A stretch of 64,000 nucleotides of DNA from assembly GCF_001921205.1 (NCBI RefSeq), contig NZ_MSIE01000031.1:62001-126000 (forward strand), read 5' to 3'. The translations under genes and the position numbers were made by a program. The notes below the pieces were generated by a model. It was not told the origin of the DNA. It saw only the letters and a list, made by a program, of their open reading frames with translations, and made no database searches. How positions within the stretch are numbered: position 1 is the first letter of the stretch; each line of letters starts with the position of its first letter. Positions 1-64,000 of this stretch are shown piece after piece. Source of the DNA: Actinophytocola xanthii (GTDB lineage: Bacteria; Actinomycetota; Actinomycetes; Mycobacteriales; Pseudonocardiaceae).

Positions 1-2056
1 TGGTTGCCTCGGGAGCGGGCTGCTCCGGAGCGGCTGCCGGTCGCTCGGGGCCGGGGGCCGCCGGGCCGGGTCGCTCGGTCGCGAAGCCTTCGGGTGCCAG
101 GCGCTCGTCGACTTCGGGAGTGGGCTCGGGAGTGCTGTCCTCGGGGGCCGGGGGCTGGGCCGCGAAGCCTTCGGGCGCGGGCTGCTCCGGGGCGTCGTCG
201 TCCTCCGGCGCCGGACGCCAGCTGCCGAAGCCCTCGAGGACCCGCCTCTCCTGCGCCGGCTCGGTGGTCGGCGGGGTGGGGGTGAACCGCTCCACGCGCC
301 GCCACCTGGACGGGGTCTGCTCGGACGCGGAGGCCCGCTCGAAGCCCACCCGCCGGCCGGCGTCGTTCGCGTTCGGGGACTCGCGGTCGGAGTCGAACCA
401 GTCCGCGGGCGTTGGCTCGGGGCGGCGGTCCGTGGGGCGCTTGTCGGGAGTGCGCCACCAGTCGAAACGCTCCGGGGCTTCGGGCGTCCGTTCGGCCGCG
501 TCGGCGTCGGCTCTGGCGCGGTCCGCCGGCAGCTCGTCGGGCTCGGACTCGCGTTTGGGCGCGGGGGCGGGCGGCGGGGTGCGGTCGACCGGGGTGTTGC
601 CGCCGGGGCGGCGGTCCTTTCCGGGGGTGGAGCCGTGGCGCTGGGGGTGGTGCCTGTCCCAGTCGGTGGACGGGCGGTGGGGACGCAGCACCGGCGGCAG
701 CAGGTCGGGGATCGCCTGGACGTCCACCAGCGGCGGGGTGCGGTGGTCACCTCGACCGCGGTGGTCACCGCGCGAGCCCCGATGGTCGCCTCGGGAGTGG
801 TGGTCGCCTCGGGAGTGGTCGTCTCGGGAATGGTGGTCGCCTCGGGAGCCCCGATGGTCGCCTCGGGAGTGGTCGCCTCGGGAATGGTGGTCGCCGCGCT
901 TGATGCGGTGGTTGTCGCGGTCGTGGGGGGCCTCGTCCTCGTGGTCGGGGACCAGGTCACCGTCTATGTCGGACACACCGGAGCGGGCGGCGATGTTTCT
1001 CGGCACCGTCACCCTGTCGCCGTTCGCGGCCGGGGCTCGCATTCCCAGCAGCTTCGCCAGGTTCTGGGCGATGGGGTCCGCCATCAACGACGCGCCCTCG
1101 TCGGTGGGCTGGATCGTCACGGCGTCGTGGCGCTGGTCGGCCACCGGCTCGGTGTACGCGGAGTCCTTCGTGTACGCCTCGCGGCCGTGCATCGCCTTGG
1201 AGAGGTCGGCCAGGTTCGCGCACCGGCAGATCTCGATTGCCCGCTCGAGCGCCGTGTTCAGGTCGAACAGGTACTTCTGCACGGCCACGAGGTCGCGCTT
1301 CCTGATCAGCGCCGTCGAGTGCGGGTTCTCGGGGTCCACGCCGACCGGGTAGTTCGTCACCACGATGCGCGCGTTCGGCGCCCGGTCCGAGACCGCGGCC
1401 AGCACCTGCAGCATCCGCGCCACCAGCGTTGGCGCCTCGCCCAGCCGCGAGTTCGACGCCTGCTCCAGGTAGGTCTCGTCCGACGCGCTGGTGTCCAGCA
1501 GCCGGTCGAAGTCGTCGATCTTGGCGTCGAGGTCGCCGGGCTTGGACGCGTTGGACGGTTTCGCGATCGACAGCACCCGGGACAGCTCCGCGTCGTTCGC
1601 GCCGAAGCCGACGATGACCACCTGTGCGTTGGGCCGGATCTGGTCGTGCTGCGCGGTGTTGACGACCACGCCCTCGGCCTCGTTCTTCTGTGCCTGGAAG
1701 TAGTCCGCGGTCACCGCACCCGAGGACGCGACGACGTTCGCGTCCACCTGCAGGCCCGGGTTCTCGTTCGCCACCCGCGAGAGCGCCTGGAGCGCCGGCG
1801 AGGCCAGCGACCGGTGCCGGGGATCCGCGGGATCGAGGTACGCCTCGGTGGTGCCCTCGCCGGCCAGGTAGGAGTCACCGACGATGTCGACGAACAACGA
1901 GCGTGCCGCACCGGGCTCCGGGTCCGCCGCCGCGGACGGCACGATCCCCAGGGTGGCCCCCAACGCGACCGCGCCCACCGTCACCACCGAGAGGAACCGC
2001 GGGGTCCTGGTACAGGCTCTGTCAGTTCCGCGCTCCTGGCGCGGGGGGATGAACAT
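1..2056 (-). CDS. Secreted SGNH-hydrolase-like protein with RGDH repeat, C-terminus beyond window
   Basis: Reading frame is open from an ATG at 2056 to the left edge (685 codons), with a strong GAGAGGAG ribosome site 8 nt upstream. Residues 1-45 form a signal peptide ending AAA-DP. An SGNH fold follows: block I GDSYLAGEG, block III GFGAND, then a region ending in TIQPTDEGASLMA where active esterases carry the catalytic His (usual form DxxHP); here Gln occupies that place. After it comes a calcium-loop-like DIDGDLVPD, a tandem RGDH repeat, and a long Pro/Glu/Arg-rich tail that is probably wall-spanning. Family knowledge says secreted esterase/lipase; the missing His makes catalysis doubtful. 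The C-terminus is outside the window. No homologue with this exact architecture comes to mind. Confidence 0.8.
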   Translation of the reverse strand, partial: MFIPPRQERGTDRACTRTPRFLSVVTVGAVALGATLGIVPSAAADPEPGAARSLFVDIVGDSYLAGEGTTEAYLDPADPRHRSLASPALQALSRVANENPGLQVDANVVASSGAVTADYFQAQKNEAEGVVVNTAQHDQIRPNAQVVIVGFGANDAELSRVLSIAKPSNASKPGDLDAKIDDFDRLLDTSASDETYLEQASNSRLGEAPTLVARMLQVLAAVSDRAPNARIVVTNYPVGVDPENPHSTALIRKRDLVAVQKYLFDLNTALERAIEICRCANLADLSKAMHGREAYTKDSAYTEPVADQRHDAVTIQPTDEGASLMADPIAQNLAKLLGMRAPAANGDRVTVPRNIAARSGVSDIDGDLVPDHEDEAPHDRDNHRIKRGDHHSRGDHSRGDHRGSRGDHHSRDDHSRGDHHSRGDHRGSRGDHRGRGDHRTPPLVDVQAIPDLLPPVLRPHRPSTDWDRHHPQRHGSTPGKDRRPGGNTPVDRTPPPAPAPKRESEPDELPADRARADADAAERTPEAPERFDWWRTPDKRPTDRRPEPTPADWFDSDRESPNANDAGRRVGFERASASEQTPSRWRRVERFTPTPPTTEPAQERRVLEGFGSWRPAPEDDDAPEQPAPEGFAAQPPAPEDSTPEPTPEVDERLAPEGFATERPGPAAPGPERPAAAPEQPAPEAT
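741..898 (-). repeat. Tandem RGDH(x) repeat within the SGNH-like protein
   Basis: Nine tandem units of RGDHHS, RGDHS, RGDHRGS or RGDHRG (one is RDDHS) are read on the minus strand. The DNA repeats a CGAGGCGACCAC-type core. The units are rich in His, Asp and Arg, so metal binding or a charged spacer is possible; the RGD tripeptide recalls integrin-binding motifs, but that may be chance. Confidence 0.85.
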
Positions 2057-2260
2057 GATGACCGCTCCTCTCGTCGACACTTACCGTGCGTGAAAAGTCA
2101 CTGCGAGGAGTGATGCTAGGAACGCCGCGCGAAAAGGGTCAACGCGAGCACGCCGGAAGTTTCCTGTTTAGGAATGACCGGGAAACGGGAAACGCCTCGG
2201 CCCCCCGGCCCTGTCTCCATAGCATCGGTGCGCATCGACTCCGATCGCTCGAGGAGACCC

Positions 2261-4228
2261 GTGGAGATCACGACAAGCCGGTTGTCGGTGGCCGGTGCCG
2301 GGGACGTCAACGCGCTGGCGTGGCATCCGCACGGCACTCTGATAGCGCTTTCCTGTGCCGCGCAGGCGCAGGTCTGGCACGTCGCCTCCAGGACCGCGCT
2401 GGCGGTGTGGTCCGGCCATCCCGTGTGGATCACGGCGCTGGCGTGGTCGCCGTCCGGGGAATGGCTGGCTTGTTCGTTCGGTGACGGCACGGTTCGCCTG
2501 TGGAACCCGGAATCCGGTGCGACGAAAGAAATGCCGGGAAGTCACAGGGATGTGGCACTGACCGTCGCCTGGGCGCCGGACGGCACCGGGCTGGCCAGCG
2601 GTGGCCGGGACGGCTCGATCCGGCTCTGGGGACTCGAGGAAAAGGCCGAATGCACTGTCCAAGTCGGACATGAAGGACCAGTGAACGCCCTGGCCTGGTC
2701 GGGAAAGCGGATCGCCAGCGGCGGCGAGGACGGCACGGTGCGGTTGTGGGAGACCGAAACCGGTGCGCGGACGGTCCTCGGTAGACACTCCGCTCGGGTG
2801 AGCGCGCTCGCGTGGTCCCCGGACCGAACCGCCCTGCTCAGCGCGAGCCGCGAGGGCACCGTGCTGCGATGGGATCTCACCACCGGCACCTCGACAACGG
2901 TGGCGAAGGGGGAGCTGAACGGGGTCTTCGAGCTGGTCTGGTCGCCGGCGAGGGCCCGCGTCGTCGGTCTCGGCGCCGGGGGTGTGCGGCAGCGTGACCT
3001 GCGCACCGGCGCCGCGGTCACCTCCGCCGTCCCCCACCGCGAGGTCACGCGAGCGGCCGGCTGGTCCCCCGACGGCGGCCTGCTCGCCACCGTCACCCGG
3101 GAGGGCGGCGTCCGGCTGGCGGACGGCACGTCGGGCGCGGAGGTCGCCGCGTGGACGGCCCGCCAGGACTCCGTCCGGACGGTCCGGTGGTCCCCGGACG
3201 GCTGTCGCCTGGCGGCCGGCGGCGACGACGGGGTGGTCCGCGTCTGGAACCCGGCCACCGGCTCGGCGACGACCACGATCGAGCACGGCGCCAGGGTGAA
3301 CTTCCTGGAATGGTCCCCGTGCGGCACTCTCCTTGCCGGCGGCGGCGACGGGGACATGGTCCGGATCTGGGACGCCGACTCCGGCGCCGCGGTGACGACC
3401 CACACCGGCCGCTGCGCCGGGGTGATCAGCCTGGGCTGGTCCCCGGACGGCGGCCGCCTCGTCACCGCTGGCTGGGACGGCTTCGTGCGGTTCTGGTCGA
3501 CCTGGGGCCCGCTCGGTGAGCTCTACGGCGGCGGTGCCGCGGTCTGGTGCGTCGCCTGGTCACCGGACGGGGCGACGGTGGCCGCCGGCGTCAGCGGCGG
3601 CGGCACCGGTGCCAGCGCCGTTCGGCTGTGGGACGCGGAGACCCGCACCGAGGTCGGTGTGGCGCACACCGGGTGGGCGGACGTCCTCGCCCTGGCCTGG
3701 TCCCCGACCGGCGGCCTCTACACCGGCGACAACGAGGGCGTGGTCCGCTACTGGGACTCCCGGCTCACCCCGCCCGGGCTCGTCGTCGACGAGCTCCCCG
3801 GCGAGGTCCGTGCCCTGCGCTGCTCGCCGGACGGCACCCGCATCCTGTCCGCCACCGAGAGTGGTGCCCTGCGCGAGGTCCGCGAGGGCCACCCGCAACG
3901 GCAGCTGTCGGTGGCGTCCTCGATCGGCGACGTGATCGCGCTCCACCCCGACCTCGACGCGGTCGCGACCGGCGGCAGCGCCGGTGTGGTGACCGTGACC
4001 CGGCTGCCCCCGTCCGAAGCCGCCCCGCCGGTCCGACTGCTCGGCCTTCCCGATCGGGGCTGGGCGGCGTTCTGGGGCGAGGACCGCTATCGCCTCCGCG
4101 GCGACCCGGCCGGCCGCTTCTGGTGGAGCACCGGCCTGCGCCGCCACGAACCCGGCGAGCTCGACGGCCGCGGCGTCACCCGGCTCGACCAGAGCGCTGC
4201 CCGCGGCCCCGGTCCAAGTCCGCGGTGA
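2261..4228 (+). CDS. WD40-repeat protein, about 13-14 blades
   Basis: About 655 aa starting at GTG 2261, preceded by GAGGAG; the frame is open further upstream (ATG 2174), but the upstream stretch lacks repeat sequence and a good ribosome site. It consists almost wholly of WD40 units, each with a WSPDG-type turn and a final xVRLW or xVRxW strand (for example DGTVRLWNPESG, DGVVRVWNPATG). About 13-14 units would make two seven-bladed propellers. There is no kinase, NACHT or protease domain fused to it, unlike many actinobacterial WD40 proteins, and no membrane segment. It probably acts as a cytoplasmic scaffold; partner unknown. Its 3' end overlaps the convergent thioesterase gene by 53 bp. Confidence 0.85.
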   Translation: MEITTSRLSVAGAGDVNALAWHPHGTLIALSCAAQAQVWHVASRTALAVWSGHPVWITALAWSPSGEWLACSFGDGTVRLWNPESGATKEMPGSHRDVALTVAWAPDGTGLASGGRDGSIRLWGLEEKAECTVQVGHEGPVNALAWSGKRIASGGEDGTVRLWETETGARTVLGRHSARVSALAWSPDRTALLSASREGTVLRWDLTTGTSTTVAKGELNGVFELVWSPARARVVGLGAGGVRQRDLRTGAAVTSAVPHREVTRAAGWSPDGGLLATVTREGGVRLADGTSGAEVAAWTARQDSVRTVRWSPDGCRLAAGGDDGVVRVWNPATGSATTTIEHGARVNFLEWSPCGTLLAGGGDGDMVRIWDADSGAAVTTHTGRCAGVISLGWSPDGGRLVTAGWDGFVRFWSTWGPLGELYGGGAAVWCVAWSPDGATVAAGVSGGGTGASAVRLWDAETRTEVGVAHTGWADVLALAWSPTGGLYTGDNEGVVRYWDSRLTPPGLVVDELPGEVRALRCSPDGTRILSATESGALREVREGHPQRQLSVASSIGDVIALHPDLDAVATGGSAGVVTVTRLPPSEAAPPVRLLGLPDRGWAAFWGEDRYRLRGDPAGRFWWSTGLRRHEPGELDGRGVTRLDQSAARGPGPSPR

Positions 4229-4958
4229 CCTCCCGGATGACCGCCGGCTGGTGGTCGACGAGGAAGAAGTGGCCGCCGGGCAGCACGACGACCCGAAAGG
4301 CGCCGGTCGTGTGCCGTTCCCAGCCTCGGGCCTCGTCGGCCGTCGTCTTCGGGTCGGCGTCGCCGGTGAGCACGGTGATGGCGGCGCCGATGCGGCGTTC
4401 CGGGTCGCCCCGGTAGGTCTCGACCGCGGTGTAGTCGCCCCGGATGGCGGGCAGCGACATGCGCAGGATCTCCTCGTCGGCCAGCAGCGCCGCGTCGGTG
4501 CCGTTGAGGCGCTTGATCTCCTCGATCAGCGCGTCGTCGTCGCCGAGGTGCACCTGCTCCTCGCGGGTGGTCGACGGGGCGCGCCGCCCGGAGGCGATGA
4601 CCGTCCCCGGTCCGGTGCCCCGCCGCTCCAGCCGCCAGGCGACCTCGAAGGCCAGGAGTGCGCCCATGCTGTGTCCGAAGAAGACAGTGGGCAGACCGTC
4701 GGCCAGACATGGCTCCAGCTCTGCGGTCACGGCATCGGCGAGGGTGGGCAGATGGTCTATACAGGACTCCCGGCGGCGGTCCTGCCGACCGGGGTACTGG
4801 AGCGAGACCACGTCGACACTCGGGGCGAAGGCGGTCGCCATCGGGTGGAAGAAGCTCGCGGCGCCGCCCGCGTGGGGGAAGCAGACCAGTCTGGCGGTGG
4901 CCATCGAACTGGGCTGGTACCGGCGCAACCAGGCGGTCGAGGTGTTCGTGGTCGTCAC
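4176..4958 (-). CDS. Type II thioesterase (editing enzyme for NRPS/PKS)
   Basis: 260 aa alpha/beta hydrolase of the GrsT/TEII family. Visible are the N-terminal PHAGG motif, the nucleophile elbow GHSMG (Ser97), an acid at Asp200 or Asp202 and PGGH with His230. Such enzymes remove misprimed acyl or aminoacyl groups from carrier proteins. It starts at GTG 4958, which overlaps the stop of the upstream LysR gene (GTGA), so the two are translationally coupled; GAGAGG lies upstream. It is the likely editing partner of the NRPS operon about 5 kb away, since the window shows no other assembly line. The intervening genes (LysR, DoxX, SDR, MFS, TetR) leave open whether it is co-regulated with the synthetases. 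Confidence 0.9.
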   Translation of the reverse strand: MTTTNTSTAWLRRYQPSSMATARLVCFPHAGGAASFFHPMATAFAPSVDVVSLQYPGRQDRRRESCIDHLPTLADAVTAELEPCLADGLPTVFFGHSMGALLAFEVAWRLERRGTGPGTVIASGRRAPSTTREEQVHLGDDDALIEEIKRLNGTDAALLADEEILRMSLPAIRGDYTAVETYRGDPERRIGAAITVLTGDADPKTTADEARGWERHTTGAFRVVVLPGGHFFLVDHQPAVIREVTADLDRGRGQRSGRAG

Positions 4959-5932
4959 CGGTGGTTCCTCTCGCTGTCGGTGCCTGTGGTCAGCTCGTCG
5001 GAGTCAACCGTACCGGCTTCCCGTGTTTCCCCAGTTGTCGCCGCGGTCCGGGCCCGCAGGCAACAACGGACGAACCGCCGCACGGCCGGATCGCCGCCTC
5101 CCGCCGGTGGCCAGGCGACCCCGATGTGGCTGGGGCTGACCCCGGTGACCGGGCGGTAGGCCACGCCTGGCCGGGCGTAGAACCGCGCCGCGGACTCCGG
5201 GGCGAGCGCCACGCCGTAGCCGTTCGCGATGGCCTGGAGCCAGTCGTCGGGCTGGTCGGTGGTCGCCCCGATCCGCACCGGGCGGCCCTCGCGCTCGTCG
5301 GCCGCCAGCCAGTAGTCCCGCCACGGGCCCGTCGCCGCCGGAGCGGCGACGAACGGCTCGTCCCACAGCTCCCGGAAGGCGACCCGGTCCCGGTCGGCGA
5401 GCGGGTGGGTGGCCGGCAGCGCGACCCAGCGCGGCTCGGTGAGCAGAACCTCCACCCGCAGGGACTCCTGACCGGGGAAGGGCAGCCGCAGCAGCGCGAC
5501 GTCGACCTCGCCGTCGGCCAGACCCGCCGTCGGGTCCGACCACGGTGCCTGGTGCATGTCCACCCGCCATCCCGGCTGGGCGTCGGTGAACGCGGCGATG
5601 ATCTGCTGGGTCGCCTCGTTGGCCGCGCTCGCGATGAAGCCGACGCGCAGCACCCGGGCCGCCCGGCTCGCGGCGCTCTTTGTCTCGCGCAGGGCCTGCT
5701 CACAGGCGTCCACCAGCGCCGGCGCCCGGCGGGCAAGCGCCTGCCCCGCCTCGGTGAGGACCATTCCGGTGCGGGAGCGGGTGAACAGGGCCACCCCGAG
5801 CTGCGCCTCGAGCCGGCCGATCTGCTTGGTCAGCGCGGGCTGGGACACGAACAGGACCCTGGCGGCACCGGTGAGGCTGCCCGTGTCGGCGACGGCCAGG
5901 AAGTAACGCAGCAGGCGGGTGTTCACGTCCAC
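4955..5932 (-). CDS. LysR-family transcriptional regulator
   Basis: 325 aa with an N-terminal winged helix-turn-helix (residues about 4-63, typical FVSQPALTKQIGRLE recognition helix region) and a C-terminal two-lobed effector domain. Length is normal for the family. It is divergent to the DoxX gene and shares with it a 58-bp intergenic region that holds a perfect T-N11-A LysR box. It overlaps the downstream thioesterase start by 4 bp, so it may also control that gene. The effector is unknown. Confidence 0.92.
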   Translation of the reverse strand: MDVNTRLLRYFLAVADTGSLTGAARVLFVSQPALTKQIGRLEAQLGVALFTRSRTGMVLTEAGQALARRAPALVDACEQALRETKSAASRAARVLRVGFIASAANEATQQIIAAFTDAQPGWRVDMHQAPWSDPTAGLADGEVDVALLRLPFPGQESLRVEVLLTEPRWVALPATHPLADRDRVAFRELWDEPFVAAPAATGPWRDYWLAADEREGRPVRIGATTDQPDDWLQAIANGYGVALAPESAARFYARPGVAYRPVTGVSPSHIGVAWPPAGGGDPAVRRFVRCCLRARTAATTGETREAGTVDSDELTTGTDSERNHR

Positions 5933-5957
5933 GCCGCCAGGCTAGCTGGGCGCAGAC

Positions 5958-5972
5958 ATAACCATCGGTTAT
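5958..5972. promoter_or_regulatory. LysR-type operator, perfect inverted repeat
   Basis: ATAACCATCGGTTAT: 6-bp arms with a 3-nt spacer, containing the classical T-N11-A core. It lies between the divergent LysR and DoxX genes, 26 bp upstream of the LysR start and 18 bp before the DoxX start. It fits autoregulation and control of the divergent gene. Confidence 0.7.
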
Positions 5973-5990
5973 AGAAGCAGGTATTGGACG

Positions 5991-6371
5991 GTGCCCCGGC
6001 CGCTCGGACAAGGTTGGCCCGTGTTCACCGCCTATCTCGTCGTTGTGGTCGTGGCCGCCGTGAGCAACCTCGCGGCGGCCGTCGCCGACTTCGTCCGGGT
6101 TCCGTGGATCATCGACAACATGTCCAGCTACGGGCTGCCGCACTCCTGGCTCCCGATGCTGGGCGTGGCCAAGGCGGCCGGTGGTCTCGGCCTCCTGGCT
6201 GGCATCGCGGTCCCGCTGCTCGGGGTGGCCGCCGCGACCGGCCTCGTCCTGTACTTCGTCGGCGCGGTGGTCACCGTCGTGCGTGCCCGCCGCCTCGACC
6301 ACCTGCCGTTTCCCGGGGTGTTCCTGCTGCTGGGCGTCGGTTCGCTCGTGCTGCGGCTCGCCGTGCCGTGA
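5991..6371 (+). CDS. DoxX-like family membrane protein
   Basis: 126 aa with four predicted membrane helices (about residues 12-31, 48-63, 66-93 and 106-123) and the typical VAKAAGGLGLLAGI segment of the DoxX-like family. These small membrane proteins are linked with redox or quinone chemistry in some systems, but the function is generally unknown. Start GTG 5991; a second GTG at 6021 is possible. Divergent to a LysR regulator with an operator between them. Its end lies 7 bp from the convergent SDR gene. Confidence 0.8.
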   Translation: MPRPLGQGWPVFTAYLVVVVVAAVSNLAAAVADFVRVPWIIDNMSSYGLPHSWLPMLGVAKAAGGLGLLAGIAVPLLGVAAATGLVLYFVGAVVTVVRARRLDHLPFPGVFLLLGVGSLVLRLAVP

Positions 6372-6378
6372 GCGGTCC

Positions 6379-7137
6379 TCAGGCGGCGGCGCCGCCGTCG
6401 ACCAGGAGGTCGTGGCCGACGAGGTAGCTGGCCCGGTCGCCGGCGAGCCAGGTCACGGCGTCCGCGATCTCCTCCAGCCGGGCGACCCGGCCGATGGGCA
6501 GGGCGGTCTTCAGCCGGTCGGCCCGGTCCTCCGGCGTCTCGCCGGGTAGCAGGGACATGGGCGTGTCGACCGGTCCCGGGCTCACCGCGTTGATCCGGAT
6601 GCCGTCGCCGACGTACTCGCGGGCGGCGGTGCGGGTCAGCGCGCTCACCGCCGCCTTGGCCGTGATGTAGGCCGCGATACCGGGGATGCGCACGTGCGCC
6701 CCGAGGTTGGAGGCGATGTTCACGATGGTCCCCCCGCCGTGCCGGCGCATGTGCTCGATCTCGTGCTTCATCGACAGCCAGGTCCCGGTGACGTTCGTGG
6801 TCAGCACGTGGTTCCAGGTGTCGTGGTCGAGGTCGGCGGCCGGGCCGGGGGCGAACACCCCGGCGTTGTTGACCGCGATGTCGAGCCGGCCGTAGCGCTC
6901 CACGGCCGCCGCCACCATCGCCGCGGCGTCCTCGGGGCGGGTGACGTCGGCCGGGACGGCGTGGGCGGTGCCGCCGGCCTCCCGGACCAGCGTCACGGTC
7001 TCGGACAGTGGTTCGGCGCCGCGCCCGGCCACGACGACTCTCGCCCCGGCTCGGGCGAATCCCTGGGCGCACGCGCGCCCGATGCCGGACCCCCCGCCCG
7101 TGATCAGCACGGTCCTGCCGGTGAAGTCGTTGGTCAT
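6379..7137 (-). CDS. Short-chain dehydrogenase/reductase (SDR)
   Basis: 252 aa classical SDR: cofactor motif TGGGSGIG near residue 13, NNAG at about 89, catalytic Ser in the NIASN segment, YITAK (Tyr and Lys) and the PGPVDT segment. It should use NAD(P)H to oxidise or reduce an alcohol/ketone; substrate unknown. Start ATG 7137 overlaps the stop of the upstream MFS gene (ATGA), so both form one operon, probably under the TetR regulator upstream. No sign of damage. Confidence 0.9.
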
Positions 7138-8456
7138 CGTGTTTCCTGTTCTCTGGTAGGGACTTTCGAGAGGAAAGCGGTGCGGGCCGCGACGACGCCG
7201 ACGAGCGCCGTCACGGTCGCGACCGCGAAAAAGGCGAGGCGGTAGCCGGCGGTGGCGGCCACCGAGGCGTAGACGGCGAGGCCCAGCGTCGGGCCCACCT
7301 CCATCGCCGTGTTGGCCACCGCGGCCATGACGCCGGCCCGGTCGGGCGGGGTGTCCCGGGTGACGGCGGGCATGGCCCCGCAGAAGGCGGTCGTCATGCC
7401 GAACGGCAGGACCAGTAGCGCCGCGCCGATCGCCACCGGAGCGAGCGCGCCGGCGGCCAGCAGCAGGAACCCGGCGGCGGTGGCGGCAAGGCCGACGAGG
7501 ATCGCCGGCCACGGGCCCAGCCGCTCGACCAGCCGGGCGGACCCACCCCAGGTGACCAACTGGACCAGCCCGAACGGCAGGAAGACCAGCGAGGTCATGA
7601 TCGGCGACAGCCCGCGAACCTGTTGGAGGTACAGCGACAGCAGGAAGAACGCGGTGGCCATCGCCGCGGCGGTCGCCACGATCACCACCAGGGCCCGCAC
7701 CCGCCCGGGCGAGGCCGGCAGGTCTGGGGGGAGCAGCGGTGCCGCCGCGCGCCGCTCGACGGCGACGAAGCCGACCAGGGCCAGGCAGCCGACGACCAGC
7801 GCGATCCAGGCGCGGGGGTGGACCAGGCCAACGCTGACCGCGGTGAGGCCGGCCGTGGCCAGCGCCGCGCCCGGCACGCCCAGCGGCACCCGCGCCGGTT
7901 GCGGACCGGAGGGCAGCAGCGCGGGGGCGAGCAGTGCGGCCGCCACGGCCAGCAGCGCGGGCACGACGAACGCCCACCGCCAGGAGGCGGCCCCGCTCGT
8001 GAGCCCGGAGAGCAGGTTGCCGCTCGTCGCACCCAACCCGGCCAGCCCACCCCACAGGACCAGTGCCCTGGTCCGCCGGCGTGCGTCGGAGAACAGCGCG
8101 GTCACCAACGCCATGGCGGCCGGTGCGATGAGCGCGGCCGTCGCGCCCTGGGCGAACCGGGCCGCGAGCAGCACCGCTGCCGTCGGAGCGGTCGCGGCGA
8201 CCAGCGAGGCGGCGGTGAAGCCGAGCAGCCCCGCACGCAGGGCCCGGCGGTGGCCCCATCGGTCGGCCAGCCGGCCCGCCACGAGCAGCAGCCCGCCGAA
8301 GGACAGCCCGTAGGCGGTGCTGACCAGCGTGAGCCCGGCGTGGCCCAACCCCAGCTCGCGACCCATCGTCGGCAGGGCGACGGTCACGACGGTGATCGAG
8401 GCGATGAGCACGACCTGGACGGTGCCCAGCACGACGAAACCCGCTCGGCTCATCAC
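7134..8456 (-). CDS. MFS transporter
   Basis: 440 aa with about 14 hydrophobic segments typical of the drug:H+ antiporter group; the conserved [13 protein letters not shown] loop between helices 2 and 3 is present. Likely a proton-driven exporter of a small molecule. It is followed without gap by the SDR gene. The upstream 71-bp gap contains a sequence that matches the operator in front of the TetR gene, so repression by that TetR protein is likely. Whether it exports the peptide of the nearby NRPS operon is open; that operon has its own MFS gene. Confidence 0.88.
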
Positions 8457-8467
8457 GCTCCCAAATT

Positions 8468-8486
8468 AGACTGATTGATCCAGAAT
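8468..8486. promoter_or_regulatory. Candidate TetR operator in front of the MFS-SDR operon
   Basis: AGACTGATTGATCCAGAAT agrees at 14 of 19 positions with the site GGACTGATCGGTCAAGTAT that sits in front of the TetR gene (9131-9149). It lies 12 bp upstream of the MFS start, where repressor binding would block transcription. Confidence 0.5.
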
Positions 8487-8527
8487 CCGGGCAATAAACG
8501 TCCGCTATGGACAGGCATATCGGACGA

Positions 8528-9109
8528 TCAGGCGAGGAAGTCCATGGCCTGGGTCACGGCGTCGCGCAGCCGCCGGGCGTCCCAGCCGCCCTTGCCGGTG
8601 ACGCGCAACCCGCTCAGGAAGACCAGGAGAAACCGCGCAAGGCGGCGAGGATCGGCGCCGGCGTCGAGCTCGCCCTGCGCCCGTGCGCGCAGCAGTGCCG
8701 AGGTCAACGCGACCTCGACGGTGTTCCAGCTCGCCTCGACGAACCGGCCGGCCTCGCGGTCCCCCGGCAGCCGCTCGACCGCCGCGTTCACGACGAGGCA
8801 ACCCCGGCCGCGCTCAGGGCCCGTCGAGTCGCGGGCGTAGGCCTCGACCAGCTCGCGCACGGCGGGCAGGGCCGGCCCGGGCCGGGACAGCAGTTCGACC
8901 ACGCTGGGGTCCCGCAGCCGCACGTACCGGTCCAGTGCGCGCACGTACAGCTCGTGCTTGCTGCCGAACGTCGCGTAGAGACTCGCCCTCGCGATCCCGA
9001 GGTGGGCGACGAGGTCCGCTGTCGACGTCGCCTCGTACCCCTGGGCCCAGAACAGCTCCATCGCCGCGTCCAGTGCCGTCTCGGGGTCGAACTCCTTGAC
9101 CCTTGCCAC
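8528..9109 (-). CDS. TetR/AcrR-family repressor
   Basis: 193 aa. The N-terminal helix-turn-helix covers about residues 8-55 (TSTADLVAHLGIARASLYA, then FGSKHELY). The C-terminal ligand domain is of ordinary length. Start GTG 9109 was chosen because the protein then begins MARVKEFDPET, as in the family; the frame is open further upstream but that part overlaps the operator. It reads in the same direction as the MFS-SDR operon 71 bp downstream and probably represses it and itself through the two matching sites. Confidence 0.88.
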   Translation of the reverse strand: MARVKEFDPETALDAAMELFWAQGYEATSTADLVAHLGIARASLYATFGSKHELYVRALDRYVRLRDPSVVELLSRPGPALPAVRELVEAYARDSTGPERGRGCLVVNAAVERLPGDREAGRFVEASWNTVEVALTSALLRARAQGELDAGADPRRLARFLLVFLSGLRVTGKGGWDARRLRDAVTQAMDFLA

Positions 9110-9124
9110 GACGGGGAGGCTAGC

Positions 9125-9150
9125 GATACTGGACTGATCGGTCAAGTATC
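9125..9150. promoter_or_regulatory. Imperfect palindromic TetR operator
   Basis: GATACTGGAC-TGATCG-GTCAAGTATC: 10-bp arms with one mismatch around a 6-nt centre, 16 bp upstream of the TetR start. Typical autoregulatory site. Confidence 0.65.
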
Positions 9151-9590
9151 GCTGTCGACACTGCGCTGATCGCGCGATTAATTCCGTGTGCGGAACGCCC
9201 AAAACGTCATGACGTTCGTCACTGGATTGGTGTAGTGCAAACTTGCTAGCTTTGGCGCCATGGTCATTTGGAAACCTACGAGAAGTCGATCGGAGTGTTG
9301 CTGACAATAGTGCTTTGGTCGGGGTGGCGCTGTCGTGGACGACGCTTGTTCGTGTCCTGACATGTTCCCTCAATGAGGGGTTCCCTGCTGTTCTGGCAGA
9401 TCAGCGCCGTGCACGTGTCGACAGGCCGTCGACCGCTGGCCTGTGCTGACCCTCCTGGCCGAAAAGTCTTGCGGTGGCGCCGCGTGTGATCGGTGAATCT
9501 TCCCGGAATCACACAGGACCGTCACCGGTCAAACCTCCCACCAGGTGGACGCAATGCTGTGCGTCCTGTTCGAGCGCAAGTCGGGGAATC
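9151..9590 (+). promoter_or_regulatory. Intergenic/leader region of the NRPS operon
   Basis: 440 bp without a supportable gene, visibly richer in A+T than its surroundings. It must hold the promoter of the biosynthetic operon. It contains a perfect 14-bp palindrome AACGTCATGACGTT (9203-9216), a candidate regulator site, and small hairpins further down, such as ACAGGCC/GGCCTGT at 9421-9444. A 14-codon reading frame at 9260-9304 has no ribosome site. No pathway-specific regulator gene is adjacent on the operon side. Confidence 0.5.
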
Positions 9591-10874
9591 ATGGAGAATT
9601 CACTGCTGGCCGCGTGCCTCGAGGAGCTTGTCACCCGGTACGGCGTGCCCGGGGCACAGTTCGCCGTGCTGCACGGCGACACCGAGTGGCACTGGACGCA
9701 CGGCGTGGCCAGGACCGGTACCCGCACGGCGATGACCGTCGACGCCCCGGTCCCGGTCGGGTCCATCACCAAGGTCGTCACCGCCGCCGCGGCGATGGTG
9801 CTGGTCGACGACGGCGACCTGGACCTGGACGAGCCGCTGGCCGAGCCCGTGGCCGAGCTGCGTGAGCTGCCACCCCGGCTGGGCGAGCGGATCACGCTGC
9901 GGCACGTGCTGAGCCACACCGCCGGCCTGCCCTGCGACCCGGTCGAGGCCCGCGCGGCCACCCCGCGCGGGCACGTGCTCGACAGCTGTCGCGGCGCCCG
10001 GCCGCTGTCCGACCCGGGAACGCTGTTCTCCTACTCCAACATCGGCTACCTGCTCGCCGGGCACGCGGTCACGACGATCACCGGCATGAGCTGGTGGGAC
10101 GCCGTGCAGGCGCTCGTCCTCGGTCCGCTCGAGGTGCCGGCCCGGTTCGTCGCCGGCGGGCGCGTCCCCGACGACCTGGTCAGCGGGCACTCCATGCGGC
10201 GCCGGCCGGTGCTCCAGTCGCTGCGGCCCGCGGAGGCGGCCGTCGGCGCGCTCGGTGCGAGCGCCCGCGACCTGGTCGCGCTGGGCCGGGGACTGCTGCG
10301 GGAGAACCGCGAGATGCGCACGCCGGTCCCCGGTGCCGACCCGTTCGGCCTGGCCGACGGCTGGGGCCTCGGCCTGGCCACCTACGGCTCGGACGGCGCG
10401 ACGGTCGGCCACGACGGCAACGGCGACGGCACGTCCTGCCACCTGCGGATGAACCCCGCCACCGGCACCGTCGTGGCGCTGACGACCAACTCCAGTACCG
10501 GGTTCGCGCTCTGGCGCGACCTCGCCCCGCGCCTGCCGGCGCTGGGCATCCCGGTCAAGGACTACGACCCGCTCGCGGTCGCCGGCCGGCCGGTCCCCGC
10601 CCCCGCGGGCTGTCTCGGCGCCTACACCAACGGCGACCTCGAGTACGCCGTGGAGCCTGGCGAGAACGACGTTCTGCGGCTCACCGTCGAGGGCGAGCCC
10701 TTCGCCGACCTCACCGTCTACTCCGGACACCGTTTCACGATGCGCGACTGCGACACCGGCATGACCGACCAGGCCGGCCGGTTCGTCCTCGACCGGCAGG
10801 GTCGCGTCACCGGCCTCCAGGTCGGCGGCCGGATCGCGCTGCGGCACGCCGAGCGCTCACGTCTCGTCGGCTGA
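9591..10874 (+). CDS. Stand-alone PBP-type thioesterase/peptide cyclase (beta-lactamase fold)
   Basis: 427 aa serine hydrolase of the class C beta-lactamase/PBP fold. Catalytic residues are visible: SITK (Ser58, Lys61), YSN (Tyr148) and GHDG (His274). The last ~100 residues look like the lipocalin-like domain known from the peptide cyclase SurE. It is the first gene of the NRPS operon, 34 bp before the first synthetase, and the synthetases lack any C-terminal TE domain. Family knowledge: SurE-type enzymes release and macrocyclise peptides from the last carrier protein and prefer a D-residue at the C-terminus; here the last module ends in an epimerisation domain, which fits. There is no signal peptide, which argues against a wall-acting DD-peptidase. 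An esterase role is the alternative. Start ATG 9591. Confidence 0.85.
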   Translation: MENSLLAACLEELVTRYGVPGAQFAVLHGDTEWHWTHGVARTGTRTAMTVDAPVPVGSITKVVTAAAAMVLVDDGDLDLDEPLAEPVAELRELPPRLGERITLRHVLSHTAGLPCDPVEARAATPRGHVLDSCRGARPLSDPGTLFSYSNIGYLLAGHAVTTITGMSWWDAVQALVLGPLEVPARFVAGGRVPDDLVSGHSMRRRPVLQSLRPAEAAVGALGASARDLVALGRGLLRENREMRTPVPGADPFGLADGWGLGLATYGSDGATVGHDGNGDGTSCHLRMNPATGTVVALTTNSSTGFALWRDLAPRLPALGIPVKDYDPLAVAGRPVPAPAGCLGAYTNGDLEYAVEPGENDVLRLTVEGEPFADLTVYSGHRFTMRDCDTGMTDQAGRFVLDRQGRVTGLQVGGRIALRHAERSRLVG

Positions 10875-10908
10875 CAACCCCACGGACTTCTGAAAGGTAC
10901 CCACGGCC

Positions 10909-18522
<7,614 letters not shown>

Positions 18523-18551
18523 AACCCCGTGACCGGAGGAAGAGCTCCCCG

Positions 18552-21500
18552 ATGACCTCGTCCCGACAGCACCGCATCGACTCGCTGCCCGAGCACCTGC
18601 GGGCCAAGCTGGCGGAGCGGCTGGCCGGCCGCTCCGCCCCCGAACCCACCGCAGCCATCACCCCGGCACCGCGCGGCGGGCCGCTGCCGCTGTCCTCGGC
18701 CCAGCAGCGGCTGTGGTTCGCCAGCGAGTTCACCCCGGGCGGCACCGACTACAACAGCGGCGTGGCCCTGCGGCTGACCGGTGAGCTGCGGGTGCCGGCG
18801 CTCGCGGCGGCGGTGGCGGCGCTGCCGCGCCGGCACGAGTCGCTGCGGACCACGTTCGACGAGGCCGACGGGCGGCCGGTCCAGGTCGTGCACACCGACG
18901 CCGACACCGAGCTGCCGGTCCGCGAGTGCGCCGAGCAGGAGCTGGCCGCGCTGCTCGACGCGGAGTTCGCCCGGCCGTTCGACCTGCACCGCGGTCCGCT
19001 GTTCCGGGCGCTGCTGGTCCGCCTCGCACCGCGCGACCACGTGCTGCTGCTCACCGCCCACCACATCGTCGTCGACGGATGGTCGCTGCGGGTGCTGCTC
19101 GCCGAGCTGGCCGCCGGCTACGCGGGCGCCACCCCCGCGGCCCCGGCACTCCAGTACGCCGACTACGCGGTCTGGCAGCAGGACCGGCTGGCCGGCCCGG
19201 CGATGACCGGGCACATGGACTACTGGCGCCGGGTGCTCGACGGCGCCGACCCGCTCGACCTGCCCACCGACCGGCCCCGCCCCGCGATGCGCTCGACGCG
19301 GGGTGCGGCCCACGAGTTCACGGTGCCCGGGGTGCTCGCCTCGCGTCTCACGCACGTGGCGAGCACCTGCGACACGACGCTGTTCACCACCCTGACAGCG
19401 GCCTGCGCGGTCCTGCTGGCGCGCTACAGCGGCCAGCGGGACGTGTCGCTGGGCACCGTGACCTCGGGGCGGACCCGGCCCGAGCTGGACGGGGTCGTCG
19501 GGTTCTTCGTCAACACGGTCGTCCTGCGCCCGGCGGTGGACCAGGAGCTGACGTTCACCGAGTTCCTCCGCGGGGTGGCGAGCGACTCGCTCGAGGCGTT
19601 CAGCCACGACGAGGTGCCGTTCGACCGGCTGGTCGAGGCGGTCGGGGCGCCCCGCGACCCCAGCCGCAACCCGCTGTTCGACGTGCTGGTGACCCTGCAG
19701 AACGAGCGGCGCGGGCTGCCCGCGTTCCCCGGCCTGCGGGTCGAGGAGGTCACCCTGCGGCGCGACACCGCCAACTTCGACCTCAGCTTCGACTTCACCG
19801 AGCACACCGACCGCGTCGACTGCCTGCTGGAGTACAGCACCGACCTGTTCGACGCCGACACCGTCGAGCGGCTGGCTCGCCACCTGGTCGCCCTGCTCGA
19901 CGCGGTCACCACCGCCCCCGACCGCCCGCTGTCTACTGTGGAGTGGCTGGCCGGGTCGGAGCGGGAGACGGTCCTGGAGACCTGGAACGACACCGCGCAC
20001 GAGGTCCCGGCCACGACCTACCCGGCCCTGTTCGCCGCCCAGGCCGCCCGGACCCCCGACCGGCTCGCGTTGGTCTGCGGGGACGAGCGGCTGACCTTCG
20101 CCGAGCTGGACCGCCGGGCCAACCGGCTGGCCCACCGGCTCCTCGCCGCCGGCGCCGGGCCGGAGCGCGTGGTGGCCGTCGCCCTGCCGCGCCGGGCCGA
20201 GGCCGTCGTGGCGCAGCTGGCCGTGCTCAAGGCCGGCGCGGTCTACCTCGCCGTCGATCCGGCCCTGCCCGAGCGCCGCCGCGCCCAGCTCGTCGAGGAC
20301 TCCGGCGCGGTGCTCGTCGTGGACGGTCCACTCGAGACCGACGGCCTGCCGGACACCCCGCCCGCACACGGTCCCCGGCCGGACAACGCCGCCTACGTCG
20401 TCTACACCTCCGGCTCCACCGGCCGCCCCAAGGGTGTGCAGGTCGAGCACCGGCAGCTGGTGAACCTGCTGCACAACCACCGGGCCGACTTCGTCGCCGC
20501 GGCCGGCGGCGGCCCGCTGCGGGTCGCGCTCTCGGCGGTGTTCTCGTTCGACACCTCGTGGGAGGGCCCGGTCCTGATGGCCGACGGCCACGAGCTGCAC
20601 CTGCTCACCGACGAGGTCCGGCTCGACCCCGAGGCGCTCGTCGACTACGTGGTGACCCACCGGATCGACTTCCTCGACCTGACCCCGTCCTACCTGCGCC
20701 GGCTGCTGCCGGCCGGGCTGCTCACCGACTCCCGGCACCGGCCGGCCGTGCTGATGCTCGGCGGCGAGGCGCTGGACGTGCCGCTCTGGCGTGAGCTGGC
20801 CACGCTGCCGGACACCGCCGTCTACAACTTCTACGGCCCGACCGAGGTCACCGTGGACGCGCTCTCGGCGCGGGTGGCGGGGGAGCGACCGGTCATCGGC
20901 CGTCCACTGTGGAACTTGCGGGCGTACGTGCTCGACGAGCGGCTGCGGCCGGTGCCGACCGGCGTGCCGGGCGAGCTGTACCTCGCCGGCGCCCAGGTGG
21001 CCCGCGGCTACCTGGACCGGCCCGGGCTGACCGCCAGCAGGTTCGTCGCCGACCCGTTCGGGCCGGCCGGGACCAGGATGTACCGGACCGGCGACGTCGT
21101 CCGTTGGCTGCCGGACGGCACCGTGCAGTACCTGGGCCGCGCCGACGACCAGGTGAAGATCCGCGGGTTCCGCATCGAGCCCGGCGAGGTCGAGGCGGCG
21201 TTGCTGGGCTGCGCGGGTGTCGGCGAGGCCTGCGTGGTGGCCAGGGGCGGGGACGGTGCCGAGGGCGGGCACCGCAGGCTGGTCGGCTACGTCGTGCCGG
21301 CCGCCGGGCAGAGCCCCACCCCGGCCGGGCTGCGGGCCGAGCTGAAGCGGGTGCTGCCCGACTACCTCGTGCCCGCGGCGTTCGTCGTGCTCGAGCGGCT
21401 GCCGCTGACCCCGAGCGGGAAGGTCGACCGGCGGGCCCTGCCCGCACCGGAGACCGGCGTGGACGTCGACAGCGCCTACCAGGCGCCGCGGGGAGAGACC

Positions 21501-24500
21501 GAGGAGCGCCTCGCGGCGCTGTGGGCCGAGGTGCTCGGCGCCGAGCGGGTCGGGGCCAACGACAACTTCTTCGGCCTCGGCGGCGACTCGATCCTCAGCA
21601 TCCAGCTGGTCTCCCGTGCCCGCCAGGCCGGCCTGCGGTTCACCTCCCGCGACGTGTTCGCCAACCAGACCGTCGCCGAGCTGGCCACGGTCGTCACCAC
21701 GGCCGAACCCGCCGCTGCCGCCGCGCCGGCACCGGTGGGCCCGGCGCCGCTGACCCCCATCCAGTCCTGGTTCTTCGCCACCCACGGCGACCGCCAACAC
21801 TTCACGATGTCGCTGCTGGTGGAGCTGACCGACGAGGTGGACCACGCCGCGCTGCGCACCGCGCTCGCGGCCGTCGTCGCCCACCACGACGCCCTGCGCA
21901 CCCGGTTCCACCGCGACGGTGAGAGCTGGCGGCAGGAACCGGGGGACGCCTCCCTGGACGTCGAGGCAGTCGACCTGGAGACCGTCGACCTCGCCAGCGT
22001 CGCCGAGGTCGACGTCGCGGCCCGCGTCGCTTCCGCCGCCCGGGCGGCGCGGGTCGCGCTGGACCTCGCCGCGGGCCGGGTCCTGCGGGCACTCCTGTTC
22101 GACCTCGGGCCGGGGCGCCAGGCCCGCCTGCTGCTCGTCGCGCACCACCTGGTGGTGGACGGGGTGTCCTGGCGCGTGCTGACCGAGGACCTGCGCACCG
22201 CCTACCGCCAGGCGGCCGCGGGCCGGCCGGTGCGGCTGACCCCGGTCGGCACCGACTACGGCACGTGGGCCCACCGCCTGGCCGAGCACGTCGCGACCGG
22301 CGGGTTCGACGACGACCTGCCGTACTGGACGGCCGTGCCCGAGCCCGCACCGCTGCCCGCCGACCACGACGGCGAGGCCACGGCCGGAACCGCCCGGTCG
22401 CTGACCGTCCGGCTCGACCGCGACACGACGGCGGCACTGCTGCGGCTGGCCGAGGAGCGCTACCGCGCCCACGCCGACGACGTGCTGCTGACCGCGCTCG
22501 GCCGGGTGCTCGGCGACTGGACCGGGCGGGACACCGTCGCGGTCACCCTCGAGGGCCACGGCCGCGAGGACGTCGTCGGGGGAGTGGACCTGTCCCGCAC
22601 GGTCGGCTGGTTCACCACCCAGTACCCGCTCACGCTCGACCTGCCGGCCGGCGGCTGGGACGCCGCGCTCAAGGCGGTCAAGGAGCAGGTCCGCGCCGTG
22701 CCCCGGCGCGGGATGAGCTTCGAGGCGCTGCGGTACCTGCGGCCGGGCAGCGGGCTTTCCGCGCCGCTGCCGCCGGTCTGCGTGAACTACCACGGCCGCT
22801 GGGAGGACGACGCGGGCGAGGTGTTCCGCACCCGCCACGAGCCGACCGGAGCCGAGGTGGACCCCGCGGCGCCGCTGGACTTCCCGCTCGAGGTCAACGG
22901 CCTCGTCCAGGGCGGTGAGCTGGTCCTGGCCTGGCAGTACTCCACCGCGCGACACGACGAGGCGACCGTGCGGGGCCTGGCCGAGGCGACCACCGCCGCG
23001 CTGCGGGAGATCGCCGAGCACTGCGCGGCACCCGGGGCCGGCGGACGCACCCCCTCGGACTTCCCGCTGGCGCGCCTGACCCAGGAGCAGGTGGACGCGA
23101 TCGCCGGGGACGGCACCGACGTCGTCGACGTCTACCCGCTCACCCCGCTGCAGGCCGGCATGCTCTTCCACAGCCTGGTCGACCCGGACAGCGGCGCCTA
23201 TGTGGACCAGGTGCGGCTGGTCCTCGACGGCGTTCCCGACCCGGAGGTGCTCGCCGAGGCCTTCCGCCAGACCGTCGAGCGCAACCCCGTGCTGCGCACG
23301 AGCCTGGTCTGGGACGGGGTGCCCGGTGACCTCCCCGAGCCGGTGCAGGTCGTACACCGCCGCGTCGACCTGCCGGTCGTCCACCACGACCTGCGGGGCC
23401 GCCCGGAGCACGAGCTGGAGGAGCTGGTCGCGCGGGACCGCGCCGAGCGCCTGGACCCCGGGCGGGCGCCGCTGACCAGGCTGGTGATCGTGCGGACCGG
23501 CGAGGACCGGGTCGTGTTGCTCTGGTCGACCCACCACGTCCTGCTCGACGGGTGGAGCACCGGACAGGTGTTCGCCGAGGTCTGTGCCCGGCATGCGGCG
23601 ATCGGCCGCGGCGTCCCCGCCACCGTGCCGGCGCGGCGTCCGTTCCGCGACTACCTGGGCTGGCTCGCGGAGCAGGACACCGAGGCCGCCGACGCCTACT
23701 GGCGGTCGGTGCTCGCCGGGTTCGACGCCCCGGTCGCCGTCCCCTACGACCGCCAGCCCACGCAGGCCCACCGCACCGAGTCGAGCGCCTCGGTCCGCGC
23801 CGAGCTGGACCCCGCGGCGACCAGCACCCTGCGTGCCGCCGCCCAGCGCGCCGGGCTGACCGTGAACACCGTCGTGCAGGGCGCGTGGGCGCTGCTGCTG
23901 TCGCGCTGGGCGGGCACCGACGACGTGGTGTTCGGCAGCACGGTCTCCGGCCGGCCCGCGGAGCTGCCCGGCGTCGAGGCCATGGTCGGCATGTTCATCA
24001 ACACGGTCCCGACCCGGGTCGCCGTCGACCCCCACCGTGCCGCGGAGCCGTGGCTGCGGGAACTCCAGGCCGCGCAGAGCGAGTCGCGCCGGCACGACTT
24101 CCTGGCGCTGACCCGCGTGCAGTCCCACGCCGACCTGGCACCGGGCGCGGCGCTGTTCGACAGCGTCGTGGTGTTCGAGAACTACCCGTTCGAGGACGCG
24201 TCCACAGCGGACGGACTGCGGGTGGCCGGGGTGCACACGGTCGACACCACCAACCTGCCGCTCACCCTGTCGGTGAACCTGGACGAGCGGGTGCGGTTCG
24301 AGCTGGCCTACGACCCGGCACTGCTCGACCCCGCCACCGCGCGCCGCGCGACGGACTGGCTGCTGGCACTGGTCGCCGGGATCGCGCAGGACCCCGCCCG
24401 GCCGCTCGGCGAGCTGCCCTGGCTGTCCACCGCGGACCGGGAGCTGGTCCTGCCGCCGCCCGGGCACGGCGCGTTCACCGCCGGACCGCTGTTCCACCAG

Positions 24501-27500
24501 GTGGTCCGGCACCGGGCCACGCTCACGCCCGACGCCACCGCGCTCGTCTGCGGCGCCTCCCGGCTGACCTTCGCCGAGCTGGAGGCCACCGCCAGCCGGC
24601 TCGCCCACCGGCTGCTCGAGCAGGGCGCCGGCCCCGACCGCGTCGTCGGGCTCCGGCTGCCCCGCTCGGTGGACTTCGTCGTCGCGATGCTGGGCGTGCT
24701 GAAGTCGGGTGCGGCCTACCTGCCGATGGACCCGGGGCTGCCTGCCGACCGCGTCGAGTTCATCCTCGCCGACGCCCGGCCGGTGCTCGTGCTCGACGAG
24801 CTGGGTGACCTGTCCGGATACCCGGCGCAGGACCCCGGCGTCCCGGTACGGCCCGAGCACGCCGCGTACGTGATCTACACCTCCGGCTCCACCGGCCGGC
24901 CCAAGGGCGTCGTCGTCGACCACGCGAACCTGGCCGCGCTGCACCACGACCACCGGCACGACCTCATCGACACCCTGCCCACGCCGCAGCGGTTCGCGCT
25001 GACCGCGGCGTTCTCGTTCGACACCTCGCTGGAGGGCCCGCTGTTCCTGGCCGAGGGCCACGAGCTGCACGTGATCGACGAGGAGCTGCGCCTGGACCCG
25101 CCCGCGCTGGTGGAGTACTTCCGCCGCAACCGGATCACCGCCGTCGACCTCACGCCGACCTACGCCACCCAGCTCATGGCCGCCGGGCTGGCCGACGCCG
25201 GCGTCGGCCTGATCATGATCGGCGGCGAGGCGGCGACCGACACCCTCTGGCGGGCGCTCGCGGAGCGCCCGGACCTGACCGCGATCAACTACTACGGGCC
25301 GACCGAGGTCACCGTGGACGCCACGGTCCGGGTGGTCACCCCGGGCAGCCGTCCGCTGATCGGCGCTCCGATGTCGACGGTGCGGGGCTATGTCCTGGAC
25401 CCGGAGCTGCGGCCGGTGCCGGTGGGCGTGCCGGGCGAGCTGTACCTGGCCGGCCCGCAGGTCGCGCGGGGCTACCTGAACCGGCCGGGGCTGACCGCGA
25501 GCAGGTTCGTCGCCGACCCGTTCGGCGCACCCGGCACGCGCATGTACCGGACCGGCGACCGGGTCCGGTGGACCGACGAGGGCGACCTGGACTACCTCGG
25601 CCGGGCCGACGACCAGGTCAAGATCCGCGGCCACCGGGTCGAGCCCGGTGAGGTCGCCGCCGTGCTGCGGGACCTGCCCGGTGTGCGCGACGCGGCGGTC
25701 GTCGCGCGGGACGACGGCACCGGCGTCCGGCTCGTCGCCTACCTCGTCGGCACGACCGAGGACCCCCGTACGGCGCTCGCCGGGGTCCTGCCGGACTACC
25801 TGGTGCCGGCAGCGTTCGTCACGCTCGACGAGCTCCCGCTGACCACCAGCGGCAAGCTGGACCGCCGGGCGCTGCCCGCCCCGGACCTGCGTGCCGAGGC
25901 GGACACGTTCGTCGCGCCGCGCAGCGAGGCCGAGCGGGTCGTCGCCGCCACCTGGACCGACGTGCTCGGCGTCGAGCGGGTCGGGGCGCACGACAACTTC
26001 TTCGCTCTGGGCGGCGACTCGATCCTCAGCATCCGGGTCGTGTCGCGGCTGCGTGCGGCGTTCGGCACCCAGATCTCCCCGCGGGCGGTGTTCGAGCACC
26101 CGACGGTCGCCGCGCTCGCCGCGGCGGTTCCCGGTGGTGACACCGCCCCGATCCCGGCGGCGGCCGGCACCGGCCCGGCGCCGATGTCCTTCGCCCAGCA
26201 GCGGCTGTGGTTCCTCGACCAGTTCGAGGAGAACGGCACCGAGTACGTCTCGCCGACCACGCTGCGGCTCACCGGCGACCTGGACGTCGAGGCGCTGACC
26301 GCCGCGCTCACCGGGCTGGTCGCCCGGCACGAGTCGCTGCGCACCACGTTCGACGAGGTCGACGGCCGAGGCGTGCAGGTCGTCCACGACCCGACCCCGG
26401 CGAACCTGGTGCTGGTCGACCTCGCCGGCGACCCGGCGCGGCTGGACGAGATGCTGGCCGCCGAGTGCGCCCGCCCGTTCGACCTGCGCACCGGACCGCT
26501 GCTGCGCACGACGCTGGTCCGGCTCGCTCCGCGCGAGCACGTGCTCGTCCTGGCGCTGCACCACATCGTCACCGACGGCTGGTCCACCTCCGTGCTGACC
26601 GAGGACCTCGCCGCCCTGTACCGCGGCGCGGAGCCGGCGCCGGTCCCGTTGCGCTACCGGGACTTCGCCGCCTGGCAGCGGGAGTGGGCGGCGGGACAGG
26701 ACGCGGCCAGGAGCCTGGACCACTGGCGCGACGCCCTGGCCGGTGTCGAGCCGCTCGACCTGCCCACCGACCGGCCCCGCCCGGCCGTGCGCACGAGCGC
26801 GGGAGCCGTGCACCGGTTCACCCTGCCGGCGGCCGAGACCGCGGCGCTGGTGGAGCTCGGCCGGCGCCGGGACAGCACGCTGTTCATGACGCTGCTCGCC
26901 GCCTGCCAGGTCCTGCTCGCCCGCTACAGCGGCCAGCAGGACATCGCGGTGGGCACCGTCACCGCCGGCCGCGACCGGGCCGAGCTGGACCGGCTGGTCG
27001 GGTTCTTCGTCAACACGGTCGTGGTCCGCGAGACCGTCGAGGAGGCCGAGTCCTTCGCCGAGCTGCTGGCGCGGGTACGGGCCACCGTGCTGGCCGCGTT
27101 CGCCCACCAGGACGTGCCGTTCGAGCGGGTCGTCGACGCGCTGGCGCCCGAGCGCGACCCCAGCCGCAACCCGCTGTTCGACGTGATGGTCCTGCTGCAG
27201 AACACACCCGAGGAGCTGCCCGACCTGCCAGGGCTCGAGGTCACCGAGGTCACCGCGCCCGTGGTGACCTCCACCCACGACCTCACCTTCGAGTTCCAGC
27301 AGTCCGGGGACGAGCTGCTCGCCGGGATCGAGTACAACCCCGACCTGTTCGACGCGGACACCGTCGACCGCCTCGGCCACCACCTGCGAGTGCTGCTGGC
27401 CGCGGTCGCCACGGCGCCGGACCGGCCGCTCTCGGCCGTCGACCTCACCGACGCCGCCGAGCGGGACCTGGTGCTCCAGACCTGGCAGGGCGGCGACCTG

Positions 27501-30500
27501 ACCCGGCAGTTGCCGGCGCTGCCGCGGGTGTTCGCCGCCCAGGCCGCCAGCACCCCGCACGCGGTGGCCGTGGTGTGCGGCTCGGACTCGCGCACGTTCG
27601 CCCAGGTGGACGCGGAGGCCAACCGACTCGCCCGCTGGCTGCTCGCGCGGGGCGCCGGGCCGGAGCGGCTCGTCGCGCTGCGCCTGCCGCGCTCGGTCGA
27701 CTTCGTCGTCGCGATGCTCGGCGTGCTCAGGTCGGGCGCCGGGTACGTGCCGATCGACCCCGGGCTCCCGGCCGACCGGGTGGCCTTCCTGCTGGCCGAC
27801 ACCGACCCCGTGGTGGTGCTCGACGAGATCCCCGACACCGGCGACCTGCCGGCTACCGACCCCGGGGTGGTCCCGCACCCGGCGCACCGCGCCTACGTCA
27901 TCCACACCTCCGGGTCCACCGGCGTGCCCAAGGGCGTCGAGGTCGACCACGCCAACCTGGCCGCGCTCTATCACGACCACCTGGTCGACCTGATCGCCCC
28001 GCTGCGGGGGCGGCAGCGGTTCGCGGTGACCGCCTCGTTCTCCTTCGACACCTCGCTGGAGGGGCTGCTGTTCCTGGCCGCCGGCCACGAGCTGCACGTG
28101 ATCGACGAGGACCTGCGCCTGGACCCGCCCGCGCTCGTGGACTACCTCCGCGAGGCCGGGATCACCGCCGTCGACCTGACCCCCAGCTACGCCACCCAGC
28201 TCATGGCCGCGGGCCTCGCGGACTCCGGCGTCGAGCTGGTCACCTTCGGCGGCGAGGCGGCGGGCGAGGCGCTCTGGCGGGAGCTCGCCGAGCGGCCGGA
28301 CCTGACCGCGATCAACTACTACGGGCCGACCGAGGTCACCGTGGACGCCACGGTGCGCAGGGTGACGCCGGGCAGCCGTCCGCTGATCGGCCGTCCACTG
28401 AGGACGGTTCGGGCCTACGTACTGGACGGGGAGCTGCGGCCGGTGCCGGTGGGCGTGCCGGGTGAGCTGTACCTGGCCGGCCCGCAGGTGGCCCGCGGCT
28501 ACCTCGGTCGCCCGGGGCTGACCGCACGGCGGTTCCTGGCCGACCCGTTCGGCGCGCCCGGCACTCGAATGTACCGGACCGGGGACCGGGTCCGGTGGAC
28601 GGTGGACGGCGACCTGGACTACCTCGGCCGGGCCGACGACCAGGTCAAGATCCGCGGCCACCGGGTGGAGCCCGGCGAGGTCGCGGCGGCCCTGCTCGCC
28701 CACCCGGACGTGCGGGAGGCCGTCGTCGTGCCCCGCGCGGCCGGCGACCACCTGCGGCTGGTCGGCTACGTCGTCGGCGGCGACCCCGCCGAGCTGACCG
28801 AGCACCTGCGCGCCACGCTGCCCGACTACCTGGTGCCGGCCGCGCTCGTGCCGCTGGCGGCCCTGCCCACCACCCCCAACGGCAAGGTCGACCACCGGGC
28901 GCTGCCCGAGCCGCCGGCCCCGGCGGAGGCCGGCTTCGTCGAGCCGACACCGGGGACCGCCGGCGAGTTGGCCGCGATCTGGGCGAGCGCGCTGGGTGTG
29001 GCGCGGGTCGGCGCGCACGACAACTTCTTCGCCCTCGGCGGCGACTCGATCCTGAGCATGCAGGTCGTGTCCGCCGCCCGCGAGGCCGGGATCCGGTTCA
29101 CCGCCAAGGACATCTTCCTGCGGCAGACCGTCGCCGACCTCGCGCTGGTCGCCACCCGGGAGACGACCCGGGCACAGCCCACCGACCAGGCCGGCCCGGC
29201 GCCGCTCACCCCGATCCAGCGCTGGTTCCTCGACACCCACCCGCCCGAGCACCGCGACCACTACGCGATGTCGATGACCGTGGGGCTCTCCCCGGACGTC
29301 GACGTCGAACGGCTGCGCCGGGCGCTGGCCGCCCTGGTCGACCAGCACCCGGCGCTGCGGACCCGGTTCACCGACAGCACCCAGGAGCCCGGCGCCGGCG
29401 GCGACGTCCTGACCGTCGAGGAGGCGGCGGAGGAGGAGCGCGACCGGATCGCCCGCGCCGCCCAGGCGTCGCTTCGCCCCGCGCGGGGCGAGGTGCTGCG
29501 CGCGGTCCTGTTCGCCGGCGCCGACCCCGTGCTGTTCCTGACCGCACACCACCTCGTCGTCGACGCGGTGTCCTGGCGGGTGCTGCTGGCCGACCTGGAA
29601 CGCGCCTACGCCGACCCGTCGGCACTCGGTCCCCGAACCGTCTCTTTCGGACAGTGGGCCCGGCTGCTGGGCGAGCACGTGCGCTCCGGCGGGTTCGACG
29701 CCGACCTGCCGCACTGGCGTGCCGTGCCCGCCGCGCCGCCGCTCCCGCTGGACCGGCCCGACGGGGACAACACCATCGCCACCGCCCGCACGGTCAGCAC
29801 CGTGCTGAGCGCCGAGGAGACCGACGCGCTGCTGCGCCGGGTGCCCGAGGCCTACCGCACCCAGGTCAACGACGTGCTGCTGGCCGCGATCGGCCGGGCG
29901 CTTGCCGAGTGGACCGGAGGGCCGCGCGTCCTGCTCACCCTGGAGGGGCACGGCCGCGAGGACGTGCTCGACGGCCTGGACACCAGCCGCACGGTGGGCT
30001 GGTTCACCAGCCAGTTCCCGGTCGCCCTGGAGGTGCCCGAGGCCGACTGGGGCACGACGCTGAAGTCGGTCAAGGAGGCGCTGCGCGCGGTGCCGCACCG
30101 CGGCATGAGCTTCGAGGCGTTGCGCTACCTGCGCCCCGACGCCGGGCTCGAGGACGTGCCGGAGCCGCAGGTCTGTGTGAACTACCTCGGCCGCTTCGAC
30201 GCCGGCGACGCCGAGGACGGCCTGCTGCGCGGTACCGCCGAGCCGCTCGGGCAGGACATCGGCTCGGACACCCGGCGCGGCCACCTGCTCGACATCACCG
30301 CCGCGGTCGAGGACGGCCGCCTGCGGGTGGAGTGGGAGTACTCGGGCGAGCTGCACGACGAGCCGACCGTGCTGGCGCTGGCCGAGCGGGCCCGCGGCGC
30401 CCTGCTGGAGATCACCGCCCACTGCGCCGAGCACGGCGGCCGGACGCCGTCGGACTTCCCGCTCGCCCGGCTCACCCAGTCCGAAGTGGACCGTCTGGTC

Positions 30501-33500
30501 GGGGACGGCCGGGACGTCGAGGACGTCTACCCGCTCACCCCGATGCAGGCGGGCATGCTGTTCCACAGCCTGGCCAACGACACCGGCGAGGCCGGCGCGT
30601 ACGTGACCCAGACCCGCGTCCGGCTCGACGGCGTGGACGACCCGCGCCTGCTCGGTACGGCCTGGCAGCGGGTGGTGGACCGGACCCCGATCCTGCGCAC
30701 CGAGTTCGTCTGGCGCGGCGTCGGCACGCCGGTGCAGGTCGTGCGCCGGGACGTGGCAGTGCCCGTGGAGTACCGGGCCATCTCGGCGCAGGACCTGACC
30801 GCCGACCTCGACCCCGCGAGCGCGCCGCTCATGCGCCTGGTGGTCGAGCCGGCCGGGCCTGGCGCCGTCGACCTCCTGTGGACCTGCCACCACCTGCTGC
30901 TCGACGGCTGGAGCACCTCCCAGGTCTTCGCCGACGTGCTCGCCGAGTACGCCGCGCTGGCCACCGGCCGCCCGGCCGCGGGACCGGCCCGGCGGCCCTT
31001 CCGCGACTACCTCGCCTGGCTCGCCGAGCAGGACGTGGCGGCCGCCGAGCGGCACTGGCGCGAGGTCCTCGCCGGGATCACCGAGCGGACCCCGCTGCCG
31101 TTCGACCGGGCGCCGGTCGCCGCGCACCGCACCGAGACCTCCGCCGCCGTGGCGCTCTCGCTGCCCGCCCGCGACCTCGAGCGGACCGCACGCGAGCACG
31201 GGCTGACGGTCAACACCCTGGTGCAGGGCGCCTGGGCGCTGCTGCTCGCCCGGCACAGCGGGGAACGCGACGTCGTGTTCGGCACGACCGTGTCCGGCCG
31301 CCCCGGTGACCTGCCGGGTGTCGAGTCGATCGTCGGCATGTTCATCAACACCGTGCCCACCCGCGTCCGCGTCGAGCCGGGCGCGGCGCTGCCGGAGTGG
31401 CTGCGTGCGCTGCAGGAGGCGCAGGCCGAGTCCCGCCGGTACGACTTCCTGTCGCTCTCGCAGGTCCGGGCGTGCGGCGAGGTGCCGGCCGGGGAACCGC
31501 TGTTCGACAGCCTGGTCGCCTTCGAGAACTACCCGATCGACGGCGAGCACGCCGACGGGCCGCGGGTGAGCGCCGTCGAGAGCGCCGAGACCACCAACCT
31601 GGCGATCAGCGTCGCCGCCCACGTCGACGACGCGGTGCTGCACCTCGAGCTCGGCTACGACCCCCGCCTGTTCGACCAGGCCGGCGCCGAGGCCCTCGCG
31701 GGGCGGTTCCGGCGGGTGGTCGCCGCGATGGCGACCGACCTCGACCGGACGGTGGACGAGCTGCCGGTGCTCTCGGCCGCCGAGCGCGAGCGGGTGCTGG
31801 TGGAGTGGAACGGCTCGGCCACCCCGGGGACGCCGGTCACGATCACCGAGCTGTTCGCCCGGCAGGCCGCACGCACCCCGCACGCGGTCGCCGTGACCGA
31901 CGGGGACCGGGCGCTCACCTACGCCGAGCTGGACGTGCTGTCCAACCGGCTGGCGCACGCCCTCCTCGAGCGGGGCGCCGGGCCGGAGCGCCTGGTGGGG
32001 CTCTCCCTGCCGCGTTGTGCCGACCTGGTCGTCGCCGTGCTGGGCGTGCTCAAGTCCGGTGCCGGCTACCTCCCGCTGGACCCGGACTACCCGGCCGAGC
32101 GGATCGCGCGGACCGTCGCCGACGCCCGCCCGGTCACCGTGGTCGAGGGCGCGCTGCCCGACCTGGGCGGCTACCCGGCCGACCCGGTCGCGGTGGAGGT
32201 GCGTCCCGAGCACCCCGCCTACGTGATCTACACCTCCGGCTCGACCGGGGTGCCCAAGGGCGTGGTGATCCCGCACGCCAACGTCACCCGGCTGTTCACC
32301 GCGACCGACCACTGGTTCGGCTTCGACTCCTCGGCCGTGTGGGCGCTGTTCCACTCCTACGCCTTCGACTTCTCGGTCTGGGAGCTGTGGGGGCCGCTGC
32401 TGCACGGCGGGCGGCTGGTCGTCGTCCCGCACGAGGTCACCCGCGACCCGCGCGCGCTGCTGGCGCTGCTGGCCGCCGAGCGGGTGACCGTGCTGAACCA
32501 GACGCCGTCGGCCTTCTACCAGCTGGTCGCCGCCGACGAGGCCGAGCCGGGAACCGACCTGGCGCTGCGGCACGTCGTGTTCGGCGGCGAGGCGCTGGAC
32601 CTGTCCCGCCTTGCCTCCTGGTACCGGCACCACGCCGACGACGCGCCGGTGCTGGTGAACATGTACGGCATCACCGAGACCACCGTGCACGTCACCCACG
32701 TCGCGCTGGACGCGGAGACGGCGGCGTCGGCCAGGGGCAGCCTGGTCGGCGAACCGATCCCGGACCTGCGGACCTACGTCCTGGACGCCGACCTCGACCC
32801 GGTGCCGCCCGGGGCACCCGGTGAGCTGTACGTGGCCGGCGCCGGCCTGGCCCGGGGCTACCTGAACCGGCCGGGGCTCACCGCGAGCAGGTTCGTCGCC
32901 GACCCGTTCGGGCCGCCCGGAACTCGCATGTACCGCTCGGGCGACATCGTCCGCTGGACCTCCGGCGGCGGCCTGGAGTACCTGGGCCGCGGCGACCAGC
33001 AGGTCAAGATCCGCGGGTTCCGGATCGAGCTGGGCGAGGTGGAGGCGGTCCTGGCCGCCGACCCCGAGGTCACCCAGGTCGCGGTCGTCGACCGCGAGGA
33101 CGAGCCCGGCCACCGCCGGCTGGTCGCCTACGTGGTGGGAACCGTCGACACCGCCGCGGTCCGCGACCGCGCCGCCCGCGTGCTGCCGGCGCACATGGTG
33201 CCCGCAGCGTTCGTCACCCTCGACCGGATCCCGCTCACCACCAACGGCAAGCTGGACCGGCGTGCCCTGCCCGCGCCCAGCGCGACCGGCACCGACGACC
33301 ACCTCGAGCCGCGCACCGACGCCGAACGCGCCGTCGCGGCGGTGTTCGCCGAGGTGCTCGGCGTCGAACGGGTCGGTGCCGAGGACAACTTCTTCCTGCT
33401 CGGCGGGGACTCGATCATCGCCATCAGGGTCGTCTCCCGGCTGCGGGACCGGCTCGGCGTCGAGCTGTCGCCGCTGACGCTGTTCACCCACAGCACGGTC

Positions 33501-36500
33501 GCCGACCTCGCCGCGGCACTCGGCGACCGGCTCGCCGAGCCCATTCCGGCGGTGCCCGACGACGGTGACCACGGCGGGGACACCCCGCTCTCCTTCGCCC
33601 AGCAGCGGCTCTGGTTCCTGCACCAGTTGGACCCGACCAGCACCGAGTACACGGTTCCGCTCGCCGTGCGCCTGCGCGGACCGCTCGACCTCACCGCGCT
33701 CGGCGGTGCCCTCACCGCGCTGGTCGCGCGGCACGAGTCCCTGCGCACCACCTGCCACGAGGTCGACGGGCGCGGCATGCAGCGGGTCCACCCGCCGGGC
33801 GAGGTCGCGCTGCCGGTGGTCGACGTCGCCGAGGCCGACCTGGCCGCCACGCTCACCGCCGTCGCGGCCGAGCCGTTCGACCTGGTGGCCGGGCCGCTGC
33901 TGCGGGCGAGGGTGTTCCGCCTCGGGCCAGGGGACCACGTGCTGGCGCTGACCGCGCACCACGTGGTCACCGACGGCTGGTCGGCCGGCATCGTCGCCGG
34001 CGACCTCGCCGAGCTGTACCGCGCCCAGGTCGACGGCGTCCCGGCCGACCTGCCGGAGCTGCCGGTGCGCTACCGCGACTTCGCGGCCTGGCAGCGCGGG
34101 CGCACCGAGGTGCTGGAGTCCCAGCTGCGGCACTGGCAGCAGGTGCTGGCCGGCGTCCCCGCGCTCGACCTGCCCACCGACCGGCCGCGCCCGCCCGTGC
34201 ACACCACGCCCGGCGCCCAGGTCGGGTTCACCGTGCCGGCCGCGGTCGCCGACGCGCTGCGGGCGGTGGCCCGAGCGCAGGACGGCACGCTGTTCATGGC
34301 GCTGGTCGCCGCGTGCACCGCGCTGCTGCACCGGTTCAGCGGCCAGGACGACGTCGCCGTCGGCACGGTCGCCTCCGGACGCGAGCACCCGGACCTGCGG
34401 CGCGTCGTCGGGTTCTTCGTGAACACGCTCGTGCTGCGGACGCCGGTCGACGCCCGGCGGTCGTTGCGCGAGCACCTGGGCCGGGTGCGGGAGACCGCGC
34501 TCGCGGCGTTCGCCAACCAGGACGTGCCGTTCGAGCGGGTCGTCGACGCGGTCGACCCCGACCGCGACGCCAGCCGGACCCCGCTGTTCCAGGCCATGGT
34601 CGTGTTGCAGAACGCCGCCGAGCGGACCGAGGACTTCGCGGGCCTGCACGCCCGGGACGTGGACCTCCCGGTCGTGACCGCGAGCTACGACCTGACCTTC
34701 GAGTTCCACGAGGGCGACGACGGCTCGCTCGCGGCCGTGCTCACCTACAACACCGACCTGTTCGACGCCGCCACCGCGGAGCGCTTCGCCACCGGGCTGG
34801 ACCGCGTCCTCGGCGCCGCCGCGGCCGACCCGGACCAGCCGGTGGGCGCGATCGACGTCGTCACCGACGAGGAACGGCGCCTGGTCGACTCCTGGCACGA
34901 CGCCGGACCGGACGTCGAGCCGGCCACGCTGATCGAGCTGTTCCGCGCCCAGGTGGCCCGCACCCCGGACGCGCCGGCGCTGGTCGCCGGGGACCTGGTG
35001 CTCGGCTACGCCGACCTCGCCGGGTGGGTGGACCGGTTCGCCCGCGTGCTCGCCGCCCGCGGCGCCCGGCCGGAGACCGTCGTGGCGCTGGTGCTGCCCC
35101 GCTCGGTCGAGCTGATCGTCGCCCAGCTCGCGGTCGCCGCCGCCGGCGCGGCCTACCTGCCGGTGGACCCGGACTACCCCGCGGACCGCAAGGAGCTGAT
35201 GCTCGCCGACGCCCGGCCGGTGCTGGTGGTCGACGACCCGGCGCAGGTGCACCCGACCGACGCCCCGGACGTCGAGCTGGCGGCCGCGGAGCTGGCCAAC
35301 CCGGCCTACGTCATCTACACCTCCGGGTCCACCGGCACGCCCAAGGGCGTGGTCGTCACCCACCGCGGGCTGGCCAACTTCGCCTTCGCCGAGGCGGACC
35401 GGTTCGCCGTCCGGCCCGGTGACCGGGTGCTCGCGTTCTCCTCGCCGAGCTTCGACGCCTCGGTGCTGGAGCTGTGCCTGGCGCTGCCGCACGGCGCGGC
35501 GATCGTCGTGCCGCCGCCCGGGCCGCTGCTCGGCGAGCACCTCGCCGAGGTCCTGGCGAGCTGCCGGGTCACCCACACGCTGATCCCGCCGGTCGCGCTG
35601 GCGACGGTCCCGGAGACCGACCTGCCCGACCTGGCCACCCTGGTGGTCGGCGGCGACGCCTGCTCGGCCGCGCTGGTCCGCCAGTGGGCGCCGGGACGGC
35701 GGCTGGTCAACGCCTACGGCCCGACCGAGGCGACGGTCGTCGCGACCTGGTCGCAGCCGCTCGCCCCGGACCAGGGCGCTCCGCCGATCGGCCGCCCGAT
35801 CTGGCACACCAGGGCGCTGGTGCTCGACGCCGACCTGCGCCCGGTGCCGGTCGGGGTCGCCGGCGAGCTGTACGTGGCCGGCGTCGGCCTGGCCCGCGGG
35901 TACCTCGGCCGGTCGGGGCTGACCGCCTCGCGGTTCCTGGCGAACCCCCACGGGGAGCCGGGGGAGCGGATGTACCGCACCGGCGACCTGGTGCGCTGGA
36001 ACCGGACCGGGGAGCTGGAGTTCCTCGGCCGGGCCGACGACCAGGTCAAGGTGCGGGGTTTCCGGATCGAGCTGGGCGAGGTCGAGGCGGCACTGCGCGA
36101 GCACCCCGACGTCGCCGACTCGGTCGCGTCCGTCCGGCCGGACGCCGCCGGGCACAAGCGCCTGGTCGGCTATGTCGTGCCGGCCGGGGACCGGGTGCCG
36201 AGCGGCGGGGAGCTGCGGGAGTTCCTCGGCGAGCGGCTGCCCGAGTACCTGGTGCCGACCGGCTTCGCCGCGCTCGACCGGCTGCCGATGTCCCCCAACG
36301 GCAAGGTCGACCGGCGGGCGCTGCCCGAACCCGACCTCACCCCGGCCGAGACCGAGTTCGTCGCACCGCGCACGCCGGTGGAGACCACGCTCGCCCGGGT
36401 GTGGTCGGACGTGCTCGGCGTCGACCGAGTGGGCATCACCGACAACTTCTTCGCCCTGGGCGGCGACTCGATCCTCAGCGTCCAGGTCGTGGCGCGGGCC

Positions 36501-37901
36501 CGGCGCCACGGGCTCTACCTGTCCACCAAGGACCTGTTCAACGCGAGGACGATCGCCGAGCTGGCCGAGGTCGTCGCCGTCGAGTCCGGTGTGGAGGACC
36601 GCGCCGAGGTCACCGGAGCCGTGCCGCTCACCCCGATCCAGCACTGGTTCTTCTCCTCGGGGCGGACGAACCCGCACCACTTCAACCAGGCGCACCACGT
36701 GGAGCTGCCCGGCGAGCCCGACCCCGCCGCGCTGCGGGCGGCACTCGACGCGCTGCTGGCCCACCACGACGCCCTGCGGCTGCGGTTCCACCGCGACGGC
36801 GACGGCTGGCACCAGCACAACGCCGGCCACCGACCGGCCGACGTCCTCGAGATGCACGAGCTCCCCGGCCCCGAGGACCCCGCGGTGACCGAGCTGGCCG
36901 ACGCCCTGCACGCCGGCTTCGACCTCGGCGCCGGCCCACTGCTGCGGGCCGCGTTGTTCCGGTTCGCCGACGGCAGCCCCGCTCGGCTGCTGCTCGTCGC
37001 CCACCACCTCGTGGTCGACGGCGTGTCCTGGCGGCTGCTCGTCGACGACCTCGACACCGCCTACCACCAGGTCCTGCGGGGCGAGCCGGTCGACCTGGGA
37101 GCCAAGACCACCTCCTGGCAGCGCTGGTCGACCGCGCTCACCGAGCTGGTGGCCGATGGGGGTCTCGACGCCGAGCTGGACTTCTGGTCCGCCGCCCGCG
37201 ACGCCGGGGACCTGCCGACCACCGACCCGGCCGGCGGCTGCGGCACCGACGCGGTGGAGGTCGTGCTGGACGCCGCGGACACCGAGGCCCTGCTGCGCGC
37301 CGCCCCGACCGCCTACCGCACCCGGGTCAACGACGTGCTGCTCGCCGCGCTCGCCTGGGCGCTGTCCCGGTGGACCGGCCGCGACCGTGTCGCGGTGACG
37401 TTGGAGGGACACGGCCGGGAGGACGTGCTGGACCTCGACGTGTCACGCACCGTCGGCTGGTTCACCACGATGTTCCCGGTCGCGCTGACCGTGCCCGAGC
37501 AGGGCCGGCCGGGCGACTGGCGGACGCTGGTCCGGGCGGTCCGCAAGCAGCTGCGTTCCCTGCCGCGCAACGGCTTCGGCTACGGCGCGCTGCGCTACCT
37601 CGGGTCGCTGGCGGACCCGGGTCCGTTGCCGGGGCTGTCGTTCAACTACCTCGGCCAGTTCGACTCCCGTGCCGAGGACGAGGAGCAGAGCCTGTTCGGC
37701 GCGACGCTGCCGGCGATCGGCGCCGACCAGGACCCCGCCGACCGCGGCGAGCACCTCGTGGACGTGGTCGGCGAGGCCTCCGACGGCCGGCTCTCGTTCG
37801 CCTGGTACTTCCGCGCCGACCGGTTCGACCGCGCCGCGGTCGAGGCCGTCGCCGCCGACTTCGCCGAGGCGCTGCGCGGCATGGCGGAGGACGTCCGATG
37901 A
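18552..37901 (+). CDS. NRPS 2: C-A-T-E, C-A-T, C-A-T-E, C-A-T, C-A-T-E (modules 4-8)
   Basis: 6,449 aa. Rough residues: C4 44-470, A4 475-955, T4 ~1011, E4 1063-1500, C5 1524-1955, A5 1963-2430, T5 ~2487, C6 2543-2970, A6 2973-3440, T6 ~3497, E6 3550-3985, C7 3989-4415, A7 4415-4890, T7 ~4950, C8 5010-5440, A8 5443-5910, T8 ~5971, E8 6023-6449. C5 and C7, which follow E domains, carry HHxLLDG; C4, C6 and C8 carry HHIVxDG or HHVVTDG, as expected for D and L donors. Pocket codes: A4 DTEDMGFVDK, A5 DTEDMGYVDK, A6 DTEDTGYVDK (three acidic positions, suggesting basic substrates), A7 DFWNVGMVHK (Thr code), A8 DALLVGAVVK (close to A1). E6 has HHLVVDA in place of HHxxxDG. The protein ends with E8; no TE or R domain. 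ATG 18552 with GGAGGAAGAG upstream. Confidence 0.95.
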
Positions 37902-39130
37902 GCAGGTCCACTGTGGAGGAGGTGCCGCTCCGGCGGAACCGGGACTTCACGCTGCTCTGGGTCGGCCAGGGGTGCGCGGAGATCGGGTTCAGCGCGTCGA
38001 TGCTCGCGTTCCCGCTCGTGGTGCTGGCCATCACCGGGTCGGCGACCGCCTCGGGGCTGGTGCTGGCCGCCGACGCCGTCGCCCAGGCCGTGCTGGCACT
38101 GCCCGCCGGCGCGCTGGTCGACCGGTGGGACCGCCGGCGGGTCATGCTGGCCTGCGAGCTGGCCCAGGTCGTGGCGCTGGCGAGCCTGGTCGCAGCGCTG
38201 CTGCTGGACGGGGCGAGCGTGGCGCACCTGGTCGCGGTGGCGGCGGTGCTCGGCGCGTGCCGGGCGCTGTTCGAACCGGCCGAGGACGCCATGCTGCCCT
38301 CGCTCGTGCCGGAGCGGCAGCTGGCGACGGCCGTCGCGACCAACAGCGCACGTTCGTCGATCGGGCAGATGTCGGGTACGGCGCTGGGCGGGCTGCTGTT
38401 CGGCGTCGCGCGCTGGGCGCCGTTCCTGCTCGACCTGCTGACCCACGCCGTCGCGTTCGTCACGCTGCTGTTCCTCCGAGCGCCGGCCCGCCGCGCCGAG
38501 CCCGCGCCGCACGGCCGGATCGGGCAGGAGATCCGCGAGGGCCTGCGCTTCCTGTGGCAGCGCAGGGAGATCCGGGTGACGACCGCGTGCGCGGTGGCGC
38601 TGAACCTGTTCTTCGCCGCCTACTACCTCGTCGTCGTCGTGCTCGCCGCGCGCCGCGGCACCCCGGCCGGCGAGATCGGCGTGATGGCCGCGATGCTGGG
38701 CGTCGGCGGGGTGCTGGGCGCGGTGCTGGCGCCGTCGCTGCACCGCCGGCTCTCCCCGCACGTGGCCATCGCTGGCGTGTTCTGGGCGCTGGCCGCGCTG
38801 TCCCCGCTGGCGGTGCTGGTGCACAACGGCTACCTGCTCGGCGTCCTGTTCGCGGCGATGGCCCTGCTCGCGCCGACCGCGAACACCACGATCGTCACCC
38901 ACCAGCTGCTGCTGACCCCCGACGAGCTGCGCGGCCGGTTGAGCGGCTCGCTCAACCTCGCCGTGGGCGGCGCGGCGGCCGCGGGCCCCGCCCTGGGCGG
39001 CCTGCTGGCCGAGTCCACCACCCCGACGACCGCCGTGCTGGTCAGCGCGGCGGGCATGACGGTCGCCGCGCTCGCGGTGACCGTGAACCCGACCCTGCGT
39101 CACTACCCGAGAGAGGAACAGAACCGATGA
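37898..39130 (+). CDS. MFS exporter in the NRPS operon
   Basis: 410 aa with about 12 membrane helices; resembles the EntS-like MFS group that exports siderophores and peptides. The [10 protein letters not shown] loop follows helix 2. Start ATG overlaps the NRPS 2 stop (ATGA), and its own stop overlaps the MbtH start, so it is translationally coupled on both sides. Likely exports the peptide product and may give self-protection. Confidence 0.9.
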
Positions 39131-39324
39131 GGGACGACATCACCTACCGCGTACTGGTCAACGACGAGGAGCAGTACTCCCTGTGGCCCGCCCACCTGGA
39201 GGTTCCGGCCGGCTGGCGCACGGAGGGTCCCACCGGAACGCAGGAGGAGTGCACTGCCTACGTGGACGAGGTCTGGACCGACATGCGCCCGCGCACCCTG
39301 CGCGAGCACATGGACGCCGGCTGA
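39127..39324 (+). CDS. MbtH-family protein (NRPS adenylation chaperone)
   Basis: 65 aa with all family marks: YRVLVNDEEQYSLWP, a Gly-Trp pair (PAGWR), and EECTAYVDEVWTDMRP followed by LREHMD. MbtH proteins bind A domains and are often needed for their folding and activity, here those of the two synthetases. ATG overlaps the stop of the MFS gene. Last gene of the operon. Confidence 0.96.
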   Translation: MRDDITYRVLVNDEEQYSLWPAHLEVPAGWRTEGPTGTQEECTAYVDEVWTDMRPRTLREHMDAG

Positions 39325-39396
39325 GCCCGCGACCCCGAAAACTCGTTGCGGCGCCGGATAGGTTGGGTGCCAGTCGAGTGGACATTGGGGGTCGCG

Positions 39397-39942
39397 ATGA
39401 CGTGGGTTCGACGTGGAAGCGTACTGGCGGCGGCGACGGCGGTCGCCCTGTTCGGCCTGGCGGCACCGGCCGGCGCGGCACCGCCGCCGCCGACGATGAC
39501 CGAGACCGATCTGCAGACCGTGCACAGCGACCCGACGGCGTGCGGTGACTACGGCGTCGAGTGGAACATCGATCTGCACGCGGACATCTGGACGTTCTTC
39601 GACGAGGCCGGCCGCCGGGTGAAGGTGGTCCAGCACATCACCGAGGACAACACCGTCCGCAACACGGTCACCGGCCTGACGCTGCCCGACAGCCCGGTGG
39701 ACTTCGTGCAGACGCACGTGTTCGACCCGGAGACGGGGCTGCGTAAGCACACCTTCATCGTCGGCACCTCGGTGACCGTGCGCCGGGGCGAGGAGCACCT
39801 GGTGGACCGCGGGCCGATCCTCATCGACGGCCAGACCGGGAAGATCCTCTTCTCCGCCGGGCCGCACCCGGTGCGTGAGGCGATGGACGGCAGCTTCGAC
39901 ATTCGCAAGGCGCTGCCCGCGTTCTGCCACATCCTGCGCTGA
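39397..39942 (+). CDS. Secreted protein of unknown function
   Basis: 181 aa from ATG 39397, with a clear signal peptide (charged start TWVRRGS, hydrophobic core, cleavage after PAGAA). The mature part has two Cys residues (CGDYG and FCHIL) that could form a disulfide. I recognise no catalytic motif; the pattern (HIT, TFIVGTS, ILIDGQTG) suggests a small beta-rich extracellular protein. It lies 72 bp behind MbtH but codes for no evident biosynthetic function, so I place it outside the peptide cluster. Confidence 0.75.
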   Translation: MTWVRRGSVLAAATAVALFGLAAPAGAAPPPPTMTETDLQTVHSDPTACGDYGVEWNIDLHADIWTFFDEAGRRVKVVQHITEDNTVRNTVTGLTLPDSPVDFVQTHVFDPETGLRKHTFIVGTSVTVRRGEEHLVDRGPILIDGQTGKILFSAGPHPVREAMDGSFDIRKALPAFCHILR

Positions 39943-40046
39943 CCTCGGCTCCGCCGGGGAGGTACCCGTTGCGCCGAACGCTGTCTTGTCGCGGCGCCCC
40001 GCCCGCGAGACGGTGAGAACCCCGGTCACGGCGGAAGGCGGCGGCG

Positions 40047-40481
40047 ATGAGGCGTGGACTGGTCCGGTTCGGTGTGGTGCTGGCGGCCGTGGTGGCCGCC
40101 GTGGTCGGCAGCGGCGGCGCGGCGGCCGCCGACCCGGTCCTGCAGGTGTCGGCGACCGCGGCCCGGCTGGCCTCCGGCGGTGCGCAGCTCGTGCTGACCG
40201 GCCAGTACGTCTGCGGCCCGTTCTCGCCGGACTCCGACGGCGTGGTCGACCTGACCGTCACGCAGGAGGCGGGGTCGACCGACATCACTGGCTACGGCTA
40301 CATCTACCTGACCGTGTGCGACGGTGCCGCCCACGCTTACTCGGCCACGGTCGACAGCGTCGCCGGGCAGTTCGCCCGCGGCCGGGTACAGGTGCTCGGC
40401 GGCGGCTACGCCTGCGACCGAGGCCCGGGCGGCGCGTGCGCGTTCGGCGAGTTCGGACCGGTCACGCTGCGGGCCCGGTAG
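40047..40481 (+). CDS. Small secreted beta-rich protein of unknown function
   Basis: 144 aa. Signal peptide at residues 1-28 ending GAAAADP. The mature protein has four Cys residues (VCGPF, TVCDG, ACDRG, ACAFG) that may form two disulfides, and an Ig-like strand pattern. Similar small secreted proteins are common in actinomycetes and have no assigned role. RBS GGAAGGCGG precedes the ATG. Confidence 0.7.
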   Translation: MRRGLVRFGVVLAAVVAAVVGSGGAAAADPVLQVSATAARLASGGAQLVLTGQYVCGPFSPDSDGVVDLTVTQEAGSTDITGYGYIYLTVCDGAAHAYSATVDSVAGQFARGRVQVLGGGYACDRGPGGACAFGEFGPVTLRAR

Positions 40482-40599
40482 TTCCGGACGACACCTGCGG
40501 CATTTCGGCGGCGTAGCCAAGAACGCATACGGCACCGCAACCGTGGTGGTTGTGGGTACCGGGCATGGTCGTCGTGTCCTGCCCCACCGGGGAAGAATC

Positions 40600-41367
40600 A
40601 TGATCCGCCGCCGGTGACTGGGTGTTCGGCGGCACCGTCTTCCCGGTCCCCGACGGCGTGGTGGCCACCCCGGTGACATCGCTGTTCTTCGCCGAACGCG
40701 CGGCCGACGGTTCCTGGCACGTCGCGCTCGAGGGCGGCGATGAGTTCACGCGCCTCGCCCGTGCGGCGCCGGACGCGTTGTTCGTCGACGACGGTGAGCG
40801 CGCCACCCTCGCCGCGACGACGCGGCCGGCCGGGTCCGGTCGGCCCACCGGGCTGGCCCTGCCCTGGCGGAAGGGCGAAGGTGGGTGGCTGCACCAGGGG
40901 GTGCACGGTATCCGCAGCCGAACCCGAGCGACATCGTCCAGAACGCCGTCGACTTCTACGACAGGAACGACGACGGCGTGGTCCGCGCGTCCGCCGGCGG
41001 CTACCTGTACCGCTTCTGCTCCACGGTGAACCCCTACATTCAGGTGCGCCATCCCCACGGCCTGACGACCGGCTACATCCACCAGGTCGAGCTCACCGAT
41101 GTCCCCGACGGCTCCTGGGTCGTCGCCTACGAGGTCCTCGGGGTCATCGGCGCGGAGCTGCCCTGCGGCGGCTTCGCCAACCGCCCGCACGCTCACTGGG
41201 CGCTGTTCGACCACACCGGCGAGCCGGTCCCGGTCGACGGCAGGACCGTCGGCGGCTGGACCTGGCACGAGGAGCCCGGCGTGAACCACTCGGGCTACGG
41301 CGAACGCCGCGGTCGCGAGCGGCACAGGGACGAGTGCTGCCTGACCAACTATGGAGTCCGGGGCTGA
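40600..41367 (+). pseudogene. M23-type metallopeptidase remnant, frameshifted and lacking its signal peptide
   Basis: Two consecutive frames together read like an actinobacterial M23 (lysostaphin-like) peptidase: first VFGGTVFPVPDG...AERAADGSWHVALEG...GLALPWRKGEGGWLHQG, then NPSDIVQNAVDFYDRND...GYIHQVELTDVPDG...PHAHWALFDHTGEPVPVDGR...GGWTWHEE. The HAH pair matches the second metal-binding motif of M23. The frames meet at a run of five G (40897-40901); one extra G would join them. In addition, the presumed start (ATG 40600) meets a stop after five codons and no signal peptide is left, so this is probably a true pseudogene and not only a sequencing error. Confidence 0.6.
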
Positions 41368-41457
41368 CCTTGGTCAGCCATCCCGAGTCGGCGTCAGCGG
41401 GGACACGGCGCTGTCGAACCGGTGGATGAGAACTACCGGACCCTGTTGAATGGGCGA

Positions 41458-44400
41458 ATGACAGTCGAGGCCGCCCTGATCATGCTGGGAACGTCTGCTG
41501 TCCGCACCGCGACCAAGTTGTGGTTGGGGAACCACCAGGTAGCCGCAGAAGCCGGTTCGAGCGCGGTGGACTACCTCTCGCAGCAGCTGTCATCTCACCG
41601 CGACAAACGCAAGCTCAACCGGTTGCTGGAAAACTTCGCCGATTCGGTCGTCGACCGACTCGAGCCGATCCTGGAGCGGGAATTCCGAGGGCTTGCGGAG
41701 AACGAGCGGCTGGCCGCCGTTGACGCGGTGCAGAGCACACTGGACAACGCGGTCTTCCTCGAGGCCGAGCTGTTCGCCGCCGACCTGGACGCCGGCCACC
41801 TCGACAAGTCGGTCCGAGGGCGTTCTTCCGATCCCACCGCGCTGCTCTCGGCGGACGGCAGGTCGTTGTATGACCTGCTCCTCCGCGAGTGCTGCGGATA
41901 CGTCATCGAGATATCACGTGGGTTGCCGGAATTCTCGAACGCGGTCCTGGTCGAACTGTTGCGTCGGGACACCCAGATCCTGGAAGAGATCCGTGAGGTC
42001 CTGTCTCGGCTTCCGCAACGCGACCGCGGCGACGGGTTCGAGTACGACTATCGACAGCTCGTCGCTCGGAAGCTCGATCAGGTCGAAATCTTCGGCATCA
42101 CCCTGGCCAACGACACGCGACGGTACCCCCTTTCGGTCTCCTATATCAGCCTGACGGCCTCCACGGGCAACGGATCCTCCAGAGCCACCTTTCGGATCGA
42201 GGACCTCCTCGCCGGCAGACGGCGACTGTTCATCCGCGGTGAGGCGGGTTTGGGTAAGACCACGCTCCTCCAGTGGATAGCGGTGCGGAGCGCTCGGGGA
42301 GACTTTACCCATCAGTTGCGGGACTGGAACAGGACCGTCCCCTTCTTCCTGCCGCTTCGCCGCTACAGCGACGGCCCGCTTCCGACGCCCGAGCGCTTCA
42401 TGGACGAGGTCGGCCGCCACATCGTCGAACAGATGCCGAAGGTATGGATCCACGAGCAACTCCGGTCCGGCCGGGCCATCGTTCTGGTCGACGGCGTGGA
42501 CGAGTTCCCGATCGGCCGCCGCGAGGAGGCCAGGGCATGGCTGAACGACCTGGTGACGACCTTCTCACGGGCGCGGTTCGTGGTGACGTCGAGACCAGGC
42601 GCGCCGAGCGACAACTGGCTCCGCGAGATCGACTTCCCGGTGGTGGACCTGGAGCAGATGAACCAGACCGACGTCCGAACCTTCGTCGGCCGATGGCACG
42701 ACGCGATCCGCTCCCTCTGCGTCGACGACGTGTCCCGTGCCGAGATCGACAGTTATGAGAAAGGCCTGGTGCAACAGCTCGGTTCGAGCGGGTACCTCCG
42801 CAAACTGGCCGGATATCCGCTGCTGTGCGCGTTACTGTGCGCGTTGTACAAGGACCGTCGAGCGGCACTGCCGACCAACCGCCTTGAGTTGTACGACGTC
42901 GCCCTTCAGATGTTGTTGGAGCGCCGCGACGCGGAGCGGAAGATTCCGCCACCGAAAGGGCTCGATCGGATCGAGAAGATCCTCCTCCTAGGCGATCTGG
43001 CCTACTGGTTGATTCGGAACGCCCGCACCGATATCGAGACCGACAGGGCGATCGCGCAGCTGGGTAGACGCCTCGCGTTGATGCCACAGATCCAGGCCGA
43101 ACCGATCGCCGTTTACCGGCATCTCCTCGAGCGTTCCGGGCTTCTTCGCGAGTCTGTCACGGGGAGAACGGATTTCATTCATCGGACCTTCCAGGAGTAT
43201 CTGGCGGCCCGGACGGCGATCATGAACGCCGACGATGTGGGTCAGCTCATCGCCCACGCTCATTTCGATCAGTGGCACGAGGTGGTCATCATGGCCGCCG
43301 GACATGCCTCGTTCAACCAGCGGGAGGAGCTGTTGAACGGCCTCTTGTCCAGAGCCGGCGAGAACGAAGGCGATGCGCTCGCCCTGCTCGCGGTGGCGTG
43401 TCTGGAGACCACTCCCGAGCTCGGCACCGACCTGCGTCAGAGAATCGAACGGCGGGTGGAGGCGTTGCTGCCGCCGAAGTCGTTGTCCGCCGCCAGGGTC
43501 TTCGGGTCTGCAGGGGAGTTCGTTCTCGACCTGCTGGCGAAAGCCCAGCCGCGCACAACACGGGAAACGGTCGCCACCATTCGCGCGCTCGCCGAGACAG
43601 GGCTCGCGGCGGCGATACCCATCATCGCCCGATACTGTTCCGACGACCGCGTGGACGTGCGGGAGGAGGTGATTCGAAGCTCCGCCCGGTTTGATGACGA
43701 GGCCTATGCGACATCGGTACTCGCCCGCCTGCCGGTCATGGAGCGCGTCGATGTCGACAGCGAGGTGAAGATGTCCGCGCTGAAGCACCTTCCCCTTGCC
43801 GAGTACGTCACCATCAGACCAAGCCCGCACCTTCCCTTCGGCATCGACCTTCTTCCACCCCACGTCGAGTCGGTTCGGGTGGAGGCGGTGGAGGCGAACG
43901 ACGAGTACACCATCGCCATCGGTGACGAACCGCCGCTGTCCAAGGTGCGGCGGGTCGAGATCGAGGGTGCGAACGCGCGTGGGTTGGAGCACGTGCGGCG
44001 GCTGACCTCCGTACAGGAGCTTGACCTTTCCGGGATCTCGGTCACCCAGTTGGAGCCGGTCGCCCCAGGCTGGCAACTCACGGGGCTCTCGCTGACCTAT
44101 GTTCGGGACCTCGTCGATCTGGCCCCGCTCGCGTTCGTCGACCGGCTCGAGTCCCTGACGCTCGAGGAATGTCCCCGCCTTCGAAGCCTCGACGGTATCG
44201 AACGCTGGTCCGGTCACCTCGTCGAACTGGCCCTTCGCAGCAGTAGGGGGATCGACTTCGACGCGATCGGCAGCGCGACGCGCCTGCGGCACCTGGATCT
44301 CACGGACACCCGCGTCCCTGACGTGACCGTTCTGTTCGGTCTGAAGAATCTGAGGAAACTCGAACTGACCACCGACGACCCGCGCGACGTGACCGTCCTG

Positions 44401-44466
44401 CGGCACGAGCTACCCACCCTGTCGGTGACCCTGCTGCCTCCCTCGCGATCACACTGGTCTGGCTAG
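41458..44466 (+). CDS. NACHT ATPase with C-terminal leucine-rich repeats, candidate phage-defence protein
   Basis: 1,002 aa from ATG 41458 (an in-frame GTG lies at 41422). Order: N-terminal helical region (about 1-200, ALIMLGTSAVRTATKLWLG at the start, like the NNH helical domains of bacterial NACHT proteins), NACHT NTPase with Walker A RGEAGLGKTTLL (near 260), Walker B IVLVDGVDEF (near 345) and sensor FVVTSRPG (near 380), a winged-helix/helical part, HEAT-like helices, and leucine-rich repeats at about 815-985 (VQELDLSGISV, LRHLDLTDTRV). Family knowledge: bacterial NACHT proteins sense phage and trigger abortive infection. Codon use is clearly less G/C-biased than in the neighbours, which suggests transfer. 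No separate effector gene is adjacent. Confidence 0.88.
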   Translation: MTVEAALIMLGTSAVRTATKLWLGNHQVAAEAGSSAVDYLSQQLSSHRDKRKLNRLLENFADSVVDRLEPILEREFRGLAENERLAAVDAVQSTLDNAVFLEAELFAADLDAGHLDKSVRGRSSDPTALLSADGRSLYDLLLRECCGYVIEISRGLPEFSNAVLVELLRRDTQILEEIREVLSRLPQRDRGDGFEYDYRQLVARKLDQVEIFGITLANDTRRYPLSVSYISLTASTGNGSSRATFRIEDLLAGRRRLFIRGEAGLGKTTLLQWIAVRSARGDFTHQLRDWNRTVPFFLPLRRYSDGPLPTPERFMDEVGRHIVEQMPKVWIHEQLRSGRAIVLVDGVDEFPIGRREEARAWLNDLVTTFSRARFVVTSRPGAPSDNWLREIDFPVVDLEQMNQTDVRTFVGRWHDAIRSLCVDDVSRAEIDSYEKGLVQQLGSSGYLRKLAGYPLLCALLCALYKDRRAALPTNRLELYDVALQMLLERRDAERKIPPPKGLDRIEKILLLGDLAYWLIRNARTDIETDRAIAQLGRRLALMPQIQAEPIAVYRHLLERSGLLRESVTGRTDFIHRTFQEYLAARTAIMNADDVGQLIAHAHFDQWHEVVIMAAGHASFNQREELLNGLLSRAGENEGDALALLAVACLETTPELGTDLRQRIERRVEALLPPKSLSAARVFGSAGEFVLDLLAKAQPRTTRETVATIRALAETGLAAAIPIIARYCSDDRVDVREEVIRSSARFDDEAYATSVLARLPVMERVDVDSEVKMSALKHLPLAEYVTIRPSPHLPFGIDLLPPHVESVRVEAVEANDEYTIAIGDEPPLSKVRRVEIEGANARGLEHVRRLTSVQELDLSGISVTQLEPVAPGWQLTGLSLTYVRDLVDLAPLAFVDRLESLTLEECPRLRSLDGIERWSGHLVELALRSSRGIDFDAIGSATRLRHLDLTDTRVPDVTVLFGLKNLRKLELTTDDPRDVTVLRHELPTLSVTLLPPSRSHWSG

Positions 44467-44546
44467 CGGCTGCACCGGGACACCGCGTGCGGCCCCTCGT
44501 CCGCATGTGCGGTCCGCTCTGAGCGCGTTCGGTCCGTTAGGTCCGA

Positions 44547-44852
44547 TCACCCCGCGGATTCGCCAGTTCTGTCCGGGCGGCCGAAGGCGCCCGGACCCGC
44601 GTGGAACAGGCCGATCAGCAGAACACCCGCGCTGACCGCAACGAACGCGGCGAGGGGGTGGGCCGGCAGGTCCGCCCACCACAGGCACAGTGCCGCGAGG
44701 ACGAAGCCGGACCAGCCGGCGAGCAGGTTGGGCACGGGTCCGTTGCCGAACAGGCACGGGTACGGCCGCCGGGTGATGCCGCGGACGAAGTGGGGCAGGG
44801 CGTTGCCGGCGAGCAGGCCGCCGAGCAGGCCGAACAGGATCAGGTGCCACAT
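44547..44852 (-). CDS. Small integral membrane protein
   Basis: 101 aa with three predicted helices (about 2-18, 44-61, 67-84). Start ATG 44852 lies inside the 3' end of the TetR gene (13-bp overlap), so it is co-transcribed with it. Function unknown; probably the target of that regulator. The GNALPHFVRGITRRPYPCLFG loop may define a family. Confidence 0.75.
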   Translation of the reverse strand: MWHLILFGLLGGLLAGNALPHFVRGITRRPYPCLFGNGPVPNLLAGWSGFVLAALCLWWADLPAHPLAAFVAVSAGVLLIGLFHAGPGAFGRPDRTGESAG

Positions 44853-45400
44853 CGCGGTTCCTCGAGTTGGGGGAGCAGGACGGTGTCGACGAGCTTGGCG
44901 AGGAACTCCTCGTCCAGTGGTTCGCCGGTCACGAGCAGGCGGGACAGCAGCGCGGCCGAGGTGAGCTCGGCGAGCCACCCGTGGTCGGCCGACGGGGGGA
45001 GCACCGCGGCGAAGGCCTCCCGCTTGTGGTCCAGGACGATCCGGCGCACGACACCTGCCAGCGCCGCGTCGTGCCGCATCGCCGCGAGTAGGCCGAGGAC
45101 GAGGGCGGCGTCCTGGTCGAGCAGGCTCTTGCGCAGGGCGTCCACCAGGGCGAGCAGGTCGGCGCGCAGGTCGCCGCTGGGCGGCGGGTACGCGAGCGCG
45201 GCGCCCGCGTACCGGCCCACGGCCGCCGCGACCAGGTCGGCCTTGCCAGCCCAACGCCGGTAGACGGTGGCCTTGCTCGCCCCGGCCCGGCCGGCGACCG
45301 CCTCCACGGTCAGCCGGTCGTAGCCCAGCTCACCGAGCAGGGCCATCGTCGCGGTCAGGATCGCCGCTTCGCGAACGTCGCTCCGGGTGCGGGCAGCCAT
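44840..45400 (-). CDS. TetR/AcrR-family repressor
   Basis: 186 aa. DNA-binding domain at residues about 9-55 (LTVEAVAGRAGASKATVYRRWAGKADLV), C-terminal domain of the TetR_C_11 type with a LLSRLLVTGEPLDEEFLAKLVD stretch. A perfect 18-bp palindrome lies 2 bp upstream of the start codon. Overlaps the membrane protein gene downstream and probably regulates both. Confidence 0.9.
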   Translation of the reverse strand: MAARTRSDVREAAILTATMALLGELGYDRLTVEAVAGRAGASKATVYRRWAGKADLVAAAVGRYAGAALAYPPPSGDLRADLLALVDALRKSLLDQDAALVLGLLAAMRHDAALAGVVRRIVLDHKREAFAAVLPPSADHGWLAELTSAALLSRLLVTGEPLDEEFLAKLVDTVLLPQLEEPRCGT

Positions 45401-45402
45401 AA

Positions 45403-45420
45403 CGAAACGCTAGCGTTTCG
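45403..45420. promoter_or_regulatory. Perfect 18-bp palindromic TetR operator
   Basis: CGAAACGCTAGCGTTTCG is fully self-complementary and ends 2 bp before the TetR start codon. Binding would shut off the TetR/membrane-protein operon. Confidence 0.75.
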
Positions 45421-45490
45421 CTGGGCGTTTGGCCAGCGGGGACGACGGACAGGCGAACGGCCCCGGCCGCCCCGACCTGAGGTGCTGGGG

Positions 45491-46473
45491 TCAGATCGCC
45501 ATGCCCTTGTCGCGCAGGTAGGTGACGGGGTCACCGGCCTGGCTGGGGGCGATGTCGTAGAAGGTGACCATGGTTCCGTTGGTCCAGTCCCAGACGGCCA
45601 TGTGGATGACCTCGTTGTCGGGGTAGTCGTGGAAGATCAGGTGGTTGCTGTTGTGCCGTTGCCGGAACCAGCGGGTGCTGTACTGCCGGGCGAACCGGTA
45701 GGCCCCGACGGGATCGATGCTGTGCTTCTCGACCTTGCGATCCGCCGCGTCGCCGCCCATCTCGTCGCCCTTGCCGCGCCAGTAGTAGTCGAGGTTGCCC
45801 ATGACCTCCTCGTCGGAGGGCAGTGGGATTGGCGTGCCGGCGGCGGGCACGTCGGCGAGCGCGTAGCTCCTGGACGTGAACTCGGTCCGCATGATCTTCG
45901 GCGCCAGCTCCTGCGCCTTGACGAGGTCGGTCTGTTCTGCGGCTTCAGCTCGACCTCGGCGTGGCTGATCTCCTGGGCGGGATACACGGCGTTCCAGTAG
46001 TCGAACATCCGCCAGGCCGCCTGCTTGTCGGAGAACCGGTACCCCTGGATCAGGTTCACGGCATTGGCCCGGGAGGTGGCGAAGTTCTTGGTGAGCCAGG
46101 TCTCCGCCGTGGTGAGGTCGGTGTCGATGGCGACCGGCTCCGGGTCGGGAGCGATTTCCTGGACGTAGGGCTGGTAGTACACGCCGTCGTAGGCGTAGTA
46201 CCCGCTGTTGTCGGTCGCGACGTACCAACCGTCGTAGTAGGTGAACGTGCGGTTGGCCACCGGGTCCCAGATGAGGTCGCTGTCGTACTGGTACTGGCCC
46301 GTGTCCGGGAAGTAGTACACCAGGACGTTGTCGTGCTTGAGGTCCACGTAGCAGTTCTCGCGCCCGTCCCGGTCGGGCTCGAACAATGAGTCCGGTACCC
46401 GGTCGTCCTCGTAGTAAAGAAACCCCTGGAAATCCGGGCTTGTGACCTGGCGGAGTGCCATCCGATCCCCCAT
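45491..46473 (-). pseudogene. Tyr-rich protein of unknown function, interrupted by a single-base frameshift
   Basis: The N-terminal frame runs from ATG 46473 (or 46461) to about 45945 and is rich in Tyr, Asp and Trp (FLYYEDDRVPDSLFEPDRDG, YYFPDTGQYQYDSDL, YYDGWYVATDNSGYYAYDG). It continues as VELKPQ, while the next frame carries EQTDLVKAQELAPKIM through to RDKGMAI at 45491. One added G near 45941-45945 (AAGGCC in place of AAGCC) would give VELKAAEQTDLVKAQ, a smooth joint, so the break is recent or an assembly error. No signal peptide. I do not recognise the family. Divergent to the XRE regulator gene. Confidence 0.6.
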
Positions 46474-46621
46474 TTTCGCTGTGCGCGCCCCCACGGCGCG
46501 GCCCCGGCGACGGTACCCGTGAGGCTCCCGGGTCCGGCCAGCGCGAAGGTGCGGTCTCGAGGACATCCGGATGTGCACTGAGGAATTCACCGATAGAGTT
46601 CGGCTGGAGAAAGGTGGCTGA

Positions 46622-46640
46622 CCTTTCAGTAATTGAAAGG
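46622..46640. promoter_or_regulatory. Inverted repeat covering the XRE gene's ribosome site
   Basis: CCTTTCA-GTAAT-TGAAAGG: perfect 7-bp arms, 5-nt spacer. The right arm overlaps the AAAGGAG Shine-Dalgarno sequence of the XRE gene, so either repressor binding or an RNA hairpin could block its expression. Confidence 0.55.
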
Positions 46641-46647
46641 AGACTTT

Positions 46648-47469
46648 ATGGCAAACAGGGCAGCGACGCCACGGGATCGGCAGGTCGGAATGCGTCTCCG
46701 GGGACTGCGGCAGACGCGCGCCAAGCTCAATCTGGAGAAGGCGGCGAAAGTCACGGGGCTGAGCCCGGCGACGTTGTGCCGTATCGAGACCGGGAAGCGG
46801 GGGGTCTCGTCGGAGGAGGTGGCGGTGATCGCCACCGCGTACCGGATCCCTTCGAGCGAACGCAAGGAGCTGATCGAGTTCGTCAAGTCCGGCGACAGCG
46901 GCGGGTGGTGGGAGCGCCCGCTTCCCGGGGTGCCGCCGGAGATGGGCGTGCTCGCCAGCTATGCCGCCGAGGCCGACAGTCTGACGGACTGGGCCGTGAT
47001 GCTCATCCCCGGCCTGTTGCAGGTCGAACCGTACGCCCGCGCACTTATTCGCTCAGACGGCGTACCTCCTGAGGACGTCGACTTCCGCTGGATCGCGCGG
47101 CAGCGCAGGCAGGAGATCCTCGGAAAGATCGATTACACCGCCTTCGTCTACGAAACGGCTCTACACGTTCCGTTCGGCGGGCCTCAGGTACACAAGGAGC
47201 AGATCAGGCACCTGGTCGGCGCACGCGACCGAGGGATTGGTCTTCGGATTCTCCGTGCGCGGCCCCTCAGCCTGCTGTTTCACAGTTGGCACTACATGAC
47301 GTTCCCGGGCGCCGAGCCGGTAGTGAACGTCGAGGTCCTGGGTGGCGGGCTGTACCTGCAGGATGACCGAGTCGACCTTTACACCCGAAGGTTGAAACTG
47401 CTGCATGACCTTGCTCTTTCGAGCGCTGAAAGCCAGGCTATGTTGCAGGCACTGCTGAAGGAGATGTGA
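46648..47469 (+). CDS. XRE-family regulator with DUF5753 domain
   Basis: 273 aa from ATG 46648 (AAAGGAG 8 nt upstream; a TTG at 46633 is less likely). N-terminal helix-turn-helix, about residues 12-65 (AAKVTGLSPATLCRIETGKR), then the DUF5753 domain (about 95-270, LIPGLLQVEPYARALI motif) found only behind such helix-turn-helix domains in actinomycetes. It is followed 2 bp later by a DUF397 gene. Family knowledge: XRE-DUF5753/DUF397 pairs act like regulator and small partner, similar to BldB/WhiJ-type loci in Streptomyces development. Confidence 0.92.
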   Translation: MANRAATPRDRQVGMRLRGLRQTRAKLNLEKAAKVTGLSPATLCRIETGKRGVSSEEVAVIATAYRIPSSERKELIEFVKSGDSGGWWERPLPGVPPEMGVLASYAAEADSLTDWAVMLIPGLLQVEPYARALIRSDGVPPEDVDFRWIARQRRQEILGKIDYTAFVYETALHVPFGGPQVHKEQIRHLVGARDRGIGLRILRARPLSLLFHSWHYMTFPGAEPVVNVEVLGGGLYLQDDRVDLYTRRLKLLHDLALSSAESQAMLQALLKEM

Positions 47470-47471
47470 TC

Positions 47472-47648
47472 ATGTGGCGTAGCTCTACCTTCTCCGCGGC
47501 CGACGGAAACTGTGTCGAGATCCGAGGAGACCTCGCCGCCGTTCGGGACAGCAAGCATCGCGAGGTCGTCATGCCGGTGAGCCGAGCGGCGCTGGTGAGC
47601 CTGGTGCGCTCGGTGCGGACCCGTGACGAAGTCGACCATGTGGCGTAG
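47472..47648 (+). CDS. DUF397 protein, first tandem copy
   Basis: 58 aa starting MWRSSTFSAADGNCVEIRG, with the usual WRSS start, NCVE core and VRDSK middle of DUF397. ATG lies 2 bp after the XRE stop. The last residues (EVDHVA) read into the start of the second copy, which suggests that the normal C-terminus was altered by the duplication. Confidence 0.8.
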   Translation: MWRSSTFSAADGNCVEIRGDLAAVRDSKHREVVMPVSRAALVSLVRSVRTRDEVDHVA

Positions 47649-47789
47649 CTCTACCTTCTCCGGATCGGGCGGCAACTGCGTGCAGGTGCGGCACGACCTC
47701 ACGGCGCTCCGGACAGCAAGCATCCCGAGTCCGTGATGCCGCTCAGCCCGGCCGCGTTGGCCGAGCTGGTGGGGTGGGTGCGGCGCTAG
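47638..47789 (+). pseudogene. DUF397, second tandem copy, frameshifted
   Basis: ATG 47638 opens MWRSSTFSGSGGNCVQVRHD, parallel to the first copy, but the frame stops after about 33 codons. Another frame continues with DSKHPESVMPLSPAALAELVGWVRR up to 47789. One added G near 47711 (CGGGAC in place of CGGAC) restores VRDSKHPE. Either a decayed duplicate or an assembly error. Confidence 0.7.
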
Positions 47790-49888
47790 CCGGCCAGTGC
47801 GGGTAGCAGCTTGTCCAGGGTGATCGGCAGGTTGCGCACCCGGACCCCCGTCGCGTGGTGGACGGCGTTGGCGACGGCGGCGGCGGTCCCCACGATGCCG
47901 ATCTCGCCGATTCCCTTGCTGCCCATCGGGTTCACGTGCGGGTCGTGCTCCTCCAGCCACCGCGCCTCGATCTCCGCCACGTCGGCGCACGTCGCGATGT
48001 GGTACTCGGCCAGGTCGTGGTTCACCACGTGGCCGAACCGGGGGTCGAGCACGCTCTGCTCGTGCAGCGCCATCGACAGCCCCATCGTCATGCCGCCGAT
48101 GAGCTGTGACCGGGCCGTGCGCGGGTTGATGATCCGGCCGGCCGCGAACACGCCGAGCAGGCGCGGCACCCGCACCTCCCCGGTGTCGCGGTTCACCCTG
48201 GCCTGCGCGAACTGTGCGCCGAAGGCGTACATCGCGAACCGCTCGGTCGCCGGGTTGTCCTCGGTGCTGCCCTGCGCCTCCGCGTCCTCGGGCGGCTCGG
48301 GGCCGAACTTCTCGCGGAACGCGCGGGCCGCGTTCACCACCGCCGAACCCCAGGTGGTCATGCCGGATGACCCACCGGCGACCGACGCGATCGGGTACGC
48401 CGTGTCGCCGATGCGCATCGTCACCTCGGCGACGTCCACCTCCAGCGCGTCCGCGGCGATCTGGGCGAGCGTGGTCCACGTCCCCGTGCCCAGGTCCGCC
48501 GCGCCGATCTCCACCACGTAGCGGCCCTGCTCGCGGCGGATCGTCGCCGTCGAGTCGGCCATCCGGTTCACCGGGTACACCGAGGACGCGACCCCGGTCC
48601 CCACCAGCCACCCGTCCTCCTCGCGCAGGCCCGGGCGCGGGTCGCGGTCGGCCCAGCCGAACCGGTCGGCGCCCTCGCGCAGGCACGCGACGAGGTTGCG
48701 GCTCGACCACGGCAGGCCCGACTCCGGGTCGACCTCGGGCTCGTTGCGCACCCGCAGCTCCACCGGGTCGATGCCCAGCTCCTCGGCCAGCTCGTCCATG
48801 GCCACCTCGGGACCGAACATGCCGGGGCACTCGCCGGGCGCCCGCATCCACGACGGCGCCGGCACGTCCAGGGCGGCCAGCCGGTGGGTCGTCGACCGGT
48901 GGGGCGCGGCGTACATCATCCGGGTCGGCACACCGGTCTGCTCGGCGAACTCCTTGACCTTCGCCGTCTGCTCCACGACGTCGATGGCGATCCCGGCCAG
49001 CCGGCCGCTCTGGTCGGCCGCCAGGCGCATCCGCTGGATCGTCGGTGTGCGGTAGCCGGCCAGCGCGAACATCTGCTGGCGGGTGAACGCCAACCGCACG
49101 TGCCGCCCCGGCACCGCCCGCGCCGCCATCGCCGCCAGCACGACGTGCACGTGCGGCTCGCCCTTGGAGCCGAAGCCGCCGCCGACGTACGGGCAGACCA
49201 CCCGCACCCGCTCGCGGTCGAGCCCGAACAGGTCGGCGAGCACCGCCCGCGTGGGGTGCACGCCCTGCGTGGAGTCCCACACGGTGAGCGCCTCGCCGTC
49301 CCAGTACGCGGTCGTCGCGTGCGGCTCGAGCGGGTTGTTGTGGTACATCGCGGTCGTGTACGTCCGGTCCAGGACGGCCGTGGCGGTCGCCACCGCCTCG
49401 TCGATGTCACCGTCGGAGGTGTCGGTCTCGAACGAGGGGTTGACCTTCTCCGGGGCGTAGAGGTCGCCGCGGCCGGTGCGCAGGACCACGTCGTGGGGCG
49501 CGGGGGAGTAGGCCACCTCGACGAGGTCCGCGCCGCGCAGTGCCGCCTCGGCGGTGTCGGCGACGACCATCCCGACGACCTGGCCGCGGAAGGCGACCTC
49601 CCGGCTCTGCAGCACGGCCAGCTCGCCGTCGTCGGTCTCCAGCGACTCGGCGTCGAACGCGGTGCGGACCAGCAGCACCCCGTCGAGCGCCTCGGCGGCG
49701 GCGGTGTCGACCGAGTCGACCCGGCCCCGGGCGACCGTCGACTGCACGAGCCGGCAGTACGCGGGGCTCGCCGCCTCGGACTCGTAGGCGTAGCGGGCCG
49801 TGCCGGTGACCTTCGGGAAGCCGTCGCGGCGCTCGAGGTCGCTGCCGATCGCGACGGGCCGGAGCTGTTCGGTGGACGGGTCGGTCAC
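47786..49888 (-). CDS. Molybdopterin-binding subunit of a xanthine/aldehyde oxidase-family enzyme
   Basis: 700 aa, PaoC/YagR-like large subunit. N-terminal a/b hammerhead domain (RDGFPKVTGTARYAYE), two MoCo-binding domains, GGGFGSKGE near residue 238 and the active-site Glu in SKGIGEIGIVG near the C-terminus. It oxidises aldehydes or N-heterocycles with water as oxygen source. GTG-type start overlaps the stop of the FAD subunit gene. Its 3' end abuts the convergent DUF397 remnant. Substrate unknown; no dedicated MoCo insertion chaperone (PaoD/XdhC) seen in the window. Confidence 0.92.
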   Translation of the reverse strand: MTDPSTEQLRPVAIGSDLERRDGFPKVTGTARYAYESEAASPAYCRLVQSTVARGRVDSVDTAAAEALDGVLLVRTAFDAESLETDDGELAVLQSREVAFRGQVVGMVVADTAEAALRGADLVEVAYSPAPHDVVLRTGRGDLYAPEKVNPSFETDTSDGDIDEAVATATAVLDRTYTTAMYHNNPLEPHATTAYWDGEALTVWDSTQGVHPTRAVLADLFGLDRERVRVVCPYVGGGFGSKGEPHVHVVLAAMAARAVPGRHVRLAFTRQQMFALAGYRTPTIQRMRLAADQSGRLAGIAIDVVEQTAKVKEFAEQTGVPTRMMYAAPHRSTTHRLAALDVPAPSWMRAPGECPGMFGPEVAMDELAEELGIDPVELRVRNEPEVDPESGLPWSSRNLVACLREGADRFGWADRDPRPGLREEDGWLVGTGVASSVYPVNRMADSTATIRREQGRYVVEIGAADLGTGTWTTLAQIAADALEVDVAEVTMRIGDTAYPIASVAGGSSGMTTWGSAVVNAARAFREKFGPEPPEDAEAQGSTEDNPATERFAMYAFGAQFAQARVNRDTGEVRVPRLLGVFAAGRIINPRTARSQLIGGMTMGLSMALHEQSVLDPRFGHVVNHDLAEYHIATCADVAEIEARWLEEHDPHVNPMGSKGIGEIGIVGTAAAVANAVHHATGVRVRNLPITLDKLLPALAG

Positions 49889-50895
49889 GACTCACGCTCC
49901 TGGGTCAGCTCGCGCAGGGTGGCCACGAGCGTTCGGGTGACCAACGGGACCTTGAAGGCGTTGCCGCCGTCGAGGCCGTCCAGCGGCCGCGCGTCGACCA
50001 GCTCGGCCTCCGCCGCGGCGAGGAAGGTCTCCTCGGTCGGCTCGGCGCCGCGCAGGACGGCCTCGGCCCGGTGCGCCCGCCACGGCACGTGCGCGACGCC
50101 GCCCAGGGCGATCCGCGCCTCCCGGACCCAGCCCTCGCCGTCCTCGAGCTCGACCGCGGCCGCCACGCTGACCAGCGCGAAGGCGTACGACGCGCGGTCG
50201 CGTACCTTGCGGTAGGTCGAGCGGGTGGCCGGCGGCAGCGCCGGCAGGTCGATCGCCGTGACCAGCTCGCCGTGGGCCAGCGTCGTGTCGCGTTCCGGCT
50301 CGTCGCCGGGCAGCCGGTGCAGCTCGGTGAACGGCAGTGACCGCTCGCCGTCGGCGCCGAGCACGTGGACCGTGGCGTCCAGCGCGGCCAGCGCCACGGC
50401 CAGGTCCGAGGGGTGCGTGGCCAGGCAGTGCTCGGAGGCGCCCAGGACCGCGTGGTAGCGGGTGTAGCCGCCGCGGGCGCCGCAGCCCGAGCGGGGCTCC
50501 CGCTTGTTGCACGGGGTGGTCACGTCCTGGAAGTAGACGCAGCGGGTGCGTTGCAGCGGGTTGCCGCCGACGGTCGCCATGTTGCGCAGCTGTCCCGAGG
50601 CCCCGCCCAGCAGGGACCGCACGAGCATCGGGTGACGCTCCCGCACCCGCCGGTCCGCCGCGAGGTCGCTGTTGCGCACCGCTGCGCCGACCCGCAGGCC
50701 GCCGCCCTCGAGGTCGGTGATCTCGGCCGAGGTGGCCCGGGTGACGTCGACCAGCGCACCGGGGGTGGCGACGCCCAGCTTGAGGTGGTCGACGAGGTTT
50801 GTGCCGCCGGCGAGGAACGCGGCGTCCGGGTCGCCCGCGACCAGCCGGACCGCCTCCCGGGCGTCGGTCGCCGTCGCCAGGGTGAACGGCCTCAT
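49885..50895 (-). CDS. FAD-binding subunit of the molybdenum hydroxylase
   Basis: 336 aa, FAD-binding domain of the CO dehydrogenase type (LAGGTNLVDHLK, GGASGQLRNMATVGGNP). Four Cys in RCVYFQDVTTPCNKREPRSG followed by CGARGG and EHCLATHPSD match the extra iron-sulfur insertion known from PaoB/YagS. Passes electrons from the 2Fe-2S centres to its FAD. Start ATG 50895, 4-bp overlaps on both sides. Confidence 0.9.
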   Translation of the reverse strand: MRPFTLATATDAREAVRLVAGDPDAAFLAGGTNLVDHLKLGVATPGALVDVTRATSAEITDLEGGGLRVGAAVRNSDLAADRRVRERHPMLVRSLLGGASGQLRNMATVGGNPLQRTRCVYFQDVTTPCNKREPRSGCGARGGYTRYHAVLGASEHCLATHPSDLAVALAALDATVHVLGADGERSLPFTELHRLPGDEPERDTTLAHGELVTAIDLPALPPATRSTYRKVRDRASYAFALVSVAAAVELEDGEGWVREARIALGGVAHVPWRAHRAEAVLRGAEPTEETFLAAAEAELVDARPLDGLDGGNAFKVPLVTRTLVATLRELTQERES

Positions 50896-51455
50896 CGCCG
50901 CGCCTGCCCGGCCGTCTGCTCGGCGGCCTGTTCGGTGGCCTGTTCGGTGGCCTGCTCGACGGCTTGTTCTACGGCGGCGACGATGTTGACGTAGGCCCCG
51001 CACCGGCACAGGTTGCCGGCCATCCGCTCGGCGATCTCGGCGCGGCTGGCCGCAGGCTCGGTGGTGAGGTCGGCCGTGACGTTGCTCGGCCAGCCGGCCG
51101 CGAGCTCGTCGAGCACGCCCGCCGCCGAGCAGACCTGGCCGGGCGTGCAGTAGCCGCACTGGAAGGCGTCGTTGTCGAGGAAAGCCCGCTGCACGGGGTG
51201 CGGGGAGTCGCCGTCCGCGAGCCCCGCGGCCGTGGTGACCTCCGCGCCGTCGGCGGTCCCGGCCAGGACGAGGCAGGCCAGCACCCGGCGACCGCCGACC
51301 AGGACGGTGCAGGCACCGCACTGACCGTGGTCGCAGCCCTTCTTCGGGCTGGTGACGTCCAGCTGCTCGCGCAGCGCGTCGAGCAGCGTCGTCCTGGTGT
51401 CGACGGTGAGCCGGTACACCTCACCGTCGACGCCCAGCGTGATCGCGGTGTCCAT
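50892..51455 (-). CDS. 2Fe-2S subunit of the molybdenum hydroxylase
   Basis: 187 aa. Plant-type 2Fe-2S cluster (KGCDHGQCGACTVLVGG plus a fourth Cys in LACLV) and the second, all-helical cluster (CGYCTPGQ and NLCRCGAY). First gene of the three-gene operon. No Tat signal, so the complex should be cytoplasmic, unlike E. coli PaoABC. The C-terminus carries a repeated EQATEQA stretch (about residues 161-182) that is not part of the family and may be a coiled extension. Confidence 0.92.
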   Translation of the reverse strand: MDTAITLGVDGEVYRLTVDTRTTLLDALREQLDVTSPKKGCDHGQCGACTVLVGGRRVLACLVLAGTADGAEVTTAAGLADGDSPHPVQRAFLDNDAFQCGYCTPGQVCSAAGVLDELAAGWPSNVTADLTTEPAASRAEIAERMAGNLCRCGAYVNIVAAVEQAVEQATEQATEQAAEQTAGQARR

Positions 51456-51502
51456 GGCTGAGCTGTTCCCCCTGCGGGCCGGCCCAACCCCCGACCCGTG
51501 GA

Positions 51503-52294
51503 TCAGGAGACGCCCTGTTCCTCCTCCACCTGGCGGTTCCAGTCGCGTTTGGTCGCCTGCCAGCGGTCCTCGTCGTGCCCGAGGCGCCAGTAGCCCGAGA
51601 TCGAGACGTCGGCGCGGGGGAGTGCCCGCTCGACCAGCAGCAGGCGCCGGAGCTCCTTGACGAACCCGGCCTCGCCGTGGACGAACGCCTGGCCGGTGCC
51701 GGCGGGGAACGCGAGTGCGGTGACGGCCGGAACGAGGGCGGACCCGGCCGGCGCGTCGCCGCGGTGCAGCCAGATGATCGTGGCGTCGGCCGGGGCCTCC
51801 AGCTTCTGCTCCTCCTCAGGGCCCTCGACCTCGATGAACACGTGCGCCCGGGCGTCGGCGGGCATGCGCTCGAGAGAGGCGGCGATGGCGGGCAGCGCGC
51901 TCTCGTCGCCGGCGAGGAGGTGCCAGTCGACGTCAGCGCGGGGTGCGTAGTCGCCACCGGGGCCGAGGAGCTGGATCGTGTCGCCGGGCTTCGCCTGGGC
52001 CGCCCACGGCCCGGCGACCCCCGCGTCGCCGTGGACGAGCACGTCGAGCCACAGCTCGCCCGCCTGGGCGTCCCAGCGGCGGACCGTGTAGGTGCGCATC
52101 CGGGGGCGTTCGGGGTCGTCCCCGGGGAACAGGAGCTTGACGTAGTGGTCGGTGTACTCACCTGCACCGAACCCGTCGAGACCGGGCCCGCCGAGCACCA
52201 CCCGGGTCATGTGCGGGGTGAGCCGCTCGACGCGCCGCACCTCGGCCTGCCGCGGTGTCCGGCGGCGTGGACGTTCTGCCATGCGATCCATCAT
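51503..52294 (-). CDS. Siderophore-interacting protein (flavin-dependent ferric-siderophore reductase)
   Basis: 263 aa of the ViuB/SIP family: FAD-binding beta-barrel with RTYTVRRWDAQAGELWLDVL, followed by an NAD(P)H-like domain with GDESALPAIAASLERMP and a GEAGFVKELRRLLL stretch, ending GYWRLGHDED. Reduces ferric siderophores to free iron in the cytoplasm. Start ATG 52294; an internal ATG at 52282 is possible. No siderophore transport gene adjacent. Confidence 0.92.
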   Translation of the reverse strand: MMDRMAERPRRRTPRQAEVRRVERLTPHMTRVVLGGPGLDGFGAGEYTDHYVKLLFPGDDPERPRMRTYTVRRWDAQAGELWLDVLVHGDAGVAGPWAAQAKPGDTIQLLGPGGDYAPRADVDWHLLAGDESALPAIAASLERMPADARAHVFIEVEGPEEEQKLEAPADATIIWLHRGDAPAGSALVPAVTALAFPAGTGQAFVHGEAGFVKELRRLLLVERALPRADVSISGYWRLGHDEDRWQATKRDWNRQVEEEQGVS

Positions 52295-52419
52295 GCAGCG
52301 TTGCGCGGGTGCGCCCGCGCGCCGTGCGGGGTGGCGGAGGTCACAGGGACCGGGATGTCCAGAACAGGTTGCCCGCTCCGTCCCCGGGGCGCAACGACAC
52401 CGAGGATGGGAGAGACACC

Positions 52420-52917
52420 GTGCGACCGAACGAGATCACCGAGGTGCTGAACCGGCCGGGCAGCCAGGAGCTGTTGGCGCGCGACCTGACCCGCCTCGCC
52501 TACGTCGCCAAGGACGGCACGCCGCGCGTCGTCCCGATCGCGTTCACCTGGAACGGCGCCGAGGTCGTCATGTGCACGACGAAGAACGCCCCGAAGCTCC
52601 CCTCGCTGCGGGCGAACCCGGCGGTGGCCCTGACCATCGACACCGAGGTGCACCCGCCGAAGATCCTGCTCATCCGCGGCCGGGCCGAGCTGGACGTCGT
52701 CGACGGCATCCCGGCGGAGTACCTCCAGATGAACGGCAGCTACGAGATGACGCGGGAGCAGCGGGTGCACTGGGAGGCGGAGGTGCGCTCGCTCTACGAC
52801 GGCATGGTGCGGATCGTGGTCACCCCGACCTGGGCGAAGCTGATCGACTTCGAGACGACGCTGCCGAGCGCGGTCGAGGAGCTGGTCCGGCAGCGGGACG
52901 AGCGTCAACGCGCCTGA
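52420..52917 (+). CDS. Pyridoxamine 5'-phosphate oxidase-family protein (split-barrel flavoprotein)
   Basis: 165 aa from GTG 52420, with GGGAGAG upstream; the longer open frame upstream overlaps the start region of the divergent gene and is not used. The split-barrel fold shows in LTRLAYVAKDGTPRVVPIAF, MCTTKNAPKLPSLRANP and VALTID. Such proteins bind FMN or F420 and reduce diverse substrates. Divergent to the siderophore-interacting protein gene. Confidence 0.85.
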   Translation: MRPNEITEVLNRPGSQELLARDLTRLAYVAKDGTPRVVPIAFTWNGAEVVMCTTKNAPKLPSLRANPAVALTIDTEVHPPKILLIRGRAELDVVDGIPAEYLQMNGSYEMTREQRVHWEAEVRSLYDGMVRIVVTPTWAKLIDFETTLPSAVEELVRQRDERQRA

Positions 52918-52998
52918 CCTGGTTGGGCCGCCGGGTCGTGGGGTAGACGGGGTGGACCGCGCGGACAGCGCGCCTGGCCGAGGAGGAACGCCCAGCAG

Positions 52999-53355
52999 AT
53001 GATCGACCACAGTGAGCTCGTCATGTCGGTCAGCCAACGTGCCGACGTCGACGCCGACACCGCCCGCGCCGCGATCTCCGCGGTGACCGGGACCTTCGCC
53101 CGGCACATGCTGAACGAGGCCCGCGAGCGCCTGGCGACGGCCCTGCCGGACACTGCCCGCTACGCCGCGACCACCCTCGGCGAGATCGAGTCTCCCGACG
53201 GGGAGCAGGTCATCGAGGAGGTGGCCGAGCAGCTCGACACCACGCCCGAGCGTGCCCGGCGGCTGAGCCAGGCCGTACTCGGGGCACTCGACGAGGCCGA
53301 GCCCGGACTGGTCGACCTTCCGACGGGTCTGCGGCAGGCCCTCGAGCCGGCCTGA
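52999..53355 (+). CDS. DUF2267 family protein
   Basis: 118 aa, all-helical, of the DUF2267 type (acidic, with two helical repeats; the conserved RYAATTLGEIE and IEEVAEQL segments). Common in actinomycetes, function unknown. Has an AGGAGG site before the ATG. Confidence 0.7.
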   Translation: MIDHSELVMSVSQRADVDADTARAAISAVTGTFARHMLNEARERLATALPDTARYAATTLGEIESPDGEQVIEEVAEQLDTTPERARRLSQAVLGALDEAEPGLVDLPTGLRQALEPA

Positions 53356-53376
53356 CCGCCTCCGAGCGCCGACGGG

Positions 53377-54402
53377 TCACCGGGCATTCGGCTTGACCAC
53401 GACCTCGCGGGCGAGGGTGGTGAGCTCGCGGCGGTAGCGCGGGGTTCGGACCGCGGCACGCACGCGGTCGAGCGTCGCCTGGTCGCCGTAGGCCGGCCAC
53501 AGGCCGAACAGCGCCCCGTCGCGCCAGCGCATGGTGGCCTTGTCGGTGGTGGGGTCCACGGCGATGATGCGGTCGACGATCTCGCCCAGCAACGGGTGGT
53601 CGTGCTCGGGGTTGTGGCCCGACGCCGCTCGCACCGCACCGGCGAGCAGGCTGAGCTCGTCGGTCTCGGTGAGGATGCCCGCGGCGTCGCCGGCGAGGAG
53701 GTGCCGCAGCCCTTCCACGTCCCCGGCGAGGAAGGGCTGGAAGGCGAACCTGGCGAGCGCCGGTCCGATCCGCCTGTCCCGCGTGACGGCGAGCGCGGCC
53801 CGCCACCCGTCCCTGTGCGCCACCCCGGCCACCAGGTGCTGCTTGAGCTCGGCCATGCCCTGGCGGTCCTGGCTCGCCGCGTACCGCCGCCAGCCGGCGA
53901 AGAACCCCTCGGCGTCGCCCCGCGCGGCGAGGACTGCGCCGACGTCGCGGTGTCCCAGCCACGACAGGCCGTCCGCGATCCGGTCGGCCGCGGCACCCGC
54001 TCCGGTCAGGTCGCCGACGGCGAGGCGGTTGAGCACCTGTTGCCGTCGCACTCCGGTGTGCGCGGGCAGGAACCGGACCAGCCGTTCGACATCCGGGTCA
54101 CCCAGCGCGCCCACCGCGAGCAGGGCACACGCCGCGTCACCGAAGGTGAAGCGGCCCGGCCGGCCCAGTCCGCTCACCACGGCGCGGTAGGGGAGCGTTC
54201 TGCCCTTGATCCGGGTGATCGTGCGCGGGCCGTCCCCCTGCGCCGGCAGCCGGTCGACAAGCTCGTGGAGCAGGCGCTCCCGCGCGGCGACGTGGGCGGC
54301 CGGCACCGGATACGGCGGCCGCGTGGCTGCCTCGTGCTCCGCGGGCGTCGCTTCGGCGGTGAGGCCGTCGACGAGGGTGTCGAACACGGAGGGGGCGGGC
54401 AT
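53377..54402 (-). CDS. Helical-repeat protein of unknown function
   Basis: 341 aa from ATG 54402. Mostly alpha-helical with Ala, Arg and Leu in a pattern that suggests TPR- or HEAT-like repeats (FFAGWRRYAASQDRQGMAE, LAGDVEGLRHLLAGDAAG). No signal peptide, membrane helix or catalytic motif was seen. Related proteins of about this size occur in actinomycetes without assigned role. It converges on the DUF2267 gene with a 21-bp gap. Confidence 0.65.
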   Translation of the reverse strand: MPAPSVFDTLVDGLTAEATPAEHEAATRPPYPVPAAHVAARERLLHELVDRLPAQGDGPRTITRIKGRTLPYRAVVSGLGRPGRFTFGDAACALLAVGALGDPDVERLVRFLPAHTGVRRQQVLNRLAVGDLTGAGAAADRIADGLSWLGHRDVGAVLAARGDAEGFFAGWRRYAASQDRQGMAELKQHLVAGVAHRDGWRAALAVTRDRRIGPALARFAFQPFLAGDVEGLRHLLAGDAAGILTETDELSLLAGAVRAASGHNPEHDHPLLGEIVDRIIAVDPTTDKATMRWRDGALFGLWPAYGDQATLDRVRAAVRTPRYRRELTTLAREVVVKPNAR

Positions 54403-54482
54403 GGCGCGATTGTGCCACCGAGCCGCACCCTGGACGTCGCGGTTCCGACGTGTCGATGTGGATTGTCCTGGATGGACCGAGA

Positions 54483-54851
54483 CTATCCGTCGGAGAGGCG
54501 TCGTCCGCCGGGGCGCTGGGGCGGGATCACCTGACGGGCGAAGATCCGGGGGGTCGTCCCGCCGCGCGCGACTCGGGCCTGGGCGAGCAGCGTGTGCGCC
54601 AGCGCCGTCGCCTCGTCGGGCGTGAGGCTGGCCCACACCGTGTCCGCGCAGTCCCCGGTCGGGTCTATCCGAAGAACGACGCGCCCGCGCGTCGAGGGAA
54701 GCTGAAAGCGCCCTACGGACAGCCGTCGTCCGCACCCGGTCACCATCTCGCTCGGTTCGGAGTCCACGTCCGCCACCTCCACACCCAACTGGTAAAGCCT
54801 GCAGCGCACGCCGCCCGGCAGGTATTCCGGCGGAAACAAGAATCGATCCAC
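54483..54851 (-). CDS. Conserved hypothetical protein
   Basis: 122 aa from GTG 54851. N-terminal FLFPPEYLPGGVRCRLYQLG, a VADVDSEPSEMVTGCGRRLS segment and DTVWASLTPDEATALAHTLL are of the sort conserved in actinomycete hypothetical proteins. No known domain. It is divergent to the flavoprotein gene and its start lies inside a cluster of ATCGAT motifs, so both genes may share one regulator. Confidence 0.6.
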   Translation of the reverse strand: MDRFLFPPEYLPGGVRCRLYQLGVEVADVDSEPSEMVTGCGRRLSVGRFQLPSTRGRVVLRIDPTGDCADTVWASLTPDEATALAHTLLAQARVARGGTTPRIFARQVIPPQRPGGRRLSDG

Positions 54852-54920
54852 ATCGATGGTTGCGTTGTTCGATGCAGATCGATACTCTCTGCTCGATCAA
54901 TCGAGGAGCATCGATCAATG
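54841..54920. promoter_or_regulatory. Divergent promoter region with repeated ATCGAT motifs
   Basis: Four exact ATCGAT copies (near 54842, 54852, 54878 and 54910) and the palindrome CTCGATCAATCGAG (54892-54905) lie within 80 bp between the hypothetical gene and the flavoprotein gene. Spacing and symmetry resemble sites of ArsR/SmtB-type regulators; no such regulator gene is adjacent. Confidence 0.55.
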
Positions 54921-54928
54921 GAGGCGTG

Positions 54929-56248
54929 ATGTCGGAGTGGCCGGTAGTGGTCGTCGGCGCGGGACCGGTCGGGTTGGCCGCTGCCGCCGAGCTGGTCGAG
55001 CGGGGGCTCGAGCCGGTGGTGCTGGAGCGGGGGGACCAGGCCGGCGCGGCCGTCGCCCAGTGGCACCATGTGCGGCTGTTCTCCCCCTGGTCGGAGCTGG
55101 TCGCGCCGGCGGCCGGCCGCCTGCTGGCCACGGCGGGATGGCGGCGGCCGGCGGGGGAGGGGTACCCGACCGGCGCGCAGTGGGCTGCCGAGTACCTGCG
55201 TCCGCTGGCGGCCGCGCTCGGGGATCGGGTGCGCTTCGGGGCCGAGGTGGTGGGGGTCGCGCGGCGCGGCCGGGACCGGGTCGTGGACGCCGGCCGGGAC
55301 AGCGAGCCGCTGACCGTGCACGTCCGGCGCGCCGACGGCGGCGAGGAACGGATCACCGCCTCGGCGCTGCTCGACGCGTCCGGAACCTGGGGGTCGCCGA
55401 ACCCGCTCGGCGCCGAGGGCCTGCCCGCGGTGGGCGAGACCGCCGCGGCCGAGCGGATCTCCTACCGCGTTCCCGACCTCGACGACGGCGAGGTGGCGGC
55501 CCGCTACGCCGGCCGCCACGTGGTGGTCGCCGGCAGTGGGCACTCCGCGCTGACCGCGCTCGTCGCGTTCGCCGGCCTGGCCGAGCGGGAGCCGACCACC
55601 CGGATCACCTGGCTGCTGCGGCGCGGCGCCGTCGGCTCCACCTTCGGCGGCGGCGAGGCCGACCAGCTGCCCGCCCGCGGCGCACTCGGCCTGCGGGCCA
55701 GGGCCGCCGTCGACGCGGGCCGGATCGAGGTCGTGACCGGCTTTCGTGCGGAGCGGATCGACGGCCGCGACCTGGTGTCGGACAACGGGAACCGATTGTC
55801 CGACGTAGACGAGGTGGTCGTGCTGACCGGTTTTCGGCCGGACCTGTCCTGGCTCTCGGAGTTGCGCCTGGAGCTGGACGCGACGCTGCAGGCGCCGGTC
55901 GCGCTGGCTCCGCTGGTCGACCCCAACGTCCACTCGTGCGGCACGGTGTACCCGCACGGGGTCGCCGAGCTGTCGCACCCGGAGCCGAACGTGTTCCTGG
56001 TGGGGATGAAGAGCTACGGCCGCGCCCCGACCTTCCTCGCGATGACCGGCTACGAGCAGGTCCGCTCGATCGCCGCAGGACTGGCCGGTGACCGCGCGGC
56101 CGCCGAACGGGTCGAGCTGGTGCTTCCCGAAACCGGCGTGTGCGGCGGTGCCGGGCTGTTCGACGAGCCCGCCGAGGGGCAGGCCGGAGGCTGCTGCGCG
56201 CCGGCCGAGCCGGAGGCGCTGAGCCTGCTCGCACCGCCCCGGCGGTAG
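54929..56248 (+). CDS. FAD/NAD(P)-dependent flavoprotein oxidoreductase with Cys-rich tail
   Basis: 439 aa from ATG 54929. First Rossmann fold VVVGAGPVGLAAAAELVERG, ATG-like motif LLDASGTWGSPNP, second Rossmann fold VVAGSGHSALTALVAFAG, and a VVLTGFRPDLSWL segment place it with flavin-dependent monooxygenase or ArsO-like flavoproteins of actinobacterial arsenic loci. The tail has Cys residues (VCGGAG, GGCCAP) that could bind metal or metalloid. Followed by a strong hairpin and a second flavoprotein gene. Confidence 0.8.
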   Translation: MSEWPVVVVGAGPVGLAAAAELVERGLEPVVLERGDQAGAAVAQWHHVRLFSPWSELVAPAAGRLLATAGWRRPAGEGYPTGAQWAAEYLRPLAAALGDRVRFGAEVVGVARRGRDRVVDAGRDSEPLTVHVRRADGGEERITASALLDASGTWGSPNPLGAEGLPAVGETAAAERISYRVPDLDDGEVAARYAGRHVVVAGSGHSALTALVAFAGLAEREPTTRITWLLRRGAVGSTFGGGEADQLPARGALGLRARAAVDAGRIEVVTGFRAERIDGRDLVSDNGNRLSDVDEVVVLTGFRPDLSWLSELRLELDATLQAPVALAPLVDPNVHSCGTVYPHGVAELSHPEPNVFLVGMKSYGRAPTFLAMTGYEQVRSIAAGLAGDRAAAERVELVLPETGVCGGAGLFDEPAEGQAGGCCAPAEPEALSLLAPPRR

Positions 56249-56266
56249 CTCGGGGCCGGGGGAGGT

Positions 56267-56306
56267 GTCGCGCACGGGGTGGCGTTTTCGCCGCCCCGTG
56301 CGCGAC
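56267..56306 (+). terminator. Strong hairpin between the two flavoprotein genes
   Basis: 18-bp arms (one G-U pair) around a TTTT loop: left arm begins GTCGCGCACGGGG, right arm ends CCCCGTGCGCGAC. No T-run follows, as is usual in high-GC genomes. It could be a terminator or partial attenuator of the first gene. Confidence 0.65.
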
Positions 56307-56346
56307 CCCGGCACCGGTCGACCACCCAACCTGTGAAGGCAGAAAC

Positions 56347-57384
56347 ATGATCGACGCCCTGGTCGTCGGCGGCGGGCAGGCCGGCCTGGCCGCCGCGCAC
56401 GCACTCGGCCGCGCCGGACTCACCCCGGTCGTCCTCGAGGCCCGAGAGGAAGCCGTCGGCTCCTGGCCGTCCTACTACGACAGCCTCGTCCTGTTCTCCC
56501 CGGCGCGGTTCAGCTCGCTGCCGGGCATACCCTTCCCGGGGGACCCGGACCGCTACCCGCACCGGGACGAGGTGATCGACTACCTGCGCCGCTACGCGTC
56601 GGGTCTGGACGCCGACATCCGCACCGGGCAGCGGGTCACCGCGGTGCGCCGGGAGGAGGCTCACTTCCGCGTGGAGGCGGGCGGCGACGTGCTCACCGCG
56701 CGGCTGGTCATCGCCGCGAGCGGCGCGTTCGGCACGCCCCACCGCCCCGTTCTACCCGGTGTCGACGGGTTCACCGGGACTGTTCTGCACTCGGCGGACT
56801 ACCGTGAGCCCGGCCCGTTCGCTGGCCAGCGGGTCGTCGTGGTCGGGGCGGCCAACACGGCTGTCCAGGTCGCGCACGAGCTGGCGTCGGTGGCGAGGGT
56901 CACCCTGGCGACGCGGGCGCCCATCAGGTTCGGTCCGCGCCGGCTCCTCGGCCGGGACGTGCACTTCTGGTCGCGGTCGCTCGGCTTCGACCACCTCCCC
57001 GTGGGTCACCTGCTCGCCAGGCCGCCCCGCGCCCCGGTCCTCGACGACGGCCGCTACCGCCGGGCCGTGCGCGCCGGACGGCCCGACCAGCGCCGGATGT
57101 TCACCAGCCTCGACGCCGACGCCGTGGTGTGGCCCGACGGCACCCGAGAACGCGTCGACACTGTTGTGCTCGCCACCGGGTACCGACCTGAACTGTCCTA
57201 CTTGGACCCGGCGGAGCGGGGTCAGGTCCGCGGCATCTCAACTGTACACAATGGACTTGGGTTCGTCGGCCTGGAATGGCAACGCAGCTTCGCCTCGGCC
57301 ACCCTCCGCGGCGTAGGCCGCGACGCCCGCTTCGTCGTAGACCGCCTCCTGCGCCTCGGCGCTGTCGTTACGTCACGCGGGTAA
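56347..57384 (+). CDS. ArsO/CzcO-like flavin-binding monooxygenase
   Basis: 345 aa. Starts MIDALVVGGGQAGLAAAHAL (FAD site), has the second nucleotide site VVVGAANTAVQVAHEL and the VVLATGYRPELSYLD motif. It is of the short flavoprotein type found as ArsO in arsenic resistance clusters and as CzcO elsewhere. No Cys cluster. Direct neighbour of another flavoprotein gene, with a hairpin between. Arsenic link is inferred from family and from the ArsR-ArsC gene 6 kb away. Confidence 0.85.
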   Translation: MIDALVVGGGQAGLAAAHALGRAGLTPVVLEAREEAVGSWPSYYDSLVLFSPARFSSLPGIPFPGDPDRYPHRDEVIDYLRRYASGLDADIRTGQRVTAVRREEAHFRVEAGGDVLTARLVIAASGAFGTPHRPVLPGVDGFTGTVLHSADYREPGPFAGQRVVVVGAANTAVQVAHELASVARVTLATRAPIRFGPRRLLGRDVHFWSRSLGFDHLPVGHLLARPPRAPVLDDGRYRRAVRAGRPDQRRMFTSLDADAVVWPDGTRERVDTVVLATGYRPELSYLDPAERGQVRGISTVHNGLGFVGLEWQRSFASATLRGVGRDARFVVDRLLRLGAVVTSRG

Positions 57385-57401
57385 CGTTCGACATCAAGGG
57401 C

Positions 57402-60107
57402 GTGACCGATCCTCGAACGCCGGCTCTGCTGGATGGCCTGACCGCGGTGGAACAGCGCGTGGTCGACGCCGCCCGCCGCGGAGAGTGGGCCAGGGCCGAG
57501 ACCGTGGTGCCGGTGGAGGAGCTCGAAGCCACCGACGACCCGGACCTGCGGGTACGAGCGGACCTGGTCCGGGAGCTGGTGATGGGTCGCCGCGGTGAGC
57601 TGGACCCTCGCGGGGTGCGTGTCCGGGGTGTTCGGGTGGTGGGGCAGCTGGATCTGGACCATGTCACGGGCGTCACCGGCCTGTCCCTGGTCGAGTGCGC
57701 ACTGCCAGACGGAATTACCTGCCGTCACGCACGGCTTCGCGAGATGACCCTGGACAGGAGCATGGCAGCTACCCTCCACGCAGAAGGTCTGCGTGTCGAG
57801 GGGGACCTGTTCCTGCGCAGCGCCACCCTGCGCGGTGCCGGCGAAGGTGGTGCGGTGCGGCTGTTAGGCGCTCTGATCGGCGGCCAACTCGATCTTGGGG
57901 ACAGTGAGGTCCTCAACACCACCGGCCCAGCCCTACACGCTGACGGTCTGCGTATGGAGGGGGACCTGTTCCTGCGCAGCGCCACCCTGCGCGGTGCCGG
58001 CGAGAGTGGTGCGGTGCGGCTGTTAGGCGCTCTGATCGGCGGCCAACTCGATCTTGAGGGCAGTGAGATCACCAACGCCACCGACCCAGCTTTCGCGGCA
58101 GATGGCCTGCGTGTCGAGGGAGACCTGTTTCTGCGGAACGCCGTCCTGCAAGGCACAGATGGGGGTGGTGCGGTGCGGCTGTTAGGCGCTCTGATCGGCG
58201 GCCAACTCGATCTTGAGGGCAGTGAGATCACCAACGCCACCGACCCAGCTTTCGCGGCAGATGGCCTGCGTGTCGAGGGAGACCTGTTTCTGCGGAACGC
58301 CGTCCTGCAAGGCACAGATGGGGGTGGTGCGGTGCGGCTGTTAGGCGCTCTGATCGGCGGCCAACTCGATCTCGGGGGTAGCGAGATCACCAACGCCACC
58401 GGCCCGGCCTTCGCGGCAGATGGCCTGCGTGTCGAGGGGAGCCTGTTTCTGCGGAACGCCGCCCTGCGCGGTGCCGGCGAGAGTGGTGCGGTGCGGCTGT
58501 TAGGCGCTCGGATCGGCGGTCAACTCGGTCTCGAGGGCGGCGAGATCACCAACATCACCGGCCCAGCGCTGCGCGCTGACAGTCTGCGTGTCGAGAGGGG
58601 CCTGTTTCTGCGGAACGCCGCCCTGGCCGGTGCCGGCGAGAGTGGGGCGGTGCGGCTGTTAGGCGCTCAGGTCGGCGGTCAACTCGGTCTCGAGGGCGGC
58701 GAGATCACCAACATCACCGGCCCAGGCCTGCACGCTGACGCTCTGCGCGTCGACGGGGATCTATTTCTGCGGAACGCCGCCCTGCGCGGTGCCGGCGAGA
58801 GTGGTGCGGTGCGGCTGGTCGGCGCTCGGATCGGCGGTCAACTCGGTCTCGAGGGCGGCGAGATCACCAACATCACCGGCCCAGCGCTGCGCGCTGACAG
58901 TCTGCGTGTCGAGAGGGGCCTGTTTCTGCGGAACGCCGCCCTGGCCGGTGCCGGCGAGAGTGGGGCGGTGCGGCTGTTAGGCGCTCAGGTCGGCGGTCAA
59001 CTCGGTCTCGAGGGCGGCGAGATCACCAACATCACCGGCCCAGCGCTGCGCGCTGACAGTCTGCGTGTCGAGAGGGGCCTGTTTCTGCGGAACGCCGCCC
59101 TGGCCGGTGCCGGCGAGAGTGGGGCGGTGCGGCTGTTAGGCGCTCAGGTCGGCGGTCAACTCGGTCTCGAGGGCGGCGAGATCACCAACATCACCGGCCC
59201 AGGCCTGCACGCTGACGCTCTGCGCGTCGACGGGGATCTATTTCTGCGGAACGCCGCCCTGCGCGGTGCCGGCGAGAGTGGTGCGGTGCGGCTGGTCGGC
59301 GCCCAGATCCACAGTCAGGCAAATTTCACCGGCACACAACTGAGTAACGACTCAGGTCCGCTGTTGGCGCTCTTCGAGGCTCGGGTGGACGCAGCGCTGA
59401 TCCTGCCGGCCTCCGTGGTATGTCCGCTGGGCAGCACGGAGATCACGCGGCGGGGCTGCCCGCACCGCGGGCGGCAGCTGGTGGTGCGAGGGCTGGTGTT
59501 CGCCGACCTGGGGCACGTGTCGTGGCGGCAGTGGCTACACCTGGTGGTCCACCACACCCCCGAATACTGGCCACAGCCCTACCAGCAGCTCGCCGCGGTC
59601 GAACGGGCCGCCGGGCACGACAACAACGCCCGTCACGTCCTCATCGTCCAACAGGAGGACCTGCGCCGCCGTACTCCCGAGGCTCTTGGCGGGCGGATCG
59701 GGCAGTGGCGGCACTGGCTGTGGGGTTGGCTGGGCCGCTACGGCTACCGCGCCCACCGCCTCGTCATCGCCCTCGCCGTCATCCTCACCCTCGCCGGCGG
59801 GCTCGGCTACGCCGCGGGCCAGGTCCCCACCCGTCCCGGCCACCACGCCGCCGAACGCGTCCCACCACCCACCGCCAACACCGCCGCGCGCGGAACGCCC
59901 TGCTCCACCGCTGAGCTCATCGGACTCGGCATCGACCGCGGCCTCCCCCTGGGCACCACCGGCCTCCGCACCCGCTGCGACCTGGACACCGGAACCCGCT
60001 GGGGCCAGGCCTTCACCTTCGCTCTCTGGGCCCTCCAAGCCCTCATCTGGGCACTGGCCACCCTCGCCGTCGCCGCCTACACCGGCCTCGTCCGCAAACC
60101 GACTTAG
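57402..60107 (+). CDS. Membrane-anchored beta-helix protein with ten 53-aa repeats
   Basis: 901 aa from GTG 57402 (CAAGGG upstream); the frame opens earlier but there it overlaps the preceding gene. Order: N-terminal part (1-110), ten tandem repeats of 53 aa (about residues 127-640; for example LFLRNAALAGAGESGAVRLL followed by GGQLGLEGGEITNITGPAL), a short Cys-containing link (VCPLG, RGCPH), a helical segment, then two membrane helices (about 788-808 and 873-893). The repeat pattern resembles pentapeptide-like right-handed beta-helices of actinomycete membrane proteins sometimes named membrane-associated oxidoreductases; I see no cofactor site. Function unknown. Confidence 0.82.
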   Translation: MTDPRTPALLDGLTAVEQRVVDAARRGEWARAETVVPVEELEATDDPDLRVRADLVRELVMGRRGELDPRGVRVRGVRVVGQLDLDHVTGVTGLSLVECALPDGITCRHARLREMTLDRSMAATLHAEGLRVEGDLFLRSATLRGAGEGGAVRLLGALIGGQLDLGDSEVLNTTGPALHADGLRMEGDLFLRSATLRGAGESGAVRLLGALIGGQLDLEGSEITNATDPAFAADGLRVEGDLFLRNAVLQGTDGGGAVRLLGALIGGQLDLEGSEITNATDPAFAADGLRVEGDLFLRNAVLQGTDGGGAVRLLGALIGGQLDLGGSEITNATGPAFAADGLRVEGSLFLRNAALRGAGESGAVRLLGARIGGQLGLEGGEITNITGPALRADSLRVERGLFLRNAALAGAGESGAVRLLGAQVGGQLGLEGGEITNITGPGLHADALRVDGDLFLRNAALRGAGESGAVRLVGARIGGQLGLEGGEITNITGPALRADSLRVERGLFLRNAALAGAGESGAVRLLGAQVGGQLGLEGGEITNITGPALRADSLRVERGLFLRNAALAGAGESGAVRLLGAQVGGQLGLEGGEITNITGPGLHADALRVDGDLFLRNAALRGAGESGAVRLVGAQIHSQANFTGTQLSNDSGPLLALFEARVDAALILPASVVCPLGSTEITRRGCPHRGRQLVVRGLVFADLGHVSWRQWLHLVVHHTPEYWPQPYQQLAAVERAAGHDNNARHVLIVQQEDLRRRTPEALGGRIGQWRHWLWGWLGRYGYRAHRLVIALAVILTLAGGLGYAAGQVPTRPGHHAAERVPPPTANTAARGTPCSTAELIGLGIDRGLPLGTTGLRTRCDLDTGTRWGQAFTFALWALQALIWALATLAVAAYTGLVRKPT
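57780..59316 (+). repeat. Ten tandem 159-bp coding repeats
   Basis: Units are multiples of 159 bp; copies starting at 58561, 58879 and 59038 are nearly identical at the DNA level, spaced 318 and 159 bp. Two units near 58100-58340 are also nearly identical. This points to recent expansion by recombination; copy number may differ between strains and may be misassembled. Confidence 0.88.
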
Positions 60108-60121
60108 ACCGATCACGTGCT

Positions 60122-60778
60122 CTACCGCGCCAGGCGGTCGAGCAGTTCGTCGAGCAGGGCGCGTTCGCCCGGTGTGAGGTCGCCGGGGTCGTTGGCGACC
60201 AGGGCGCGCAGGGTGAGCGCGGTGCTCGCGCGGGTAGCCGGGGTGTCAGCCGACGGCGTGTGCAGCACACCGGCCAGCACGGTCTCGCGGACGCGTCCAG
60301 AAAGTCCGAAGTCCGGTTCCGGCTGGGCGATCAGGGTCAGCGTGATGCCGACGTTCGCGGCGAGCAGCTGCTCGGCGGCGTCGTCCGCGGGCACTTTCAG
60401 CAGGCCGCGTGCGGCGGCCTCAGTGAACCGTTCTCGCAACGCGGCGTGCGCGGGAGCCGTGACGGCACAGGGCTTTCCCGGCTCGGCGCGGCCATAGAGC
60501 AGGCCGTAGAACGTCGGGTGCTCCAGCCCGAACCGCACGTGCCGGTCCCACCCCATCCGCAGGTCCTCCAGCGGGTCGCCGGAGCTCTCGACCGCCGTGT
60601 ACTGGGTGAAGCCATGGTTCACGACGGCGTCGATCAGGCCCTGCTTGCTGCCGAAGTGGTGGTACAGCGTCGGCGCTTGCACGCCGGCGCGTTCGCACAC
60701 CGCTCTCGTGGAGACCGTGCCGCCGCCCTCCAGCAACTCCGCCGCGGCAAGCAGGAGGCGATCCCGTGCGTTCTGCAT
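60122..60778 (-). CDS. TetR-family repressor
   Basis: 218 aa from ATG 60778 (MQNARDRLLLAAAELLEGGG). The helix-turn-helix is TRAVCERAGVQAPTLYHHFG. The C-terminal part follows the TetR_C_33-like pattern with MGWDRHVRFGLEHPTFYGLL. Divergent to the SDR-NTF2 pair, with two palindromes between, so it most likely represses them and itself. Confidence 0.9.
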   Translation of the reverse strand: MQNARDRLLLAAAELLEGGGTVSTRAVCERAGVQAPTLYHHFGSKQGLIDAVVNHGFTQYTAVESSGDPLEDLRMGWDRHVRFGLEHPTFYGLLYGRAEPGKPCAVTAPAHAALRERFTEAAARGLLKVPADDAAEQLLAANVGITLTLIAQPEPDFGLSGRVRETVLAGVLHTPSADTPATRASTALTLRALVANDPGDLTPGERALLDELLDRLAR

Positions 60779-60789
60779 GCTTGCTACAT

Positions 60790-60825
60790 TAGCGTATGTA
60801 TCGCTACATAGCTCGCTATAGCGAG
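60790..60825. promoter_or_regulatory. Two palindromic operators between TetR and SDR genes
   Basis: TAGCGTATGTATCGCTA (60790-60806; 5-bp perfect arms) and CTCGCTATAGCGAG (60812-60825; perfect 14 bp). Both carry the TAGCG/CGCTA half site and lie in the 58-bp gap between the divergent start codons. Confidence 0.7.
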
Positions 60826-60836
60826 AGGAGAAGTCT

Positions 60837-61667
60837 ATGAGGACTTGGTTCATCACCGGTGGGACGCCGGGAGGGTTCGGCCTGGTCTATGCCGAGGCTG
60901 CGCTGGAACAGGGCGATCAGGTGGTGATAACCGCCCGGCGGCCCGCTGAACTGCGGGAATGGACCGAACCGCACGGCGACCGCGTGCTCGTTCTCCAGCT
61001 CGATGTCACCGATGCCGAGCAGGTGCGTGCGGCGGTCACGGCGGCAGAGGAGCGGTTTGGCGGGATCGACGTGCTCGTCAACAACGCTGGCCGTGGCTGG
61101 TTCGGCTCGGTCGAGGGCGCCCCTGACGAGACGATCCGCCGCACGTTCGACCTCAACCTGTTCGCCGTGGTCGAGGTGCTGCGCGCGGTCCTGCCTGGTA
61201 TGCGGGCACGCGGCGACGGCTGGATCGTGAACATGTCGTCAGTGGCCGGCCTCGTCGGCGCGCAAGGGTTCGGCTACTACTCGGCGGCGAAGTTCGCGCT
61301 CGAAGGACTGTCGGAGACACTGCGTCACGAGGTCGAGCCGTTCGGTGTGCGCGTGCTCGTCGTGGAGCCGGGAGCGTTTCGCACCAAGGCCTTCGCCGGC
61401 TTCCGGAGCGAGCCCGTCAACGAGACCGTCGACGCCTACGTACCGATGGTCGAGGGCGTCAAGGCGGCGTTCGTGGACCACAACGGCAAGCAGGAGGGTG
61501 ACCCTGAACGCGGGGTGCGGGCCGTGATCAGCGCGATGAACGCACCCGTTCCGCCGCAACGGCTCGTGCTCGGCAACTCGGGTTACGACGTCGTTGTCGC
61601 GATGCACGAGAACGCACTCGCCGAGCTGCGCGCGAACGAGAAGCTCTCGCGCGGTGCGGACTTCTGA
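60837..61667 (+). CDS. Short-chain dehydrogenase/reductase
   Basis: 276 aa SDR: TGGTPGGFG cofactor loop (Gly-rich, slightly divergent), LDVTD, NNAG, NMSSVAG with the catalytic Ser, and YYSAAK with Tyr and Lys. Likely NADP-dependent. GAGAGGAG precedes the ATG. Followed 62 bp later by an NTF2-like protein gene; a common pairing under TetR control. Confidence 0.9.
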   Translation: MRTWFITGGTPGGFGLVYAEAALEQGDQVVITARRPAELREWTEPHGDRVLVLQLDVTDAEQVRAAVTAAEERFGGIDVLVNNAGRGWFGSVEGAPDETIRRTFDLNLFAVVEVLRAVLPGMRARGDGWIVNMSSVAGLVGAQGFGYYSAAKFALEGLSETLRHEVEPFGVRVLVVEPGAFRTKAFAGFRSEPVNETVDAYVPMVEGVKAAFVDHNGKQEGDPERGVRAVISAMNAPVPPQRLVLGNSGYDVVVAMHENALAELRANEKLSRGADF

Positions 61668-61682
61668 GCCGACAAAACCTTC

Positions 61683-61706
61683 GTCAGGGCGCGCCCGCGT
61701 CCTGAC
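61683..61706 (+). terminator. Hairpin between the SDR and NTF2 genes
   Basis: GTCAGGGCGC then GCGTCCTGAC in 24 nt: about 10-bp stem with a G-U pair and a 4-nt loop. It may lower read-through into the NTF2 gene. Confidence 0.4.
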
Positions 61707-61729
61707 ACCTGAGAAGACCGGAGAACACA

Positions 61730-62053
61730 ATGGACTACATCACTCTTCCCCAGGCTGTCGAGAACTTCATCGCGGCCACCAACGCGCACGACGTGAACGC
61801 GCTGGCCGCGGTCTTCGGCGACGGGGCCACCGTGCGCGATGACGGGACGACCTACGTCGGCGAGACCGAGATCCGCGAGTGGATCCAGGTGCACCTGATC
61901 AACCCCAAGATCGTGATCACGCCGACCTCGTTCGCGGGCGACCGGCTGGTGGCCTCCGGGGACGGTGAGTTCCCCGGCGGGCCGCTGTCCTTCGCGTTCG
62001 TGTTCGACATCAAGGACGACCAGGTCACCGACCTCACGATCGACCCCGTCTGA
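61730..62053 (+). CDS. SnoaL/NTF2-like protein
   Basis: 107 aa alpha+beta barrel of the NTF2-like superfamily (FIAATNAHDVNALAAVFGDG, the typical first helices; ATVRDDGTTYVG; REWIQVHL). Such proteins act as small isomerases, hydratases or binding proteins. Substrate unknown. Likely co-expressed with the SDR. Confidence 0.85.
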   Translation: MDYITLPQAVENFIAATNAHDVNALAAVFGDGATVRDDGTTYVGETEIREWIQVHLINPKIVITPTSFAGDRLVASGDGEFPGGPLSFAFVFDIKDDQVTDLTIDPV

Positions 62054-62121
62054 TTCCTCACCGACCGGGGCAGCCTGAACATGGTCAACTGCGGACAGCG
62101 GACACGCTGATCATCCTGTCG

Positions 62122-63041
62122 TCATCCCGCCCAGGGGAGGAGGGGCTGGCTTCGGTCGCTGGTGCGTAACCTCGCGAGCCCGTTCCGTTCGAGCTGGCGC
62201 ACCCGTTCCCGGCTGACGCCGATCTCCTCGCCGATCTCGAGCAGGGTGTGCGGCGCGCCGTCGTCCAGGCCGTAGCGCCGGGTGAGGACCAGCGCTTCCC
62301 TCGGCGGCAGGCTGGCGAGGGCGCCACGCACGTCGACGGCCAGCGCGGCGCGGGCGACGACCTCGCCGACCTCGCCCTCCTCGCCGTCGGTGACCACGTC
62401 GGCCAGTCGCAGCTCGCCGTCGGCGTCGAGGGGGCGTCGAGGCTCAGCGGGTCGCGCGCGAGGCGGCGGAGCTCGTCGACCCGGGCGGGGGGCATGCCGG
62501 CCGCGTCGGCGAGCTCGCCGAGGGTGGGTTCGCGGGACAGTCGCACGGCGAGCTCGCGTTCGAGCCGGTCGAGCTTGTTCAGCTGCTCGGTGAGGTGGAC
62601 CGGCAGGTGGACGGTGCGCGCCTGCTGCGCGGTGCCCCGCGCCAGGGCTTGGCGGATCCACCAGGTGGCATACGTGGAGAACTTGTAGCCCTTGGTGTAG
62701 TCGAACTTCTCCACGGCTCGGATCAGGCCGAGGTTGGCCTCCTGGATCGAGTCCAGCAGTGGAAGCGCGCGACCCGGGTGCCGTTTGACGACCGACACCG
62801 CCAGCCGCAGGTTGGCCCGGATCAGTCGGTCCCTGGCCCGCCGGCCGTCCTCGGCGACCGCGGCCAGGTCGGCCGCGCGCTGTGGGTCCGGCTCGCCCCG
62901 GCGGAGCAGCTCGGCCGCGTACACCCCGGCCTCGATCCGCTTCGCCAGGTCGACCTCCTCGTCGGCGGTGAGCAGCGCGACGCGGCCCATCTCGTCCAGG
63001 TACCGCCGGACGAGGTCGATGTCGTGGTCCGACCTGCCCAT
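62122..63041 (-). pseudogene. Sigma-70 family RNA polymerase sigma factor, single-base frameshift
   Basis: From ATG 63041, region 1.2 ([20 protein letters not shown]), region 2 with [20 protein letters not shown] and [14 protein letters not shown], and region 3 read in one frame to about 62434. There the frame is lost in a run of five G on the plus strand (62430-62434); one more base would join DPLSLDAP to [13 protein letters not shown], and the other frame then gives a complete region 4 ([38 protein letters not shown]) up to 62122. About 306 aa when joined, like group 2 (HrdA/HrdD-type) sigma factors. Either an assembly error or a fresh mutation. Confidence 0.75.
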
Positions 63042-63151
63042 GGTTCCCCCCGGTGTGTCCCGTCCTGACCTCAGGGTCGTCTGGGCGGGGGAGGCGGGGA
63101 AGCAGCGGAGTACCCGGGCCGGCAGTGACCTTGTACCCGTCCTCACGCGAC

Positions 63152-63171
63152 ACATCAAACTGGTTTGATGT
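63152..63171. promoter_or_regulatory. ArsR-type operator
   Basis: ACATCAAAC-TG-GTTTGATGT: perfect 9-bp arms, 2-nt spacer, 12 bp upstream of the ArsR-ArsC start. ATCAA/TTGAT half sites are typical of ArsR/SmtB regulators. Confidence 0.75.
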
Positions 63172-63183
63172 AATCTGCTCGGC

Positions 63184-63900
63184 ATGGTCGCACCCGGTCC
63201 ACCGGCGTTCGTCCGGCTGGCCGCGCACCCACTGCGGTGGGACCTGCTCACGGTGCTCGCCCGCGGCGACCACCGCGTCCGCGAGCTGGTCTCGCTGCTT
63301 GGCCAGCCGCAGAACCTGGTCTCCTACCACCTGCGGCTGCTCCGGGAGGCCGGCCTGGTCACCGCGACCCGCAGCGGTTTCGACGGCCGCGACAGCTACT
63401 ACCACCTCGACCTCGACCGCTGTGCCGACGCGTTCGCCGCAGCGGGGGCGCGGCTGCACCCGGTGCTGCGGCCCGCTCCGTCCGCGACCGCCCCCGGCCG
63501 CCGGCGGATCTCGGTGCTGTTCGTGTGCTCGGGTAACACCGCCCGCTCGCCCATGGCCGAGGCCTTGCTGCGCCACCGCGCCGGCGACCTGGTCGAGGTG
63601 GCCAGCGCCGGCACCCGGCCCGGCTCCCAGCTCCACCCGGAGGCCGGCCGGGTGCTGCGTTCGGACTTCGGCCTCGACCTCTCCGGCCACCGGCCGCGCC
63701 ACGTCGACGCGGTCGCCGGGCAGCGGTTCGACCGCGTGATCACCGTGTGCGACCGGGCCCGGGAAGCCTGTCCGGAGTTCCCGGAACGGGCCCACTGGAG
63801 CATTCCCGTCCCCTCGGACGCCCGCTTCCACGACACGGCGGCGGAGATCGACACCCGCGTCCGGCACCTGCTGCCCGTTCTCGCCGCCGACCTGACCTGA
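63184..63900 (+). CDS. ArsR-type regulator fused to arsenate reductase/LMW phosphatase domain
   Basis: 238 aa. Residues about 8-90 form an ArsR winged helix ([20 protein letters not shown]). Residues 108-238 form a low-molecular-weight phosphatase/ArsC domain with the loop VCSGNTARS (Cys115, Arg121) and an Asp in SDARFHD. The regulator half lacks the Cys pair with which classical ArsR binds As(III); its only Cys is Cys80. Fusions of this type occur in actinobacterial arsenic loci. A matching operator precedes it and a VOC gene follows 18 bp later. Confidence 0.88.
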
Positions 63901-63918
63901 ACCCGAGGAGATTTCCCC

Positions 63919-64000
63919 GTGACCGCATCCGACCAGTACGCCAGCGTCCGCTACCTCGTCCCCGACGTGCGGGCGGCCGTCGACTTCTACACCACCCACC
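63919..64000 (+). CDS. VOC (glyoxalase-like) family protein, cut by right edge
   Basis: Starts at GTG 63919 with GAGGAG upstream; 27 codons are visible (SVRYLVPDVRAAVDFYTTH), the usual first strand and helix of VOC metalloenzymes. Being next to ArsR-ArsC, it could be an ArsI-like C-As lyase or a general glyoxalase; the metal residues lie beyond the window. Confidence 0.65.
   Translation, partial: MTASDQYASVRYLVPDVRAAVDFYTTH

What the first reader, a model, noticed from the sequence alone, without database searches (positions are those of the whole stretch)
9591..39324. Operon predicted to make a cyclic octapeptide with strictly alternating L and D residues
Epimerisation domains sit in modules 2, 4, 6 and 8 and in no other; the C domains after them (C3, C5, C7) carry the HHxLLDG form, the others HHIV/VVxDG. 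So each even residue should be D, including the last. No starter C domain and no TE domain exist, which favours head-to-tail closure. Even-numbered rings with alternating D,L residues are the well-known synthetic scaffold that stacks into nanotubes; I know no simple natural counterpart with this size. The gene order is seen; the product is inference.
Basis: partly seen in the sequence, partly recalled or inferred. Interest (0 to 1): 0.85.

Follow-up and report, generated by a model that had tools for sequence, protein, structure and literature searches.

The report
Assembly line for alternating D,L cyclic octapeptide
A five-gene actinomycete operon probably makes a ring of eight amino acids whose handedness strictly alternates, closed by a separate SurE-type enzyme, on an assembly line that lacks one amino-acid-selecting domain; such rings are best known as man-made nanotube builders.

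Summary
Largely confirmed, with two corrections. The operon (9591-39324) is cyclase / NRPS-A / NRPS-B / MFS exporter / MbtH. It has eight carrier and seven C domains, with epimerases only in modules 2, 4, 6 and 8. In a tree of C and E domains from 16 clusters, C3, C5 and C7 fall in the after-epimerase clade and C2, C4, C6, C8 in the other, so residues should read L-D-L-D-L-D-L-D.

Correction 1: the line has a cyclase. The gene at 9591-10874 is a stand-alone PBP-type thioesterase (nearest solved relatives SurE and Ulm16), a class that joins an L start to a D end.

Correction 2: module 2 has no adenylation domain. The state is stable: of 71 loci 12 lack A2, 28 keep a short remnant, 2 part, 26 all of it, and 3 could not be classed. 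A1 probably loads both modules.

Predicted ring: aromatic-(D-?)-Ser-(D-basic)-basic-(D-basic)-Thr-(D-aromatic); Ser and Thr from recalled codes, basic weakly supported. 15 of 16 clusters read in full alternate strictly. No product is known; stacking is untested. New variant of the SurE-type NRPS kind.

The parts
9591..10874 (+). Stand-alone PBP-type (SurE-type) thioesterase / peptide cyclase, 427 aa
   Evidence: PF00144; PDB 6ksu (SurE) 1.8e-60 and 8fek (Ulm16) 3.4e-49; Ser58, Lys61, Asn150, His274 and pocket Gly219 (correspondence by the alignment)
10909..18522 (+). NRPS-A, 2537 aa: A1-T1-C2-T2-E2-C3-A3-T3
10909..12318 (+). A1, code DALLIGAVV (aromatic type); candidate loader of T1 and T2
12625..14199 (+). 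C2 followed directly by T2: module 2 without an A domain (355 aa from C2 HHxxxDG to T2 GGDS)
14206..15414 (+). E2 epimerization domain
15487..18477 (+). C3 (after-E clade), A3 (DVWHLSLID, Ser), T3
18552..37901 (+). NRPS-B, 6449 aa: C4-A4-T4-E4-C5-A5-T5-C6-A6-T6-E6-C7-A7-T7-C8-A8-T8-E8
21717..23042 (+). E4 epimerization domain
29160..30443 (+). E6 epimerization domain (HHLVVDA variant)
31818..33263 (+). A7, code DFWNVGMVH (Thr)
34905..36317 (+). A8, code DALLVGAVV (aromatic type)
36594..37901 (+). E8, terminal epimerization domain
37898..39130 (+). MFS exporter, 410 aa, start overlaps the NRPS-B stop
   Evidence: TIGR00900 8.6e-55, below its cut-off; found after NRPS-B in 15 of 15 relatives
39127..39324 (+). 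MbtH-like protein, 65 aa
   Evidence: PF03621 2.5e-21 on the enclosing frame; in 13 of 15 relatives

Best explanation
The operon makes a head-to-tail cyclic octapeptide with strictly alternating L and D residues. NRPS-A starts at A1-T1 with an L residue of aromatic type. Module 2 has no A domain; its carrier is most likely loaded by A1 acting a second time, E2 turns that residue to D, and C3, a D-donor type, passes it on. The line then adds Ser, three residues of probably basic type (4 D, 5 L, 6 D), Thr, and a last aromatic-type residue that E8 turns to D. The separate SurE-type enzyme takes the chain from T8 and joins L-residue 1 to D-residue 8, so the alternation runs unbroken round the ring. 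The MFS protein exports it; MbtH supports the A domains. Shown: gene order, domain order, C-domain clades, missing A2, cyclase homology. Inferred: chirality of each residue, residue identities, A1 double loading (about 0.6 likely on its own), ring size, export.
For: E domains only in modules 2, 4, 6, 8, in 15 of 16 fully read clusters. All 48 C domains that follow an E fall in one clade, the other 64 of 65 in a second; one column has Arg in 64 of 65 and Gly in 41 of 48 (6 gaps, 1 Asp), like the published LCL/DCL difference (passages of PMC11546977). Cyclase: SurE 1.8e-60, Ulm16 3.4e-49; PBP-type TEs join L N-terminus to D C-terminus, and SurE makes octapeptide rings (PMC11735501 section 7). 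No methylation or other modifying domain in the NRPS. A-less module 2 in 40 of 71 loci, no A gene conserved beside it; precedent CmnA-A1 loading CmnI.
Against: No product, no assay. E6 has the variant HHLVVDA. The tree held no reference C domains of proven type. Residue codes for Ser and Thr are recalled; basic for A4-A6 is weak, with an alignment gap near position 239, and comparison with solved structures was inconclusive. A helper A domain elsewhere in the genome is not excluded. G131, with a related cyclase, has nine modules and no strict alternation.
Confidence: 0.72

Rival explanations
1. Same ring, but T2 is loaded by a separate A or A-T protein encoded elsewhere, as in syringomycin or ramoplanin, so residue 2 differs from residue 1.
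For: Such helpers are known (PMC8949500 section 4.1); the genome holds 36 matches to the NRPS-type A model, including ones outside this cluster.
Against: No A gene recurs beside the cluster; among the 30 largest flank families printed, those beyond the exporter stretch hold at most 5 genomes, each of one genus (most loci reach only some 5-8 kb out). Three g34 genomes lost A3 as well, and in G260 and G273 A3 has A1's code, which fits loading by A1.
Confidence: 0.25
2. Module 2 is skipped, or only receives residue 1 and epimerizes it, so the product is a cyclic heptapeptide.
For: T2 has no A domain of its own.
Against: T2, E2 and a C3 of after-E type persist in the 15 octamodular clusters. If E2 acted on residue 1 the chain would start with D, against the L start that PBP-type TEs use. 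This argument is inference.
Confidence: 0.12
3. The peptide is a siderophore with hydroxylated basic residues.
For: The exporter has some EntS similarity (5.3e-26); a siderophore-interacting-protein family gene (51503-52294) and two flavoprotein genes (54860-57384) lie downstream.
Against: No such gene is among the families that recur across genera beside the cluster; the best NCBIfam match of 56140-57384 is ArsO-like, below its cut-off.
Confidence: 0.06

Closest known systems
Surugamide NRPS with SurE, and kin with PBP-type TEs (ulleungmycin Ulm16, wollamide/desotamide WolJ, pentaminomycin PenA)
   Same: Stand-alone PBP-type TE, terminal E domain, no fused TE, head-to-tail ring; surugamide A is also an octapeptide
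   Different: Surugamide is not strictly alternating (recalled); here module 2 lacks A and residue predictions differ
Capreomycin/viomycin NRPS (CmnI loaded by CmnA-A1)
   Same: A module without A domain, probably loaded by the first A domain; MbtH present (PMC12400406, part 1 of 3)
   Different: There in trans, module 3, shown by experiment; here the A-less module follows A1 in the same protein, loading untested
Lugdunin (fibupeptide)
   Same: Natural ring of alternating D,L residues; stacks into nanotubes in membranes (passages of PMC11045845)
   Different: Seven residues with a thiazolidine; no evidence of stacking here
Synthetic cyclic D,L-alpha-peptides (Ghadiri type)
   Same: Even-numbered alternating ring, amphiphilic with Trp and basic residues in some designs (designs recalled; cited in PMC11045845)
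   Different: Man-made; composition here only predicted
PF1022A and bassianolide (fungal cyclooctadepsipeptides; recalled)
   Same: Natural eight-unit rings of alternating L and D units
   Different: Ester bonds, N-methyl residues, fungal iterative synthetases

Membership tests
PBP-type TE (SurE-type) NRPS lines | Stand-alone PBP-type TE homologous to SurE beside the NRPS | tested here: met
   (6ksu 1.8e-60), adjacent upstream of NRPS-A
PBP-type TE (SurE-type) NRPS lines | Catalytic Ser, Lys, Asn, His kept | tested here: met
   S58, K61, N150, H274 align with SurE motifs; which Asn and His act in SurE is recalled
PBP-type TE (SurE-type) NRPS lines | L residue at the N-terminus and D residue (or Gly) at the C-terminus | tested here: met
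   No E in module 1, terminal E8; by domain logic, not by product
PBP-type TE (SurE-type) NRPS lines | Head-to-tail cyclic product | not testable with these tools
   no product
Surugamide family | Surugamide residue sequence and D positions | tested here: not met
   codes and E order differ from surugamide as recalled
Lines with an iterative A domain (capreomycin kind) | A module without an A domain | tested here: met
Lines with an iterative A domain (capreomycin kind) | Another module's A domain loads it | not testable with these tools
   needs enzyme assays
Fibupeptides (lugdunin) | Alternating D,L ring with thiazolidine | tested here: not met
   Alternation predicted, but Pfam shows no reductase domain and no Cys module was recognised among the codes
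Nanotube-forming cyclic D,L-peptides | Even ring, strict alternation, free backbone NH | tested here: inconclusive
   Predicted from domains: E order, no methylation domain; not seen in a product
Nanotube-forming cyclic D,L-peptides | Stacking in membranes | not testable with these tools
   needs the peptide

The most novel reading that the evidence does not exclude
A widespread natural family of simple, unmethylated, amphiphilic cyclic D,L-octapeptides (aromatic and basic residues) that stack into beta-sheet nanotubes in membranes: nature's own version of the synthetic D,L-cyclopeptide nanotube. It is built by lines in which one A domain fills two modules, or three in the g34 genomes where A2 and A3 are both gone, with intermediate stages of the loss still present in living species.
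Probability: 0.3. Interest if true: 0.86.

Novelty: new variant of a known kind. Interest (0 to 1): 0.62.

Why it matters
If the product alternates as predicted, it is a gene-encoded, evolvable source of the D,L-cyclopeptide scaffold that chemists use for self-assembling channels, in eight-residue form. Relatives keep the ring logic while positions 3, 5 and 7 change, a natural structure-activity series. The A2 series (whole, remnant, gone) makes it directly testable how an assembly line keeps working after losing an A domain, which matters for NRPS engineering and for product predictors that assume one A domain per residue.

Tried and rejected
Closure without an enzyme or by a fused TE: rejected, a SurE-type gene opens the operon. 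A2 lost through a sequencing or assembly error: rejected, 11 further genomes lack it cleanly and 28 loci keep a remnant. Inactive E6: weakened, the variant is conserved at E6 in 14 of 15 and the C7 after it is of after-E type. Stand-alone A gene in the flanks: none among the recurring families printed (ORFs of 60 aa or more, up to 22 kb, but 10 of the 15 relatives held only 40-kb loci). Substrate from solved structures: led nowhere, much the same chains top the A6, A1, A8 and A4 queries; capreomycidine-enzyme CmnG stands high for A6, not for A4. Substrate codes by text search: no paper. Siderophore: judged unlikely. Known octapeptides in kin genera: none of the 15 papers listed of 129 holds 'cyclic octapeptide'. 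A combined search on alternation, octapeptide, NRPS and nanotube listed 14 of 15 papers, of which I read parts of two (PMC8949500, PMC11735501). These cover open-licence papers only and do not prove absence from print. Plasmid search with NRPS-A: 81 records, none with one place covering 80% of it. Structure prediction and fold search were not run.

Full report
What was checked. The window lies in a draft genome of 8.34 Mb in 204 contigs. The best named relative of the cyclase is in Saccharothrix coeruleofusca (52% identity), so the family is probably Pseudonocardiaceae (inference).

Domain order. Pfam finds only condensation-type, AMP-binding, AMP-binding C-terminal and carrier domains in the two NRPS. 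Motifs and a profile parse give A1-T1-C2-T2-E2-C3-A3-T3 and C4-A4-T4-E4-C5-A5-T5-C6-A6-T6-E6-C7-A7-T7-C8-A8-T8-E8. The profiles were built from the window's own domains; Pfam independently counts 2 AMP-binding stretches and 3 carriers in NRPS-A. So there are eight carriers and seven A domains. The A-T start of NRPS-A and the final E of NRPS-B fix the order of the two proteins.

Stereochemistry. E domains lie in modules 2, 4, 6 and 8 only. In a tree of 177 C and E domains from 16 clusters, all 48 C domains that follow an E fall in one clade (SH-aLRT 99), whose only other member is C4 of G131; the remaining 64 C domains form the second (97). The labels need 3 changes, shuffled mean 82.8, as low in 0 of 200 shuffles; near-copies make clustering easier, as the tool warns. 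No C domain of proven type was in the tree. Published hints name the clades: a review says a D-type C domain always follows an E domain, and that an Arg conserved in LCL domains is Gly or small in DCL domains (PMC11546977, passages). In our alignment one column has Arg in 64 of 65 and Gly in 41 of 48 (the rest 6 gaps and 1 Asp); another has Arg in 64 of 65 and Gly in 45 of 48. That either is the published residue is my inference. The window's E domains keep HHxxxD, EGHGRE and NY; E6 has Ala for Gly, shared at E6 by 14 of 15 octamodular clusters, G034 being the exception; in two relatives one E domain each (G100 E4, G289 E2) did not match my NY pattern.

Release. The first gene's best PDB matches are SurE (6ksu, 1.8e-60) and Ulm16 (8fek, 3.4e-49), then IS11 (4.7e-24) and beta-lactamase-type proteins. 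Ser58, Lys61, Asn150 and His274 align with SurE motifs, and Gly219 with what I count as SurE Gly235, using a recalled Ser63 to fix the offset. Gly235 opens the pocket for a bulky C-terminal D residue (PMC11735501 section 7, both parts read). According to that review such enzymes join an L N-terminus to a D C-terminus; SurE prefers neutral, aliphatic or aromatic D residues at the end and disfavours L-Arg at the start. The predicted chain begins with an aromatic L and ends with an aromatic D residue, with the basic block inside.

Relatives. Of 297 sampled family genomes, 130 have a cyclase match at 1e-30 or better; the weak end probably includes other enzymes. I chose loci mainly by high cyclase identity. 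Sixteen clusters, window included, were read in full: 15 have E in modules 2, 4, 6 and 8 and no other; G131 has nine modules with E in 2, 5, 7 and 9. In 19 of 20 further 20-kb loci the visible part, to about module 6, agrees; G169 does not. The MFS gene follows NRPS-B in 15 of 15 relatives (partly seen in G131, whose locus ends there) and MbtH in 13 of 15, not found in G034 and G131. Among the 30 largest flank families printed, those outside the NRPS-B end and exporter stretch hold at most 5 genomes, each of one genus; smaller families were not printed. In the window's genus 2 of 6 genomes have the cyclase, the window's own and G115.

The missing A domain. I measured from the C2 HHxxxDG to the T2 GGDS in 71 loci (16, 35, 20; lengths). 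Only 15 of the 45 named loci were used. Twelve, the window among them, have 349-357 aa and no A. Twenty-eight have 415-457 aa; the 12 printed keep only the C-terminal subdomain, without the usual lysine motif, and G239 is placed by length alone. Twenty-six have a whole A2 (838-874 aa; L070 is broken elsewhere). Two Catenulispora loci (L054, L068; 591 and 607 aa) have an A2 without the A3 core motif in a cluster of another code type, which looks like a separate loss. G022, G114 and L065 could not be classed. Three g34 genomes (G034, G068, G096) also lack A3. The likeliest reading is that A1 fills T1 and T2, and T3 in g34. The support is indirect: no linked A gene (limits above); G260 and G273, whose A3 has A1's code, so that its later loss would cost nothing if A1 reaches T3; and capreomycin CmnI, loaded by CmnA-A1 in experiment (PMC12400406, part 1 of 3 read). 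Separate A-T helpers are the known alternative (PMC8949500 section 4.1), and the genome has other A domains.

Residues. Codes by alignment: A1 DALLIGAVV, A3 DVWHLSLID, A4 DTWDMGFVD, A5 DTLDMGYVD, A6 DTLDTGYVD, A7 DFWNVGMVH, A8 DALLVGAVV. Ser for A3 and Thr for A7 are recalled textbook codes. Aromatic for A1 and A8: 6 of 8 positions agree with a Phe/Trp code printed in PMC7565604 (passages). Basic for A4-A6: acid at 278 and Asp at 331 as in recalled Orn and Arg codes; weak, and a gap leaves position 239 uncertain. Across the 15 octamodular clusters A1 and A8 keep the DALL[IV]GAVV code in 15 of 15, A4 and A6 the DTxDxGxVD type in 15 of 15, A5 that type (Val or Ile at 330) in 14 of 15 (G223 differs, recalled as Val-like). 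A3 is Ser-type in 10, Thr-type in 3, DVFSIAMVH in 1 and absent in 1; A7 is Thr-type in 8 and A1-like in 7.

What it works like. The logic is that of SurE lines with full alternation. Alternating rings can stack: lugdunin forms water-filled nanotubes in membranes (PMC11045845, passages). No methylation domain was found, so the backbone NH groups should be free, and a basic block between aromatic residues would give an amphiphile. Nothing here shows activity or stacking.

Verdict. Searches for prior reports (open-licence papers only, mostly seen as listings) showed no description of this cluster.

Noticed in passing
L054 and L068 (Catenulispora), NRPS after the cyclase gene: A2 has lost its core A3 motif region (591 and 607 aa against about 861-874 aa in Streptomyces loci): apparently a second, separate A2 erosion in a SurE-type line.
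   Followed up: partly
G034, G068, G096 clusters: Module 3 lacks an A domain too, so seven or eight residues would rest on six A domains.
   Followed up: partly
window 41422-44466 +: 1014-aa protein with NACHT N-terminal helical domain 1, NACHT and weak repeat matches, directly downstream region; possible NLR-like defence protein, only a marginal PADLOC match.
   Followed up: no
window 57276-60107 +: 943-aa frame with many near-identical repeats of about 38 residues and a hydrophobic C-terminal part; no Pfam, NCBIfam or PADLOC match.
   Followed up: no
window 47786-51321 -: Molybdopterin-binding and FAD-binding subunits of a xanthine/CO dehydrogenase-type enzyme.
   Followed up: no
window 54860-57384 +: Two neighbouring flavoprotein genes, the second ArsO-like.
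   Followed up: no
window 4176-4958 -: Thioesterase-family protein (type II TE candidate) next to a LysR regulator, upstream of the operon on the other strand.
   Followed up: no
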